Below, one piece after another: positions 1-64,000 of a stretch of DNA of 64,000 nt. Position numbers and translations under genes: made by a program. Position 1 is the first letter of the stretch; each line of letters starts with the position of its first letter. Under the pieces are notes generated by a model. That model had not been told where the DNA came from. It saw only the letters and a list, made by a program, of their open reading frames with translations, and made no database searches. Source of the stretch: an uncultured Bacteroidia bacterium (GTDB lineage Bacteria > Bacteroidota > Bacteroidia > Bacteroidales > F082); assembly GCA_902769875.1 (NCBI GenBank), contig CACXQV010000010.1, positions 1-64,000 on the forward strand, read 5' to 3'.

Positions 1-354
1 CACGCCTTCAACCGCTGCGCCCCCGACGAAGGCATCGAGCAGAAATACTGGTTCGTGTGCTCGTTCTACGGCGTGGAGGAAAACGGACAAAACGGATCGG
101 CCAACCTCGGCTTCGACGTGGTGCCCAACCCCAACAACGGGCGTATGACACTCAACTTCGAGCACCTCACCGGCAAGGTCAACGTGAAGGTCTACGACAT
201 GAAAGGCTCTCTGATTGACAGGTTCGAGACCTACAACGGCAGCGGCTCCTGCTCGCACGACTACCAGATGAAGCACGGCACCAACGGCTTCTACTTCTTC
301 GTGGCCACAAGCAAGGAAGGAACCATAGCGAAAAAAGTAGTGATTCAAAGATAA
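1..354 (+). CDS. T9SS type A sorting-domain protein, C-terminal fragment (5' end outside window)
   Basis: The frame is open from base 1 and ends at 354, so only the last 117 residues are present. They match the C-termini of the next two genes almost motif for motif: an Ile-Glu-x-Lys/Arg-Tyr-Trp segment, then C/S-SFYGVEEN, a PNPNNG motif, a KVYDMKG strand and a final KKVVIQR strand. This is the layout of a T9SS type A C-terminal sorting domain, a beta-sandwich removed on export across the outer membrane. The body of the protein lies to the left, but by similarity it is a third paralog of the 423 and 3555 genes. An internal GTG at 55 is not a real start. Confidence 0.85.
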   Translation, partial: HAFNRCAPDEGIEQKYWFVCSFYGVEENGQNGSANLGFDVVPNPNNGRMTLNFEHLTGKVNVKVYDMKGSLIDRFETYNGSGSCSHDYQMKHGTNGFYFFVATSKEGTIAKKVVIQR

Positions 355-365
355 ACATATAAAGT

Positions 366-397
366 TTGTAGAGACGCGCCGTGGCGCGTCTCTACAA
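366..397. repeat. REP-like perfect inverted repeat
   Basis: Two 15-bp arms (366-380 and 383-397) are perfect reverse complements around a GT dinucleotide. The core is GTAGAGACGCGCC / GGCGCGTCTCTAC. It lies between two co-directional paralogous genes. It could act as a transcript hairpin, but there is no U-run, so a dispersed palindromic element is more likely than a classical terminator. A GTG inside it opens an artefactual N-terminal extension of the next gene. Confidence 0.85.
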
Positions 398-422
398 TAA
401 ATCAACACCAAACAAAGCCAAA

Positions 423-3400
423 ATGAAGCGTCTTTTCATTGTATTTTCCCTCATTTTCAGCCTGAGCGTCCCTGCGGTGTGGGCACAGAGCACCTCCACC
501 CAAGGCAAAGAGTTCTGGCTCTCGTTTATGCACAACGGCTTCCGCGACCACACCAGCGGAGGTTGGGTCATCAACCAAGTGCTCATCAGCGCCAAGCGCA
601 ACTGCTCCGGAACGATTTCGAACCCCAACACGGGGTGGTCGCAAGAGTTCACGGTCAACGCAAACAACATCACCACCATCGAAATACCTGAACAAGAAGG
701 GTATCACAACAGTTCGCAATATGAAAGCATCCTGCAAAAAGGGCTCAAGGTGCAGTCGAGCGACACCATTTCGGTGTATTGCACCAACATTGCATACGTT
801 TCTTTCGATGCTTCATTCGTGCTTCCGGTGGAAAGTTTGGGCGACGAATACATCATCCAATCCTACGACCAATCATACCAAGGCGGCACGGCACAGAATG
901 CATTCGTCATCAACAACGAGACCAGCGCGTTCCTCATCGTCGCGACCGAGAACAACACCGTCGTCGACATCACCCCGACTTGCGCCACTTTGGCCGGACA
1001 CCTTGCCAACGAGACCTTTAGCGTCACCTTGAATGCGGGCGAGACCTACCACGTCAGGTCGACACGCACGGGCAACCAACGCGACCTCAGCGGGACAAGG
1101 GTGCTGGCCGCCGACTGCAAGCGCATCGCTGTATTCAACGGCAACACCCTCACCTGCATCCCCATCAACCAAGGCAACGGCTTCGACCACATCTTCGAAC
1201 AAGCGATGCCCTTGCGCTCATGGGGCAAAAACTTCGTGGTGACCAGCTCGATGAACCGCAACCGCGACTTCATCAAAATCACCTCAAGCGCCAACGACAA
1301 CGAAATCACCAAGAACGGTGAGGTTTTGGTCACATTGAACGCCAACCAGTCCTATACATTCGCGATGGCCGAAAGCGAGCGCTCGTGCTTCTTGCAAGCC
1401 ACACAGCCCAGTGCCGTTTACCTCTTCGACAACTCAAGCTACGACCAAAGTCCATTAGGTGGTTTGGGCGACCCCTCAATGGTGTGGATTGCCCCTGTTG
1501 AGCAACGCATCGATGAAGTGACCTTCTCCACCTTCGACCATCCCAACATCGAAATCGAGACACACAGCGTCAACATCATCGTCAACACCGAGGACATCGC
1601 CCAAGTCTTTTTGGATGGCGAGCAAATCTCCCCCCTCAATTTCAGTCGCGTCAACGGCAACAACGATTACAGTTTTGCGCGCCTGAGCATCGAGCACGGC
1701 AGGTATCACCTCTATTGCCCCAACGGATTCAACGCCCACGTCTATGGCTTTGGCGATGCCAAGGGATATGCCTATCTCGTCGGCTCCAATGCCAAGAACC
1801 TGAACACCAACCTGAGCCTCAACGGTGAAACAATGCTGCCAAACGAGAGCTTCAGCTATTGCGCCAACCAACCCATCACTTTCAATGCCAATGTCAACTT
1901 CCAAGAATACAACTTGTTATGGGATTTTGGCGATGGCACCACCAGCACACAAAACCCTGTAGTACACACCTATCAAGACAGTCGCGTCTATCATGTGGCC
2001 CTTTCGGTCAGCACCGACCAAGGCGGCTGCACAGGCACATCGAGCGACACGACCTACTTTTTCGTTGACGCCACCCAACAATACATCATCGAAAACGACC
2101 AGATTTGCGCCGGCGAGCTCTATACCGGACACGGTTTCACCAACGTAAGAATCGAAACCGACACCATTTTGGCCCGACTTGAAGACAACCCGATCCACCC
2201 CGAATGCAAGGACTCCTTGTTGGTTTACATCGATGCGCTTCCCCAATACCACATCCCCATCGACGACAGCCGCTGCTGGCAAGGTACGCCAAGCACATAC
2301 AAGGGCTACGGATTCAGCTTCATCTATGACCAGCCTGGCACATACGACCGCCAGCTCAACCTACAAACCGCCAACGGCTGCGACAGCGTGATCATGCTCC
2401 ACTTGACCGTGGCCGACCGCATCACTCACGAGTTCAGCGTCCACGATTGCACCGGAAGCTATGTTTGGGACGGACAAAGCTACACCACGAGCGGCGATTT
2501 CGTGAACAATTATGTTTCGGCAGGAGGTTGCGACAGCATAGTCACGATGCACCTCACCATAGGCCACACCCAACAAACCTCTTTTGACACCATCACTTGC
2601 AGCACCTTCCATTGGAATGGGCAAGACTACACACAATCAGGCACTTACACACAAGTTTTTGACACTTACGATGGCTGCGACAGTACGGTCGTGTGCCACC
2701 TCACCCTTTCGGGCAACGTGGAAGGCACTACCACTTCAGTCGCCGAGTGCGACTCATTCGAATGGCTCGGAACGGAATACACCATTTCGGGGCAATATTC
2801 CAAGGCCCTGACAACCGATTTGGGTTGCGACAGCACCGTATATCTCAACCTCGATTTGGATTACACACCCACCCCCACACCCATCTATCCCAAAGACACC
2901 ACCAACACCACGCCCCACTGGGTGGTAACGGCTACCGAGTTCCAAATCAACACCTACGACTATTGCCTGAGTGATGAGAATCCAGACTGCGAATGGGACA
3001 ACGTCGTTTGGAGCATCCTAAACGACGATGTGGATTGGGTGCTCGAACCTTTCGGAGAAAATGACCGAAATTGCAAACTATATGTGCTGAATCGCGTTGA
3101 AGACACGGTTTGGCTAAGTGCCAAGGTGTTCAACAACTGCGAAACGGAGGCCGGAATCGAGCGCAGGTATTGGCTCGTGTGCTCATTCTACGGCGTGGAC
3201 GAAAACCAAGCCCAAGCCGATTTCACCGTAACGCCCAACCCAAACAACGGACAAATGGCCTTGGGTTTCGAACACCTCGGCGGCAAACTCGAAATGAAGG
3301 TTTACGACGTGCGTGGCGTGCTCGTCGACGAGGCACGGTTTTTCAGTGCTGCGGATTCTTATTCCACTCCTTACACCTGCCCGACAAAGGCTAAAGGCTT

Positions 3401-3461
3401 GTATTTCTTTGTGGTTACGGGAAAACACGGTTCCGTGGCCCGAAAAGTTCTTGTCCAATAA
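423..3461 (+). CDS. Secreted T9SS cargo protein with IgGFc-binding-like N-terminus and PKD domain
   Basis: 1012 residues. ATG 423 is chosen because it begins a clean signal peptide (MKRLFIVFSLIFSLSVPAVWAQ); the frame extends up to a GTG inside a palindrome at 381. Mature protein: residues about 20-430 begin with TQGKEFWLSF and resemble the IgGFc-binding/adhesin N-terminal domain family. A PKD domain follows around 477-545 (WDFGDG near 500), then several Cys-containing repeats with GCDSxVxxxLxL spacing. A T9SS type A sorting domain ends it from about 930 (PNPNNG, KVYDVRG). The likely role is a cell-surface or released adhesin/binding protein; the ligand is unknown. It is paralogous along its length to the 3555 gene, so the array arose by tandem duplication. 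The IgGFc family name does not prove IgG binding. Confidence 0.85.
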   Translation: MKRLFIVFSLIFSLSVPAVWAQSTSTQGKEFWLSFMHNGFRDHTSGGWVINQVLISAKRNCSGTISNPNTGWSQEFTVNANNITTIEIPEQEGYHNSSQYESILQKGLKVQSSDTISVYCTNIAYVSFDASFVLPVESLGDEYIIQSYDQSYQGGTAQNAFVINNETSAFLIVATENNTVVDITPTCATLAGHLANETFSVTLNAGETYHVRSTRTGNQRDLSGTRVLAADCKRIAVFNGNTLTCIPINQGNGFDHIFEQAMPLRSWGKNFVVTSSMNRNRDFIKITSSANDNEITKNGEVLVTLNANQSYTFAMAESERSCFLQATQPSAVYLFDNSSYDQSPLGGLGDPSMVWIAPVEQRIDEVTFSTFDHPNIEIETHSVNIIVNTEDIAQVFLDGEQISPLNFSRVNGNNDYSFARLSIEHGRYHLYCPNGFNAHVYGFGDAKGYAYLVGSNAKNLNTNLSLNGETMLPNESFSYCANQPITFNANVNFQEYNLLWDFGDGTTSTQNPVVHTYQDSRVYHVALSVSTDQGGCTGTSSDTTYFFVDATQQYIIENDQICAGELYTGHGFTNVRIETDTILARLEDNPIHPECKDSLLVYIDALPQYHIPIDDSRCWQGTPSTYKGYGFSFIYDQPGTYDRQLNLQTANGCDSVIMLHLTVADRITHEFSVHDCTGSYVWDGQSYTTSGDFVNNYVSAGGCDSIVTMHLTIGHTQQTSFDTITCSTFHWNGQDYTQSGTYTQVFDTYDGCDSTVVCHLTLSGNVEGTTTSVAECDSFEWLGTEYTISGQYSKALTTDLGCDSTVYLNLDLDYTPTPTPIYPKDTTNTTPHWVVTATEFQINTYDYCLSDENPDCEWDNVVWSILNDDVDWVLEPFGENDRNCKLYVLNRVEDTVWLSAKVFNNCETEAGIERRYWLVCSFYGVDENQAQADFTVTPNPNNGQMALGFEHLGGKLEMKVYDVRGVLVDEARFFSAADSYSTPYTCPTKAKGLYFFVVTGKHGSVARKVLVQ

Positions 3462-3476
3462 CCTGAATATTTGCGT

Positions 3477-3484
3477 TATCTTTG
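3477..3484 (+). promoter_or_regulatory. Possible Bacteroidota -7 promoter element (TATCTTTG)
   Basis: TATCTTTG fits the TAnnTTTG -7 consensus and lies 70 bases upstream of the next ATG. The nearest TTG upstream (3451-3453) is 23 bases away, slightly longer than usual, so the call is tentative. It would let this paralog be transcribed independently of its neighbour. Confidence 0.35.
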
Positions 3485-3554
3485 CAGGCAACAACATACC
3501 TAATAATAATATTGAGATAAAACGAACAATCCTCACCTTTAAACTACCTACACG

Positions 3555-6284
3555 ATGAAAAAGTTCAAAGCCATATTGTTGTTTGCCTTTGCGTTGGCCC
3601 TCATCTCCCCGACCTTACGGGCCCAAGACATCTCCACCCAAGGCAAGGAATTTTGGGTATCCTATATCGGCAACAGCTACAAGGAAAACACGAGCGACCC
3701 AAACGGATGGATTCGCATTCAGCTGTTAATCAGCGCAAAACACAATTGCGAAGGCGACATCATCAACCCCAATACCGGCTGGACACGGCATTTCGAGGTG
3801 GAAGCAGACAACATCTTTTCCATTGACATCGACCCAAGCCAAGCCTACATAGAGGTTTCGGAATACGGACAAGTGGTCGACAAAGGCCTTCAAGTGATTA
3901 CGACCGACACGGTTTCGGTGTATTGCGCCAACATAGCCACCTACTCATTCGATGCCTCGTATGTGCTCCCCATCGACGGCATTGCCGACGACTACATCAT
4001 CCAGACTTACGACCAATCGGGCGGCATGGACTACAACCCCACAAGCGCTTTCGTGATTGTGGCCACCGAAGACAACACGACCGTCGACATCACGCCCTCG
4101 GTGAAGACCTTGGACAACCACGATGCAGGCACGGAATACACCATCACGCTCAACAAAGGGCAAGCCTATCAGGTAAGGTCGAACATGGGCTACACTGGCA
4201 ACCGCGACCTGAGCGGCACAAGGGTGACCGCCCGCGACTGCAAACGCATCGCCGTATTCAACGGCAACAACCTCTCCACCGTGCCTACCGACGCCGGCAG
4301 CGACGCCGACTGCATTTTTGAGCAAGCCATGCCTTTGCGCTCGTGGGGAAAGAAGTTCGTGGTGACCTCGTCGCTCAACCGCATCGACGACTATGTGAAA
4401 ATCACCTCCTCATCCGACGGGAACGAAATCACCAGAAACGGCACCCACCTTTGCACCTTGAATGCCAACGAGTCGTACACCTACAGGATTCCCGCCACCG
4501 ACAAGTCGAGCTATATCGAGGCCACGTTCAGCTGCGCCGTCTATCTCTTCAACAGCAGCTCGTCGTATATGGGCAATGGCGCCCCGTCAATGGTGTGGAT
4601 TTCGCCCATCGAACAACGCATCAACGAAATCACCTTCTCCACCTTCAACTATGACTACACCAACGTCACCATCGGGCACCATTATGTGAACATCATCGTT
4701 GAAAACCAAGATACCGAAAACGTGACCTTGGACGGCATTTTGCTGAATCCCGACCAGTTCGACGCTGTCAACGGGAGTTCGACCTACAGTTATATCCGGA
4801 AGGAAATCAGCCACGGCGTACACCACCTCAACAGCCCGCACGGCTTCAATGCCCACGTTTATGGCTTTGACCGCGCAAGAGGCTATGCCTATATGGTTGG
4901 GTCAAAAGCCACCGACCTCTCCACATCGATCATCATCGACGACCTGCTCGTTTCGCCTTACGACACGGTGAGCAACTGCACGATGGACGAGATTACCTTC
5001 TTCGCCGACATCAACTTGTCCGACTATAACTTGGTGTGGGAGTTTGGCGACGGCCAAACCAGCACCGACAACCCCACGACGCATGCCTACTCCGACCACG
5101 ACCTCTACCAAGCCAAGCTCACGGTGACCACCGCTGATTTGCCCTGCGGCGGATCGTCGGACAGCAACACCACTTTTTTCTACATCGATTCAAGGCGCGA
5201 GCCCGACCTGAACTACAGCGACGAAACCTGTGCCGGAAGTCTCTACACGGGCCACGGCTTCAGCAACGTAGCCATCACCGCCGACACCACACTGAGCCGC
5301 GAGGAACCCGGAGAGCTCAATCCGGGCTGCACACGACTTGTCAGCGTACACATCACCTGCTATCCAGTCAACGACACCACCATCAACGACTTGGTGTGCT
5401 TCAAGGGTCCCGACACCTACAATAATTATGGCTTCGACCTGCCTTACGACGCGCCGGGCACCTACACCGCATCGCGCGTGGGCACCAACCAATACGGCTG
5501 CGAAAGGACTGTTTTCTTGAACCTTGTGGTGGGCGACGCCACCGAAGGAACCACTGAAAACGTCAGCGACAAGTGCGACTTCTACGAATGGAACGGGGTG
5601 ATGCTTTATGAATCGGGGCAATACACCGACACGGTGGCCAACGATGACGGTTGCTACACCATCAACCGCCTCGACCTCACCTTGGAATACACGCCCCATC
5701 CCACCCCTATCCATCCTGTCGATACGGCCAACACTTCGCCCCACTGGGTCATCACCGCCACCGAGTTCCAAATCAACACTTACGATTTCACCCTCGACGA
5801 GGAGAACCCGCATTGCGAATGGGACACCGTGGACTGGAGCATCGAAAGCTACGACAGCCATTGGGTGCTTGAGCCTTTCGGAGAGAAAGGGAAAAGCTGC
5901 AAGGTGTATGTGCTGAACCGCTCGGAAGACACGGTTTGGCTGACCGCCAAGGTATTCAACGGCTGTGTGGAGACAGGAATCGAGCGCAAGTATTGGCTGC
6001 TCAGCTCGTTCTACGATGTTGAAGAAAACCTGTTGCAGCCCCAAATCGACATTGTCCCCAATCCGAACCACGGAGAAATGGAAATCGTGGCAGAAGGAAT
6101 GGATGGCGAAGTGGAAGCCAAGGTCTACGACATGCGAGGCTTGTTGGTTGGCCAATTCAAGTTTTCGGCCACGCACCAAAGCCGCTTTTCGTATCGTTTC
6201 GACGGCCATCCAAGCGGTATGTATTTGCTGGTTTTCAACAACAACGGGTGCATCATCACAAAAAAAGCCATCGTAATCAAATAA
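3555..6284 (+). CDS. Secreted T9SS cargo protein, paralog of the preceding gene
   Basis: 909 residues. An N-terminal signal peptide ends near LRAQD; then STQGKEFWVSY opens the same IgGFc-binding-like domain as in the 423 gene. A PKD domain (WEFGDG near residue 495) is followed by fewer Cys-repeat units than in the paralog (one GCERTV and one GCYTIN unit against four or five), which explains most of the 100-residue length difference. A T9SS type A sorting domain starts at about residue 828 (PNPNHG, KVYDMRG, final KKAIVIK). The copies differ mainly in repeat number and surface loops, as expected for an array diversifying by duplication and repeat loss. The protein should be exported by the T9SS and surface-anchored or released. 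The ligand is unknown. Confidence 0.85.
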   Translation: MKKFKAILLFAFALALISPTLRAQDISTQGKEFWVSYIGNSYKENTSDPNGWIRIQLLISAKHNCEGDIINPNTGWTRHFEVEADNIFSIDIDPSQAYIEVSEYGQVVDKGLQVITTDTVSVYCANIATYSFDASYVLPIDGIADDYIIQTYDQSGGMDYNPTSAFVIVATEDNTTVDITPSVKTLDNHDAGTEYTITLNKGQAYQVRSNMGYTGNRDLSGTRVTARDCKRIAVFNGNNLSTVPTDAGSDADCIFEQAMPLRSWGKKFVVTSSLNRIDDYVKITSSSDGNEITRNGTHLCTLNANESYTYRIPATDKSSYIEATFSCAVYLFNSSSSYMGNGAPSMVWISPIEQRINEITFSTFNYDYTNVTIGHHYVNIIVENQDTENVTLDGILLNPDQFDAVNGSSTYSYIRKEISHGVHHLNSPHGFNAHVYGFDRARGYAYMVGSKATDLSTSIIIDDLLVSPYDTVSNCTMDEITFFADINLSDYNLVWEFGDGQTSTDNPTTHAYSDHDLYQAKLTVTTADLPCGGSSDSNTTFFYIDSRREPDLNYSDETCAGSLYTGHGFSNVAITADTTLSREEPGELNPGCTRLVSVHITCYPVNDTTINDLVCFKGPDTYNNYGFDLPYDAPGTYTASRVGTNQYGCERTVFLNLVVGDATEGTTENVSDKCDFYEWNGVMLYESGQYTDTVANDDGCYTINRLDLTLEYTPHPTPIHPVDTANTSPHWVITATEFQINTYDFTLDEENPHCEWDTVDWSIESYDSHWVLEPFGEKGKSCKVYVLNRSEDTVWLTAKVFNGCVETGIERKYWLLSSFYDVEENLLQPQIDIVPNPNHGEMEIVAEGMDGEVEAKVYDMRGLLVGQFKFSATHQSRFSYRFDGHPSGMYLLVFNNNGCIITKKAIVIK

Positions 6285-6327
6285 TTTTCAAACATTTGCA
6301 ATAAAATAACAAAAAATCGCGTTATTA

Positions 6328-6360
6328 TTGACGAAGATAAAACATATTTCCTTACATTTG
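6328..6360 (+). promoter_or_regulatory. Candidate promoter of the lipoprotein/beta-barrel pair
   Basis: TTG at 6328-6330 and TACATTTG at 6353-6360, separated by 22 bases, match the Bacteroidota -33/-7 pattern. The element sits 37 bases before ATG 6398, in an AT-rich gap. Confidence 0.45.
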
Positions 6361-6397
6361 CCAAATTATTTTCTACAAAGGAAGAATAGCATATACT

Positions 6398-7252
6398 ATG
6401 AAGAAGCACATAATAAGAACTGTCCTATTCCTTTCGGGGCTCGCTCTCCTGACTTCATGCCTCAAAGACGACCCAAAAAACAACAAAACCATCTATTACG
6501 GGTATCAACAGATTCCGAACATCAACGACTATATGCCCAAAACCCTCTTGCAGTCGATGGGGCAAAACCATCTTTATTATGGCGACGAGCCGCCAAAGAT
6601 CGAGGGTTCGTACACGACCGACAACACCATTGTGACACACGTCCAACTGATTCCCGAAAGCCATTGGGTGATGAACGAAGGTGCCATTTCGGGCTACAGG
6701 TACTTCAAGTTTTTTGAGCAACACATGGGTATCGCTGAGCTGAACTACCTGTATTACAACAAAGATGTTTCGACAGTCTTTACCGAAATCGAGCGGTCGA
6801 GAAACGACAGCACATACATCATCACAAAGGAGCATTTCAGCGAATTCGTCGCAGATTCATTGGCACCCATCTATTTCAAGGACGACCAAGTAAAGCCAGA
6901 GGTTTTCAAGAACGTCTACATCATCGGACGCGACCCGTATTTCACCATCTATTATTATGATGTCATTTACACGAACATATTCCAACCCCTGAAAGCCAAC
7001 ATCATTTCGGGCAGGATCGCCAAAGAAACCGTCATAGTAACCGACACCGTGAGCGGCACCACCGACACGATTGCCAGGCCTGTCATCAAGGATTTCAAAT
7101 GGGGTATCGAGATCATGAAATACTTCAAAGGAGGCACCGTCCTCGATATGATTCTCAATCCGCCCGTTGGCCAACAAACACTTGGTAAACCCGGAGATGT
7201 CATCATCATTGAAAACCCAACCGACGTCCACCAAGGAGATTATCAAGAATAA
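6398..7252 (+). CDS. Hypothetical lipoprotein
   Basis: 284 residues. The N-terminus is a clear lipoprotein signal (MKKHIIRTVLFLSGLALLTSC, lipid Cys21) followed by Lys-Asp-Asp, a context compatible with outer-membrane or surface retention. The rest is a soluble, Tyr- and Asp-rich domain with no motif I recognise. It ends only 19 bases before a beta-barrel gene in the same direction, so the two are probably one transcript and may form a membrane-associated pair. I cannot assign a function. Codon use looks like that of its neighbours. Confidence 0.75.
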   Translation: MKKHIIRTVLFLSGLALLTSCLKDDPKNNKTIYYGYQQIPNINDYMPKTLLQSMGQNHLYYGDEPPKIEGSYTTDNTIVTHVQLIPESHWVMNEGAISGYRYFKFFEQHMGIAELNYLYYNKDVSTVFTEIERSRNDSTYIITKEHFSEFVADSLAPIYFKDDQVKPEVFKNVYIIGRDPYFTIYYYDVIYTNIFQPLKANIISGRIAKETVIVTDTVSGTTDTIARPVIKDFKWGIEIMKYFKGGTVLDMILNPPVGQQTLGKPGDVIIIENPTDVHQGDYQE

Positions 7253-7271
7253 CAACTAAAAAACTCAGCAG

Positions 7272-8150
7272 ATGAAAAAGATATTTGCCATCCTTATCCT
7301 GTCTTTAGCCGTTTTCGGCAACGATGCCATGGCGCAATTCCGCAAGCCATTGCAATCGTCAAGCAATCGCGTCAACCCCAACGAAGCCAAATACAACATT
7401 GGCCTCGTCGGTGGAGTCACTATGACGCAATGGGTGCATTTCGGGGGGACAAAGACACAATATAACCACACGTTCAATTTCGGCCCAACGGCAGGACTAT
7501 CCATCGAGCGCATGATCAACAAGACCACTTCGGTCTCGCTCGAAGGCCTCTTCGCGATGCGCAACACGCAATTGAGCTACGACGTGACCAACTTCCCCAC
7601 CGGCCTTTTCCAGAACGACGACTTCTATAGACAATATAATGCTGATTATCAAGAAGTCAACGTGCAAGTGCCTGTGACTTTCTATCTCAGCAATGGCAAC
7701 ATCAGGCCCTACGTTTTTGTGGGACCGCGTTTCAGCCTTCCGCTTTCAGGAAAGATGATTTGGAAGAAGACGAAAATCGAAGGCTATGGCACGCCCGAAC
7801 AACATTACGATGAAACGCAAACCACCATCGACACGGTTGAGATGAACGCCCAAAACCTCCGCAGCTGGAACGTGGGCATTGTGGCCGGCGCAGGCGTTCT
7901 CTTCAAGCTCAATATGAACAACTATTATTTTTTGCTCAAGGTGGATGCCTCGGCCCACGCCGCAGTCATCAACTCGTTCACGAAAGAGGAAATCAACGGT
8001 GAAGCGACCAACGTTATCGGCGCCGCCTACATCGACCCGTATCTGTTGGGAATGCGTTTCAACACCGACGCCACCGTGAAACTCACATTCATGTTCCCCC
8101 TGAAGAAGCAACTCAAAGGCGCATGCATGAAGTGGGGAGAATACGATTAA
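7272..8150 (+). CDS. Outer-membrane beta-barrel protein (PorT-like family)
   Basis: 292 residues with a Sec signal peptide ending at AMAQF. The body has alternating amphipathic strands: GLVGGVTMTQW, TAGLSIERM, VSLEGLFAMR, VNVQVPVTFYL, IRPYVFVGPRFSLPL, a second GIVAGAGVLFKL, and a C-terminal strand rich in Leu/Phe. This is the pattern of the small eight-stranded outer-membrane beta-barrel families common in Bacteroidota. It follows the lipoprotein gene with a 19-base gap. A bidirectional terminator lies just downstream. A structural or T9SS-accessory role is possible but not shown by the sequence. Confidence 0.75.
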   Translation: MKKIFAILILSLAVFGNDAMAQFRKPLQSSSNRVNPNEAKYNIGLVGGVTMTQWVHFGGTKTQYNHTFNFGPTAGLSIERMINKTTSVSLEGLFAMRNTQLSYDVTNFPTGLFQNDDFYRQYNADYQEVNVQVPVTFYLSNGNIRPYVFVGPRFSLPLSGKMIWKKTKIEGYGTPEQHYDETQTTIDTVEMNAQNLRSWNVGIVAGAGVLFKLNMNNYYFLLKVDASAHAAVINSFTKEEINGEATNVIGAAYIDPYLLGMRFNTDATVKLTFMFPLKKQLKGACMKWGEYD

Positions 8151-8182
8151 GAATGATTTGATTTGTTTGTTAATGTAATTGT

Positions 8183-8213
8183 AAACGAGGCGGCCAGTTG
8201 GGTCGCCTCGTTT
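8183..8213. terminator. Bidirectional terminator between convergent genes
   Basis: A 10-bp perfect stem (AAACGAGGCG at 8183-8192 with CGCCTCGTTT at 8204-8213), extendable by GCC/GGT pairs, with AT-rich flanks on both sides. It sits between the plus-strand beta-barrel gene and the minus-strand M16 peptidase gene and can serve both. Confidence 0.75.
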
Positions 8214-8238
8214 CGTTACATAGGTATGAAAATGAAAT

Positions 8239-11103
8239 TTACTCTTTGATTATCTGCTTGTATTTCAGGTTGGTGACCCGACCGAACTTCGCAAGCTCCT
8301 TCTTGTTGACGCTCTTAGGGCTACCCGACATCATGATGACCACGGGACGATTCTTGACCATCCGATTGTAGAAACTCATCACGTCTTCAAACTCGGCATT
8401 GCGAATCAGTTCCGTGACCTCGGCACGCGGGTCGTGGTCGTAGCCCTTTCGCGTCCAATAACGCACCATGCTGGGCTTGCTGCGGAAAGTGTAGTATGCG
8501 CTGGCACGCGACTTCAGCAAGGCCTCCTTCGATGCATTGAACTTTTCGACGCGCTCAGGCATGTCGGTAATCAAGTCGGTCATGGCGGTGATGCCATCGA
8601 TGGTTTTGTCGCCTTGCGTGCCTAAGAAACCGCTCAGATAACCGGGTATGCGTTCCAAATCGTCAAATGAATAGGATGCATACGCAGTGTAGCCCAACGA
8701 GCGGAATTCCCTGATTTCCTGGAAGATGATGGAATACATATCCGTTCCGAAGTATTTGCTGAACACGCCAGCCATGGCCTCGTCCTTCAAGCTCAGCTTT
8801 TCGCCCGGAACGTAGAACCAAATATTGCTTTGGCGGAAGCTCCTGTTAGGCGCGAAAAACACTTGCGGCTCGGTAAACCTGTTTTTCACGCGATACTTCT
8901 CCACGCCCTTGACAGGATTGGCAGGCAGGATGTTGTGCGCCACGATCGACTTGACCATCACATGAGGATACTGGTTGCCGGTGTAAAGCACATAGCCGTC
9001 GCGCTTGAGCGCCTCGGCCACTTGGGCAAGCAATTCCTCCCCGCTCCGCTTCGACCATTCCTTGGTGCTGCTGTGCTTCAAGTAGCTGGATTGGTCGCCA
9101 TACAAGGCATATTCGCGCACCGCACGAGCCCAAGTGGAAGCATCCTCCCTCGAAGCCTTGGCATTCATCCTCTCGCCATCGGCCAAAATCTTGATTTGGC
9201 TCTCGTCATTCGAAGGGTTGAAAAGCTTGTCATGGCAAAGCTCCAACAACCGCTCCTGATCCTTCTCAAAACCCGTAACCTTGACGGTGAAGGTGTTTTC
9301 GTCAGCAAAGCAATCGATGGTGGCGCCCATCTTTTGCAATTCGAGGGCAAATTCCTGATATGTAAGGCTTTCTGTGCCTTGCATAACGAGATAGCCGAGG
9401 GCTTTTTCCAAATCGGGGTCGTCCAAGGTGCCATAGTTGAAGCAGAAAGACAACTCAAAAATATCATTGGCGGTGTTGATGGCCGAATAGAGCTTGAAGC
9501 CTTGGCTGATGTCGGTGATTTTCACGTCTTTGCCAAACTCGATGACTTGTGGCGTCACTTCGGGCATTTCTTCGGCTTCAATCATTTTGGCGAAGTCGGA
9601 CTTGGCATTGGTGTTTTTGGCTTCGAGGGGTTTCCATTTGGGTTTTTCCACCTTGTCTTTCGGGGTGGAGCCCATCTTGGAACGCACGTCGAGATAATCG
9701 TTGCCAAAGTATTTGTTGGCGATGGCCACCACCTCATCTTTGGTGATGGTCTTGATGCGCTCGGTCTCGGCCAAAAACTCCTCGTAAGTCTGCCCGCAGC
9801 TCTCCATCTCAAGGAAAAGGTTGGCCAACTTGTTGAGGTTTTCCGTTGCCCTGAGTCGGCCCATCAACTCACCCATCCTGACGGCCTCGAACAGCTCGTC
9901 GCTGAACTCGCCTCTTTTCAGTTGGTCGAGGCATCCAAAAATCAGTTTCTCGGCGTTTTCGTGCGACTGTCCGAGCAGCTTCGGGATGTAGAGCATCAGG
10001 TTGACGCCATAGTCTTCCAACGAGAGCGGCATCATCATGGCAGCCATAATCTCCCCGTCGAGCATCAGCTTGTCGGCCAGACCGGTCTCGCCGTTGAAGA
10101 AGATTTGGCAAGCCATCGAAAGCGGAATCATATCGGGGTCGGATTCTTTAGCACCGGGGAAGATGAGTGCCCCCATCTTTATCGGGGTCATCCTCACCTC
10201 CTTGGTGACGGCGCCATTGAATTTGGGCAACTCATACTTCGGCATGGGAGGCACCTCGCCACTGCGCCAAGTGCCAAACTTGGCGGCGGCCATTGCCTCG
10301 GCTTCCTCCATATCGAAGTCGCCGACGAGAATGAGCGTCATATTGTTGGCCACATAATAGGTGTTGTAAAACTCGTGCATCTTGGCAGGCTGCGGGTTCT
10401 TCAGATGCTCGGTGTAGCCAATCACCGGACGGCCGTATGGATGCTCGCCAAAGACCTCACGGAAAAGATATTCCTGAAAGCCCGAAATGGGATTGTCGCC
10501 ATACATGTTCTTCTCCTCGTAAACGGCCTCCAACTCGGTTTGGAACAGACGAAACACGGGATTGCGGAAACGCTCCACATAAACGTCCATCCATTTGGAA
10601 AGCTGGTTCGAGGGGAAAGTGTTGAAATACATCGTTTGGTCGTAGGAAGTGCCGGCGTTGAGGCCTTTTCCGCCCATTTGCGTGAGGATGACATCGGTTT
10701 CATTCGGGATGGCATAGTCGGTGGAAGCAATCGACAACGCATTGATTTTAAGCTGGATGGCATTGCGTTCAGCAGGGTCGGTGGTTTCGTGCAGCTTGTC
10801 GTACATCATACTGATGCTGTCGAGATACACTTTCTCTTTTTCCCAATTGATGGTGCCGATGCGGTCGGTGCCCTTGAACATGATGTGCTCAAAATAATGG
10901 GCCATACCTGTGGCATCGGCCGGGTCGTTTTTGCTGCCGGCGTGGACGTAGATGGCGCCATAAATCTCCGGCTGGTCGTGGTTTTCGCACATCACGACCT
11001 TCAGGCCGTTGTCGAGATAGGTGGTTTTCGTTTTCAGGCCTGTTTGGGCAAACATTATGTTGCATCCAAGCAAGGCGATGAAGAATAAGATTGTTTTTTT
11101 CAT
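8239..11103 (-). CDS. M16 family zinc metallopeptidase, exported
   Basis: 954 residues. A signal peptide (to IMFAQ, about residue 20) is followed by a duplicated M16 architecture. The first half carries the inverted zinc motif HxxEH (H69-Y-F-E72-H73) and the downstream acidic helix ELEAVYEEKN expected to supply the third ligand. The second half (about 480-940) is the inactive M16C-type partner, with no HxxEH. The length fits the two-repeat pitrilysin/insulinase class, which forms a clam-shell and cleaves unfolded peptides. Periplasmic location is inferred from the signal. It is probably monocistronic, with its own -7 element upstream and a terminator downstream. A long opposite-strand frame over it is a shadow. 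Confidence 0.9.
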   Translation of the reverse strand: MKKTILFFIALLGCNIMFAQTGLKTKTTYLDNGLKVVMCENHDQPEIYGAIYVHAGSKNDPADATGMAHYFEHIMFKGTDRIGTINWEKEKVYLDSISMMYDKLHETTDPAERNAIQLKINALSIASTDYAIPNETDVILTQMGGKGLNAGTSYDQTMYFNTFPSNQLSKWMDVYVERFRNPVFRLFQTELEAVYEEKNMYGDNPISGFQEYLFREVFGEHPYGRPVIGYTEHLKNPQPAKMHEFYNTYYVANNMTLILVGDFDMEEAEAMAAAKFGTWRSGEVPPMPKYELPKFNGAVTKEVRMTPIKMGALIFPGAKESDPDMIPLSMACQIFFNGETGLADKLMLDGEIMAAMMMPLSLEDYGVNLMLYIPKLLGQSHENAEKLIFGCLDQLKRGEFSDELFEAVRMGELMGRLRATENLNKLANLFLEMESCGQTYEEFLAETERIKTITKDEVVAIANKYFGNDYLDVRSKMGSTPKDKVEKPKWKPLEAKNTNAKSDFAKMIEAEEMPEVTPQVIEFGKDVKITDISQGFKLYSAINTANDIFELSFCFNYGTLDDPDLEKALGYLVMQGTESLTYQEFALELQKMGATIDCFADENTFTVKVTGFEKDQERLLELCHDKLFNPSNDESQIKILADGERMNAKASREDASTWARAVREYALYGDQSSYLKHSSTKEWSKRSGEELLAQVAEALKRDGYVLYTGNQYPHVMVKSIVAHNILPANPVKGVEKYRVKNRFTEPQVFFAPNRSFRQSNIWFYVPGEKLSLKDEAMAGVFSKYFGTDMYSIIFQEIREFRSLGYTAYASYSFDDLERIPGYLSGFLGTQGDKTIDGITAMTDLITDMPERVEKFNASKEALLKSRASAYYTFRSKPSMVRYWTRKGYDHDPRAEVTELIRNAEFEDVMSFYNRMVKNRPVVIMMSGSPKSVNKKELAKFGRVTNLKYKQIIKE

Positions 11104-11135
11104 GGGCTGATAATTTTAAGATTGACAATTCTTTG

Positions 11136-11143
11136 CAAAAGTA
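11136..11143 (-). promoter_or_regulatory. Candidate -7 element for the M16 peptidase gene
   Basis: Read on the minus strand this is TACTTTTG (TAnnTTTG consensus), 33 bases before the ATG. No well-spaced TTG is visible, so only the -7 half is supported. Confidence 0.4.
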
Positions 11144-11160
11144 CAAAAACTTTCAATCAG

Positions 11161-11976
11161 TTAATCACCCAAACGAGTCACTTTGCCGCCCACCTTGTCG
11201 CCTTCCACGATGGGGTTGCCGTAGTAGCCGATGTCGCCCGAACCGATGATGCCGTAGGTGAGTTTGCCGTTGACCCGCGCCTTGATGTCGCCCGATCCGG
11301 CAACGTTGGCATCAAGGTTTTCGATGTCGCAGTTGAGGACTATGTCACCTGAGCCAGCCACGCCAGCCTCTGCCTTGCTCACCGTGCCGCTGACGACTTT
11401 CAAGTCGCCCGAACCGGCAACGTTGCAGTCCAACTTGTCGGCAACCAATTCGTTGCAAACCAAATCGCCCGAACCGGCCACATTCAATTCGGCTTCACCG
11501 ACAGTGACCGTTTCGTTGAAGACAATGTCGCCCGAGCCGGCCACGTTGGCCTCCAACTTCTCCGCTTCCAACGGACTGTTGGCATTGAACGTGCCGCTGC
11601 CCGCGAGGTTGATGTTCTCCAAACTCGGTGCCGTCACTTCGATGACGAATTTAGTGGCTCTCAAACTTGTGTTTTTGTCTTCCTTGCGTTTGCCCATCAG
11701 CAACTCATTGTCTTTCACTTTGATGTCAAGGTAGTCGTAAAGGTTATCATCCACGGTGACAGTGCAGGAGTAATTGTCGGCAATCGTGAAGTTGACCGTA
11801 GCTGGCAACGAAGTCGAGATTTCGTTGAACGCGGTCACATCGATGTTGCGGGTAATGATGTTGCCGTCGCCTTTGACGGTTTTGCCGCCAAGCGTTTCCC
11901 CATCCAGATTGATGGTGCAGGCATTGAGCGTCATGCTGATGATGGCTGCTGCGATGATTAGGATGTTTCTTTTCAT
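11161..11976 (-). CDS. DUF2807/GIN domain lipoprotein with GSGDI repeats
   Basis: 271 residues. The N-terminal lipoprotein signal ends at MTLNAC (Cys20). A domain beginning with VKGDGNIITRNIDVTAF is followed by a right-handed beta-helix-like stretch with many NVAGSGDI/L units about 20 residues apart. This is typical of the head-GIN/DUF2807 family (putative autotransporter-adhesin-like head domains), abundant in Bacteroidota and often placed near ABC transporters or PspC-type regulators. The molecular function is unknown. Here it lies 157 bases downstream of the GntR/ABC operon on the same strand, with a REP-like palindrome in between, so co-transcription is uncertain. Confidence 0.85.
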   Translation of the reverse strand: MKRNILIIAAAIISMTLNACTINLDGETLGGKTVKGDGNIITRNIDVTAFNEISTSLPATVNFTIADNYSCTVTVDDNLYDYLDIKVKDNELLMGKRKEDKNTSLRATKFVIEVTAPSLENINLAGSGTFNANSPLEAEKLEANVAGSGDIVFNETVTVGEAELNVAGSGDLVCNELVADKLDCNVAGSGDLKVVSGTVSKAEAGVAGSGDIVLNCDIENLDANVAGSGDIKARVNGKLTYGIIGSGDIGYYGNPIVEGDKVGGKVTRLGD

Positions 11977-12016
11977 TTTATTAAAAACTTTGTCATTTGA
12001 ATTTCAATTATTTCTC

Positions 12017-12088
12017 AACTACGGATTTCACAGATTCCACGAATTTCTTTTCATAATAATCTCCGTTAAATCCGCATGATCCGTAGTT
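12017..12088. repeat. REP-like inverted repeat element
   Basis: AACTACGGAT (12017-12026) and ATCCGTAGTT (12079-12088) are perfect inverted termini. Further partial inverted similarity lies inside (GGATTTCACAG against TTAAATCCGC). It fills most of the gap between the DUF2807 gene and the GntR gene. The form suggests a dispersed non-autonomous palindromic element and not a terminator. Confidence 0.65.
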
Positions 12089-12133
12089 CATTGATACCAA
12101 TCTTTGTAGTAATACGGACTTGCGCCGAAAAAG

Positions 12134-12484
12134 TTACAGTTCATACGATTTTTTTATCTCGTCGAGGCCGATGCCCAAGAGTTTCATCTTCTTGACCACT
12201 TCGGGCAGTTCCTTTTCGAGAAACTCCTCGCGCATTTGCTTGAGCACGATGTCTTTGGCCTCGGGCGCGATGAAATAGCCGATGCCGCGCTTGTTGTAGA
12301 TGATGCCCGCAGCGGTCATGGTCTCGTATGAGCGCATGATGGTGTTGGGGTTCACGCCGAGTTGGATGCCGTAGTCGCGCACCGACAAGATACGGTCGTC
12401 GGCCTTCAGTTCGCCGCGCAGGATTTGCTCATAGAGTTGCGAACAAATCTGCAAGTATATGGGTTTGTGTGCGTTGAATTCCAT
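12134..12484 (-). CDS. GntR-family transcriptional regulator (YhcF type)
   Basis: 116 residues: an N-terminal GntR winged-helix domain (PIYLQICSQLYEQILRGEL, then DRILSVRDYGIQLGVNPNTIMRSYETM, then the GIGYFI wing) and a short helical tail without a large effector domain. That size and tail define the YhcF/YtrA subgroup, which usually represses a neighbouring ABC transporter operon. It is the last gene of the cluster ATPase-permease-regulator; the stop of the permease gene lies 3 bases upstream of its ATG, so it is translationally close to the transporter. Its likely role is autoregulation of this operon. Confidence 0.9.
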   Translation of the reverse strand: MEFNAHKPIYLQICSQLYEQILRGELKADDRILSVRDYGIQLGVNPNTIMRSYETMTAAGIIYNKRGIGYFIAPEAKDIVLKQMREEFLEKELPEVVKKMKLLGIGLDEIKKSYEL

Positions 12485-12487
12485 GGC

Positions 12488-13324
12488 TTAGTATTTTTGG
12501 GTTTTGATTTTACGATAGGTGAAGTAGAGCAGCACGGCGGTGATGACGATGCCGATTGCAACACCCCAAACCATACTCATACGGAATCCTTGGGCAAATT
12601 GCATTTCGTTCAACGTCTCAATGCCTTCCATGGCATTCTTGAACCATTCGCTCTTCACAAAGATAAGAGCAAGCAAAGAAGACAGCACATAACTGATGCC
12701 CAACACACATGCGAAGGTCTTCCCAGCCTTGTGCTTCTTGAATAGCATATTGCCTAACATGAAGATGGCCGACCATTGAAGGACTTTGAGAATGATTTGG
12801 GCACGCATAATGCCGATAGGCAAAACTGTATCAAACGGAACCGAAGTGTCACCGAATTGAGCCATACCTCCTTCAGCGTCTGCCATACGGTAAATTTCAT
12901 TGAGCGTGTACAGATGTACCGGCTTCTCGAAACCGCCAAAGGGGAAGAGCGACAGCAAGGCATCAACCAAATAGCCGCCGAAGAAAACCACTGTGGGAGT
13001 AACGATGGCGCAATAGAGGAACATGCTAATAAATTTCTCTAACGAGGAAGCTGGCAGCATGGCGAAGCTCACACCCTCGCGCGAAAGGTTTGCCTTACCA
13101 TAGACCTTTTCCGGAACCATCATCATGGCACCAGCCGTCCAAATGCTGAGCATACCGAAACGAACAATCGAATTGGTCTCCGAGCCAAATAGCAGATTGA
13201 AAATCCAAAAGATGGCGTTCAGGCTGCACCAAACGATGAGCGAAGTGCCGTAGTTGCGGATATATATCTTGCCGTCTTTCAGCAAGAGGTTCTTGAAACG
13301 ATTGAAACTGAATGTGTTATTCAT
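12488..13324 (-). CDS. ABC transporter permease subunit
   Basis: 278 residues with about six hydrophobic segments (residues near 25-48, 56-73, 92-120, 176-195, 200-222 and 250-272) and no catalytic motif. Its position directly between the ATPase gene (15-base gap) and the YhcF-type regulator (3-base gap) identifies it as the membrane subunit of that exporter. Such GntR-linked ABC systems often handle stress, antibiotic or envelope functions. The substrate cannot be read from the sequence. Confidence 0.8.
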   Translation of the reverse strand: MNNTFSFNRFKNLLLKDGKIYIRNYGTSLIVWCSLNAIFWIFNLLFGSETNSIVRFGMLSIWTAGAMMMVPEKVYGKANLSREGVSFAMLPASSLEKFISMFLYCAIVTPTVVFFGGYLVDALLSLFPFGGFEKPVHLYTLNEIYRMADAEGGMAQFGDTSVPFDTVLPIGIMRAQIILKVLQWSAIFMLGNMLFKKHKAGKTFACVLGISYVLSSLLALIFVKSEWFKNAMEGIETLNEMQFAQGFRMSMVWGVAIGIVITAVLLYFTYRKIKTQKY

Positions 13325-13339
13325 AATTTTTTCCTCCTA

Positions 13340-14164
13340 TTAGTTGAAAAGTTGTTTGATGGTTTGCTTGTTTTTCATCACAGTGTTGAACAGCACCTCG
13401 ATGCTGACTTTGCTGTCTAAGCCTTCAGGGTTGCGGGTCACGTTGACATAACCGCCGGGGATCATCTCGCTGTAAAGTGCGGTGTCGTCTTTCTCCATGC
13501 CGTAGTCGAAATAAAGGCGGTCAGTGATTTCGCGGAACGAGGCTTTGAGCAGCACTTCGTCGTGGTCGAGGATGATAATGGGGTCGATTAGGTTTTCCAC
13601 ATCCTTCACCTGATGGGTGGAGATGATGATGGTGCGGTTGTCGTTGGCGTGTTTCGCGATGACCTGACGGAAAAGGGTCTTCGAAGGGATGTCGAGGCCG
13701 TTGGTGGGTTCGTCGAGGAGCAGATAGTCCGTATTGAGGGCCAAAGCGGTGGAAATCAAGCATTTCTTCTGCTGGCCGAACGACATTTCGGCGTATTTGC
13801 GCGTCGGGTCGACGTCCAACTCCTTGCAGAGTTCGAAGAAAAGTTTCTCGTCGTAGTTGGGATAGAACATGCCCAACTCGCGCACATTATTAATAGGTGT
13901 GCCCTCCGGGATGGCGAAGTCTTCCGAAATGAAGTAAATCTTTTGGAGGGTTTCGGGCAAGCGGTTGAAGGGTGCGACGCCGTCCACCTCGCAGGTGCCG
14001 GCGGTCGGCTTTTGCAAGCCGCTGATGAGTTTCAGCAGGGAGGTCTTCCCCACTCCGTTTTCGCCAAGCAACCCATAGATGTTGCCCTTCTCGAAGCCGA
14101 GGCTGATGTTTTTGAAGACTGGCTGACTGTTGTAGCCGAAGTCTAAGTTGTTGATTGTAATCAT
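13340..14164 (-). CDS. ABC transporter ATP-binding subunit
   Basis: 274 residues with all NBD motifs: Walker A GENGVGKTS (around residue 35), a Q-loop region, signature MSFGQQKK (around 128), Walker B YLLLDEPTNGLD, and the H-loop STHQ. A C-terminal extension of about 60 residues lies beyond the core, as in YtrB-like ATPases. It is the first gene of a three-gene operon with the permease and the GntR regulator. A well-spaced promoter (TTG-N19-TACTTTTG on the minus strand) lies about 77 bases upstream. Confidence 0.92.
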   Translation of the reverse strand: MITINNLDFGYNSQPVFKNISLGFEKGNIYGLLGENGVGKTSLLKLISGLQKPTAGTCEVDGVAPFNRLPETLQKIYFISEDFAIPEGTPINNVRELGMFYPNYDEKLFFELCKELDVDPTRKYAEMSFGQQKKCLISTALALNTDYLLLDEPTNGLDIPSKTLFRQVIAKHANDNRTIIISTHQVKDVENLIDPIIILDHDEVLLKASFREITDRLYFDYGMEKDDTALYSEMIPGGYVNVTRNPEGLDSKVSIEVLFNTVMKNKQTIKQLFN

Positions 14165-14240
14165 GTTGAATTGTTTATTGTTGAACTGTTTAACTGTTAT
14201 TTGTCTATGTTTTTTAGTGTATTAGTTGATTAGTACGCTG

Positions 14241-14270
14241 CAAAAGTACAACATTTTTCATTACTGTCAA
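14241..14270 (-). promoter_or_regulatory. Promoter of the ABC/GntR operon
   Basis: On the minus strand, TTG (14270-14268), a 19-base spacer and TACTTTTG (14248-14241) match the Bacteroidota sigma-ABfr consensus. It precedes the ATPase start by 77 bases, a leader long enough to hold an operator for the YhcF-type regulator. Confidence 0.65.
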
Positions 14271-14348
14271 GAGAAAAAGTGATTTTTTTTGAAAATTTTC
14301 GATTTTTTTTGTCACAAAACCTGCAAAACATTCAAAACAGAGGAAATA

Positions 14349-14443
14349 AAACAGGCAACGGCTCTCAACCGGTCGCCGTTGCGACGCCGCCTAACAGCGA
14401 CTGGGAAAGGAGCCAGTTGGCGACTTTCTCTGCCAAAAAGGTT
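14349..14443. other. Structured intergenic segment, unassigned
   Basis: In the 384-base gap between the ABC operon and the next gene, this GC-richer stretch holds nested inverted repeats (CAACGGC with GCCGTTG; GCGACTGG with CCAGTTGGCG). It differs in composition from the AT-rich flanks. It may be a decayed repeat element. No coding potential is convincing. Confidence 0.35.
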
Positions 14444-14485
14444 TTGTGGGTTTTGATAGTTTTGTGACCAAACAGAAAAAAAACT

Positions 14486-14522
14486 TTGACCAAAACTCGA
14501 AAAAAATCGGAGTTTTGGTCAA
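14486..14522 (-). terminator. Rho-independent terminator of the 15238-14549 gene
   Basis: A 13-bp perfect stem (TTGACCAAAACTC at 14486-14498 with its complement at 14510-14522). Read on the minus strand it is followed by a run of eight T. It lies 27 bases after the stop codon of the membrane protein gene. Confidence 0.8.
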
Positions 14523-14548
14523 GGTTCTTTGAATAATGAAGGGAATGA

Positions 14549-15238
14549 TTACTTCTTGATACTCAAAATCACGCCCAAAGCCACGCCGAGGAAGGCCGCA
14601 AACAACACTTGAAGCGTGGGCGGCAACAGGAAAGTGATGGTGTGTGCAGGATACCAGAACAGCGGAATCGTCTTGGCAAAGACGAAGCCATATTGGATGT
14701 CCCAGTTGATTTTCTTCGACAGTGTTTCCCTGATTTTCAGCGGATTGCTGAAGAAACCTTTCAATGTACCGCCAGTTTCGGCAATGTGGATGTCGGTGAT
14801 TTTGTGGAAAGTCATAAAGACCGGCGCAAACAGGGTGTTCATCAGCACACTGACACAGAGCGCGACGAAAGCTTTGCCCCAACTCAAATCGCCTGCAAAC
14901 CATTCCGCCGCTTTCCCGTCGAGATGAAAACCTCCGTCCAACAAAGCGATTGTTCCCGTCTTGAATATGGTCATGGCGGAGGCAATGACTACGCCCAACA
15001 CGCCCCAAACCAGCATTTTAGGCAGCAGGCCGAAGCCTTTTTTGAGATAAACGCCCTCGCGGATGCGCAAAGCAAGCATCTCGCCAAAGGTGCCGAGGAT
15101 GGCGAACTTGAAGAAACTCATCAGCAGGCCGTGGTTGGCGGTGGTTGTGTTGAACCAATCCCACGCTCCGGGAATAAAGGCGAAGCCGCATATCACAGCG
15201 GCCACAATAATTATCGTAATCAAATCAGACTTCTTCAT
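14549..15238 (-). CDS. Integral membrane protein of unknown function
   Basis: 229 residues with about five hydrophobic segments (near 6-25, 38-57, 72-94, 124-145 and 195-225). The segment WDIQYGFVFAKTIPLFWYP, before the last hydrophobic stretch, recalls the Mpv17/PMP22-like membrane family, but I would not assign it on that alone. The ATG overlaps the TGA of the preceding small gene (ATGA at 15238-15235) if that gene is read through its apparent frameshift, which indicates translational coupling. A strong terminator follows. Confidence 0.7.
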   Translation of the reverse strand: MKKSDLITIIIVAAVICGFAFIPGAWDWFNTTTANHGLLMSFFKFAILGTFGEMLALRIREGVYLKKGFGLLPKMLVWGVLGVVIASAMTIFKTGTIALLDGGFHLDGKAAEWFAGDLSWGKAFVALCVSVLMNTLFAPVFMTFHKITDIHIAETGGTLKGFFSNPLKIRETLSKKINWDIQYGFVFAKTIPLFWYPAHTITFLLPPTLQVLFAAFLGVALGVILSIKK

Positions 15239-15487
15239 ACCTTGTTCCTTTTATCCAATTCCTTGTTCTGCCAGTAGCGACCCAACAAGCAAAGCAGACA
15301 CAAGCCGCAAAGCACCCCTCCGAGCACGAATCCCGTTTGGTCTTCGCCCTTGGCGAGATAAAGGTAAATGCCGTAGCATGGTGCGGCTGGTCTTGTCGGT
15401 TTTCTTCAGCAAAAGGTTGTCAATCAAGAAGGTGACGACGACCAACGCTGCATAGACAAGGTAATAGGTTGCTTTTTCGGTAATCAT
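15235..15487 (-). pseudogene. Small two-TM membrane protein gene, apparently frameshifted
   Basis: From ATG 15487 the frame encodes MITEKATYYLVYAALVVV..., one TM helix ending in LLLKK. It then becomes Arg-rich and unlike protein. Shifting frame at or just after the AAAA run (TTTT on the plus strand, about 15400-15404) gives CYGIYLYLAKGEDQTGF, a second hydrophobic segment and a tail ending NKELDKRNKV. Its TGA overlaps the ATG of the next gene as ATGA. Second TM, sensible tail and overlapping stop together say the real product spans both frames, about 83 residues. Either a one-base indel has broken the gene or the assembly has an error; programmed slippage is less likely. The function is unknown. 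Confidence 0.6.
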
Positions 15488-15508
15488 ATTATTAAGACTA
15501 CGTTTACT

Positions 15509-15603
15509 GCCGCCTTGCGTCATTGCGAGGAGGAACGACGAAGCAATCCAAAAATTAACGGCGACTCTGGACTGCTTCGTTCCTCGCAGTGACGCGAAGC
15601 GGC
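15509..15603. repeat. REP/MITE-like palindromic repeat
   Basis: The left arm, with GTCATTGCGAGG and CGAAGCAATCC, and the right arm, with GGACTGCTTCG and CTCGCAGTGAC, are imperfect inverted copies around an AT-rich centre. The similarity extends outward to GCCGCCTTGCG / CGCGAAGCGGC. Elements of this type (GTCATTGCGAGGA...GAAGCAATCC) are scattered in many bacterial genomes. It lies just upstream of the frameshifted small gene and creates a false N-terminal extension of it. Confidence 0.8.
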
Positions 15604-15619
15604 AACAGGTTGGCATCCG

Positions 15620-17923
15620 TTACTTTTCAATTCTAATACGTGCATCCACAGCGGTCACGTAACGCGGATTGCCGAGGAGCGGGTTCAAATCCATCTCGGC
15701 GATTTCGGGCGCGGCTTGCACCAAAGCGCTCACGCGAACCACCTGTTCGGCATAGAGATCAAGATTGACACCTGCCTGACCACGCACGCCTTCCAGAATC
15801 TTGTAACCTTTAAGGTTCTTGAGCTTGTCGAGCACCTCTTCCTTATTAGTGGGCACGAGCACACTCTCCACGTCCTTCAGCACCTCGATGAAGATGCCGC
15901 CCAAACCGAAGAAGACCTGATGGCCAAATTTCGGGTCGCGCATGGCACCGACGTAAACCTCCGTGCCGTCGAGCATGGGATACATCTCCACGGCGTAGGT
16001 GTCCTTGATGGCCATGAGGCGGTCGAACTCCTTGCTTACCGTGTCGAGGTCTTTCACGCCGAGAGTGACGCCGCCCACATCGCTCTTGTGCAGCGGACCG
16101 ACGACTTTCATCACCAACGGCACATCTTTCGAGCAGCCAACCTCTTTGGCGAAGGCCAAGGCATCCTCTTTCTTGCTCACTTCCACACTCTTCTTGCGGC
16201 TGATACCAGCGGCGTCGAGCAGTTCGTTGTAGTCGGCCATTTCAAGATAACCATCCTTGCAGCGGTCAATGGTTTTGCGGATGCGCACAACGTCAATTTC
16301 CGGTTGGTCGGCAGCCACAGCGCCTTCCTGAACGTAGGCCGGAATCTCTTTCATGCCAACCAAAGCGGCGGCACGCAAACGCTTGGCACCACTCACGACA
16401 CGATAGACTCCATCCATAGGGCTGACGGTAATCGGGGTGAGCAAACCCAATTCGCGTATGGACTCGGCCACCTCGTCCACCTCAGCCTGGTCAGGCTCAT
16501 CGGTGGGAGACACCATAAGCTTGTCGATAGGCAGATTCTCAATGATGCCCGACTTGGGTTTGGGCGTATTGTAAATCTTGCAGATAGCATTGCCGAGCAC
16601 ACATTCCTCGGGGAAGTTGATGTTTCCCTTGGCGATGAAGTCCTCAATCTCTTCCTTCACGTTGATGATGGAAGGCAACACGGGGAAAATGGGCTTCTTG
16701 CAAGTGCGCATCTTCTGGTCGAGCAGGTCATAGACCTCCTTGTTCGAGAAGAGCCCGGGCGAGCCGAAAATGACGACCGAGAAGTCAATGTCGGTGTAGT
16801 CATTCTCCACTGCATCAAGGATATAACCTAATTGTTCGGCGGTGCCAGTGGCGAGGAAGTCGATGGGATTGCCCACCGAGGAGCCGGGGAAGAGCTTCTC
16901 CAAAAGAGCTTTGCTGGCAGGGTGTTCCTTGAGCGAAGGCACCTCCATGCCGCCATTGGAAAGCACGTCCGTGAGCATCACGGCGGGACCGCCCGCGTGG
17001 GTCACCACGGCGCAGCGTTTGCCTTTGATTTCGGGGTGCATAAACACGCCGCAAACGGTGGTCAATTCCTGACGGTTTTGGCAGCGCACAATACCAGCCT
17101 TGCGGAACAGGGCATCCACAGCGGCATCGTTGGTAGCCAAAGCACCCGTATGAGAAGAAGCAGCACGCGAGCCGGCAGCCGATCCTCCACTCTTGATGGC
17201 CGCGATGTGGCATCCCTTGTTGATGAGGCTGCGACTATGCCTGAGCAACCTTTGCGGGTCGCCGATCTTTTCCATATAAAGCATGATGACGCGCGACGAC
17301 TTCTCGGGGTCGAAGGTCTCGTCCAAATGCTCCAACACGTCCTCGATGCCCAACTGGGCACTATTGCCCACAGCCCAAACGCTGTTGAACTTCAGGCCGT
17401 TGCTCATGCCGTATTCCTTGATGAACACAGCTGTTGCGCCACTGCCTGTGATGAAATCGACACCCTTGGGGTCGAGCGGCGGGATGGGCGTATCGAAGCA
17501 GCCGGCATAGTTCACGTTGAGGAAGCCGGTGCAGTTGGGCCCGATAAGCGAACCACCGACGGAGTTGATGGTGTCAACGATATGTTTCTCGATTTCAGCG
17601 CCTTCATGGCTCTCTTCCGAGAAGCCTGCACTGATGATGATGAAGCCTTTGCAGCCCTTCTCTTTGGCCAGCACATCAACGGTCTGGGCGCAGAACTTGG
17701 CGGCAATGCAAAGAATAGCACATTCCACCTGCGGAAGGTCATCCACCTTGGCATAGCACTTAACGCCCTGAACCTCAGTTTCTTTGGGATTCACGGCATA
17801 AATCGGGCCACTGAAAGGGCTCTCCAAAAGGTTCTTCAATGCTTTTCCACCGGGTTTGTGGACGTCGGACGAAGCACCGCACACTACGATGCTTTTCGGG
17901 TCGAGTAATTCTCTTGCTATCAT
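15620..17923 (-). CDS. Acetate/acyl-CoA synthetase (ADP-forming), alpha-beta fusion with internal ParB-like domain
   Basis: 767 residues. Residues 1-130 form a CoA-binding Rossmann domain. About 140-455 are the succinyl-CoA-ligase-like domains with the SSHTGA motif whose His (about 258) should be the phosphorylated residue. About 560-767 form an ATP-grasp_5 beta domain (LVMKVVGPLHKSDVGGV, later EMDLNPLL). ADP-forming enzymes make ATP from acyl-CoA, ADP and phosphate. Between the halves, residues about 463-535, lies a segment with ParB N-terminal hallmarks: IDKLMVSP, VAESIRELGLLTPITV, YRVVSGAKRLRAAALVG, EIPAYV. Fused enzymes are usually nearer 700 residues, so the insert accounts for the extra length. 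There is no sign of a gene-fusion error: the frame is continuous and codon use is uniform. It is monocistronic, with its own promoter. Confidence 0.88.
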   Translation of the reverse strand: MIARELLDPKSIVVCGASSDVHKPGGKALKNLLESPFSGPIYAVNPKETEVQGVKCYAKVDDLPQVECAILCIAAKFCAQTVDVLAKEKGCKGFIIISAGFSEESHEGAEIEKHIVDTINSVGGSLIGPNCTGFLNVNYAGCFDTPIPPLDPKGVDFITGSGATAVFIKEYGMSNGLKFNSVWAVGNSAQLGIEDVLEHLDETFDPEKSSRVIMLYMEKIGDPQRLLRHSRSLINKGCHIAAIKSGGSAAGSRAASSHTGALATNDAAVDALFRKAGIVRCQNRQELTTVCGVFMHPEIKGKRCAVVTHAGGPAVMLTDVLSNGGMEVPSLKEHPASKALLEKLFPGSSVGNPIDFLATGTAEQLGYILDAVENDYTDIDFSVVIFGSPGLFSNKEVYDLLDQKMRTCKKPIFPVLPSIINVKEEIEDFIAKGNINFPEECVLGNAICKIYNTPKPKSGIIENLPIDKLMVSPTDEPDQAEVDEVAESIRELGLLTPITVSPMDGVYRVVSGAKRLRAAALVGMKEIPAYVQEGAVAADQPEIDVVRIRKTIDRCKDGYLEMADYNELLDAAGISRKKSVEVSKKEDALAFAKEVGCSKDVPLVMKVVGPLHKSDVGGVTLGVKDLDTVSKEFDRLMAIKDTYAVEMYPMLDGTEVYVGAMRDPKFGHQVFFGLGGIFIEVLKDVESVLVPTNKEEVLDKLKNLKGYKILEGVRGQAGVNLDLYAEQVVRVSALVQAAPEIAEMDLNPLLGNPRYVTAVDARIRIEK

Positions 17924-17955
17924 ATTAATAAGGTATTTAATTTCTTAAGTTGCCG

Positions 17956-17986
17956 CAAAGATAAGGTTTTTCCTCAAAACCCACAA
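17956..17986 (-). promoter_or_regulatory. Promoter of the acyl-CoA synthetase gene
   Basis: On the minus strand, TTG (17986-17984), 20 bases, then TATCTTTG (17963-17956), 33 bases before the ATG. Both boxes and the spacing fit the Bacteroidota consensus. Confidence 0.65.
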
Positions 17987-18023
17987 AAAAAGCATAAATA
18001 GAAGCATGAAAAAAGAAAATCCC

Positions 18024-18031
18024 TACTTTTG
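18024..18031 (+). promoter_or_regulatory. Candidate -7 element of the MATE-NRPS operon
   Basis: TACTTTTG matches TAnnTTTG and is followed by a leader of about 85 bases to ATG 18119. No clear TTG is seen at the right distance, so the -33 half is weak. Confidence 0.45.
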
Positions 18032-18118
18032 CAAGAAAATTATTTGACTGCTTCAAACCATTGACAATGACAACAAAGCAGCGTTTTATTTAAGTTGAAA
18101 AACAAACACGAATACAAG

Positions 18119-19441
18119 ATGAATTTAGAAGAAAAGAAATCGTTTAATCGCCAATTCTGGCGTTTCTTGTGGGCCTCCATCCTCATCGGATTGTCGGCCT
18201 GCTTGGGAAATGTGGTGGATGCGATGATTGTGGGCAACCTGATCAACGAAGATGCGGTGAGTGCCATCAACCTTGCGCTGCCGTTGCTTCAGTTTATGTT
18301 CACCATCAATATGCTGTTGGCCGCTGGTGGAGGTATGCTGGTCGGTATGGAATTAGGCAAAAACGACACACGCCGGGCATCGTATGTCTTCACCATCTCC
18401 ATGTTGGCCTGTCTGTTGGTGGGTCTTGTGTTGACGGGGTGCGGGGTACTGATTCCCGATGCCGTGACACGGCTGTTGTGCGACCACGAGCAGCTTTATC
18501 AGCCCACTTACGATTACCTGCGGGTGACGCTGATAGGGGCACCGGCCTACTTGCTGATGTGGGGCATCGACACGATGGTCAGCGTTGATGGCAGTCCACG
18601 GTTAGTGTCTGTATCCATCTTGGTGGACAATGTCGTTCACTTGGTGCTCGACGTGGTGTTCATCAAATATTTAGGCTGGGGCATCGAGGGTAGCGCATGG
18701 GCCACCGTCATCGGTCACGTCGTGGGCATCGCCCTGATGGGCATCCATTTCCTTTCCAAAGAAAACCATTTGCGACTCTGTTTTGGTCACCAGAAACCCG
18801 TTTTCGGCGCCATCCTCTCGCAAGGTGCGCCGTTGGCCATTGCCTCGGTCTGCCTGACGGTGCTGATGTTCTCGGCGAACAGAATCATCCTGTCGTCACT
18901 GGGGCGCACGGGTATCTATGCCTTTGCCCTCTGCATGAACTTGCTGCTGATTTACAACCTGTTTTTGGGAGGTGTCTGCCGCACCATCCAGTCGTTGGGT
19001 TCCATCCAAGTGGGCAAGGGCGACAACGAGGCTTTCAAGATGGTGTTGCGCAAGTCGTTCAATTTCATCACCGTGGCGATGGTCATCACCTGCATTTTCG
19101 TATGGATATGGCCTGAAAGCATCGTGATGCTTTTCGGTACCGACGAAAACGATTTGATTACTGAAAGCTGCCATGCCTTGCGCATCTTCGCTGTCTGCCT
19201 CATCCCATTCTGCTATATTTATACCATCATGGTCGTTTATAAACTCTACAACTACCACAAAATGGCACTTTTCATCTCCTTCGCCTTGTCGCTGACGGTC
19301 ATCCCCGTACTATGGCTGATTTCGAAGTATGCCAAAGAATGGATATGGTATAGTTACCTGATAGCTTACATCATCGAGGCGGTGGCCATCTTTGTGCTAC
19401 ACAAGATCACCCACGTCAAATTTGAGTTGAATAATAAATAG
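18119..19441 (+). CDS. MATE family efflux transporter
   Basis: About 440 residues, with twelve hydrophobic segments in two six-helix halves and the usual MATE features: an early acidic VVDAMIVGNLINEDAVSAIN segment, and a mid-protein repeat of the pattern beginning at GAILSQGAPLAIASVCL. I use ATG 18119 (MNLEEKKSFNRQFWRF); an in-frame ATG at 18095 would add eight residues and cannot be excluded. MATE proteins export cationic or amphipathic compounds using Na+ or H+ gradients. The stop lies 8 bases before the NRPS start, so the two are one operon, and the likely cargo is the NRPS product (inference). Confidence 0.9.
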   Translation: MNLEEKKSFNRQFWRFLWASILIGLSACLGNVVDAMIVGNLINEDAVSAINLALPLLQFMFTINMLLAAGGGMLVGMELGKNDTRRASYVFTISMLACLLVGLVLTGCGVLIPDAVTRLLCDHEQLYQPTYDYLRVTLIGAPAYLLMWGIDTMVSVDGSPRLVSVSILVDNVVHLVLDVVFIKYLGWGIEGSAWATVIGHVVGIALMGIHFLSKENHLRLCFGHQKPVFGAILSQGAPLAIASVCLTVLMFSANRIILSSLGRTGIYAFALCMNLLLIYNLFLGGVCRTIQSLGSIQVGKGDNEAFKMVLRKSFNFITVAMVITCIFVWIWPESIVMLFGTDENDLITESCHALRIFAVCLIPFCYIYTIMVVYKLYNYHKMALFISFALSLTVIPVLWLISKYAKEWIWYSYLIAYIIEAVAIFVLHKITHVKFELNNK

Positions 19442-19449
19442 ATTAAGAT

Positions 19450-26908
<7,459 letters not shown>

Positions 26909-26922
<14 letters not shown>

Positions 26923-27409
26923 ACAAGCCGCTCGCCTCGCAATCGAGCAGCAGTTGGTAATGGTTCCAGTTGAAAAGCCGCATCTTGCACAAGAGTTCGA
27001 TTTCCTCGCGGTTCATCCAATACACCGATTCGACTTCGTCCTTTTGAAGATGCAACATTTCAGCTGGAACATTGCTTTTGAGGATATAGAGAAACGTGAA
27101 CTTATGCTCGTATCGTCTGATTTTCACTAATTTGAGCTCGCTTTTGGCGGCAGTCAGCCCGATTTCCTCCTTCATCTCACGAAGCATGGCCAAGGCAAAA
27201 TCCGACTCGCCGCTTTGCACATGGCCAGCCGTGGTGGAATAATAATTGCCTTTTTTGGGCGAAACCTTCTGAATCAGATATTGGCCTTTGTCATTGTAAA
27301 CATAGACGGCTACGATGGGAATCACCATACCGGGCGGAACAGGTTTGCCACGCTCAATGGTAAGCCCAGTCGGTTTCAAGTCTCTATCGTACAAGTCAAG
27401 AATCTCCAT
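26909..27409 (-). CDS. NUDIX hydrolase, IPP isomerase-like
   Basis: 166 residues from ATG 27409, chosen because a -7 box sits at 27443-27436 and the protein then starts MEILDLYDRDLKPTG, a usual N-terminus for this group. The frame runs further upstream to 27535 without homology-like sequence. The Nudix box is readable: GHVQSGESDFALAMLREMKEEIGL, with RE..EE and the flanking Gly. Nearby residues such as VYVYNDKGQYLIQKVSPKK resemble IPP-isomerase-like NUDIX proteins; the substrate is unknown. Its 3' end overlaps that of the NRPS on the other strand by 14 bases. Confidence 0.85.
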
Positions 27410-27435
27410 AAGCCAATTCCATGCAATGATTGCGC

Positions 27436-27468
27436 AAAAATACGCAAATAGGCTTAAAACGGCGCAAA
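27436..27468 (-). promoter_or_regulatory. Candidate promoter of the NUDIX gene
   Basis: On the minus strand TTG (27468-27466), 22 bases, then TATTTTTG (27443-27436), 26 bases before ATG 27409. It supports the shorter start. Confidence 0.45.
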
Positions 27469-27531
27469 AAAATGGCTGCAAATTCGAAAATTTGCAGCCG
27501 AAAACATTATTAACCAAATCAGAGGATACCG

Positions 27532-27756
27532 TCACGGCTCCTCAAAACAATCGCTCAAGAAATTATGGTCCAAAACCTCCGAGATTTTCATCAGCTGGGC
27601 CAAATCGATGCTCTTTCTCTTGAACATCTTGTAAACATTGGATTTCTCACAGTATATTTCGTGTGCAAACCAATTGACAGTGCGACCTTGACGGTAAAGC
27701 TCATCCTCAATCAGCTTGCCAACATGTACTTCCTTCATGGTAAAATTCGTAGCCAT
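27532..27756 (-). CDS. Small HTH DNA-binding protein, XRE-like
   Basis: 74 residues from ATG 27756. The longer frame to 27837 would begin upstream of the promoter box at 27790-27783 and is rejected. The sequence reads as a compact five-helix HTH: VGKLIEDELYRQGRTVNWFAHEI, then YCEKSNVYKMFKRKSIDLAQLMKISEVLDHNF. A paralog of similar length sits at 29913-30140 (shared pattern H-V-G-x-L-I, CEKSNVYK/CERSNIYK, ISEVLxHxFLxDC). They are probably transcriptional regulators; the targets are unknown. Confidence 0.8.
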   Translation of the reverse strand: MATNFTMKEVHVGKLIEDELYRQGRTVNWFAHEIYCEKSNVYKMFKRKSIDLAQLMKISEVLDHNFLSDCFEEP

Positions 27757-27782
27757 AGTTATGCGTTTTTGCAATTGTGGCG

Positions 27783-27814
27783 CAAAAGTACGGCGAGGGT
27801 AAAATAACAGGCAA
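27783..27814 (-). promoter_or_regulatory. Promoter of the small HTH gene
   Basis: On the minus strand TTG (27814-27812), 21 bases, TACTTTTG (27790-27783), 27 bases before ATG 27756. Confidence 0.55.
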
Positions 27815-27970
27815 AAACATAACAAAAAGTCAATCAAAAATTATCAAAATAAAATAGATATAAAAACATAAAAACCAATGAATTAGCAGAGTAATCAAGA
27901 AAAATCAACATTCAGGAAAAACTTTGATTGATTTAGTTGATTGACTGGGAGGATAATTATAAAAAATTGA

Positions 27971-29791
27971 TTACCAATCTTTTAAGAAACCATAAAGCAC
28001 AAGCTGCAAATTTGACTTGTTGCCGAAAATTTCGTGCAGTTTCAGCGATCTTCTCCAAACGGCTTGGTAGGTTTTCCCTGTCAAAGCAGCGGCTTGCACC
28101 TCGGTTATGCCCAAAATATAGAGGCAGCAATACATCACATCGGAGCGTTTCAGGCGCGGAAACATCTCAATAATCCTCACTGAGAACTTGGGAAAGACGG
28201 CATCCACCGCATTGACCAACATAGTCAGCTGATTCTCGGACAAAACGAGTTCGGGATACGACGAAAACGCTTTCACGTTGGCCTCGGTCACGGTGCGGAC
28301 GCGCTTGCTGATGGGCATCTTGTAAAGCGTTTCCAACTTCATGTCGAATGGCAGCTTCTGGAAATCGGGATTGTTCACGACTTTTTCCAACTCGCTCTCA
28401 AGCACCTTGATTTTTTCTTCTTTCTGCCGGGTCTTTTCTTCCGTCATCTCGATTTTGTCCTCAAGCGATGCCTTAATGCGTTCATGTTCAGCCTGATCCA
28501 ATTTATGACGCAGCTTGCGCCTGTAGAGAAAATAGCTATCTATCGTCAAAATCAGGATGAGCAGCACCACCATGAAGGAGATGAAATATACCCAATCTTT
28601 CTGACGTGTCAGCCCTTTGTCGGCCTTGTATTGTTCAAACAAGGAAATCATCGTGGTCTTCTCACTCTCCATCGAAACCCTTTCCAAATAAGAATCGGCC
28701 AAAAGATTGGCATAACGTGCTGCTTTCAATGAATCGCCCAAAGCATTGGAAATCTGCACACAACGGCTATATGACTTCAGCGTTTGGCCAGGAAGGAGGG
28801 GATAGCTGCGCTCGAAATAGTTCAAGGCCGAGTCCAACATTTGGTCATCATAATAGAAATAGCCAAGCGTATACCCTATCATCTTTCTGGAAAACTCATT
28901 ATGGGTTCTATCCAACACACTATGTAGCAACATATATGCCGAATCTTTTTCGCCACCATAATAAAGGTCGTAGCAGTCGTGCATCAGCGTACTGAACTGC
29001 TGATAGGCATTGTCGGTATGAAGTTGGGAGTGAATACTGTCCGACTTTTTGTAGTAATCGATGGCCTCCATGTGGTTCGACTGGGCCAACATCACATTAC
29101 CCATCATTTCAAGATTGCCAGCTATGCCGTGTCGATTGTTTTCCTTCAGGAAACATTCATTCGACGATTCCAAGGCATCCAATGCCACCTCCCAAGCATC
29201 GCACGAAAAAAGAAAGAAGGCCAAACGATCGTAAATAAGTGCCGTAAAATGCTCATAATCAAGGTTTGGCTTCCAAAACACAAAGGCGCGTCGCTTCCCC
29301 GTCAGCCCATCCATCAGTTGCAAAGCCCTCAAATAATCATTGAAGGCATCCAAAGTCTTGCCAGAACGATTATCCACCACACCTTTATAATAATAGGAAC
29401 GGGCCAACTGATAATTAAGTTCCTTATCCTTTTTGCCAAAGAAAGACGAATTGACGACTGAATCATAAAACCCAAAGGCTTCCAACAGTTCTTTCTCATT
29501 CGCAATCGGCTTGAATCCCTTAAAAGCAAGTTCAGACAAAAGAAGCTGATATTCAAAATATTGGAATGCAGAAAATTGACGGATTTCTTCTGGCGAAAGC
29601 GTGTCGGCAATGGCTTCCATCAGCCGGTAAGCGCTATCGGGATGGGTGTTTTTCAAGGCATAGACTTCATCAAACAGAGGCCATGCCTCATTCAAAGAAT
29701 CATAATCGGATTTTTTCCCACATGAAGTCGCCAAAAGAAGCGAAGCAAACAGGACAAGAGAAATTTGCCTTATGGAAATTTTAATAATCAT
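27971..29791 (-). CDS. TPR-containing membrane regulator with C-terminal HTH (DUF6377-like)
   Basis: 606 residues from ATG 29791, which gives a lipoprotein-type signal (MIIKISIRQISLVLFASLLLATSC). Residues about 25-390 are helical repeats of TPR type (YYYKGVVDNRSGKTLDAFNDYLRAL and others). One TM segment lies near 397-420 (VYFISFMVVLLILILTI). A coiled coil follows (EHERIKASLEDKIEMTEEKTRQ region). A C-terminal domain with LKRSDVMYCCLYILGITEVQAA and TGKTYQAVWRRSLKLHEIF looks like a winged or LuxR-like HTH. The topology suggests periplasmic TPR sensing with a cytoplasmic DNA-binding tail. Such proteins are widespread in Bacteroidota. A TAnnTTTG-like box at 29804-29797 would put the mRNA start at the ATG. 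An upstream in-frame start at 29848 is possible. Confidence 0.78.
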   Translation of the reverse strand: MIIKISIRQISLVLFASLLLATSCGKKSDYDSLNEAWPLFDEVYALKNTHPDSAYRLMEAIADTLSPEEIRQFSAFQYFEYQLLLSELAFKGFKPIANEKELLEAFGFYDSVVNSSFFGKKDKELNYQLARSYYYKGVVDNRSGKTLDAFNDYLRALQLMDGLTGKRRAFVFWKPNLDYEHFTALIYDRLAFFLFSCDAWEVALDALESSNECFLKENNRHGIAGNLEMMGNVMLAQSNHMEAIDYYKKSDSIHSQLHTDNAYQQFSTLMHDCYDLYYGGEKDSAYMLLHSVLDRTHNEFSRKMIGYTLGYFYYDDQMLDSALNYFERSYPLLPGQTLKSYSRCVQISNALGDSLKAARYANLLADSYLERVSMESEKTTMISLFEQYKADKGLTRQKDWVYFISFMVVLLILILTIDSYFLYRRKLRHKLDQAEHERIKASLEDKIEMTEEKTRQKEEKIKVLESELEKVVNNPDFQKLPFDMKLETLYKMPISKRVRTVTEANVKAFSSYPELVLSENQLTMLVNAVDAVFPKFSVRIIEMFPRLKRSDVMYCCLYILGITEVQAAALTGKTYQAVWRRSLKLHEIFGNKSNLQLVLYGFLKDW

Positions 29792-29912
29792 AAGTGCAAA
29801 AATAGGAAAAGCCGCCCAAAAACGACGGGCAGCGTACTGAAAAAACACAAATAGTGGACTAAAAATCCAAAATCAAGAGAGGCAGGCCGTTTTTGCACTT
29901 GCATCTCAAGGC

Positions 29913-30140
29913 TTAGTCTTGGTAGTCGTAACAGTCTTTAAGGAAGTCGTGTTCCAACACCTCGGAGATACGCATCAGTTGGATGACACCGATGCTTTCC
30001 CTTTGGAACAACTTATAGATGTTCGACCTCTCGCAATAGATGCACCTCGCGAGCCACGACGCGCTCCTCCCCTGCCTTTCCAATTCCTGCTGAATCAGAT
30101 GACCGACATGGATGTCTTTCCTAAACGAAAAGTCTTTCAT
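29913..30140 (-). CDS. Small HTH DNA-binding protein, XRE-like, in the SPFH operon
   Basis: 75 residues, paralogous to the 27532-27756 protein: VGHLIQQELERQGRSASWLARCI, YCERSNIYKLFQRESIGVIQLMRISEVLEHDFLKDCYDYQD. It is an HTH of the Cro/XRE kind without any other domain. It lies 12 bases downstream of the SPFH gene stop and continues the NfeD-SPFH transcript, so it may report on or regulate that membrane module (inference). Confidence 0.8.
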   Translation of the reverse strand: MKDFSFRKDIHVGHLIQQELERQGRSASWLARCIYCERSNIYKLFQRESIGVIQLMRISEVLEHDFLKDCYDYQD

Positions 30141-30152
30141 AACCCAACCTTC

Positions 30153-31109
30153 CTATTTGCTGAGCAAATCCTTGATGCCGCCCAACGAACCAAGCAAATT
30201 GCTGGCCTCGTATGGCAGATACACTGTCTTATTCTGTTGGCCTCCAGCCACTTCCTTCAAGGTTTCGATATACTTCACGGCCAGCAGATAGTTGACTGGA
30301 TCGGCACCACGGTCGGCAACGGAATCGGCAATGTTGCGGATGGCGGCAGCCTCGGCCTCGGCTTGCAGCACCTTGGCACGGGCTTCACCTTCGGCACGCA
30401 GGATGTTGGCTTGCTTTTCGGCTTCAGCCGCATTGATTTCGGCCTGTTTCTCACCTTCCGAATTCAAGATTTGGGCTTGCTTCTCACCTTCGGCCTTCAA
30501 AATCTCGGCACGACGGTTACGCTCGGCCTGCATCTGGAGTTCCATCGTGCGACGAATGCTCTCTGGTGGAGTAATGTCTTGCAATTCAACGCGATTCACC
30601 TTCACGCCCCATTTGTTGGTGGCATCATCGAGCACGTTGCGGAGTTTCGAGTTGATGGTGTCGCGAGATGTCAAAGTCTCGTCGAGTTCCATCTCACCAA
30701 CCACATTACGGAGCGTGGTTTGCGTAAGCTTTTCGATGGCGACAGGCAGGTTTTGGATCTCATAAACGGCCTTCATAGGGTCGACAATCTGGAAATAAAG
30801 CAAAGCGTTGATTTCGGTCATCACATTGTCTTTTGTGATAACGCTCTGTTTGTCAAAGTCATACACCTGCTCACGCATATCAATTCGCGTGGTGCGCGTG
30901 ATGGCGCCATTCTGGCGACGCACAATGGTTTCCTTGGCTTGCTCGACGATAGGCAAGATGATATTGATGCCGGCATTCAACGTGCGGTTGTACTTGCCAA
31001 GGCGTTCGACAATCATCGTCTCCGACTGGGAAACAATCTTGATGCCACGAAGTATGTACAATACAACGAGGGCCAAAAACACATAGAGCACAATGTTGAA
31101 AGGATTCAT
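30153..31109 (-). CDS. SPFH/Band 7 domain membrane protein (stomatin/QmcA-like)
   Basis: 318 residues. An N-terminal membrane anchor (VLYVFLALVVLYILRGI) leads into the SPFH domain (about 20-185: VSQSETMIVERLGKYNRTL, LRNVVGEMELDETLTSRD, TNKWGVKVNRVELQDITPP). A long Ala/Glu/Gln-rich coiled coil with repeated LxAEGEKQA units follows, then a C-terminal helical end. The length is typical. These proteins oligomerise in the membrane and are commonly paired with NfeD, which is exactly the context here (5-base gap from the upstream NfeD gene). Roles proposed for the family are membrane microdomains and quality control. Confidence 0.93.
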   Translation of the reverse strand: MNPFNIVLYVFLALVVLYILRGIKIVSQSETMIVERLGKYNRTLNAGINIILPIVEQAKETIVRRQNGAITRTTRIDMREQVYDFDKQSVITKDNVMTEINALLYFQIVDPMKAVYEIQNLPVAIEKLTQTTLRNVVGEMELDETLTSRDTINSKLRNVLDDATNKWGVKVNRVELQDITPPESIRRTMELQMQAERNRRAEILKAEGEKQAQILNSEGEKQAEINAAEAEKQANILRAEGEARAKVLQAEAEAAAIRNIADSVADRGADPVNYLLAVKYIETLKEVAGGQQNKTVYLPYEASNLLGSLGGIKDLLSK

Positions 31110-31114
31110 AGCAA

Positions 31115-31546
31115 TTATTTTTTTACGGTTACAATAATACTGTCTATTTTCACGATTTCCACGGTCTCGCCTTTCTCGATGACGGAACCATCCTCCGACA
31201 CGGCTTTCCAGTCATCTCCGTCGAGGGCAACACGACCTGTATGTTTCGCTGAATCAATGCGTTCCGAAACAACACCTTTGCGGCCTACGATGGCATCGAC
31301 ATTGGTTTTCACATCTTTCGATTTCTTGTCCAAGAAACGCATGACGATTGGACGGAGGAAAATGAATGTCAGTATTGACACCACTGCGAAAACGATGACT
31401 TGCCATGTGGTGCTGGCGTCAAGACCGGCAGCAAGGGCGGCAAAGGCAGCACCGATTGCAAAACAGATGACCCCGAAACCCGAAGTGACGATTTCGAGAA
31501 TCATCAGCACGATGGCGGCGACAAGCCAAATTTGATAAATTGCCAT
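31115..31546 (-). CDS. NfeD-like membrane protein
   Basis: 143 residues from ATG 31546; the upstream in-frame ATG at 31570 lies inside the -7 box and is rejected. Three or four TM helices fill the first 75 residues (QIWLVAAIVLMILEIVTSG, ICFAIGAAFAALAAG, WQVIVFAVVSILTFIFL). A C-terminal OB-fold follows (IVGRKGVVSERID, GRVALDGDDWKAV, VEIVKIDSIIVTVKK). This is the short NfeD1b-like form without the protease domain. It is the first gene of an NfeD-SPFH-HTH operon. Confidence 0.92.
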   Translation of the reverse strand: MAIYQIWLVAAIVLMILEIVTSGFGVICFAIGAAFAALAAGLDASTTWQVIVFAVVSILTFIFLRPIVMRFLDKKSKDVKTNVDAIVGRKGVVSERIDSAKHTGRVALDGDDWKAVSEDGSVIEKGETVEIVKIDSIIVTVKK

Positions 31547-31567
31547 AATTTGTTCGTTTTGATTGTG

Positions 31568-31575
31568 CAAATATA
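31568..31575 (-). promoter_or_regulatory. Candidate -7 element for the NfeD-SPFH-HTH operon
   Basis: On the minus strand this reads TATATTTG (TAnnTTTG), 21 bases before ATG 31546. No well-placed TTG is visible. Confidence 0.4.
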
Positions 31576-31623
31576 CAAATATTTTTCAATTTGAACGTTT
31601 CAACGTTTTTTTTTCGCCGAAAA

Positions 31624-31661
31624 GCAAAAAAAAGAGGGCGCGTCAAAACAGGCGCACCCTC
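31624..31661 (-). terminator. Terminator of the glycogen operon
   Basis: Stem GAGGGTGCGC against GCGCCCTC (one mismatch; arms 31634-31642 and 31652-31661). On the minus strand it is followed by a run of T (A-run 31624-31633 on plus). It lies 28 bases after the stop of the synthase-phosphorylase fusion. Confidence 0.78.
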
Positions 31662-31688
31662 TCCAAAAAATATTAATCAAAACCCAAA

Positions 31689-34600
31689 TCAAATCCATTT
31701 CACAAGTGGGAAGTCCTGTCGATGCGGCAGCATGGGATTGGTGGGATACACACGGAACGTGAAGTTATACACCCCAGCACGGCGCGTCGGAACCTTAATA
31801 TAATACTTCACCCAACCGTCGCCAGAGTCAACGAGTTTCATCTTCTCAACAGATGCGACCTCATTCACCACTTCACTGTTGTTCTTGATGCCGAACAACA
31901 ATTCCACGGCCAAGTCGCCAGGCTCAAGGTCGGGGGTGAGCAACGTGACTTCGGCGATGAACTGCTCGCCAAAGGTCAACGGGCGCACGTTGGTGTCGGG
32001 CAGAATCAGCGATTTCACCTCTACCTTGTCCCAATTGTTGCGCACGCGGGTCTTCCACGCATGGATTTCGAAGGCCTTCTGGTAACGATCGGCACGCATC
32101 CAATTGGTACGCTCAATCAGCTTGTTATAGTATTGGTTGAAGTAGTCGTCCATCATTCGTTTCATCGTGAAGCGCGGCGAAATCTCATACAGACATTTCT
32201 TCATCGCGGTCACCCAACCCGACGGGATTTCCTGCGAATTGCGGGCGTAAAAGAGCGGAACAATCTCATTTTCAAGCGTATTGTAGATGGTTTCGGCATC
32301 CATTTCGTCCTGATAACGTTGGTCTTGATAGGTGCGTTTCTCCTGAATGGCCCAGCCAGCGCCTTCGCGGTAGCCCTCGGCCCACCAGCCATCGAGGACG
32401 GAGAAGTTGAGCACGCCGTTCATGATGGCTTTTTCGCCACTTGTGCCAGAGGCTTCCAAGGGGCGTGTCGGCGTGTTGAGCCACACATCGACGCCACTCG
32501 TGAGGCGACCTCCGAGCTCCATATCGTAATTGCTGATAAACAGAATCTTGCCAATGAACTCCGGCTTGCGCGAAATGTCGATGATCATCTTGATCAGGTT
32601 TTGACCAGCCTGATCGTTGGGATGCGCCTTGCCGGCAAAGAGGAAAATGACTGGGCGTTTCGGGTCGTTGACCAACTGCGAGAGGCGTTCCAAGTTGCCA
32701 AACAGCAGGTGGGCACGCTTGTAAGTGGCGAAACGACGGGCGAAACCAACCAACAAGGCATTCTCGTTCAGATTGCTGACGGTCTTCATAATCAACGTCG
32801 GGCTTTCCTGACGCTGACGCATATCTTCCTTGATTTTCTCCGCAAGATATTCCATCAGCTCGTGCTTCAACTGCTTGCGGATGTCCCAAATGGCTGCATC
32901 CGGCACCTCGTTGATTTGTTTCCACATCTGCTCATCTGATTGATGTTCAATGTAATCAGATCCGAATGTATCCTTATAAAGGCGTTGCCAGAGGCGATTG
33001 CTCCAAGTGGGCAGATGCACGCCATTGGTGACATAACCGATATGGTTTTCCTCGGCAAAATAGCCCGGCCACAACGATTGGAACATCTCCCTCGACACGC
33101 GCCCGTGTATCTTGCTCACGCCGTTCACCTCTTGGCTGAGGTTGGTGGCAAGCACGCTCATCGAGAACTTCTCATTCGGGTCTTTAGGGTTGAAGCGGCC
33201 CAAGCCCATAAAGCGTTCCCAACTGATATTCATACGGCTGGCGTAGTGCGGCATATAGGTCCTGAGCAAGTGTTCCTCAAAGGCATCGTGCCCCGCTGGC
33301 ACAGGCGTGTGCGTTGTGAACAAGGTGGAAGCCCTGACCAATTCAAGCGCGACGTCGAAATCAAGGTTGTGCTTGTTGATGTAGACGCGCAGGCGTTCCA
33401 GTCCGCTGAAGGCAGCGTGGCCTTCGTTGCAGTGGTAAATGGTGGGTTTCAAGCCGATGGCTTCGAGCAACCTGATACCACCCACACCGAGGAACATCTC
33501 CTGCTTGATGCGCATTTCGTTGTCGCCGCCATAGAGTCGGCTCGTGATGCCACGGTCTTCAGGTGAGTTTTCCTCAATGTCGGTGTCCAAGAGATACAGC
33601 CCTACCCTACCCACGTTGACGCGCCAAGCCTTGGCATAGACCGAGCGACCGGGGAAGGCGATGCTCACCATCACCCAATCGCCGTTTTCGTTGCGCACGG
33701 GTTGCAGCGGCAGTTGCGAGAACTTTTGCGGGACGTAATCGGCACGCTGCTCGCCCGAAACCGTGATTTCCTGAGTGAAGTAACCGTAACGATACAGCAG
33801 GCCGATGCCCACCATATTGGCATTGCTGTCGGAGGCTTGTTTCATATAGTCACCGGCAAGGATGCCAAGGCCGCCTGAATAGATTTTGAGGCTCTTCATC
33901 AGGCCGTATTCCATACTGAAATAGGCAATCAGGTCTTTCTGTTGGGTCGGCTGTGCCATATATGCCTTGAACTGGTCATAAACCTTGTTCAGGCGTTCGA
34001 TAAAGACTTCATTGTTCTCAAGATCAGCGATTTGCTCGACGGAAAGGCCTTCCATCAAAGCGACGGGGTTATGCTCCGTGGCTTTCCACGCCACCGGGTC
34101 GATCGACTCGAAAAGCTCAACGGCATCCACATTCCAGCACCACCAGATGTTGCGCGAAAGTTCCTCCAACTTGCGCATTTCCACCGAATAGACCGGCTTC
34201 ACCAACACCTTCTTCCAGCTCGGTGTGTCGTTCTTCTGGAAAACCACCTCATGCATCAACTCGGCATAGGGCACCGGCTCAAGCATATAATGACGGCCAC
34301 CCGACTTTTCAAGCGCCACGTCCCAAGCCTTCTGATAGTTGACAATCAAGTCTTTCCAAAGCAACTTTTCGGCCACTTCCAAAGCAGACTCCGTGATTTG
34401 CGCCATACCTTTGTCGGTGTAGGACAAAAGTCCACGCATTGTGGAAACGATTTTCTCAATCACTTTATCAATATCGCCTTGCTGACGCGAAACAACCGTA
34501 ACAGATTCGTTTCCAGCGCATTCTTGCTGCACAAACTTACCGAAACCAGTAAGGTCAGTGGTCAAGGTAGGGATGCCCAACGATACGCTTTCGAGTGGCG

Positions 34601-35921
34601 TGTAGCCCCACGGCTCGTAATATGACGGGAACACCGAGAAATCGAAAGCGGCAAGGAATTCCGAATAGGTCAGGTCAAATATGCCGTCGTTGCCATTGAG
34701 GTAGGCAGGCACAAACATCACCTTCACCTTGTCGTTGGCGTCGTTTTGCAAGCCCGAATTGCGCAAAGTGTTCAGAATCAAATCATTCTCATAATCAAAG
34801 ATATGGTGCGTTGCCGGGAAATCGGTGTGACCCATAATGGCGTTGGTACCATCAAGGCGGTGTTGCAAGTCCTTCGAAGGGCCTGCAATGTTGCCCGGCA
34901 CGGCAATCACGGCCACCACAGTGCGCGGCAGGTTCTTGTCCTCATTCAAGCGGCGCAAAGCCTCAATATAAAGGTCGATGCCCTTGTTTTTGAATTCGTA
35001 ACGACCGCTGTTGATGACCATCATGCAATTGCGGTCGATGGACTCGCCGCACAAAGTCTCAACGATTTTCAGGATTTTCTCACGCGACGAGTTACGCAGC
35101 TCGGCAAAAGCCTCCGCATCCTTGCGCATTGGATGGTCGATACCATTCATCGTCACAGCGTCGGGCTTGCGATAAAGGAACTGCTCGCATTCCTGCGCCG
35201 TGATGTCGCTCACTGTGGTGAAAGCATCGGCATTCTTGGCAGCCTTTTGCTCCATCGACTGCTGCGAAACCACATTGAACTGCAAGGCCATCACCGAAGG
35301 AAGATAAGACTTCAGGTTCTCGTAGAGCGGCATCCCGTTACCTGAGATGGCGCGACCGAGATAGGTGGCGTGGGTGGTGAACACGGTGGCCACTTGCGGG
35401 CAATGCTCCTTCAAGTAGAGCACGCCTGAGCCCGACATCCACTCATGGAAATGAGCGACGATGTTGGTCGTTTGCTGCAAGTTGAAGTTCACGAAACTCT
35501 CGATCAGCTGACCAGCGGCATAGCCGAAAAGAACAGGCTCGATGTAGTCCCATTGGCCCCGGATGCTGTCCAATTCGTATTGTTCCCAAAGATGGGCAAG
35601 TATGTCATTCTTGGATTGATACAAAGTCGTATAATCCACCAAAATGACAATCGGACTGCTTTCGATCTTCCAACGGCCAATACGGAATTTCAGGCCTTGC
35701 GACAAAGCCCTGTCGCGCCATTCGGGAAACAGTTCGTTGTCTTCCACAAAATAAAGGGTCTCGTGGGCTTCCTTGACCACATCAGGACCGACGGTGATGT
35801 AATGGTCTCCCATAAGTTGGCGAACAGCATTGGCTTTCGTGGAAAGCACCGTATAGATGCCACCTACCATATTGCACACTTCCCAACTGGTTTCAAAAAG
35901 GTAATCGGGGTTTTTCATCAT
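31689..35921 (-). CDS. Glycogen synthase (GT3)-alpha-glucan phosphorylase (GT35) fusion
   Basis: 1410 residues. Residues 1 to about 550 are a GT3 glycogen synthase of the eukaryote-like type (FETSWEVCNMVGGIYTVLSTKA at the start, YYEPWGYTPLESVSLGIPTLTTD late in the domain). A DUF3417-like segment starts near 575 (LEELSRNIWWCWN). From about 660 to the end lies an alpha-glucan phosphorylase: IAYFSMEYGL, HCNEGHAAF, and EASGTSGEKAIMNG, with the PLP lysine near residue 1161. One chain therefore carries both glucan extension and phosphorolysis. Similar fusions occur in Bacteroidota, so it is probably genuine. It is the last gene of the glycogen operon, with a terminator downstream. GT3 enzymes normally use UDP-glucose; donor choice here is inferred. 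Confidence 0.93.
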   Translation of the reverse strand: MMKNPDYLFETSWEVCNMVGGIYTVLSTKANAVRQLMGDHYITVGPDVVKEAHETLYFVEDNELFPEWRDRALSQGLKFRIGRWKIESSPIVILVDYTTLYQSKNDILAHLWEQYELDSIRGQWDYIEPVLFGYAAGQLIESFVNFNLQQTTNIVAHFHEWMSGSGVLYLKEHCPQVATVFTTHATYLGRAISGNGMPLYENLKSYLPSVMALQFNVVSQQSMEQKAAKNADAFTTVSDITAQECEQFLYRKPDAVTMNGIDHPMRKDAEAFAELRNSSREKILKIVETLCGESIDRNCMMVINSGRYEFKNKGIDLYIEALRRLNEDKNLPRTVVAVIAVPGNIAGPSKDLQHRLDGTNAIMGHTDFPATHHIFDYENDLILNTLRNSGLQNDANDKVKVMFVPAYLNGNDGIFDLTYSEFLAAFDFSVFPSYYEPWGYTPLESVSLGIPTLTTDLTGFGKFVQQECAGNESVTVVSRQQGDIDKVIEKIVSTMRGLLSYTDKGMAQITESALEVAEKLLWKDLIVNYQKAWDVALEKSGGRHYMLEPVPYAELMHEVVFQKNDTPSWKKVLVKPVYSVEMRKLEELSRNIWWCWNVDAVELFESIDPVAWKATEHNPVALMEGLSVEQIADLENNEVFIERLNKVYDQFKAYMAQPTQQKDLIAYFSMEYGLMKSLKIYSGGLGILAGDYMKQASDSNANMVGIGLLYRYGYFTQEITVSGEQRADYVPQKFSQLPLQPVRNENGDWVMVSIAFPGRSVYAKAWRVNVGRVGLYLLDTDIEENSPEDRGITSRLYGGDNEMRIKQEMFLGVGGIRLLEAIGLKPTIYHCNEGHAAFSGLERLRVYINKHNLDFDVALELVRASTLFTTHTPVPAGHDAFEEHLLRTYMPHYASRMNISWERFMGLGRFNPKDPNEKFSMSVLATNLSQEVNGVSKIHGRVSREMFQSLWPGYFAEENHIGYVTNGVHLPTWSNRLWQRLYKDTFGSDYIEHQSDEQMWKQINEVPDAAIWDIRKQLKHELMEYLAEKIKEDMRQRQESPTLIMKTVSNLNENALLVGFARRFATYKRAHLLFGNLERLSQLVNDPKRPVIFLFAGKAHPNDQAGQNLIKMIIDISRKPEFIGKILFISNYDMELGGRLTSGVDVWLNTPTRPLEASGTSGEKAIMNGVLNFSVLDGWWAEGYREGAGWAIQEKRTYQDQRYQDEMDAETIYNTLENEIVPLFYARNSQEIPSGWVTAMKKCLYEISPRFTMKRMMDDYFNQYYNKLIERTNWMRADRYQKAFEIHAWKTRVRNNWDKVEVKSLILPDTNVRPLTFGEQFIAEVTLLTPDLEPGDLAVELLFGIKNNSEVVNEVASVEKMKLVDSGDGWVKYYIKVPTRRAGVYNFTFRVYPTNPMLPHRQDFPLVKWI

Positions 35922-35963
35922 TCAATTAAAATTCAAGGATTTAAAAATCAAAACTCAAAACAT

Positions 35964-37160
35964 TCATTCTGCTTTCGCCTTCCGCTTCGAAAGTTTGTTC
36001 ACCCTGTCGGCGAAGTCGGTGAGCACATTCCTGTAATTGACGTATGCATCATAAGGCGAAGCATAGTGGTTGAAATACTTGTGGACCACGCCGTCCGAAA
36101 GCCACTTCGTGCACATGTAATAGAAATGGTCGGAGGTTTGGAGCATCGTCCAGTCCTGCTGCAATTCCTCATCCTTGATGCGATGAACCTTGGCGTTCAA
36201 GTCATACAAGGCGTGATAGGCATCGTCTTGAAGCGGGTTGCCCAACCAAGCCGTGAGGTCGCGCTCCTCGTCGCTCCACGACAGCACATTGGGCACATTG
36301 ACCGCGCTCACGGGCTGCAAGGTCTTGGCCAACTCTTGAGGTGTGGCAAACTTGAACTTGCTTCCCTTGAGAACAGCTTCGGGCAGGCGTTCCATAAAGT
36401 CAAAGATGCCCGTTTCAGCCGACTGGTGCTCGCCAAAGGTCTCATAATCCATAAATATGTTGACCACTTCCTCCTCCTCCGGCAAGGCGTTGAGCCAATC
36501 CACGAAATCCTCGGCCTTGAAACTGTCCTGCACAAAACGGAAGGCAATCTCGTCGCTGAACTTGAAGTTGCGCAACAGCACCTTCAGCTTCGGGTTGATG
36601 GCGTTGGCATACATATAGTTGGGGCTCTTCCAACCCAAAATGTGCTTGGCGCCTTCGGTGAGTATGAGGTTGTAGCCCATGTCGGCCACCGCCGCCCCGA
36701 TTTCGTCGCTGTAAATCAACTCGGTGTTGCGGAAAGTCTTCGGCGTAACGCCAAACACTTCCTTCATCTTGTGCTTGTGGGCCGTCACCTGACGCTTGAA
36801 CTCGTCAGGGGTGTTCAGCGAGGCCAACGAGTGGGCGTAGGTTTCGGAAAGCACCTCCACTTGACCCGTGGCAACCAACTTCTGGAAACTTTCCAACACC
36901 TCTGGGGCATATTGTTCCATCTGCTCGATGACCACGCCAGAAAACGAGAAGGCGAACTTGACCTTGTCGCCAAACTTCTCGATTTGCTTCATCAGCAACT
37001 CGTTCATGGGCAGATAGCACTTTTCGGCCACGCGCCTCATTATCATACGGTTGCTGTAATCGTCATAGTAATAATGTTTCTTCCCGATTTCGAAGAAACG
37101 ATACGTGCGGAGCCTGTAAGGCTGATGCACTTGGAAATAGAAACAGATTGATTTGCTCAT
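35964..37160 (-). CDS. GH57 family glycoside hydrolase (alpha-amylase/glucanotransferase type)
   Basis: 398 residues, no signal peptide, so cytoplasmic. GH57 motifs: N-terminal FYFQVHQPYRLR; AFSFSGVVIEQM; HSLASL; FRNTELIYSD with the probable Glu nucleophile; and IFMDYETFGEHQ with the acid/base Asp. The short length (about 400) matches the single-domain bacterial GH57 type placed in glycogen clusters. It starts 42 bases upstream of the synthase-phosphorylase gene stop-to-start gap and belongs to the same transcript. It likely trims or rearranges internal alpha-glucan. Whether it is an amylase or a transferase cannot be settled from motifs. Confidence 0.9.
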   Translation of the reverse strand: MSKSICFYFQVHQPYRLRTYRFFEIGKKHYYYDDYSNRMIMRRVAEKCYLPMNELLMKQIEKFGDKVKFAFSFSGVVIEQMEQYAPEVLESFQKLVATGQVEVLSETYAHSLASLNTPDEFKRQVTAHKHKMKEVFGVTPKTFRNTELIYSDEIGAAVADMGYNLILTEGAKHILGWKSPNYMYANAINPKLKVLLRNFKFSDEIAFRFVQDSFKAEDFVDWLNALPEEEEVVNIFMDYETFGEHQSAETGIFDFMERLPEAVLKGSKFKFATPQELAKTLQPVSAVNVPNVLSWSDEERDLTAWLGNPLQDDAYHALYDLNAKVHRIKDEELQQDWTMLQTSDHFYYMCTKWLSDGVVHKYFNHYASPYDAYVNYRNVLTDFADRVNKLSKRKAKAE

Positions 37161-37219
37161 ATTGTTAAGTGTTTATTATTCAATTCTATAGATTCATTTG
37201 GTAATCATTTTTTTTGTAT

Positions 37220-38617
37220 TTATTCCGCTGCGTCATTTGGTGTATCATCATTGGTATCATCATTGGTATCATCATTGGTATCATCATTGGTATCAAAAGT
37301 TAACCAACACCCATTTCTGTTGTTTCCAACCCTTGAGACTATACCATTTGTCTGCAAAAGCGACAACTCCCTTTTAATTGTAGGAGCAGAAACTGCCAAA
37401 CACTCAGCAAGCCGTTTTATCGAAATAGTCTTGTCTTCGGCAATCAATTCAACAATCTTTCTCTGCCTTTCAGTCAAGTGCAATCCACTTAAATCAACAA
37501 TATTCTCAACTTCAACACTGCGTGGAATCGTCACCAAAGTGCCTCCAAAAGCACTTTCAAAGGTTGGCAAGGCAATATTCTCTTTTTTAAAGGCCACTTT
37601 CACCTTGTCAATGCCACGTCCCCAATTCTCGATAAAACCAGCCTTATAGAACACACTGGCTATCAATTTGTTTCGCGGTTTTGAAAGATGCGAGCCTAAC
37701 AAGACCTCGGTATTGTAACCTTCCGGCAACTCACCTTCGTTCCAAAGCCAAATCTTGTCATTATAAACCTTCATTTGGATGTCGGTTCCCAAATAGTCAC
37801 GATGCACGATGGCATTATAAACCAACTCTCGCATAGCATCTTCGGGAATCTCCAGTGCCTCAACACGATGCAAGCCTTCATAATGAATCGGGGTTCTCAG
37901 ATACTTGCTACGCAACACCCAAATCACACGGTCAGCCATCTGGATCAAGTTGCCGCCCACTTCATCCTGAAACATCAAATCGGAATCGCTCGTTCCGAAA
38001 CGGCCAATTCTGAACCTCGAGCTAATGAACCTGCGCTGCGGATCTTTGCCAAACAAAAGCACTGCGGCATTCCTCAACGCTCCATCTTCCGTCATCAAAT
38101 CGAGGTTTCGCAAGACCGTTTCCGTACTGTCATAGAGCGTGTCGCCTTGCATACGGCCAGCCGTAATGGCATTTTTCAGGAAAAAGTCGACGGCCAAGCG
38201 GTCTATTTCTTCCAAAGTGGCGTGTTCGCAAACGAAAGCATCCCATGAGCGACCCAACTTGCGAAGCAAGAAATTCTGCAAAGCCAATCCATTCAGTTCC
38301 TGCAAAGTAGCACCTGAACGGTAATAGTATTTGCCTTTGAACGAAATCGGTTGGTCGACGGCCTCCACCTTGACGGAAACATATTCCTTGTCGTCTTGCT
38401 TGCGCAAATCCACATCGGCCATCAAGCCCATAGTCAGCAGAATCTTGTTGGGAATCTCTTCCAAAAGCCGTTTGGCATTCTTCAAGCCGCACACATTGCC
38501 ATTGTCGTCAAGACCCAAAAACAATGTGCCGCCTTGCGCGTTGGCAAAGCCGCAAATCCATTTCAGGTATTCGTCCTTCCAGACTTGCTTGTATTCTATG
38601 TACTGCGACTCAATCAT
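37220..38617 (-). CDS. AlbA_2 (Schlafen-type) ATP-binding domain protein with C-terminal winged helix
   Basis: 465 residues. Residues 1-125 form the AlbA_2 domain (EYKQVWKDEYLKWICGFANAQGG, LGLDDNG, YYRSGATLQEL). A middle region (to about 370) has the HATPase-like/AAA-4 pattern AMRELVYNAIVHRDYLGTD and NWGRGIDKV. A winged helix follows (LTERQRKIVELIAEDKTISIKRLAECLAVSAPTIKREL). The tail holds four TNDD repeats from a 12-bp tandem array. Proteins of this family are often called transcriptional regulators, with nucleic-acid-binding AlbA_2 domains. It sits inside the glycogen operon (10 bases after the GT4 start region, 60 before GH57), so it may regulate it or be an insertion. Confidence 0.85.
   Translation of the reverse strand: MIESQYIEYKQVWKDEYLKWICGFANAQGGTLFLGLDDNGNVCGLKNAKRLLEEIPNKILLTMGLMADVDLRKQDDKEYVSVKVEAVDQPISFKGKYYYRSGATLQELNGLALQNFLLRKLGRSWDAFVCEHATLEEIDRLAVDFFLKNAITAGRMQGDTLYDSTETVLRNLDLMTEDGALRNAAVLLFGKDPQRRFISSRFRIGRFGTSDSDLMFQDEVGGNLIQMADRVIWVLRSKYLRTPIHYEGLHRVEALEIPEDAMRELVYNAIVHRDYLGTDIQMKVYNDKIWLWNEGELPEGYNTEVLLGSHLSKPRNKLIASVFYKAGFIENWGRGIDKVKVAFKKENIALPTFESAFGGTLVTIPRSVEVENIVDLSGLHLTERQRKIVELIAEDKTISIKRLAECLAVSAPTIKRELSLLQTNGIVSRVGNNRNGCWLTFDTNDDTNDDTNDDTNDDTPNDAAE
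37242..37295 (-). repeat. 12-bp tandem repeat at the 3' end of the AlbA_2 gene
   Basis: Four perfect copies of GTATCATCATTG plus a six-base partial copy (plus-strand reading), coding Thr-Asn-Asp-Asp repeats. The 12-base unit keeps frame whatever the copy number, so copy number can change without breaking the protein. Confidence 0.95.
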
Positions 38618-38626
38618 TTACATATA

Positions 38627-39913
38627 TCATACTACCGACTCATAAACCGCCTTGATCTTCTTTGCGGCGGCTTCCCATTTGAGGCTGTCCACTTCGTCCT
38701 TGCCTTCGTCCTTGAAACAATCAGCCAAGGGCTTGTAGTGGCACAGACCGTATATGGCATCGGCCAAACCGTTGATGTCCCAGAAGTCGACCTTCAAGGC
38801 GTGTTTCACAACCTCCGAAACGCCCGACTGCTTGCTGATGACCACTGGCACATTGAGGCGCATAGCCTCCAACGGAACGATACCAAAAGGCTCTGATATT
38901 GAAGGCATAACGAACACATCCGTCATGGCAAACATCTGGTCGACTGCCTCGCCTTTCAGGAAGCCAGTGAAGTGGAAATGGCTGCCCATTCCCAATTGAG
39001 CCACACGGCGAATCATCTTTTCCAACATGTCGCCCGTGCCAGCCATCACGAAATGGATGCTTGGGTCGACTTGATGGATTTTGTAGGCCGCCTCAATGAA
39101 ATATTCGGGGCCTTTTTGGTAAGTGATTCTTCCGAGGAAGGTCACCACCTTGGCATCCAAGCCGCTGCGCTCGTATTCCGACTTGGGTTTGTCGTTGGGT
39201 TCCACGGCGTTATGCACCGTCACGACTTTTTTCGGGTCGATGCCGTATTTCTCGATGACGATGTTCCTTGTCAAGTTGCTCACCGTGATGACACGGTCGG
39301 CGGCCTCCATGCCTCGCTTTTCGATGGCATACACATCCGTGTTGATGTGCTCGCCCGAACGGTCGAATTCGGTGGCGTGCATGTGAACCACCAAAGGTTT
39401 GCCCGTGGTCTCCTTCGCAGCGATGCCCGCAGAATAGGTCAGCCAATCGTGGGCGTGGATGACATCGAAGTCGTATTTCGTGGCCAACGACGAGCCAATC
39501 AAGGCATAGCGAGCCACCTCTTCCATCAAATTCATGCCGTATTTGCCCGAAAACTGGTAGTTGCGCGCAAACACCGAACCCGTGTGGCTGAAGTTTTCCA
39601 CCACATGGCGGTCGCTTTCCAAAACATTGGCAAATTGTTCCGGCCCGACATAGGGAATGATGTTCGACCCGATTTCCATATATTGCACACGTTCCCAATA
39701 GCTACGGTCTTTCTCGTGGTCGATGTCGATGGTCACGTCGCTGGCGTTGAGCAGGCGAAGGTTCGATTGGTCCTCATCGCCGTATGCACGAGGCACCACA
39801 AAAAGCACCTCCACATCGTTTTTGGCCAAACCTTTGGTCATACCGAAGCAAGCCGTTCCAAGGCCGCCGGTAATATGGGGCGGAAACTCCCACCCAAACA
39901 TCAAGACTCTCAT
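38627..39913 (-). CDS. GT4 family glycosyltransferase of the glycogen cluster
   Basis: 428 residues. The GT-B start MRVLMFGWEFPPHITGGLGTA is close to the starch/glycogen synthase K-x-G-G-L motif. Later come HAHDWLTYSAGI, FLGRITYQKGPEYFIEA, and the EPFGIVPLEAMRLNVPVV nucleotide-sugar site. The length and the neighbours point to an alpha-glucan chain synthase of GT4 type, a second glucan-extending activity beside the GT3 half of the fusion. The ATG overlaps the stop of the debranching enzyme gene by four bases (ATGA), so the two are translationally coupled. The donor is not certain. Confidence 0.88.
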   Translation of the reverse strand: MRVLMFGWEFPPHITGGLGTACFGMTKGLAKNDVEVLFVVPRAYGDEDQSNLRLLNASDVTIDIDHEKDRSYWERVQYMEIGSNIIPYVGPEQFANVLESDRHVVENFSHTGSVFARNYQFSGKYGMNLMEEVARYALIGSSLATKYDFDVIHAHDWLTYSAGIAAKETTGKPLVVHMHATEFDRSGEHINTDVYAIEKRGMEAADRVITVSNLTRNIVIEKYGIDPKKVVTVHNAVEPNDKPKSEYERSGLDAKVVTFLGRITYQKGPEYFIEAAYKIHQVDPSIHFVMAGTGDMLEKMIRRVAQLGMGSHFHFTGFLKGEAVDQMFAMTDVFVMPSISEPFGIVPLEAMRLNVPVVISKQSGVSEVVKHALKVDFWDINGLADAIYGLCHYKPLADCFKDEGKDEVDSLKWEAAAKKIKAVYESVV

Positions 39914-41877
39914 TTTGAGCCTCCTTTCTTATTTAGTTCGTCAATAAGGTAATGCAGGTAAAGCAAGGCAGCCACACTCGTTGATTGCGAGATGCATCCG
40001 CGTGCCTCGTAAGGGGGATTGCCGTCGTAAATCTCCGACACAGTTCCGATACCGTTGTCCTTGATAGCCTCCTCGAAACCGTCGTAAAGGTCTTCCAAAT
40101 ACGGCAGCGAGGTCTTCCCGAACAGTTTCACCGACAAATCGGCATAAAACGCTATCAGCCAAGGGAACACCGTGCCGTTGTGATAAGCCCTTTCGCGCTC
40201 GCTATGGTTACCAATGCTGATGCCCTTGTAGCTCTCATCGTTAGGTGAAAGTGAACGTATGCCTCTGGTTGTCAGCAATTCAGAATGGGCAATGTCGAAG
40301 GCGCGTTTCTGCATGCTCTCGGTCATCGGCGTGTAGGGCAATGCCGCAGCAATCATCATATTGGGGCGCACTTGCGTATTTCTCTCGGTGCTGTTGACGA
40401 AATCGTAAAATCCGTTGGCCTCTTTATTAATAAAGGTGTCGGCGAAGGATGATTCAACCTTTTCGGCCACCGCTTGCCATTTTTTCAGCAAAGTGTTTTT
40501 CGGGTCGGCAACCTTCAGCAGTTCCATCGCATATCGCAAAGCATTATACCACAGTGCATTGACTTCAATAGCCAAGCCCGTGCGCGGTGTCCATGGCTTG
40601 CCTTGGGCGAATACGTTCATCCAAGTCAAGGCCAAGTCGCGGTTACCGGCATAAAGCAAACCGTTTTCCAAAACATGGACATTGAAATCAGTGCCGGCGA
40701 TGAAGCTGTCGAGGATGGTCGTCATCGGTTTCTTGTATTTCTTCCAGATGTCTTTCTTGTTCTTGCCGAGCATCTTCTCATAAAGTTGCAGCAGATAGAA
40801 GAACCACAGCGGCGAGTCGACTGCCGTGAAATACAGGCTCTTCTGGTAATAGCGGTGCGGGAAAAACGGCCCTTGCATCCTCGAAACGAGATAATCGATG
40901 GCCTCCGTGAAGGTCTTTTCGTCGCCTTGCGCCAAAGCGATGCCCGGCAACGAAAGGAAGGTGTCGCGGCTGCAACTGCCGAACCAAGGGAAGCCCGCCC
41001 ATAACCTTGTGCCTTGCGCATCGCGGATGATGAACTGCTGCGCGGCTTTCAAGAGGCAGTCCTCGTAGCTCGTTTGGGGCAACAACCGTTTCACTTCTGC
41101 CTCACACTGCCGTTTGATGGCAGCGGGATTTTCCTCCTGCAAACTCACCGACAAAATCACCGAGTCGCCTTGTTTCATTTGGAGTTCAAAGAAGCCCGGA
41201 ACAAATTGGTCCTCAGTGGCTTCATATCCCCGTTCTTGCTCGCGGATGTAGAACATATTGTAGTACCAATGCGGCACATGGGTGTATTCAGCCGACTTCG
41301 AAAATTGCAGATATAGCCTCGAATAGTCCTTATAGAGTTGCCACGAAGCACCGTTTTTCACCAATTCCACCTTTCGGCTGGCATCGTAGTTTTCGTGTGT
41401 CAGCATGTGGACGTTGCGGAAAGCCAAGAAAGGCAAAACGCGCAGCGTGATGGGCACAGCCGACTCGCGCAAAGTGTACCGCACAAAGAGCCGTGCCTCC
41501 GTTGAGGAGAAAATCAACTCCTTGTCCAACACCACGTTACCGATGCGGTAAGTCAGTTTTGGCATTGGGTCGGCAGTGAAATCGCGGATGTATTTGTGGC
41601 CTCGCGGCGCAAACACGCCATCGGGGTACATGTGAACACCAAGATGGAATTCTTCCTTGTTTTCGATGATGGTTTCGTCGAGGCTCGACAACAGCACATG
41701 GTTGTTGTTGTCCAATTGCGGCTGCGGAACCACCAATAGGCCGTGGTATTTCCTTGTGTTGCAGCCAATCACAGTTGTGGCAAGAAAAGCCCCTAAAGCA
41801 TTGGAGCGCAACACTTCACGAGTGAGCGAAAACTCCAGATTGACTAATTTCTTTTTGTCCCAGCAAATGTAGCTCAT
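39910..41877 (-). CDS. Amylo-alpha-1,6-glucosidase, glycogen debranching enzyme (GH133-like)
   Basis: 655 residues, cytoplasmic. The N-terminal GDE_N domain (about 1-250) carries LTREVLRSNALGAF, TRKYHGLLV and SSLDETII. The C-terminal (alpha/alpha) barrel includes WAGFPWFGSCSRDTF, the archaeal/bacterial debranching-enzyme signature with acidic residues, and GNHSERERAYHNGTVFPWL near the end. The enzyme removes alpha-1,6 branches left after phosphorolysis. It is the first gene of the five-gene operon, with an AT-rich divergent promoter region upstream. It shares a four-base overlap with the GT4 gene. Confidence 0.93.
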   Translation of the reverse strand: MSYICWDKKKLVNLEFSLTREVLRSNALGAFLATTVIGCNTRKYHGLLVVPQPQLDNNNHVLLSSLDETIIENKEEFHLGVHMYPDGVFAPRGHKYIRDFTADPMPKLTYRIGNVVLDKELIFSSTEARLFVRYTLRESAVPITLRVLPFLAFRNVHMLTHENYDASRKVELVKNGASWQLYKDYSRLYLQFSKSAEYTHVPHWYYNMFYIREQERGYEATEDQFVPGFFELQMKQGDSVILSVSLQEENPAAIKRQCEAEVKRLLPQTSYEDCLLKAAQQFIIRDAQGTRLWAGFPWFGSCSRDTFLSLPGIALAQGDEKTFTEAIDYLVSRMQGPFFPHRYYQKSLYFTAVDSPLWFFYLLQLYEKMLGKNKKDIWKKYKKPMTTILDSFIAGTDFNVHVLENGLLYAGNRDLALTWMNVFAQGKPWTPRTGLAIEVNALWYNALRYAMELLKVADPKNTLLKKWQAVAEKVESSFADTFINKEANGFYDFVNSTERNTQVRPNMMIAAALPYTPMTESMQKRAFDIAHSELLTTRGIRSLSPNDESYKGISIGNHSERERAYHNGTVFPWLIAFYADLSVKLFGKTSLPYLEDLYDGFEEAIKDNGIGTVSEIYDGNPPYEARGCISQSTSVAALLYLHYLIDELNKKGGSK

Positions 41878-41913
41878 ATATCTTGTTTTAATTTTTGCAT
41901 AGAAATCCGACTA

Positions 41914-41921
41914 CAAAAATA
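41914..41921 (-). promoter_or_regulatory. Candidate -7 element of the glycogen operon
   Basis: Minus-strand TATTTTTG, 37 bases before the debranching enzyme ATG, in the 124-base divergent gap. The -33 box is unclear. Confidence 0.35.
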
Positions 41922-41960
41922 ATGTTTTTCTTTCAAGCATGAGAAAATTGCAACAATTTT

Positions 41961-41968
41961 TATCTTTG
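41961..41968 (+). promoter_or_regulatory. Candidate -7 element of the M3 peptidase gene
   Basis: TATCTTTG, 34 bases before ATG 42002. It lies inside the artefactual upstream extension of the frame (ATG at 41939), so it supports 42002 as the start. Confidence 0.45.
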
Positions 41969-42001
41969 CATGTTCAAACTCACATCAAATTATTGAAAAT
42001 T

Positions 42002-44152
42002 ATGGCTAAAAAACTCATCAACATGATTGCATTAAGCGTAATCACATTGGCGTCGTGCACTTCCAAAAACGAGCCAAAAACGGAAACCCCAACCTCCAAT
42101 CCTTTCCTCACGGAATACACGACACCCTTCCAAGTGCCTCCGTTCGACCAAATCAAGAACGAGCACTATCTGCCAGCCTTTGAGGCGGGCATCAAAGAGC
42201 AACAGACTGAAATCGAGGCCATTGCCAACAGCACTGAAACCCCGACTTTCGCAAACACCATCCTGCCTTTCGACAAGTCAGGGCAGACTTTGAATCGCGT
42301 CAGCAATGTGTTCTTCAACCTCAATGAGTGCCTCACCAACGACGAAATGATTGCCATCGCCGAGCAGGTGCTGCCCATGCTCTCGAAGCACAGCGACGCC
42401 ATCATGATGAACCCGAAACTCTTCGAGCGCATCGACTATGTGTATCAACACCGCAACGAAATGGGCTTGGACGACCAACAAATCCGAGTGGTAGAAAAAT
42501 ACCATCAGGATTTCGTGCGCAACGGTGCCGCCCTGCCTGCCGACAAGCAAGCCGAACTGAGCCAAATCAACGAGCAACTCTCCACCTTGAGCCTACAATT
42601 TGGCAACAACCTCCTGAAAGAGAACGCCAATTACAAACTCGTCATTGACAAAGATTGGAATCTCGCCGGTCTGCCTCAAACCAGCATCGATGCCGCAGCC
42701 GAGCAAGCCAAAAACGATGGCATGGAAGGCAAATGGGTGTTTACGCTCTCGAAGCCCAGCCTAATTCCTTTCTTGCAATTTGCCAACAACCGCCATCTGC
42801 GCAAGCAAATGTACGAAGCATATTACAATCGCGGCGACAACAACAACGAATATGACAACAAGTCCCTTATCAAGCAAATGCTGGAGTTGAGGCTGAAAAA
42901 GGCACAACTCTTTGGCTATGAAAACTTTGCCGACTATGTTTTGGCCGTCAACATGGCAAAAGACTCCAAGACCGTTGACAAGTTCCTCATCGACATATTC
43001 AATCCCGCACAACAGTTAGCTAAGAAGGAACTTGCCGAAATGCAAGAAATCTCCGACAAAGAATGTGAAAACGAAGAGAACGAGGCTATTGAAATACAAG
43101 GCTTTGACTGGTGGTACTACGCCGAAAAACTCCGCAAGGCCAAATACGACTTCGACGAGAATTACATCAAGCCTTACCTCACAGTGGACAATGTGCGCAA
43201 CGGTATGTTCATGGCTGCCAACAAGTTGTACGGCATCACATTCACACAAAACACCAACTTGCCCATCTACTATCCCGGCGTGGAAACCTACGAGGTGAAG
43301 GAAGCCAACGGCGATTTCCTCGGCATCCTCTATTTAGACTACTATCCGCGTGAATCGAAGAGCGGCGGCGCATGGTGTACCAGTTTCCGCGAAAGCGGCC
43401 ACGACATCAACGGCAAGAAGATTTATCCTGTCGTTTCTCTTGTGATGAACTTCACCCCTGCTTCGGGCGACACCCCTGCCCTGCTCACTTGGGACGAAAC
43501 CGAGACCATGTGGCATGAGTTTGGCCACTCGCTGCACGCCTTCTTCTCCGATGGCCTCTACAGCCGCACCTGCGGCAATGTGCCCCACGACTATGTGGAA
43601 ATGCCTTCGCAAATCATGGAAAACTGGGTGGCAGAGCCAGAGGTCATCCGCATGTACGCCAAGCATTACAAAACCGGCGAGCCTATGCCCGACAGCCTCA
43701 TCACCAAGATTGAGAACAGTGCCTTGTTCAACCAAGGCTTTATGACCACAGAACTCATCGCCGCCTCAATTTTGGACATGAAATTCCACGAAATCACCTC
43801 CATTGACGAAATCAACGCGCTTGATGTGGATGCTTTCGAGAAGCAGCAGATGGATGCCATCGGCCTGATGCCCGAAATCTTGCCCCGTTACCGCAGCACA
43901 AACTTCGCCCACATCTTCAACGGCGGCTACAGTGCCGGATATTATGCCTACACTTGGGCCGAGGTTTTGGACAAGGATGCCTTCAACTTCATCAAGAGTT
44001 CAGGCGACTTGTTCAATCCTGAACTGGCCGCCTCGTTCCGAAAGAACTGCTTGCAGGAATGCGGCAACGACGAAGGAATGGTGCAATACCGCAAATTCCG
44101 TGGCCAAGACCCCGATTATGAACCTTATCTGAAAGCCAGAGGGTTGAAATGA
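42002..44152 (+). CDS. M3 family metallopeptidase (Dcp-like), lipoprotein
   Basis: 716 residues from ATG 42002, which gives a lipoprotein signal MAKKLINMIALSVITLASC. The zinc motif HEFGH lies in TMWHEFGHSLHAFFSDGLYSRT, with the downstream Glu in the MENWVAEPEV helix. Other family features: FLTEYTTPFQVPPFDQIKNEHYLPAFE near the start, and the C-terminal FAHIFNGGYSAGYYAYTWAEVL. The length matches peptidyl-dipeptidase Dcp/oligopeptidase. The lipid anchor places it in the periplasm or on an outer-membrane face, where it would cut short peptides. It stands alone, with a promoter box upstream and terminators downstream. Confidence 0.93.
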   Translation: MAKKLINMIALSVITLASCTSKNEPKTETPTSNPFLTEYTTPFQVPPFDQIKNEHYLPAFEAGIKEQQTEIEAIANSTETPTFANTILPFDKSGQTLNRVSNVFFNLNECLTNDEMIAIAEQVLPMLSKHSDAIMMNPKLFERIDYVYQHRNEMGLDDQQIRVVEKYHQDFVRNGAALPADKQAELSQINEQLSTLSLQFGNNLLKENANYKLVIDKDWNLAGLPQTSIDAAAEQAKNDGMEGKWVFTLSKPSLIPFLQFANNRHLRKQMYEAYYNRGDNNNEYDNKSLIKQMLELRLKKAQLFGYENFADYVLAVNMAKDSKTVDKFLIDIFNPAQQLAKKELAEMQEISDKECENEENEAIEIQGFDWWYYAEKLRKAKYDFDENYIKPYLTVDNVRNGMFMAANKLYGITFTQNTNLPIYYPGVETYEVKEANGDFLGILYLDYYPRESKSGGAWCTSFRESGHDINGKKIYPVVSLVMNFTPASGDTPALLTWDETETMWHEFGHSLHAFFSDGLYSRTCGNVPHDYVEMPSQIMENWVAEPEVIRMYAKHYKTGEPMPDSLITKIENSALFNQGFMTTELIAASILDMKFHEITSIDEINALDVDAFEKQQMDAIGLMPEILPRYRSTNFAHIFNGGYSAGYYAYTWAEVLDKDAFNFIKSSGDLFNPELAASFRKNCLQECGNDEGMVQYRKFRGQDPDYEPYLKARGLK

Positions 44153-44169
44153 CGCAAACGAAGCACGGC

Positions 44170-44204
44170 TTGATAGGGCTGTCATAGTAGGACTGCCCTA
44201 TCAA
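44170..44204. terminator. Hairpin downstream of the M3 peptidase gene
   Basis: TTGATAGGGC (44170-44179) pairs perfectly with GCCCTATCAA (44195-44204). It has no strong U-run. It may act with the stronger hairpin that follows. Confidence 0.5.
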
Positions 44205-44219
44205 ACCGCCCAAAACACG

Positions 44220-44253
44220 AAAATCCCGACAAGCCATGGCTCATCGGGATTTT
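44220..44253. terminator. Bidirectional terminator between convergent genes
   Basis: AAAATCCCGA (44220-44229) with TCGGGATTTT (44244-44253), with A/T ends suited to both strands. It lies between the M3 peptidase (plus) and the PHP phosphatase at the end of the polysaccharide locus (minus). Confidence 0.8.
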
Positions 44254-44274
44254 CATTTCAATCCAAACGGATGA

Positions 44275-45003
44275 TTATTCAAACAGTTTCTTGTTGTTCT
44301 CCTTCAAAACCAGAAGTTGATCCATCTCCTTGGTCGAAAGCTTGATTTCAGGCAGAAAACGCTTGAAGTTGCTCAAGCCGTGCATATCCGACCCAACGTA
44401 CTCATACATACCTTCCTTGAGCATGGTATGCGATTTAACAAAAGCAGGATCGCCGTAGGCTCCGGCCAAAGAAAGCAAATTGAGCTGGAACTTGTAACGT
44501 TTGTCGCGCCAGCGCAAATAGTTGTTCCTGTTGGCATATTCATATCTTTCGGGATGGGCAATGACGGGGATAATGCCATCGCACATAACATCGTAAAGCA
44601 TCTCCGTGATGCCAGGCTCATACATCAAGTAAGACGTTTCGCACAAAACATAAGTGCCAGCCTTATCCAAAGAAAGGAAGCCTTCCTTTGAACGCTCCAT
44701 AAAACCGGCATCAAGCATATATTCACCTCCAAGCCGAAATTCGATCTTGCAAGCCTCAGCCGCTTGCGCCTTGAAAGCCTCAAACTCAGCCGAAATGATG
44801 GCTCGGTTGTTGTCAGGATAGTCTTTCATGAAGTGAGGCGTCAGAATCATCTTTTTCACACCTCGCTCTTCAAGTTTCTTCAAAGCCTGAAGCGATTGTT
44901 CAGCCGTTTCGAAACCGTCATCCACGCCCGGCAGCAAATGGCAATGCACATCAAACGCACCTTGGAAGAAATCCTCCGGCAACTTATGTCGAAAACCAAA
45001 CAT
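44275..45003 (-). CDS. PHP-type tyrosine-protein phosphatase (CpsB/YwqE-like)
   Basis: 242 residues with the PHP metal motifs FDVHCHLLPGVDDG (about 17-30), LTPHF, GGEYMLD, IAHPERY and VGSDMHG. This is the pattern of manganese-dependent tyrosine phosphatases that reverse BY-kinase autophosphorylation in capsule systems. It starts 13 bases after the kinase gene on the same strand and is the last gene of the export/control set, so the adjacent Tyr-rich kinase tail is its probable substrate (inference from known systems). Confidence 0.9.
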   Translation of the reverse strand: MFGFRHKLPEDFFQGAFDVHCHLLPGVDDGFETAEQSLQALKKLEERGVKKMILTPHFMKDYPDNNRAIISAEFEAFKAQAAEACKIEFRLGGEYMLDAGFMERSKEGFLSLDKAGTYVLCETSYLMYEPGITEMLYDVMCDGIIPVIAHPERYEYANRNNYLRWRDKRYKFQLNLLSLAGAYGDPAFVKSHTMLKEGMYEYVGSDMHGLSNFKRFLPEIKLSTKEMDQLLVLKENNKKLFE

Positions 45004-45016
45004 CTCTTTTCAGTTT

Positions 45017-47584
45017 TTATTCTTTTCCGTCATCTTTCATTCTGGCAACATGCGTTTCATTGGAATGGTGATGATGGTGGTGGTGATGATGGTGATGCTT
45101 CCAGTGGAACAATTTCTCATACCATTTCCTCTCTTTCTTTTCTTCCTCATTGCCGTAACCATAACCGTAGCCGTAGCCATAACCGTAGCCGTAACCGTAG
45201 CCATAACCATAGCCATAACCATAGCCATAGCCATAATAACCATAACCACGTTTCTTCCTGTTGACCGAGTTAAGCACGACACAAAGGTTCGGGAAATAGC
45301 CGTCTTTATAGAACTTGTCGACATCGAAAAGCAAACGCTTATCAGTTTTGCCAGCCCTCAGCACCATAATGGTGGTGTCGGCCACACGTTTCACAATGTC
45401 GGCATCAGCCACCATACCAACGGGCACATTATCGAGGAAGATGTATTCGTAGCGTTTGCGAAGCTCGGCGATAAGGACTTCCAAACGGGTACTCATCAAA
45501 AGTTCCGCCGGGTTGGGAGGCACGGGACCGGAGAAAACAATATCAAGACCTGGAGTATTGGGGTCGGAATGAATAATGTCCTCAACGGAATCGGTTTTGC
45601 CCGAAAGATAGTTGGACACGCCAGCGCGGGTGTTGACTCCAAACACCTTGAACAACGTACCTTTACGAATATCCAAGTCAACGATGACCGTCTTACGTTT
45701 TGCCAAGGCGAAACTCGTGGCAAGGTTGGTGGAAACGAATGTTTTACCGGACGAAACCATAAACGAAGTAAACATCACCACATGGCCTCCTTCATTCCTG
45801 TCCTTCATATACTCCAAGGTGGATCGGATGAGGCGGAAGGATTCGGATAGTGAGTCACGCCCATTCTCTCGCACGACAATTTTGTGTCCAGCGACATTCC
45901 TATCGAATGGAACTTCGCCAAGGAACGGAATATTCGATGACTTCTGCACGTCCACACGGTCATGGATGGTCGTGTCGAGCAAACTCTTCAGGAACAAGAA
46001 AGCGACAGGTATCAACAATCCTATCACGAGACCAATCATAGTGGTCTTTGACTCATTAGGAGCCACAGGACTATAATTGGGATAAGCATAGTCAATCACT
46101 TTTCCCGTTGATTCCAACTGAGGGCTTGTCATCAACAATTCTTCGCGTTTGGTCAACAATTGAAGATAAAGGTTTTCTTTGATGCCCTGCATACGCAACG
46201 TCGAATTGAGTTCCTGTTGGGCAATCGGGACGCTTTGGATCTGGGAATTGGCGATATTACGGTCGCGCGTGGCAGAGGCCAAGCGATCTTCCAACCCCAT
46301 TAGGTTGGTCTCCAAAGCCCTAATGATACTCGCGTGAAGATTGACCTGCTCCTCAACCAAGGCTTGTGCCGCAGGATTGTTCATCGTTCCGTCCGACTTA
46401 TACTTTTCAATCTTCACCAAATTCGAATTATATCTCGCAATGATTGAAGTGGCTTCATTCGACACAGTGACTGCGCCAAGTGGTATGATTTGGTCTTGGT
46501 TATTTCTCGCGAAATTGAGCAGATAACGCACCATATCGACCTCAACGGTAAGTCTTTTGGCAGCCTCAGTCATAGCCGTACTGGTAGCGACGTATGTCTG
46601 TCCATAACTCCTCGTATCAATGATATTATGGCTCCGCTTGAAGTCAACCGACACTTGCTCATAGTCCTTAATGTCACTCATCAACAGCTCGATACGTTCA
46701 TTGATGAAGTTCTCGGTATAGTCAAGCACGCGCTGTTGGTCATCGATGGATTCTTGGTTATAGACATCCATCAAAGTGTTCAGCACATCGGCGGCACGTT
46801 GAGGCGAAGTGTCTGAAATCGAGAGCCTCAAGATGGCATTCCTATCACTATCTCTACCCACCCTGATACGTCCTCTATAGCCGCTTGCCACACTACTTAC
46901 AGGCGAGTGACGGACAACAATCTCAGTATTGATAAAATCACCATACCGCCAAGTAGGTTTTATCACCAACTTACCCAAAGGCGAAATCACGGTATCGTTC
47001 AGTTTCACCTTCATTTGAGGGATGCCATTGCCAAAATCGTTAAGGACGACATGCTCCTCGTCAACTGGTTTCAAGCTAAACGAAGCCGACATTTGCTCGT
47101 CCATTCCAACAAACGACACTTCAACCGGCGACTCTTTATATAAATCCCGATTACGTCCCGAGACTTTTGTCTTGTACCAATAGGAAGTGCCTAAATTCAA
47201 ATCGCGCACCATGTGTTCCACGATGGTTTGCGATTTCATAATCATGATTTCGTTGTTAACCGAACTGACGATGACTCCAGCACCTGTAATCCTATTCAAG
47301 GTAGCAGATCCACGATATGATTCCGAGCCACTACTCGTCGAAGTCTTGATCAGCAAAGAGGATGAAGCGGAATAAATCCTTTCCTCTTGCCTTACCCTAT
47401 AAAATGCAATGGCACCACCAATTACTGCGAACAAAATGAACCAATGCAGGTTGCGCCCAATAAGAAATACCAAATCCTTGAACTTGAAACCGCTATTGGC
47501 ACTTTCATCAAAAAAGTTATTGGGGTCGTCTGGGCGAGCATTGAATTTTGTGTTGTCGATATTATCAATATTATTTGTAGCCAT
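45017..47584 (-). CDS. Wzc-like polysaccharide co-polymerase/BY-type tyrosine autokinase with Gly-Tyr and poly-His tail
   Basis: 855 residues. The Wzz domain has a first TM near 33-50 (NLHWFILFAVIGGAIAFY), a periplasmic coiled-coil region, and a second TM near 530 (MIGLVIGLLIPVAFLFL). The cytoplasmic kinase domain has Walker A SSGKTFVSTNLA, Walker A' VIVDLDIRKG and Walker B YIFLDNVP. It should control chain length and export with Wza, cycling through Tyr phosphorylation. The tail is unusual: about residues 780-811 are 16 Gly and 16 Tyr in near-perfect alternation, then an acidic/basic stretch, then 11 consecutive His, then SNETHVARMKDDGKE. Normal kinases have a short cluster of scattered Tyr. 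It lies between the Wza and phosphatase genes. Confidence 0.93.
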   Translation of the reverse strand: MATNNIDNIDNTKFNARPDDPNNFFDESANSGFKFKDLVFLIGRNLHWFILFAVIGGAIAFYRVRQEERIYSASSSLLIKTSTSSGSESYRGSATLNRITGAGVIVSSVNNEIMIMKSQTIVEHMVRDLNLGTSYWYKTKVSGRNRDLYKESPVEVSFVGMDEQMSASFSLKPVDEEHVVLNDFGNGIPQMKVKLNDTVISPLGKLVIKPTWRYGDFINTEIVVRHSPVSSVASGYRGRIRVGRDSDRNAILRLSISDTSPQRAADVLNTLMDVYNQESIDDQQRVLDYTENFINERIELLMSDIKDYEQVSVDFKRSHNIIDTRSYGQTYVATSTAMTEAAKRLTVEVDMVRYLLNFARNNQDQIIPLGAVTVSNEATSIIARYNSNLVKIEKYKSDGTMNNPAAQALVEEQVNLHASIIRALETNLMGLEDRLASATRDRNIANSQIQSVPIAQQELNSTLRMQGIKENLYLQLLTKREELLMTSPQLESTGKVIDYAYPNYSPVAPNESKTTMIGLVIGLLIPVAFLFLKSLLDTTIHDRVDVQKSSNIPFLGEVPFDRNVAGHKIVVRENGRDSLSESFRLIRSTLEYMKDRNEGGHVVMFTSFMVSSGKTFVSTNLATSFALAKRKTVIVDLDIRKGTLFKVFGVNTRAGVSNYLSGKTDSVEDIIHSDPNTPGLDIVFSGPVPPNPAELLMSTRLEVLIAELRKRYEYIFLDNVPVGMVADADIVKRVADTTIMVLRAGKTDKRLLFDVDKFYKDGYFPNLCVVLNSVNRKKRGYGYYGYGYGYGYGYGYGYGYGYGYGYGYGYGNEEEKKERKWYEKLFHWKHHHHHHHHHHHSNETHVARMKDDGKE
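45065..45097 (-). repeat. CAY codon run coding 11 consecutive His
   Basis: Eleven His codons (mixed CAT and CAC) in the kinase tail. The mixed codons argue that it is maintained as protein sequence and is not only a slipped triplet run. Confidence 0.95.
45152..45247 (-). repeat. 6-bp repeat coding the Gly-Tyr tract
   Basis: Thirty-two codons made of GGC/GGT and TAC/TAT pairs in one 96-base block, with a single Tyr-Tyr break. Synonymous codons vary between units, so the units have diverged without changing the protein. Confidence 0.95.
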
Positions 47585-47647
47585 TTCTCTTACCTATTAT
47601 CTTACTTATTCAAACTTATACTTTAACTTTATAATATTTTCATTATC

Positions 47648-48448
47648 TTAATGTTGCTGTTGCTGACTCTTGATAAAACCAGAAACCAAAGAGTAAATTG
47701 AGAGGGTGGAAAGCAATGTTGAAACCAATCCGAGTATGGTATTCAAGTTGGTACTGAAAAACTTGTAGGACATTTCCTCGGTGAAAATGATGTCATTTTG
47801 CTGCATAACAAAAAAATCATCGTTGAACACTTCAATGGAGCGTGGGTCAAGATAATGGATGACACGTTTGCCGTCGACTTCACGCATCACCCCGATTCGG
47901 TCGCGGCGCGTATACCAATCCAAGCCTCCCGACATCGCCAAAGCCTCAAGGAAAGTGCAACGTTCATTGGAGATGTTGATAACTTTACCTCCCGAACTGC
48001 TCAGGAAGAAAATCCTGAAATTCAAAAAGCGGGCAACCACCAAGGGGTTTTTAAGATAGCCATTGCGTTCGAGTTGGGCAGCAATGGTATCCTGCAATTG
48101 CAAACGTGTAAGACCCGCCACATGCAGGTCGCCCAACACCGGGAATTGAATATTGCCGTTGATATCTACAAGATAACCAGAACTATAATAACCACCACTG
48201 CCACCAAGACCTACGTTTTGCAACGAATTAAACGGCCTGACCAATTCATCACTGCTACCATCGCCGTTCAGCACATAGATTCTCAACTCATCGTATGGAG
48301 CCACCGTTGCCTCCAAATCCTTGTTGAGCGGCATACCTTCTATAGGCATATTCTGCAAATAGCGAACCTTCTTCGAAGTTACGCACGAACTGGAAAACAC
48401 TGCCAAAGAAAGCAGCATAAAAGTGATAACTAATCTATTCTTTTTCAT
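47648..48448 (-). CDS. Wza-like polysaccharide export outer-membrane lipoprotein
   Basis: 266 residues. The lipoprotein signal ends SLAVFSSSC (Cys22). Poly_export domain: VAPYDELRIYVLNGDG, YLVDINGNIQFPVLGDLHVAGLTRLQLQDTIAAQL. SLBB-like part: VNISNERCTFLEALAMSGGL with YTRRDRIGVMREVDGKRV. A C-terminal hydrophobic segment (ILGLVSTLLSTLSIYSLVSGF) suits outer-membrane insertion as in Wza. It is first in the Wza-kinase-phosphatase set, with its own promoter box upstream, though transcription may also read in from the glycosyltransferase genes. Confidence 0.92.
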   Translation of the reverse strand: MKKNRLVITFMLLSLAVFSSSCVTSKKVRYLQNMPIEGMPLNKDLEATVAPYDELRIYVLNGDGSSDELVRPFNSLQNVGLGGSGGYYSSGYLVDINGNIQFPVLGDLHVAGLTRLQLQDTIAAQLERNGYLKNPLVVARFLNFRIFFLSSSGGKVINISNERCTFLEALAMSGGLDWYTRRDRIGVMREVDGKRVIHYLDPRSIEVFNDDFFVMQQNDIIFTEEMSYKFFSTNLNTILGLVSTLLSTLSIYSLVSGFIKSQQQQH

Positions 48449-48495
48449 AATTCAAATCTATAATGACATAAAACAATCCATATTAAATGAGCGTG

Positions 48496-48503
48496 CAAAA
48501 GTA
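48496..48503 (-). promoter_or_regulatory. Candidate -7 element for the Wza-kinase-phosphatase genes
   Basis: Minus-strand TACTTTTG, 48 bases before the Wza ATG, in a 120-base gap that separates the export genes from the sugar-assembly genes. No clear TTG is seen at the right spacing. Confidence 0.45.
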
Positions 48504-48568
48504 CAAATATTTTTCTTATCGCGACCATTTCTTTTTCAACTAAAACAAAAGATGTCAGCAGAACTGTC

Positions 48569-49354
48569 TTAGCCGTTCCAAACCAACAGCCTTTTCACGA
48601 CATTCTTCACCGATTGCGACACAAATTCCTTCATCCAACCTACTCTGTCATCAGTCCAACGTTGAGGATGTGTAGTGATCATTAGCTGTTTGGGAATCCT
48701 TTCATTTTCAATGGCTGCAATGACATCGTCTGTCGTATGAAAAACGAGCCCCTTTTTTATCCATTCATCTTGATAAAAAGGTATTTTGTCGCGGATGCTC
48801 ACATTGAATCCATCCCAACGCCTTCCTGTGTCCGTAAGATAGAACACACGCGAGAAATCGACATCGAAATAGGGTTCCCCAATGATTCCGAAATCGTGGT
48901 AATCGTATGATTTCCACAAATCCTTACCATCAAACTTGCTTCTTGGAGAGCCGTGCATACAAATGGTTTCCACTGGATAATACTGCCTAAAATAATCCAA
49001 CTGATGTTTGAAATGGACTATCGCTTTCTGTACGTTCCCATTACAAATGGTCATATCCTCATAGTGATAACCGATTTCATGCCCTAAATCAGCAATGGCT
49101 TTGATGATTTCAGCCTTGTTGCTTCGAGGAACGATACGAAAATAATACGAAGCCTGAATTCCAAGAGAATGCTCCATTCTTGCTGTAGCCAATGAGTTTT
49201 CAGCCTTCAAATCGACATCGTGACGAAGAATGGCAAACCTTTTGTCCGACAGTGTCTCTTTCCCGGAACAATACCTTCCAAAGGTTATGAAATCATATCC
49301 CTTATCTTGCATTGCGTGCAACAATTCACAATATTTACTCATTGTGAAATCCAT
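48569..49354 (-). CDS. Polysaccharide deacetylase-like protein
   Basis: 261 residues from ATG 49354 (the frame also allows GTG 49363 or ATG 49342). NodB-like fold with divergent motifs: ILRHDVDL replaces the usual TFDDG-type site (Asp-x-Asp near residue 50), GHEIGYHYED supplies the metal His pair, and CMHGSPRS and ITTHPQRWTDD come later. There is no signal peptide. It is the last gene of the assembly block; its likely role is deacetylation of an acetylated sugar precursor or lipid-linked intermediate in the cytoplasm. Confidence 0.8.
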   Translation of the reverse strand: MDFTMSKYCELLHAMQDKGYDFITFGRYCSGKETLSDKRFAILRHDVDLKAENSLATARMEHSLGIQASYYFRIVPRSNKAEIIKAIADLGHEIGYHYEDMTICNGNVQKAIVHFKHQLDYFRQYYPVETICMHGSPRSKFDGKDLWKSYDYHDFGIIGEPYFDVDFSRVFYLTDTGRRWDGFNVSIRDKIPFYQDEWIKKGLVFHTTDDVIAAIENERIPKQLMITTHPQRWTDDRVGWMKEFVSQSVKNVVKRLLVWNG

Positions 49355-49405
49355 CTCAGTCACCGTTGGTTCGATATCTGATTATTTTGGCAGCAAATCG
49401 GAGGA

Positions 49406-50491
49406 TTATCTGAATCTGAATTGATAATCTGGATTTTCCTTCATTATATCCCAGCTTTTTGGATAGTTTTCGATGAACCAAGTCAGGAATTGGGAATAAT
49501 CTATTTTTTCAGAAAGCATCCTATTGCGGCGCAATTGCCATTCTTCTTTCAGATTAGGCATAGAAAGCAATTCCTCAATCTTTTGAAACATTTTATCTGA
49601 CTGTTCAGGGCGGAAACCATAAGTCAAGCCATACTTGTACTCCTCTTCTTCGAGATAATGGATACGACCGACAAAAGTGTTACAACGGATGGAGGGGGTT
49701 CCAAGAACAGCAGCTTCAGAAGTCATCGTTTGGCTGTCTCCTATAAACATTGTAGCATAATAAATCAAGGAATGTGCCTTATCGGGCGAAACCTTCAATT
49801 GATACTGCTTAAATTCATCATCAATATCCCTTTCAGTGGTGATAAACACCTTCCCTTTGGTTCTCAAGTACTCGACCAAACGCCTTTTGTTATCGATGGT
49901 CAAGCCCACAACTCCAATATCATGATGCGCCTTGAAAGCATTGAATCTCAAGATGAAATAAGGCTTTCCTTCTTCAATGCCCGCATCTTTCAACACACTT
50001 GGGTCTGGCTTAAAACGATTAGGATGAAGATACGACAACTCATGGTAAGTATGCACATAAACCGTTTTCTTCGCCTTTCTTGGCGTACCAACCGGACTAA
50101 GAATCGTGTCGGCAAAGGGATGGCCAAATTTGACGAAAAGTGGCTCCACTTCATCATCATCGTCATCCAAAATGATGCTTTTCATTTTAGACAACCTGCT
50201 GACATGCGGCAAATTGATAGATGACCCCAGACCCACATCAATATGATGCTGGCGCACTAATTTCAAGATGCGAAAGTCGTACACCAATTGGTCTAAACCC
50301 TTCTTTGCCAAATCATCATCCTTCTTCCCTATGTTGATGTATGGGATACCATACAATTCGAGCAATTTCATTGCAGAAGGAATCTCTTTGACCACCACCA
50401 TCACATTGTTTCCATTGTTGTTAAGCAAAGCATATACATTGCGAAACAAATGCACATGCGCAGGATGGTTGATGTCTATGAGTATATTCAT
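49406..50491 (-). CDS. DUF354 family protein, putative GT-B glycosyltransferase
   Basis: 361 residues from ATG 50491, which begins the family's usual MNILIDINHPAHVHLFRN. That ATG overlaps the TGA of the acyltransferase gene by four bases. DUF354 motifs: GLGSSINLPHVSRL, IILDDDDDEVE, VYVHTYHELSYLHP, and MFIGDSQTMTSEAAVLGTPSIR, which resembles the donor-binding end of GT-B enzymes such as UDP-GlcNAc epimerase/MurG-like proteins. It is common in Bacteroidota and archaeal polysaccharide loci. The exact reaction is unknown. Confidence 0.82.
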   Translation of the reverse strand: MNILIDINHPAHVHLFRNVYALLNNNGNNVMVVVKEIPSAMKLLELYGIPYINIGKKDDDLAKKGLDQLVYDFRILKLVRQHHIDVGLGSSINLPHVSRLSKMKSIILDDDDDEVEPLFVKFGHPFADTILSPVGTPRKAKKTVYVHTYHELSYLHPNRFKPDPSVLKDAGIEEGKPYFILRFNAFKAHHDIGVVGLTIDNKRRLVEYLRTKGKVFITTERDIDDEFKQYQLKVSPDKAHSLIYYATMFIGDSQTMTSEAAVLGTPSIRCNTFVGRIHYLEEEEYKYGLTYGFRPEQSDKMFQKIEELLSMPNLKEEWQLRRNRMLSEKIDYSQFLTWFIENYPKSWDIMKENPDYQFRFR

Positions 50492-51492
50492 ATCTTCTTC
50501 AAAACACTTACCCCCAACTTGCCCATCCCATACAACAACCGATTGCACACAAACGAAAAACGCCCATATTCAACAAGTTCGCCACCAAATTTCAATTTGA
50601 AATCACGCACGCCATACCCACCGTCATCGGGTTTGCCGGCCCCCATAAAATCGAAACGAGGGAGTCCGTTTTCGGCAGCATAACATATTCCCGCATAATT
50701 TGACATCACCGAAGGGAAAAGATTCTTGTTCTGATGCCCATCATCCCCGCAAGCATACCACGCATAGACGGCCTTCCCTACCATTGTAATACATACAAGG
50801 CCTCCAATAACCTTACCTTCAGCATCTTTGGAAAGACAAAAAAGCGAATTGGGCAACTTGTGCAATTCTTCAAAGAATTCAAATGGATAGAGTGGTGTCT
50901 TGACTTTTGTATTATACAAGTCATCCAATAAAGAGTAAAAAGAGGCAATGTCTGCTTCGCTTGGGTTGTTGTCTATTACCAGCCCGTTTTCGACAGCTTT
51001 CTTGATATTCCTTTTCCTATTCCTATCCAACTTGCCATTTACCGCTTCGATAGAAGAAGTGTCAACGATAACATCATAATGTGGCTCATAGGCAAAGCTA
51101 CAATTATTGAAAACCTTATGCCAACGGCTGTAATCGTTGAAGTTGCGAGTCTCAATGTAAATAACTTTATTCCTCAGTTTTGCCTTCAATGAGCTCAGCA
51201 AAGCTCCAAGTTCTTCATCTGCAATGTCATCCGCCAGCAAAAGTCCTCCAAGGATAATTGCCCTTCTGGAAAAGAACCGCTTCAGTCCCTTTCCATCCTT
51301 CTGAATATACCCAACCGCCACACCTTTCAGCTGTCCATCGTTTTCGACAGCATAAGCAAACGCTTCAAGGAATGACAAACTGTCGAAAAAAACGTATGCC
51401 TCCTCGGTTTGAAACCAAGTGGCGACCTCGGATTGTTCCACCAATTCAGCCCACAACTTGGATTCTATGCTATTTCCTTCTACGATTCTCAT
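50488..51492 (-). CDS. FemAB/GNAT-like acyltransferase
   Basis: 334 residues. The two-lobed GNAT pattern of FemX/BioF2-like proteins: an N-lobe with VATWFQTEEAYVFF and IYIETRNFNDYSRW, a basic LDRNRKRNIKKA helix, then YNTKVKTP, VIGGLVCITM, AYAWYA-like (VYAWYACGDDG) and RFDFMGAGKPDDGGYGVRDFK. In Bacteroidota polysaccharide loci such proteins are annotated as GNAT acyltransferases or peptidoglycan-bridge-like enzymes that transfer aminoacyl or acyl groups to an amine. It overlaps the next gene by four bases and lies 1 base after the GT4 gene. The donor is unknown. Confidence 0.78.
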   Translation of the reverse strand: MRIVEGNSIESKLWAELVEQSEVATWFQTEEAYVFFDSLSFLEAFAYAVENDGQLKGVAVGYIQKDGKGLKRFFSRRAIILGGLLLADDIADEELGALLSSLKAKLRNKVIYIETRNFNDYSRWHKVFNNCSFAYEPHYDVIVDTSSIEAVNGKLDRNRKRNIKKAVENGLVIDNNPSEADIASFYSLLDDLYNTKVKTPLYPFEFFEELHKLPNSLFCLSKDAEGKVIGGLVCITMVGKAVYAWYACGDDGHQNKNLFPSVMSNYAGICYAAENGLPRFDFMGAGKPDDGGYGVRDFKLKFGGELVEYGRFSFVCNRLLYGMGKLGVSVLKKI

Positions 51493-51493
51493 A

Positions 51494-52411
51494 CTAATTC
51501 ACCGATTTATACAACTCAACCAAACGTTCCACAACTTGCTTATTATCAAGTCCATCAGACACAATTCTTTCTCTCCCTATTGTCCTGCCAAATCTCAAAG
51601 CATCTTTTATCATACCGGCCAATTCAGACGGCATTCGTGTTTTTGCGACATAGCATCCATCAATTCCTTCTGTCCTTTCCTTCACATCCCCGACATCCAC
51701 ACTCACAATCGGGCAGCCACAAGCCATAGCTTCTTTGATCACTTGCGGCGAGCCTTCGGTGAAAGAAGTCATCAAAAAAGCATCTGCGGCACACATCAAC
51801 AAGGTCACATCTTCACGAGAGTACCCCTTCAGCTCCAATAATTCTACTTTCTCATCATCCAACAACGAAACAGCCTCTTTTGCCAAAGGAGCGTTTTTCA
51901 CCTCATTATCAAAAGCGCCTGCAAACAATACATATTTTTTGTCCAATTGCAAATTCATTCTTTGTCGCGCCTCGGCCTTTCCCGTCAGCTGCAAATCACA
52001 CAAATCAATGCCACAGGGCAACAAAACGAATCTCCTTTTAGGCTTGGCTATGTCCAATATCTTCCGAGAAACGAAAATGTTCATAGCCGAAAGGAACATA
52101 GCCATTTTTGAAAAAGGCAACAGGTTTCTTTCATTAATGTCAGAGCCATGATAAGTCGTCACAACCGGAACCTTTCGTTGCATATTGGCCAACAAGCCCG
52201 AAAGGCCATAATGCGCATGGACGACATCAGGACGAAATTCCTTGATTTTTTGTTTCAATGCAGGCAAATTCCCAAGATACCCTTTAAATCCTTTGCCTAT
52301 CAGACCGAAACATTCCATTTCGCAACCTCGTTTCTTGAGAGCTTCAACTTGCTCAACAATGAACGGGGCAAAACGGTTCTTATTAAAGGAAGCGACAACA
52401 AGGATTCTCAT
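51494..52411 (-). CDS. GT4 family glycosyltransferase
   Basis: 305 residues, shorter than the usual 350-400 because the acceptor lobe is compact. It begins MRILVVASFNKNRFAPFIVEQVEAL, then PDVVHAHYGLSGLLA, VVTTYHGSDIN, VLFAGAFDNEVKNAPLA, and the donor site FTEGSPQVIKEAMACGCPIVSVDVGD. It is cytoplasmic and retains the sugar in the chain (GT4). Its ATG overlaps the membrane protein stop by four bases. The donor sugar cannot be read. Confidence 0.9.
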   Translation of the reverse strand: MRILVVASFNKNRFAPFIVEQVEALKKRGCEMECFGLIGKGFKGYLGNLPALKQKIKEFRPDVVHAHYGLSGLLANMQRKVPVVTTYHGSDINERNLLPFSKMAMFLSAMNIFVSRKILDIAKPKRRFVLLPCGIDLCDLQLTGKAEARQRMNLQLDKKYVLFAGAFDNEVKNAPLAKEAVSLLDDEKVELLELKGYSREDVTLLMCAADAFLMTSFTEGSPQVIKEAMACGCPIVSVDVGDVKERTEGIDGCYVAKTRMPSELAGMIKDALRFGRTIGRERIVSDGLDNKQVVERLVELYKSVN

Positions 52412-53802
52412 ACCGAATAGCCTCTACCGACCAACTTAACCCAAGCCCAAGCGAAATTAGCGAAGAAAATACCCACAAGCCACAAAACATACCAACGCTT
52501 GTGCTTGTTACTTAGTAGACTTATGCCGTACGCCGCAAACATCAACTCAAGCGCCAACACAGGGAAATGGAAACGTTCCGAATGTGCGAAATTACTGAAC
52601 ACCAAAACGACCAAATAACCTGCCGTCACTGCCATAGGCAACACATGTTTTCGCCAATCCCCTCGAATCAACAATGTAAACAACGCAAAAATGGTCAATC
52701 CTGACATAATGTTTTTGATGAAATTACCCCCATTCAGCATCATTTGATTCTCTTGTCCAGGAATTGCAACCAAAGTAGAAAAAGGAATGGTAAAAATAAA
52801 AGGTGCGAACACTGACGCACTTGCATATTTGGCAAAAGAATTAGTTTGTGATCTCCATGAATAACCAGCCTCCTGATTGGTCGTTCTGCCTTCCCAAAGT
52901 TGTTGTGTTTCTTCGACAATTTCCGAGCCAACCGTCAACAACATCCAAATTCCAAAAACAATGCTATACAACACTTTTTGCCATGTCTGTAGCTGTCTGC
53001 TTGAACTCATAATGATGGCAGCCACCAATGCAGCCACCAAAACCGCACCCAAAGCGGTTCGGAAAGTGAACATTGCTAGCATAATGACTCCAGGCAACAA
53101 CAAATTTTTCACCGTGATTTTCTTAGAGCGCAAAGCCAAATCAGCACGCTCAACAAATAGAATGGTCAAAAAAGCCATTTCTGTTTCCTTCAAGGTTACT
53201 CCACAATAATACCACATATTGGGCATCAACATACAGAAAACGGCAGCAATACGACCTACATATTCGCCAAAATTACGCTTAGCTAAATTGTATATAAGCA
53301 CACAGGAAAAAGCATCCATCACACACTTAACAAGATGCGCTGGAAGGACATGCGTTCCCAAAACAAAATACACAAAACCCAACCACCAAAGATAACCAGT
53401 ATCGGAAAAACTAATACCATCCAATTGGCCATTGAATCCCTCAAATCCATAGTTTCTCCAGGTTTCTGCAACTGTATGATAAAAAAGCTCATCTCCTGCT
53501 TGATATGTAAAAGGTTGTCCTGTCATTTCTATATAATAGAAATAAATGAAAACAACATATACGATACGTATTACCATGGCCGTCGTGAATAGTTTCTTAA
53601 CAAATGTCTTGGTAGAAAAGCTATGCCACTTTTGTGTCAATTGATTGGAATAGACAAAGAACACTGTCACAGCCACAAAGCCAAACATTATAAACTGGAA
53701 AGGCATTGCATAGCTCCAGAAAACAAGACTAATGGCTGCCAGAGTGACAACATAACAAGTAATCGCCCTTGACGAAAAGTATTTTGGGAAATAGGTTAAC
53801 AT
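52408..53802 (-). CDS. Polytopic membrane protein, GT-C or polymerase-like
   Basis: 464 residues with about 11 hydrophobic segments. A periplasmic loop after the second or third TM carries YQAGDELFYHTVAETWRNYGF, whose acidic residues resemble the catalytic loop of GT39/ArnT-like GT-C enzymes. The middle has PNMWYYCGVTLKETEMAFL. No Wzy-specific motif is clear, but it is the only strong candidate for a polymerase or lipid-linked transferase in the visible locus. It is coupled by a four-base overlap to the following GT4 gene. Confidence 0.7.
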   Translation of the reverse strand: MLTYFPKYFSSRAITCYVVTLAAISLVFWSYAMPFQFIMFGFVAVTVFFVYSNQLTQKWHSFSTKTFVKKLFTTAMVIRIVYVVFIYFYYIEMTGQPFTYQAGDELFYHTVAETWRNYGFEGFNGQLDGISFSDTGYLWWLGFVYFVLGTHVLPAHLVKCVMDAFSCVLIYNLAKRNFGEYVGRIAAVFCMLMPNMWYYCGVTLKETEMAFLTILFVERADLALRSKKITVKNLLLPGVIMLAMFTFRTALGAVLVAALVAAIIMSSSRQLQTWQKVLYSIVFGIWMLLTVGSEIVEETQQLWEGRTTNQEAGYSWRSQTNSFAKYASASVFAPFIFTIPFSTLVAIPGQENQMMLNGGNFIKNIMSGLTIFALFTLLIRGDWRKHVLPMAVTAGYLVVLVFSNFAHSERFHFPVLALELMFAAYGISLLSNKHKRWYVLWLVGIFFANFAWAWVKLVGRGYSV

Positions 53803-53827
53803 ACTTTGTTCTAATTTTTAAATATAG

Positions 53828-54547
53828 TTATCCGATTATTTTTCTTTTCAATTTAATTATTCGAGTCATATTTTTTTGCCCAACTATTCTACCCACTAAA
53901 ACTTTCCATCCACTTCCAAATTCAGCCCAAGATCCTAAACCCAAATGCTCACAATATGTATTATCTGAACGCAGATAATCACCAGAAGTCTGTCTAGGAC
54001 AAAAATAATCAACTGGGAAAATGTGCAAATCCTTATAATTCTGCTCTCTACCATTAGGAGAGAACCCTTGCTTAGTCATTTTTTCAGACAAATACTTCAC
54101 ATTAGTTGTCATATTGTAAGCTCCGTTTTCCATCACAAAATGTCTATCCTGATAATAGTTTAGCATCTCATTCACCCAAAGTCCATTACGAGTGCTTGCT
54201 ATCACCCCCATCATCACAGGAAAATATTTGCTTCCCTCAAAACCTGCAAATGCACTCCAACATAATAAATCGTCGAATGATTTATATACTTCAAAATCCA
54301 CATCCAAATATAATCCGCCTTCCGTTTTCAGTGCCCATAGCCTGACATAATCGCTCACAAAAGCAAACTTACGAGCTTCGTATGCCTCTTTCGTATATGG
54401 AACGCTATTCACATCAAAGTTGTCCTCATTCCAAAGCTTATATTTCCAATCGGGCATATACTTATGCCAAGAAGCGATGCACTTTTTGGCCAATTCTGGC
54501 ATCTCGCCTCTGCCAAACCAGCAATAGTGGATTATTTTTGGTATCAT
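53828..54547 (-). CDS. GT32 family glycosyltransferase (DXD type)
   Basis: 239 residues. The family start MIPKIIHYCWFGRGEMPELA is followed by WKYKLWNEDNFD, FAFVSDYVRLWALKTEGGLYLDVDFEVYKSFDDLL with the DxD, and the C-terminal region DYFCPRQTSG. This is the Gly_transf_sug/capsular polysaccharide synthesis type, cytoplasmic, using a nucleotide sugar with a divalent metal. The flanking genes on both sides are glycosyltransferases or membrane proteins of the same operon (24 bases to the next start). Confidence 0.9.
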   Translation of the reverse strand: MIPKIIHYCWFGRGEMPELAKKCIASWHKYMPDWKYKLWNEDNFDVNSVPYTKEAYEARKFAFVSDYVRLWALKTEGGLYLDVDFEVYKSFDDLLCWSAFAGFEGSKYFPVMMGVIASTRNGLWVNEMLNYYQDRHFVMENGAYNMTTNVKYLSEKMTKQGFSPNGREQNYKDLHIFPVDYFCPRQTSGDYLRSDNTYCEHLGLGSWAEFGSGWKVLVGRIVGQKNMTRIIKLKRKIIG

Positions 54548-54571
54548 GGTTATCGTTTATCAGTTTATCTT

Positions 54572-55519
54572 CTAAAATAAGTGTTTCAGCTTAGACCCAA
54601 ATCGTTTTAATGCGTATTCCAACCTTAGCTGAACAATAGGTTTTCGATACTCACGCCTCGTCTTTTCTGGCTGCGCGACCCATTCCACTTTCTCCAGCTC
54701 TTGTACTGCTTCAGAATGGTAATTCTTTGACAAATAATATGGAAACAGACCATACGTCCTTAAATTATCTACCAACTGCTTATAATCCGAGTTAGATGCT
54801 TCCTCTTCCGATAAAAAATCCAAATTCCATAGCATGTGTTGCTTGGGGTCATACAGCTTTCCCACACCTCTATTTGCCAGTTCCACATCTTGGTTATAAT
54901 AAGACAAAGGTCTATTCAAAAAGCACACCTTATATTTCAAGGCAAGGCGAATCCACAACAAAAAATCCTCTCCCAACTTGATTCCTTTAGGAAATCCTTT
55001 CATTTCAACGAAAGCCCAACGAGGCACACATACAGCACCGGTCCATAAAGGCATAGCCAAAGTCTTGGCATACACTTTACAATAGTTGATATACCCTTTT
55101 TCAAAGCCTTGTCCCACCCCGATGTTGGCCACTCGGGTCTTCCGTTTGGTCTCATTGACGATGGTATAGTTGGTACCGAAGATGCCTGCGTCGGGAAATT
55201 CTTCTATCAGTTTCGACATCTCCTCAAGGAAAGTTGGATCCCACCAGTCGTCAGCATCCAAAAAACAAAGGTAATCCCCTTGCGAAACGGCCACACCATT
55301 GTTTCGGGCCATCGAGACACCTGAGTTTTCTTGCCTAATCAATCGGCAACAATTATGACCCTGAATGACTTTTTGAGCAACCTCCAAAGAGCTGTCCGTG
55401 CTACCATCATCCACAATAACCAACTCAAAGTCAGTGAATGACTGGGCCAACACACTATTGATGGCTTTGGCAACGTAAGGTGCTTTGTTGTAGAGCGGTA
55501 TGATAACAGAAAATCTCAT
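54572..55519 (-). CDS. GT2 family glycosyltransferase
   Basis: 315 residues, GT-A fold: FSVIIPLYNKAPYVAKAI, VIVDDGSTDSS, and SMARNNGVAVSQGDYLCFLDADDWW with the DxD. The C-terminal half shows no TM segment. It probably adds one sugar to the repeat unit. The ATG overlaps the stop of the upstream GT2 gene by four bases. The donor is unknown. Confidence 0.92.
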   Translation of the reverse strand: MRFSVIIPLYNKAPYVAKAINSVLAQSFTDFELVIVDDGSTDSSLEVAQKVIQGHNCCRLIRQENSGVSMARNNGVAVSQGDYLCFLDADDWWDPTFLEEMSKLIEEFPDAGIFGTNYTIVNETKRKTRVANIGVGQGFEKGYINYCKVYAKTLAMPLWTGAVCVPRWAFVEMKGFPKGIKLGEDFLLWIRLALKYKVCFLNRPLSYYNQDVELANRGVGKLYDPKQHMLWNLDFLSEEEASNSDYKQLVDNLRTYGLFPYYLSKNYHSEAVQELEKVEWVAQPEKTRREYRKPIVQLRLEYALKRFGSKLKHLF

Positions 55520-56361
55520 TTGTATTGTGAAATGCTGTTCTTCTTGCGTTGGTATTTCTCCACCTTAAACAGGCAGCGTTCCAAGAACCACATCAATTTA
55601 TAAGCCCAAGGATGCCTTTGCAACCGTTTGATTTGGTCTATCGGGAAAGCAAATCTTTCGTAATCAGTCAAGATGGTCTTGGGAAACAATTGTTCCAGAA
55701 CCTGTTTGCGCTCGGTCTTGTCCAAATCCTTGTTGGTCTCGCTGATGCCAGTCATATCGAACAAAGTGACATCCATATCGACATATCGTGGTTTTTCGCC
55801 ACCTAAAATGATGGATTGCAAATACCATTTCCAGTCGGAAACAATCTTTAGGCTTTCATCGTAATAGCCATATTTCTCGAACAATTCACGACGGATATAG
55901 ACTGGGTCGTGGTTCAGAGTGCCTGTGAACATCCCCAGCATCGATATTTCCTGTCCTGCGAAGCACTTGTCGACCATTCTGCGACCATCGGGAAAGCACT
56001 TTATCATATTGCCATACAATATGGATGGACAACCCGCTTCTGTAAGAGCCTTCATCATCCGTTCCGTAACCTCATCTGAAGCAAGACAATCTGCCGAATT
56101 GAGAATCTGAACATACTCACCCGAAGCCATTCTGATGCCTTTGTTCATAGCGTAATAAATGCCTGAATCTGGCTCCGAAACCCATTTCAAGTGCGCAAAT
56201 TGGGTTTCATATCTCTTTATCACCTCAACACTGCCATCGGTCGATGCACCGTCAATGACGATGTACTCAAGCTTCTTGTAAGTTTGAGCTGCCACGCTTT
56301 GCATAGTCTTTTCAAGTCCAAAAGCGTTGTTCTTATTGATGGTGATGATGGAGAAAAGCAT
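55516..56361 (-). CDS. GT2 family glycosyltransferase
   Basis: 281 residues: FSIITINKNNAFGLEKTMQS, YIVIDGASTDGSVEVI, GIYYAMNKGIRMASGEYVQILNSAD. The usual second DxD is replaced by N-S-A-D, as in the WbbL-related subgroup often found in O-antigen and capsule loci. It overlaps the next GT2 gene by four bases and starts 5 bases after the GT4 gene stop. Confidence 0.9.
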   Translation of the reverse strand: MLFSIITINKNNAFGLEKTMQSVAAQTYKKLEYIVIDGASTDGSVEVIKRYETQFAHLKWVSEPDSGIYYAMNKGIRMASGEYVQILNSADCLASDEVTERMMKALTEAGCPSILYGNMIKCFPDGRRMVDKCFAGQEISMLGMFTGTLNHDPVYIRRELFEKYGYYDESLKIVSDWKWYLQSIILGGEKPRYVDMDVTLFDMTGISETNKDLDKTERKQVLEQLFPKTILTDYERFAFPIDQIKRLQRHPWAYKLMWFLERCLFKVEKYQRKKNSISQYK

Positions 56362-56366
56362 TACTA

Positions 56367-57656
56367 TTATTTTAAGACGCTTTCATACAGCACTTTGTAT
56401 TTCCGACATACCGAATCACAAGTGTACTCCCTCAACACTTTTTCTCGTCCTGCATTCCCAAGGCAATCATCCACATTATTCTCAAGGCACCAAAGAATCC
56501 CTTCAGCCAAATCAGCATCATCCTTTTCCTTGGCAAAATACCCATTGACTTTATGCTCAATCATATCACCATTACCCCCGATATTGAAGGCCACCACAGG
56601 CGTGCCGCACGAAAGGCTTTCCATAATGGTGTATGATAGATTTTCCGTCAACGAAGGTACCACCATCACTCTGGCAAGATTATACAACGCCACCAATTCC
56701 TTGGTATTATCCACATATCCAACAAAATGTATCGGGATGTCCACATTCATACTCAGTTCCGATTGCGTTGCGCCAAAAACGACCAACTCGAAATCATTCT
56801 TGTGGCCTTGACGCTCCAAGAGTTTCAAGGCGGCAATCAGATGAGCAAAACCTTTGATCTTGTCTTGTGCCGCATTGACAGCTCCAAACAACAACAAAGG
56901 TTTCTTTTGTCCAATCTCTTGAAGTTTTTGCCATCGGGACGAAACTCCATTTTCATCAAGCGGTCGAAATTCCTCAACGCTCAAGCAATTTGGGATGACT
57001 TCAACGGGGAACCTTCCAAACAAGCTGCTCTGCGTGGCGCAATCGGCCAACCAACGGCTCGGACATACGATATGCAAATCTAAATCCTTATAAGCATCCG
57101 CTTTCTTTTTCCAAACCTTGTGACTCAAATCGTTGGCCTTGTTGGAATGAAGGAAAGGGCAACAGCCACATTGCTGCTGATATGCTTCACATTCCAAGAA
57201 ATAATGGCAAATTCCACAAAACGGCCAACTGTCATGCAAAGTCCACACAACAGGTTTGTCTTTCGGCAAATCCTTGACTTGAATGAACCTCCTGTTTATC
57301 CAATGCAAGTGTAGCACATCATAATCCAACTTCTTTAAAGCGCCACACAAATCCATTCCGCGCAAGTCTGACATAAAGACCTGATCACGCTTTGGATAGC
57401 GATTCCAACGCAAATGTTGGATTTTGTTCTTGATCTTTTCACCCGCCCAATCACAAGCCTGATAGAAAAAGTTATGAGGGATGAAATCGTCTATCGATAT
57501 AACATTTTCATCCTTGTAATGCTTGTTCTTGACAAGCATTCTGCTATCGATGCCAAGTCCACGCACACCTTGATGGATTCGATAGGCCGCACGAGGTGCC
57601 CCGCCACCTGAATCCGAAGTACAGACAGAAAGAACTTTCAAAGGTCGCTCACTCAT
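56367..57656 (-). CDS. GT4 family glycosyltransferase
   Basis: 429 residues. The N-lobe begins LKVLSVCTSDSGGGAPRAAYRI, then VLHLHWINRRFI and VVWTLHDSWPFCGICHYF, a pattern of GT4 enzymes of capsule clusters. The C-lobe has LLLFGAVNAAQDKIKGF and the donor-binding SLTENLSYTIMESLSCGTPVVAF. A Cys-rich stretch (CHYFLECEAYQQQCGCCPF) is notable and may bind a metal. The ATG overlaps the preceding stop by four bases. Confidence 0.9.
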   Translation of the reverse strand: MSERPLKVLSVCTSDSGGGAPRAAYRIHQGVRGLGIDSRMLVKNKHYKDENVISIDDFIPHNFFYQACDWAGEKIKNKIQHLRWNRYPKRDQVFMSDLRGMDLCGALKKLDYDVLHLHWINRRFIQVKDLPKDKPVVWTLHDSWPFCGICHYFLECEAYQQQCGCCPFLHSNKANDLSHKVWKKKADAYKDLDLHIVCPSRWLADCATQSSLFGRFPVEVIPNCLSVEEFRPLDENGVSSRWQKLQEIGQKKPLLLFGAVNAAQDKIKGFAHLIAALKLLERQGHKNDFELVVFGATQSELSMNVDIPIHFVGYVDNTKELVALYNLARVMVVPSLTENLSYTIMESLSCGTPVVAFNIGGNGDMIEHKVNGYFAKEKDDADLAEGILWCLENNVDDCLGNAGREKVLREYTCDSVCRKYKVLYESVLK

Positions 57657-58642
57657 ACCTTCTTTGAATTGATTCCTTTACCTCTCAGTTTCTTATAAGC
57701 CATCAACAACTTGTGACCCATACCATCCGACCATAACAGCCTTTGATACAGATAATCCACCTCATCTTTCAGCCAGCCTTGACTTTTAGCCTTGGCCCAA
57801 CAATAGGCATCACGCTTTTTGTCAACAATTTGCTCCGCTGGATACGTCAAAGGCAGAATCGGGAACATCTCACGGTTGCCTCGATTGTCGTAATTGCTTA
57901 GCGTGTGAGTTCCCGCACCATCAAAGCCGATATTGCTCACCAAATTGTGTTGCGGATGGATGGTCATTGCATTGTTTCGGAACAAGTGGATTTGCATTTG
58001 GTAGTCCCAATATGATTTTTTTTGTTCATCCCTTTGGATTTCATTGACAATTGAATACCACCAATTGGCCTCCGCCCTATTATCGGTCAGATGCAAGACC
58101 TGCTTGCGAAAACCTTTTGCATCCATAGCCTTCAAATCCAAGTCAAAGCCTTGCCAAGTACGCTTCCAGCCAGCCCAAGCGCCAGTCACCATATAGCGGG
58201 AAAAGTCGTATGAAGCCTCGCACTGCCACCTGTTGTCATATAATGTAGCATTGATGAATCGGACTTTGTCGACATCCTTATACCTTAGCAACAGTTCCTC
58301 GCAATAGCCGAAGAAATCGGGGTGAGGCAAGCAGTCATCCTCCATCACGATGCCCATCTCCACTTGGTTGAAGAACCATCCTATGCCAGTCATGGGTCCG
58401 GCGCCGCAACCTAAATTCTTTTTGGAATAATTCGTATGTAACCGGACTTGCCCCCTTCTTGCCAAATTCTCAACCACCTGACGAACATCCTCACATTTCT
58501 TCAAATCATCATCGTTGCCATTGCGAGCACCATCCTGAAAAACATACAAGTCTTGCGGTTTGGCGGCCATAATGGTCTCCAACACTCTGCGGGTATGCTC
58601 AGGGCGATTAAAAGCTAATAAGAGGATTGGTATGTCTGACAT
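57653..58642 (-). CDS. GT2-like nucleotide-diphospho-sugar transferase
   Basis: 329 residues from ATG 58642 (MSDIPILLLAFNRPEHT); a GTG at 58675 overlapping the previous stop is an alternative that would add 11 residues. Features: LYVFQDGARNGN, SKKNLGCGAGPMTGI, then GIVMEDDCLPHPDFF carrying the metal-binding acidic cluster, and VTGAWAGWKRTW. This is the GNT-I/hemolytic-protein-like GT-A group often seen in Bacteroidota surface-polysaccharide operons. The donor is unknown. Confidence 0.85.
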   Translation of the reverse strand: MSDIPILLLAFNRPEHTRRVLETIMAAKPQDLYVFQDGARNGNDDDLKKCEDVRQVVENLARRGQVRLHTNYSKKNLGCGAGPMTGIGWFFNQVEMGIVMEDDCLPHPDFFGYCEELLLRYKDVDKVRFINATLYDNRWQCEASYDFSRYMVTGAWAGWKRTWQGFDLDLKAMDAKGFRKQVLHLTDNRAEANWWYSIVNEIQRDEQKKSYWDYQMQIHLFRNNAMTIHPQHNLVSNIGFDGAGTHTLSNYDNRGNREMFPILPLTYPAEQIVDKKRDAYCWAKAKSQGWLKDEVDYLYQRLLWSDGMGHKLLMAYKKLRGKGINSKKV

Positions 58643-58671
58643 TATTTGTTGCGTTTTCCTGTCCTCAACTA

Positions 58672-59619
58672 TCACTTGTTCTCCAATGCCATCCCTTCCC
58701 TAACCTTATCTCCCATAAATCTCAAGAACTCCGGAGTACACCAATTTATTCTACCCTGAGTAGAGGTAAATGTCATTTCGCTAAAATACACATGATCGTC
58801 TGGTGCATAGAGGTCCACGCGAACATGAGGAAAACCTTTTGACAACACTTTAGAATACTCTATCATCTCACCGAGACGAGAAGGTCTTTCGATTTCAATG
58901 TCTTTTCTGAACGCTGGAGCCATCCAATCTAATCTTCTATTCCAATCCAAATCATACAACACCCAGTTAACCGTATGCGCCACCACATCACGATCGCTAC
59001 ATGCCAAAACGCACAATGGTTCTCCGTGAAAACAAAAAATCTTATATTCCAGCGGAGTAGGTGTAATAAGTTGTTCGCAAATGACAACTTGTTTGATTCC
59101 AAGATAATGAGGTTCCGCCGACCTTAAAAAAAATGCATCTTTTTGTGCAATAGCCTGCCTCATTTTTTTTCTTATGCTTACTTGGTCAATTTTGTCTTTG
59201 TCTTCAACAAGAATCACATCTCCCCAACCTCCATTCGTCTTCATGGCAAAGCTTTTAGGCAACTTATCGAAATCGATGTCGGAAGGGCTTTCCCACTTCC
59301 CATAGAGTGGCAAAAGGATGTGCGCCAATCCTCGCTCCTCAACAAACTTGCGAACCGCATACTTGTCTGCGAGCCGAGTCCATTCCGAAGTGTCAGTCTT
59401 ATGTTCCAAATAATTCATCCATTCGTTCAAATCTCTTGGGTGTTCCCAATCAATTGAATATCCAAATCTCCTTTTGAATAGATAATCAGCATATTTCCAA
59501 CTCCTGAAACGCATTAAATATGGCAGTTTTACCTTTTCGAACAATAATCTCTTTATCTTCCGAGGCCCCGGAATGAATTTTATTACTGGAATTGAGTTTT
59601 TTATCTCGCTTGAATTCAT
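58672..59619 (-). CDS. TupA-like ATP-grasp protein
   Basis: 315 residues from ATG 59619. The frame upstream to 59652 adds 11 residues. ATP-grasp features: SFAMKTNGGWGDVILVEDKD, VVICEQLITPTPLEYKIFCF, then HVRVDLYAPDDHVYFSEMTFTSTQG, with the acidic ligands in the last block. This matches the TupA-like family, named from teichuronopeptide synthesis, in which an amino acid or peptide is ligated to a cell-wall polysaccharide. It lies next to a second ATP-grasp gene. Substrate is inferred only by family. Confidence 0.85.
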   Translation of the reverse strand: MNSSEIKNSIPVIKFIPGPRKIKRLLFEKVKLPYLMRFRSWKYADYLFKRRFGYSIDWEHPRDLNEWMNYLEHKTDTSEWTRLADKYAVRKFVEERGLAHILLPLYGKWESPSDIDFDKLPKSFAMKTNGGWGDVILVEDKDKIDQVSIRKKMRQAIAQKDAFFLRSAEPHYLGIKQVVICEQLITPTPLEYKIFCFHGEPLCVLACSDRDVVAHTVNWVLYDLDWNRRLDWMAPAFRKDIEIERPSRLGEMIEYSKVLSKGFPHVRVDLYAPDDHVYFSEMTFTSTQGRINWCTPEFLRFMGDKVREGMALENK

Positions 59620-59685
59620 AAAACTTGTTTTTTGTGCTTTTACGCTAAACAACCAACTTTCAATCGCCCAGATTCTTATTGGACA

Positions 59686-60843
59686 CTAATTCTTTTTCAT
59701 CTTTTTGCAATAATCTATGATTTCATCAGTAAATTCGCCAAACACTTCTTGGTTCGTGTACTCATAGATCCAAAAGCCGAACCAATCAATATAATACTCG
59801 GTCAAGATTGGTTTTCCGTCATTTTTCAAAACCAAATCAAGCACCATTAATCGATGATGATGTATCCTATTACTAACATACTCTGCAAATGAAACAATTT
59901 CTTTCCATTGGGGAACAATGAACGAACTCCGGGAGAAATCCATACCATTCCAAACATTTTCTTTGTTTCCATACTGGTCGACGACATACTTTCCCATTTC
60001 ACCCGTTGCCACATTGACCCCAACAAACATTCCACTTGCACAAGCATTGTCAGCAAAGACACCATTCTTTCCTATTCGTATGACCGACGCTGTAACCCTT
60101 GGTTTCTCATCTTTCACGGAACGATACAAAAACAATCGAATAGTATTGTTAGATGTCTCGCAAAGCATTTTCATAAAAATATGCTGATCTACAGCTTCTT
60201 GCAGGCAGAAATCCTCACGATAAGATTCAAGAAACGCTTTTGACAATGTTGTCTTGCCATCTGTTGAAACATACACGTCACCTTTCTTTATGAACTTGAC
60301 AACACCTCGGCCAGAACGGGAATCCCCACTTGGCTTTAATATGAGGCTTTCCGTCTCGCCAATATATTCTGGCAGTTCCTTTTCGGCCAACCTAAATTCT
60401 GCATCCAACAATTGACCGCCATTTACCCTACAGACTATCGTGCGAGGGACATTTTCTTTCCCAATAATTTCACCGAAAAGATTCTTGTCATAATAAGCAG
60501 GTCGCAATGCACGGGGATTCAAGACATCTTCTATATAGGAATGTCCTATATCCTCTGGAACAATGTTAGGGGTATGACCGCAATAATGGCTGAAAAATCT
60601 ATATGAATATGGCTCCACTCTTGGGCTTAAGGCTTTCCATTTCTCCAAATATGCATCTTCTCCCTCGGCTTTCTTGTTTTCGAAATGCCGTAATTCTAAG
60701 TAATTCTTATATCGTGCAGAATATATTTTGTATAATCTGTAATGACGGTAAGAAGGGATTTCATTTTCCATCCAAGTCAGAAACACACCTATACTATCTC
60801 TAACCCTCCCAATTCGAGTTCTAATCTTAGACTTTATACCCAT
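59686..60843 (-). CDS. Sugar-transfer-associated ATP-grasp protein
   Basis: 385 residues. The core includes SLILKPSGDSRSGRGVVKFIKKGD, FCLQEAVDQHIFMKML, NNTIRLFLYRS and a late VLDLVLKNDGKPILTEYYIDWFG carrying the metal-ligand acid. Other conserved pieces (FFSHYCGHTPNIVPEDI, PRALRPAYYDKNLF) match the ATP-grasp group associated with glycosyltransferase clusters. It would form an amide or ester bond using ATP. Its ATG lies upstream of and overlaps the GT2 stop by ten bases. Confidence 0.83.
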   Translation of the reverse strand: MGIKSKIRTRIGRVRDSIGVFLTWMENEIPSYRHYRLYKIYSARYKNYLELRHFENKKAEGEDAYLEKWKALSPRVEPYSYRFFSHYCGHTPNIVPEDIGHSYIEDVLNPRALRPAYYDKNLFGEIIGKENVPRTIVCRVNGGQLLDAEFRLAEKELPEYIGETESLILKPSGDSRSGRGVVKFIKKGDVYVSTDGKTTLSKAFLESYREDFCLQEAVDQHIFMKMLCETSNNTIRLFLYRSVKDEKPRVTASVIRIGKNGVFADNACASGMFVGVNVATGEMGKYVVDQYGNKENVWNGMDFSRSSFIVPQWKEIVSFAEYVSNRIHHHRLMVLDLVLKNDGKPILTEYYIDWFGFWIYEYTNQEVFGEFTDEIIDYCKKMKKN

Positions 60844-61868
60844 TGTTTTCTTCTCATCATATAAACCATAGACATCAAATCGGTAGCCAACGGCCCAAAT
60901 AATGGCATAAGCATCACCCTATTCAACAAGTCCATATACCGCTTCAAAGACTTCACTTCTTCCTTTCGTTCCCTTATCAATCCAAAAAAGCGATTGCGTT
61001 CCTTTTTACTTGTCCTAAAAAGATGTATTGCAAAGCCGTTGATGTATTTTTGAATCGCTGTATTCCTGAATGAGTCTCTCAACATATCGTCTTTTACTTC
61101 TTCAGAAAACCGAAGCAGGTCTCTCCCTGCACAAAAAGAGAAATCATAAATCGACTTGGCAGGATATGCCTTGCCAAAAACACCAGAAATTGAATCGGGG
61201 TTGACACGATAGGCATAAAACACTTGAGGGACAGAGGCTATGCGTTCAGCCAAAAGAATGGATTTCGGCATAAACACCGTGTCTTCCCAATGCTCTTGCT
61301 CAGGAAAAAAAAGATTGTGACATCTCAAATACCCTGTCCGAAACAAAAACCGCCAAACAAAACCCAAATGATTAACAATCCCATACGGAAAAACCTCTTT
61401 CACGAAAGAATAGCCGTTTCCAACGGATGAACTACCAAACACCTTGTGCTTCGACAACAACCCTCCCCCATCATCAATCCTGCAATAGTTAAAGCACAAA
61501 ACATCCAAAGCGTCTTCCATAGCCATATCTATAGCATCTGCAAGGCCATCCGCGACAATTTCATCATCCGAATCAACAAACCAAAGATACTCTCCTCGTG
61601 CTTCCCTGATTCCAGTATTTCGTCCACCACCAAGCCCCTTGTTCGACTTATGATTGATAATCCTCAGATTGCTGCGGCTCTTTTGATTCGACTTCAGAAT
61701 ATTAATCGTATTATCCGGTGAACAATCATTCACGCATAGCACTTCAAAACAATTTTCCTCCAATCCACAGGCATATATGCTATCCAAACAACGCTGGACA
61801 TACTTCTCAACATTGTAGCACGGGACGACAAAGGTAAGCATTAACTGATCATTATTATCATTCATCAT
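60834..61868 (-). CDS. GT2 family glycosyltransferase
   Basis: 344 residues from ATG 61868 (or 61865). An upstream extension to 61904 lies inside the deacetylase gene. GT-A motifs: LTFVVPCYNVEKYVQRCLDS, CVNDCSPDNT, GLGGGRNTGIREARGEYLWFVDSDD with DxDD. There is a C-terminal helical extension of about 100 residues. It overlaps the deacetylase stop by eight to eleven bases and the ATP-grasp start by ten, so the whole block is tightly packed. Confidence 0.9.
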   Translation of the reverse strand: MMNDNNDQLMLTFVVPCYNVEKYVQRCLDSIYACGLEENCFEVLCVNDCSPDNTINILKSNQKSRSNLRIINHKSNKGLGGGRNTGIREARGEYLWFVDSDDEIVADGLADAIDMAMEDALDVLCFNYCRIDDGGGLLSKHKVFGSSSVGNGYSFVKEVFPYGIVNHLGFVWRFLFRTGYLRCHNLFFPEQEHWEDTVFMPKSILLAERIASVPQVFYAYRVNPDSISGVFGKAYPAKSIYDFSFCAGRDLLRFSEEVKDDMLRDSFRNTAIQKYINGFAIHLFRTSKKERNRFFGLIRERKEEVKSLKRYMDLLNRVMLMPLFGPLATDLMSMVYMMRRKQWV

Positions 61869-62565
61869 CAATACACTCCCGATGTATACAAGACACATCG
61901 TCATAGTTTACCATCCCGTCCATCAAAACAGGCACAAGGTTTTGCTGACCCAAATACTCCAATTGCTTGTTAGAATGCCTCCCAAATGAAAATGCATAAA
62001 ATGGCACTTTCCCTTTGATGTTCATCAAGTACTCCTCCGATTTGCGCACAGATTCTTTAAAAGATTCCATCGATATTTTCAAACAATCATCATGCGACCA
62101 ACCGTGTGAAGCTATAGTTATTAAAGGTTCATATCGCTCCACCAAAAAGACCACTTCTTCCTTTGTCAGAAATTCTTCCGAGTCCCTACTTTGAAAATGC
62201 TTTCCATCCATATACAAAGGATTCAAGAACAAAGTAACAGGAATCTTCTCTTCAGCTAACCAAGGCAGAATGTTTTTCAACGAAGCCCAGCCGTCATCGG
62301 AAGTCAACACTGCATAATTTGTGTTTCTAAACTTGTCACAAGAAATATGATTGTACGCTTCCTCCAAAGAAATAAAAGTATATTTCTTCTTCAGTGCCAA
62401 AACATTCCGCTTAAAAGCATCTGTTTGAGTCCAGTCACATTCCCACATCGTATCGGGGTCAAAAATATCGCTCACATGATGGAAACAAAACACACGAACA
62501 GACCTAAAGCGCAACCTAGTCCATTTTCTTTTAATTGCATTAACCAATGCGTCCATAGCTTCCAC
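61858..62565 (-). CDS. Polysaccharide deacetylase (NodB-like)
   Basis: 235 residues. NodB motifs: VFCFHHVSD at the start, LTSDDG (Asp-Asp metal/base), IASHGWSHDD (metal His pair), and AFSFGRHSNKQL late. It is short and lacks a signal peptide, so it is a cytoplasmic sugar or lipid-precursor deacetylase and not a surface enzyme. The position between two GT2 genes suggests it modifies a repeat-unit sugar. Confidence 0.87.
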   Translation of the reverse strand: MEAMDALVNAIKRKWTRLRFRSVRVFCFHHVSDIFDPDTMWECDWTQTDAFKRNVLALKKKYTFISLEEAYNHISCDKFRNTNYAVLTSDDGWASLKNILPWLAEEKIPVTLFLNPLYMDGKHFQSRDSEEFLTKEEVVFLVERYEPLITIASHGWSHDDCLKISMESFKESVRKSEEYLMNIKGKVPFYAFSFGRHSNKQLEYLGQQNLVPVLMDGMVNYDDVSCIHRECIDDE

Positions 62566-62577
62566 ATTTTTCCCATT

Positions 62578-63438
62578 CTATCCCTTATGACGTTTTAGAA
62601 TTGAGTCAATTGGATGCAATAAAAAGTGCCCAAGTCTATATGATTTTGACCTCCTCACTTTTCCCTCTCCCTTGTTAATTCCGAAATTCACAAAAACATC
62701 CACATACTTAAGCGCATTTTTTTCTATGGAAATTCCCCTTCGCCTGCAAGCATTTATCATAGCATAGAGATCCCATGCATGGGCTTTTATCATGTTTTCA
62801 TCCCCTATAGAGAAATTCATACCCGTATTTTGCCTATAGTAATAAAGCGGCTTGTCTACAAAATACACATTACCAACTTCTTCCAGTTTGTAAAACAAAT
62901 CATGATCGGGAGCTCTTAACATAAAAGTGCCAATGCCCTCAGTCTTCTCATAATACTTTTTCTTAAACGTAGCAAAATGGGTGATTCCTTTCCTGTAAGA
63001 AAGAAAAGTCTGACCGGAGGGAATAGAACAACCATACGAACAAACAGAAAGAACATTTAAATTCTTATCCGTTTCAAAACATGTCGAATTAATCAGACTT
63101 GCGTCAGGATGTTTACGATGCTCTTCAACCATTACTTGAACCGCATCTTCTGCCAAAGCATCATCAGGGTCGAGAAAACCACAAATCTCCCCTTCAGCAC
63201 GAAGGACACATTGATGCTTCGTGGAACCTTGGCCCATATTATGCTCATTGAAGAATATTCGAATTCTGTCATCCTTTTCAAGGTTCTTATATATGTCTAC
63301 AGAATTATCCGTCGAACAATCGTCGATGATAATGAGTTCCCAGTTAGGATAAGTCTGACGCTTAACGCTGTTTATTGCGTCCAAAATAAATTTCCCATTA
63401 TTATAATTCGAGATAAGGACTGAGAATTTTTCGTTCAT
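62578..63438 (-). CDS. GT2 family glycosyltransferase
   Basis: 286 residues from ATG 63438; the frame starts two codons earlier at TTG 63444, which is less likely. Motifs: FSVLISNYNNGKFILDAINS, IIIDDCSTDNSVDIY, NMGQGSTKHQCVLRAEGEICGFLDPDDALAED with DPDD. The C-terminus has an RRSKSYRLGHFLLHP end. It is the first complete sugar-assembly gene before the right edge. Confidence 0.9.
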   Translation of the reverse strand: MNEKFSVLISNYNNGKFILDAINSVKRQTYPNWELIIIDDCSTDNSVDIYKNLEKDDRIRIFFNEHNMGQGSTKHQCVLRAEGEICGFLDPDDALAEDAVQVMVEEHRKHPDASLINSTCFETDKNLNVLSVCSYGCSIPSGQTFLSYRKGITHFATFKKKYYEKTEGIGTFMLRAPDHDLFYKLEEVGNVYFVDKPLYYYRQNTGMNFSIGDENMIKAHAWDLYAMINACRRRGISIEKNALKYVDVFVNFGINKGEGKVRRSKSYRLGHFLLHPIDSILKRHKG

Positions 63439-63444
63439 ATTCAA

Positions 63445-63595
63445 TTATTTGCTATTACAATTTTGGAATTCCAAAAAAGTGAGATTGTTTGTATCAAAGA
63501 AGAAAACCATCTTCAACTTATTATGACTTGCTTGAAAAACAGCATATCAGCTTCTCCTTTATGCATCGGCTCAATAAACAAATCACTTTTCTGGA
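63445..63595. other. AT-rich gap of 151 bases, no feature seen
   Basis: No convincing coding frame, promoter box or hairpin lies between the GT2 start and the stop of the next gene. Confidence 0.6.
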
Positions 63596-64000
63596 TTACA
63601 AAAACATATCTCCCTCACCAGCTTGAATCTTAAACCCATTCATTAATACGAAATCTTGGGGATAAGAAAACGACCTTGGAGTGACCAAGTGCTTAGTGAA
63701 TATCCTTAATATGGAAACGTAATCAGATAAACAAGGGTCATTCGTCTCAAATGCTTCAACATCTAATGTCAGTAAATGGTCAACTATGGCACGAAAGACC
63801 GTTTCGGATCTCTCTGTTTCATAATATAGATACTTTACACTTATAGCATCTTCCCATATTGTCAAAACAAACACTCCAGCCATTTGGCCATCTGAAAAAA
63901 CTTTACAACATAATGATTTATGTTTCTTAACAGTTGAAGTAAAGATATTCTCAAAAGGAACACGCCAATAAAGAGGAGAGACCTGTACAAACGGATATTG
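63596..64000 (-). CDS. Unrecognised protein, C-terminal fragment (5' end outside window), possibly GNAT-like
   Basis: The minus-strand frame is open from the right edge to the stop at 63596, giving 134 residues. The visible N-terminal part reads PLYWRVPFENIFTSTVKK, then LCCKVFSDGQMAGVFVLTIWED and YLYYETERSETVFRAIVDHLL. The beta-strand/helix order and the AGVFVLTIW strand recall acyltransferases of the GNAT type, but the start and active-site part are off the window. An internal ATG at 63883 is not the gene start. It belongs to the same polysaccharide transcript direction. Confidence 0.6.
   Translation of the reverse strand, partial: QYPFVQVSPLYWRVPFENIFTSTVKKHKSLCCKVFSDGQMAGVFVLTIWEDAISVKYLYYETERSETVFRAIVDHLLTLDVEAFETNDPCLSDYVSILRIFTKHLVTPRSFSYPQDFVLMNGFKIQAGEGDMFL

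Follow-up and report, generated by a model that had tools for sequence, protein, structure and literature searches.

The gene pair and its surroundings

The window, by which we mean the whole 64,000-nucleotide stretch of DNA that was analysed, carries a gene pair encoding a MATE-family exporter and a dimodular non-ribosomal peptide synthetase (NRPS) with the domain order C-A-T-C-A-T-reductase (Table 1). The first-pass annotation had placed an exporter gene 8 bases before the NRPS start, and both the coordinates and the Pfam match (MatE, with a gathering score of 24.9) bear this out; the protein narrowly misses the cut-off of TIGR00797 (140.3 vs. 147.4 bits). Its length is counted from the ATG at 18119, with the reading frame open already from a TTG at 18095. 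The candidate promoter matches TAnnTTTG, which we take to be the Bacteroidetes −7 promoter element, and the assignment is weak since 27 such matches were found within the window where 18.35 are expected by chance.

Table 1. Positions of the exporter gene, the NRPS gene with its domains, and the candidate promoter within the window.
Feature	Position	Strand	Residues (aa)	Evidence
Candidate promoter of the gene pair, TACTTTTGC	18024..18032	+		match to the presumed Bacteroidetes −7 element TAnnTTTG
MATE-family exporter (440 aa)	18119..19441	+		PF01554, 101 bits; dN/dS 0.045-0.100
Dimodular NRPS, C-A-T-C-A-T-R (2,490 aa)	19450..26922	+		Pfam, domain limits, dN/dS 0.088-0.131
C1, N-terminal condensation domain, HHTIFDG at 19828; proposed N-cap loader	19459..20745	+	4-432	domain limits, tree, residues
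A1, pocket DVEFSAGILK	20740..22230	+	431-927	domain limits, pocket reading
T1 carrier, Ser972 (codon at 22363)	22264..22479	+	939-1010	domain limits, residues
C2, internal condensation domain, LCL-like, HHLVFDG at 22948	22573..23871	+	1042-1474	domain limits, tree, residues
A2, pocket DAEGTGVDDK; basic residue proposed	23881..25404	+	1478-1985	pocket reading
T2 carrier, Ser2026 (codon at 25525)	25435..25635	+	1996-2062	domain limits, residues
R, terminal NAD(P)H-dependent thioester reductase, GATGYLG at 25810, Thr2253, Tyr2287, Lys2291	25738..26913	+	2097-2488	

A Pfam search of both genes at E ≤ 0.001 returned for the NRPS two Condensation, two AMP-binding, two AMP-binding_C and two PP-binding domains and one NAD_binding_4, with no thioesterase family among the eight listed. 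Together with the domain limits and the core residues, this upholds the initial reading of two complete modules that end in a reductase and lack a thioesterase. The core motifs of both A domains were located and, as regards the possible loss of a catalytic residue raised at first pass, the core residues are all in place in the C, A, T and R domains; the AF2 model of C1 has a mean pLDDT of 91.4. Across the relatives compared, the carrier serine is kept in 84/84 T domains preceding C and 105/105 preceding R, and the 103 reductase rows keep the SDR-type residues Thr (102/102 rows with a letter), Tyr and Lys (103/103 each), which supports the reductive release proposed earlier. The closest solved relative of T2-R, the only part compared, is the T-R didomain of 6vtj/6vtz (labelled "Non-ribosomal peptide synthetase"; 6vtj, 265 bits), presumably from a rumen archaeon, followed in the PDB list by the AusA reductases 4f6l/4f6c.

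Both genes are under purifying selection, the dN/dS values in Table 1 coming from eight relatives for the NRPS and five for the exporter. The domain scores rule out a chance origin, as do NRPS orthologues at 95–96% identity with dN/dS of 0.088 and 0.098. A broken copy exists within the same genus (G018), where the main match is interrupted by two TGA and one TAA.

Divergently upstream of the exporter lies an ADP-forming acyl-CoA ligase gene identified by Pfam (acyl-CoA/acetate-CoA ligase; 15623-17923, minus strand), an odd fusion with ParB_N (PF02195, 41.5 bits) between its two halves; 767-aa frames like it adjoin orthologous NRPS genes in four loci (L067, L074, L075, L078). A convergent Nudix gene downstream overlaps the NRPS by 14 bases, and orthologues in G048, G124 and G123 are flanked by similar ligase- and Nudix-kind frames without overlap. 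Elsewhere in the window, a gene at 381-3458 (plus strand) encodes a large protein that has IgGFc_binding and PKD domains; its secretion-tail match is weak and below the cut-off. The stretch 48000-64000, continuing in L083, holds genes that by eye are glycosyltransferase-like, has a lower G+C content (0.37–0.44) and is possibly a polysaccharide locus; an AMP-binding enzyme follows directly past the window end (L083:2923-4407).

The source genome is a 3.5 Mb assembly, 82.6% complete, with a second NRPS of the same kind cut by a contig end (C92:2103-6692). Its sole ACPS match (51.7 bits) lies on contig C12, in a frame that reads as a putative Sfp-type PPTase; a PPTase within the NRPS cluster was accordingly rejected. 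Plasmid origin was likewise rejected, as all 237 matching plasmid records are less than 60% identical and the 20 listed less than 31.5%.

Distribution and architecture of relatives

A query made of part of A2 with T2 and R matched 23 of 99 genomes of the genus, the source genome included (E ≤ 1e-60), and the reductase was found in 23 of 173 genomes of the family, confined among 16 genera to that of the source. An even sample of the order gave 12 of 393 genomes and 11 of 206 genera, again with the source included (E ≤ 1e-20). When named genomes were scanned with a T-R alignment, at least 562 relatives were confirmed, of which the best 80 were kept for locus comparisons; four of these loci are same-genus contigs (L087 = G124, L091 = G031, L126 = G018, L133 = G138). 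By our own count of titles, 55 of the best 80 are labelled rumen, reticulum, omasum or abomasum, or are of RUG type, which we take to stand for rumen uncultured genome, two of the 55 being one contig; deer, horse faeces and buffalo colon also occur, and many labels state no site. The reductases of three loci that their depositors labelled Prevotellaceae (L088, L093, L129) are up to 85% identical to that of the window, as against 82% and 78% in the same-genus G031 and G050, which suggests that the NRPS may have moved between lineages.

The closed frames of the best 80 loci comprise 36 C-A-T-C-A-T-R enzymes, 18 C-A-T-R frames (14 with a complete C near the start, one that begins further in, L105, and the pieces L088, L110 and L157), four A-T-C-A-T-R frames, three trimodular and two A-first trimodular enzymes, and fragments; L108 has at least four modules and an open 5′ end. 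Because each of the four A-T-C-A-T-R frames has a C-A frame directly upstream, we regard them as pieces of interrupted genes, and every complete dimodular gene observed among these 80 loci has an N-terminal C domain. The complete A-first trimodular relatives (L109:2306-11485 and L135:2294-11452) have V or I in place of Asp235 in the first A domain, which perhaps takes a non-amino-acid starter; its best profile matches are still amino-acid A domains.

The exporter linkage noted at first pass is shared by relatives: of the 36 closed dimodular ones, 33 have a same-strand MATE match no more than 1.5 kb away (12 upstream, 23 downstream, 2 both), a few of the matches being only 28–32% identical, and none lies in that range at L132, L150 and L161. 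Such a gene was found near one of the three closed trimodular relatives, the other two having less than 1.5 kb of upstream sequence, and near none of the 14 monomodular ones, two of which have one short flank.

Several relatives show features of their own. The monomodular C-A-T-R enzymes (14 loci, e.g., L094, L106, L111) are of about 1,440 aa and combine the last pocket of the window NRPS with a long-branched C domain and no MATE nearby; they are possible makers of N-acyl amino aldehydes. In the trimodular L071:8192-18670 (G031), a middle module with the pocket DAQSRGCVAK stands between first and last modules of the window type, and an MFS gene and a paralogue adjoin the gene. Upstream of paralogous NRPS-reductase genes lie, at L076:1796-4274, a STAS protein and a SpoIIE phosphatase with PDC sensor and HATPase, hinting at partner-switching control, and, at L069:8250-9584, an alginate-export-like barrel; look-alike frames, judged by eye, precede other paralogues.

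The N-terminal condensation domain and the last pocket

In a FastTree tree of 160 C domains, with midpoint rooting that can displace labels and two contigs counted twice, all 80 internal C domains stand apart from 61 of 62 N-terminal and all 14 monomodular ones, four being of uncertain position. The single N-terminal domain that groups with the internal ones is that of L138. The split has a printed local support of 0.997 towards the internal domains and 0.564 towards the others, and a very long branch leads to the monomodular domains. On the strength of this separation, the reading of C1 as a plain LCL domain was rejected. Profile and structure comparisons with typed C domains had a mixed outcome, for which reason C1 was not accepted as a proven lipid starter either. 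The first-pass view of C1 as a starter domain draws on its N-terminal position and is partly supported by the tree separation; a lipid-type starter is plausible.

Across the 16 dimodular relatives that end in the same pocket as the window NRPS, the median identity to it is 61% in C1, compared with 89% in A1, 84% in C2, 89% in A2 and 84% in R. In seven of them (L092, L093, L095, L097, L099, L116, L132) the best single identity break falls at residues 414–433, in the C-A linker, with identities of 0.54–0.61 to the left and 0.86–0.89 to the right. Their dS in C1 is 2.5–3.2 in six and saturated in L116, as against 0.75–1.73 in A1, C2, A2 and R, with values up to 2.6 in the short T domains. The control enzymes L089, L090, L104 and L131 have C1 domains 80–81% identical with dS of 0.59–0.83, and since a weak break at 424 (0.81 v 0.91) is seen in L104 and L131 too, C1 seems somewhat freer in general. 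The others are the intermediate L130 (0.74 v 0.89 at 432), L128 and L134, which break near residue 806 inside A1 and differ in A1 code, L114, diverged throughout, and L087, nearly identical to the window NRPS. Exchange of C1 is preferred over fast protein change because the latter alone would not raise dS; in the seven enzymes the cap-setting domain thus seems to have been swapped at the C-A linker, which also serves as a joint in NRPS engineering, with the rest conserved. If read so, one peptide core would carry changing caps.

Ten-residue pocket codes were read from one alignment of all A domains, in which code columns 299 and 301 shift by one between A1- and A2-based reading, leaving the A2 letters of the window unaffected. 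The 103 reductase rows divide into 53 that are at least 73% identical to that of the window and 50 that are at most 53% identical. All 47 readable last codes of the closer group are shared (46 DAEGTGVDDK and one DAEGTGVNDK; six unreadable), and DAEGTGV(D/N)DK appears in 0/43 readable codes of the more distant one (seven unreadable); as two contigs are counted twice (L071 = L091, L075 = L087), 45 of 101 rows carry the code without the copies. It is present in mono-, di-, tri- and tetramodular enzymes alike, and the loci were chosen by T-R similarity and not by pocket code. A domains with the shared code are 84–99% identical to one another (42 compared), and to that extent the shared code reflects how well these domains are conserved overall. 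Of the remaining readable last pockets, 20 are uncharged (14 DAMF-type), 21 are Lys/Arg-bearing and two read DANDNGEVGK. Two last-pocket classes occur within a single genome or contig in G048, L102, L105, L120 and L134.

Proposed product, alternatives and meaning

Besides Asp235, the A2 pocket contains the acids Glu239, Asp330 and Asp331, and this acid lining suggests a basic last residue (Arg or Lys), to which we give an even chance and which would make the product an argininal- or lysinal-type aldehyde. Glu239 is common to A2, to the Arg-module codes of AerM from three strains (DVENVGAITK, DVENIGAITK and DVENGAVVTK, in the relevant part of PMC3765200) and to the Lys-module codes of BacB (DAESIGSV) and Pspph1923 (DGEDHGTV; both in the part of PMC3207962 that concerns them), with agreement over the whole code at 4/10, 4/8 and 3/8 positions, respectively. 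An N-capped dipeptide aldehyde whose last residue is non-basic, the pocket acids binding a neutral polar side chain or facing elsewhere, is a somewhat unlikely alternative. That A2 agrees with the known Arg codes at so few positions, that position 239 is variable at A1-type positions in the A-domain alignment, and that six family codes, including that of A2, have no exact match in the open-licence papers searched would fit such a residue, whereas the other readable last pockets are uncharged or Lys/Arg-bearing, and pockets with at least two acids and no Lys/Arg are confined to the clade with reductases at least 73% identical, DANDNGEVGK (two loci) excepted.

Reductive release of a dipeptide is very probable. 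We also consider the product probably N-capped rather than a free amine, because no complete dimodular gene of the best 80 loci lacks the N-terminal C domain and the first pockets of L109 and L135 lack Asp235; such a cap, as noted at first pass, would block simple cyclisation. In the proposed sequence of events, a PPTase encoded elsewhere in the genome would activate the T1 and T2 carriers, C1 would place an acyl cap, not an amino acid, on the residue that A1 loads, C2 would couple this capped residue with that loaded by A2, and the reductase would free the product as an aldehyde for the MATE protein to export. As a reversible inhibitor of proteases cutting after basic residues, the product would be akin to leupeptin or the aeruginosin argininals; protease inhibition is given about even odds of being the function. 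The three elements taken jointly, namely reductive release, N-cap and basic last residue, are put forward tentatively.

A further competing route is that of the aureusimine synthetase AusA, by which a free-amine dipeptide aldehyde would close to a cyclic imine and be oxidised to a pyrazinone, with C1 silent or a relic; we consider it improbable. The AusA profile (NF047350) is the best NCBIfam match of the window NRPS, at 1056.3 bits against a cut-off of 2500, and the NRPS shares with AusA a homologous C-A-T-R half and reductase; the portion of PMC9540692 consulted reads dimodular AusA-like NRPSs in 13/981 rumen genomes as pyrazinone makers. AusA itself, in the cited part of PMC12153313, starts with an A domain and yields pyrazinones, whereas the window NRPS starts with a C domain whose counterparts keep the second His, the Asp and the Gly of HHxxxDG invariant (23 aligned N-terminal C domains), and C1 appears to be swapped as a unit, not decaying. 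With every complete dimodular gene of the best 80 loci bearing an N-terminal C domain, and Asp235 replaced in the A-first L109 and L135, the pyrazinone half of the first-pass title is disfavoured. Less probable still is that the reductase goes on to the alcohol or that the aldehyde is an intermediate for another reaction. Reductase domains can continue to the alcohol, according to part of PMC7586950, and Nodularia has argininol alongside argininal (PMC3765200, Table 3), against which the AusA reductase, next in the PDB list after 6vtj, releases an aldehyde (PMC12153313, in part).

The kind of system proposed, a dipeptide aldehyde synthetase, is already known from gut bacteria. The gut NRPS family that Guo et al. 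reportedly described in 2017 likewise consists of gut-bacterial NRPSs with reductive release, a comparison made by description. The window NRPS differs from it in coming from a clade of rumen Bacteroidales, in its acid-lined last pocket and MATE partner, and in a C1 that changes among relatives. The ruminopeptin producer belongs to another phylum, and the residues of ruminopeptin are acidic, in contrast to the basic last residue proposed here. Ruminopeptin (rup, Ruminococcus bromii) is also a dipeptide aldehyde from a gut NRPS (PMC12327764, in the part consulted). Gut-bacterial aldehydes of this type are inhibitors of host proteases, and some are said to gain stability from an N-acyl tail (PMC8210680, in part, citing Guo et al.). 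Aeruginosin synthesis combines a loading C domain, an Arg A domain with Glu239, a reductase and an argininal end (PMC3765200, in part), and the window NRPS would work alike; pseudospumigins have an argininal end and inhibit trypsin (relevant part of PMC5640712), as the window product may. Both groups are made by several proteins, with Choi or other units, in cyanobacteria, and are not the family of the window NRPS. A rumen survey counted 5,346 NRPS clusters, 934 of them in Bacteroidaceae, and its text contains neither "aldehyde" nor "terminal reductase"; the portion consulted assigns no aldehyde product (PMC8241843). No title on a basic-residue aldehyde NRPS of rumen Bacteroidales was found among the open-licence papers listed on rumen, Prevotella or Bacteroidetes NRPSs and peptide aldehydes. 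What we did not find described in that literature is an acid-lined last pocket of this kind, how it is spread among rumen Bacteroidales, and the apparent exchange of C1; these are the new points here.

How dietary protein is broken down in the rumen bears on nitrogen use. As a wider and still speculative proposal, rumen Bacteroidales may share a moving set of peptide-aldehyde synthetases that forms a natural protease-inhibitor library, with the window NRPS as its basic, trypsin-like-directed member. If this is true, acid-lined, Lys/Arg-bearing and uncharged last pockets would place a basic, acidic or hydrophobic residue beside the aldehyde, the three pocket classes would match the three main protease specificities, and swaps of the entire C domain at the C-A linker would alter the N-cap. 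Concrete and cheap predictions follow from the constant last pocket and the varying C1, namely the A2 substrate and a series of N-acyl masses, and the C1 exchanges would be natural evidence on where NRPSs tolerate recombination. A widespread family of exported protease inhibitors with defined specificity classes would then explain competition for dietary protein in the rumen in molecular terms that can be tested.
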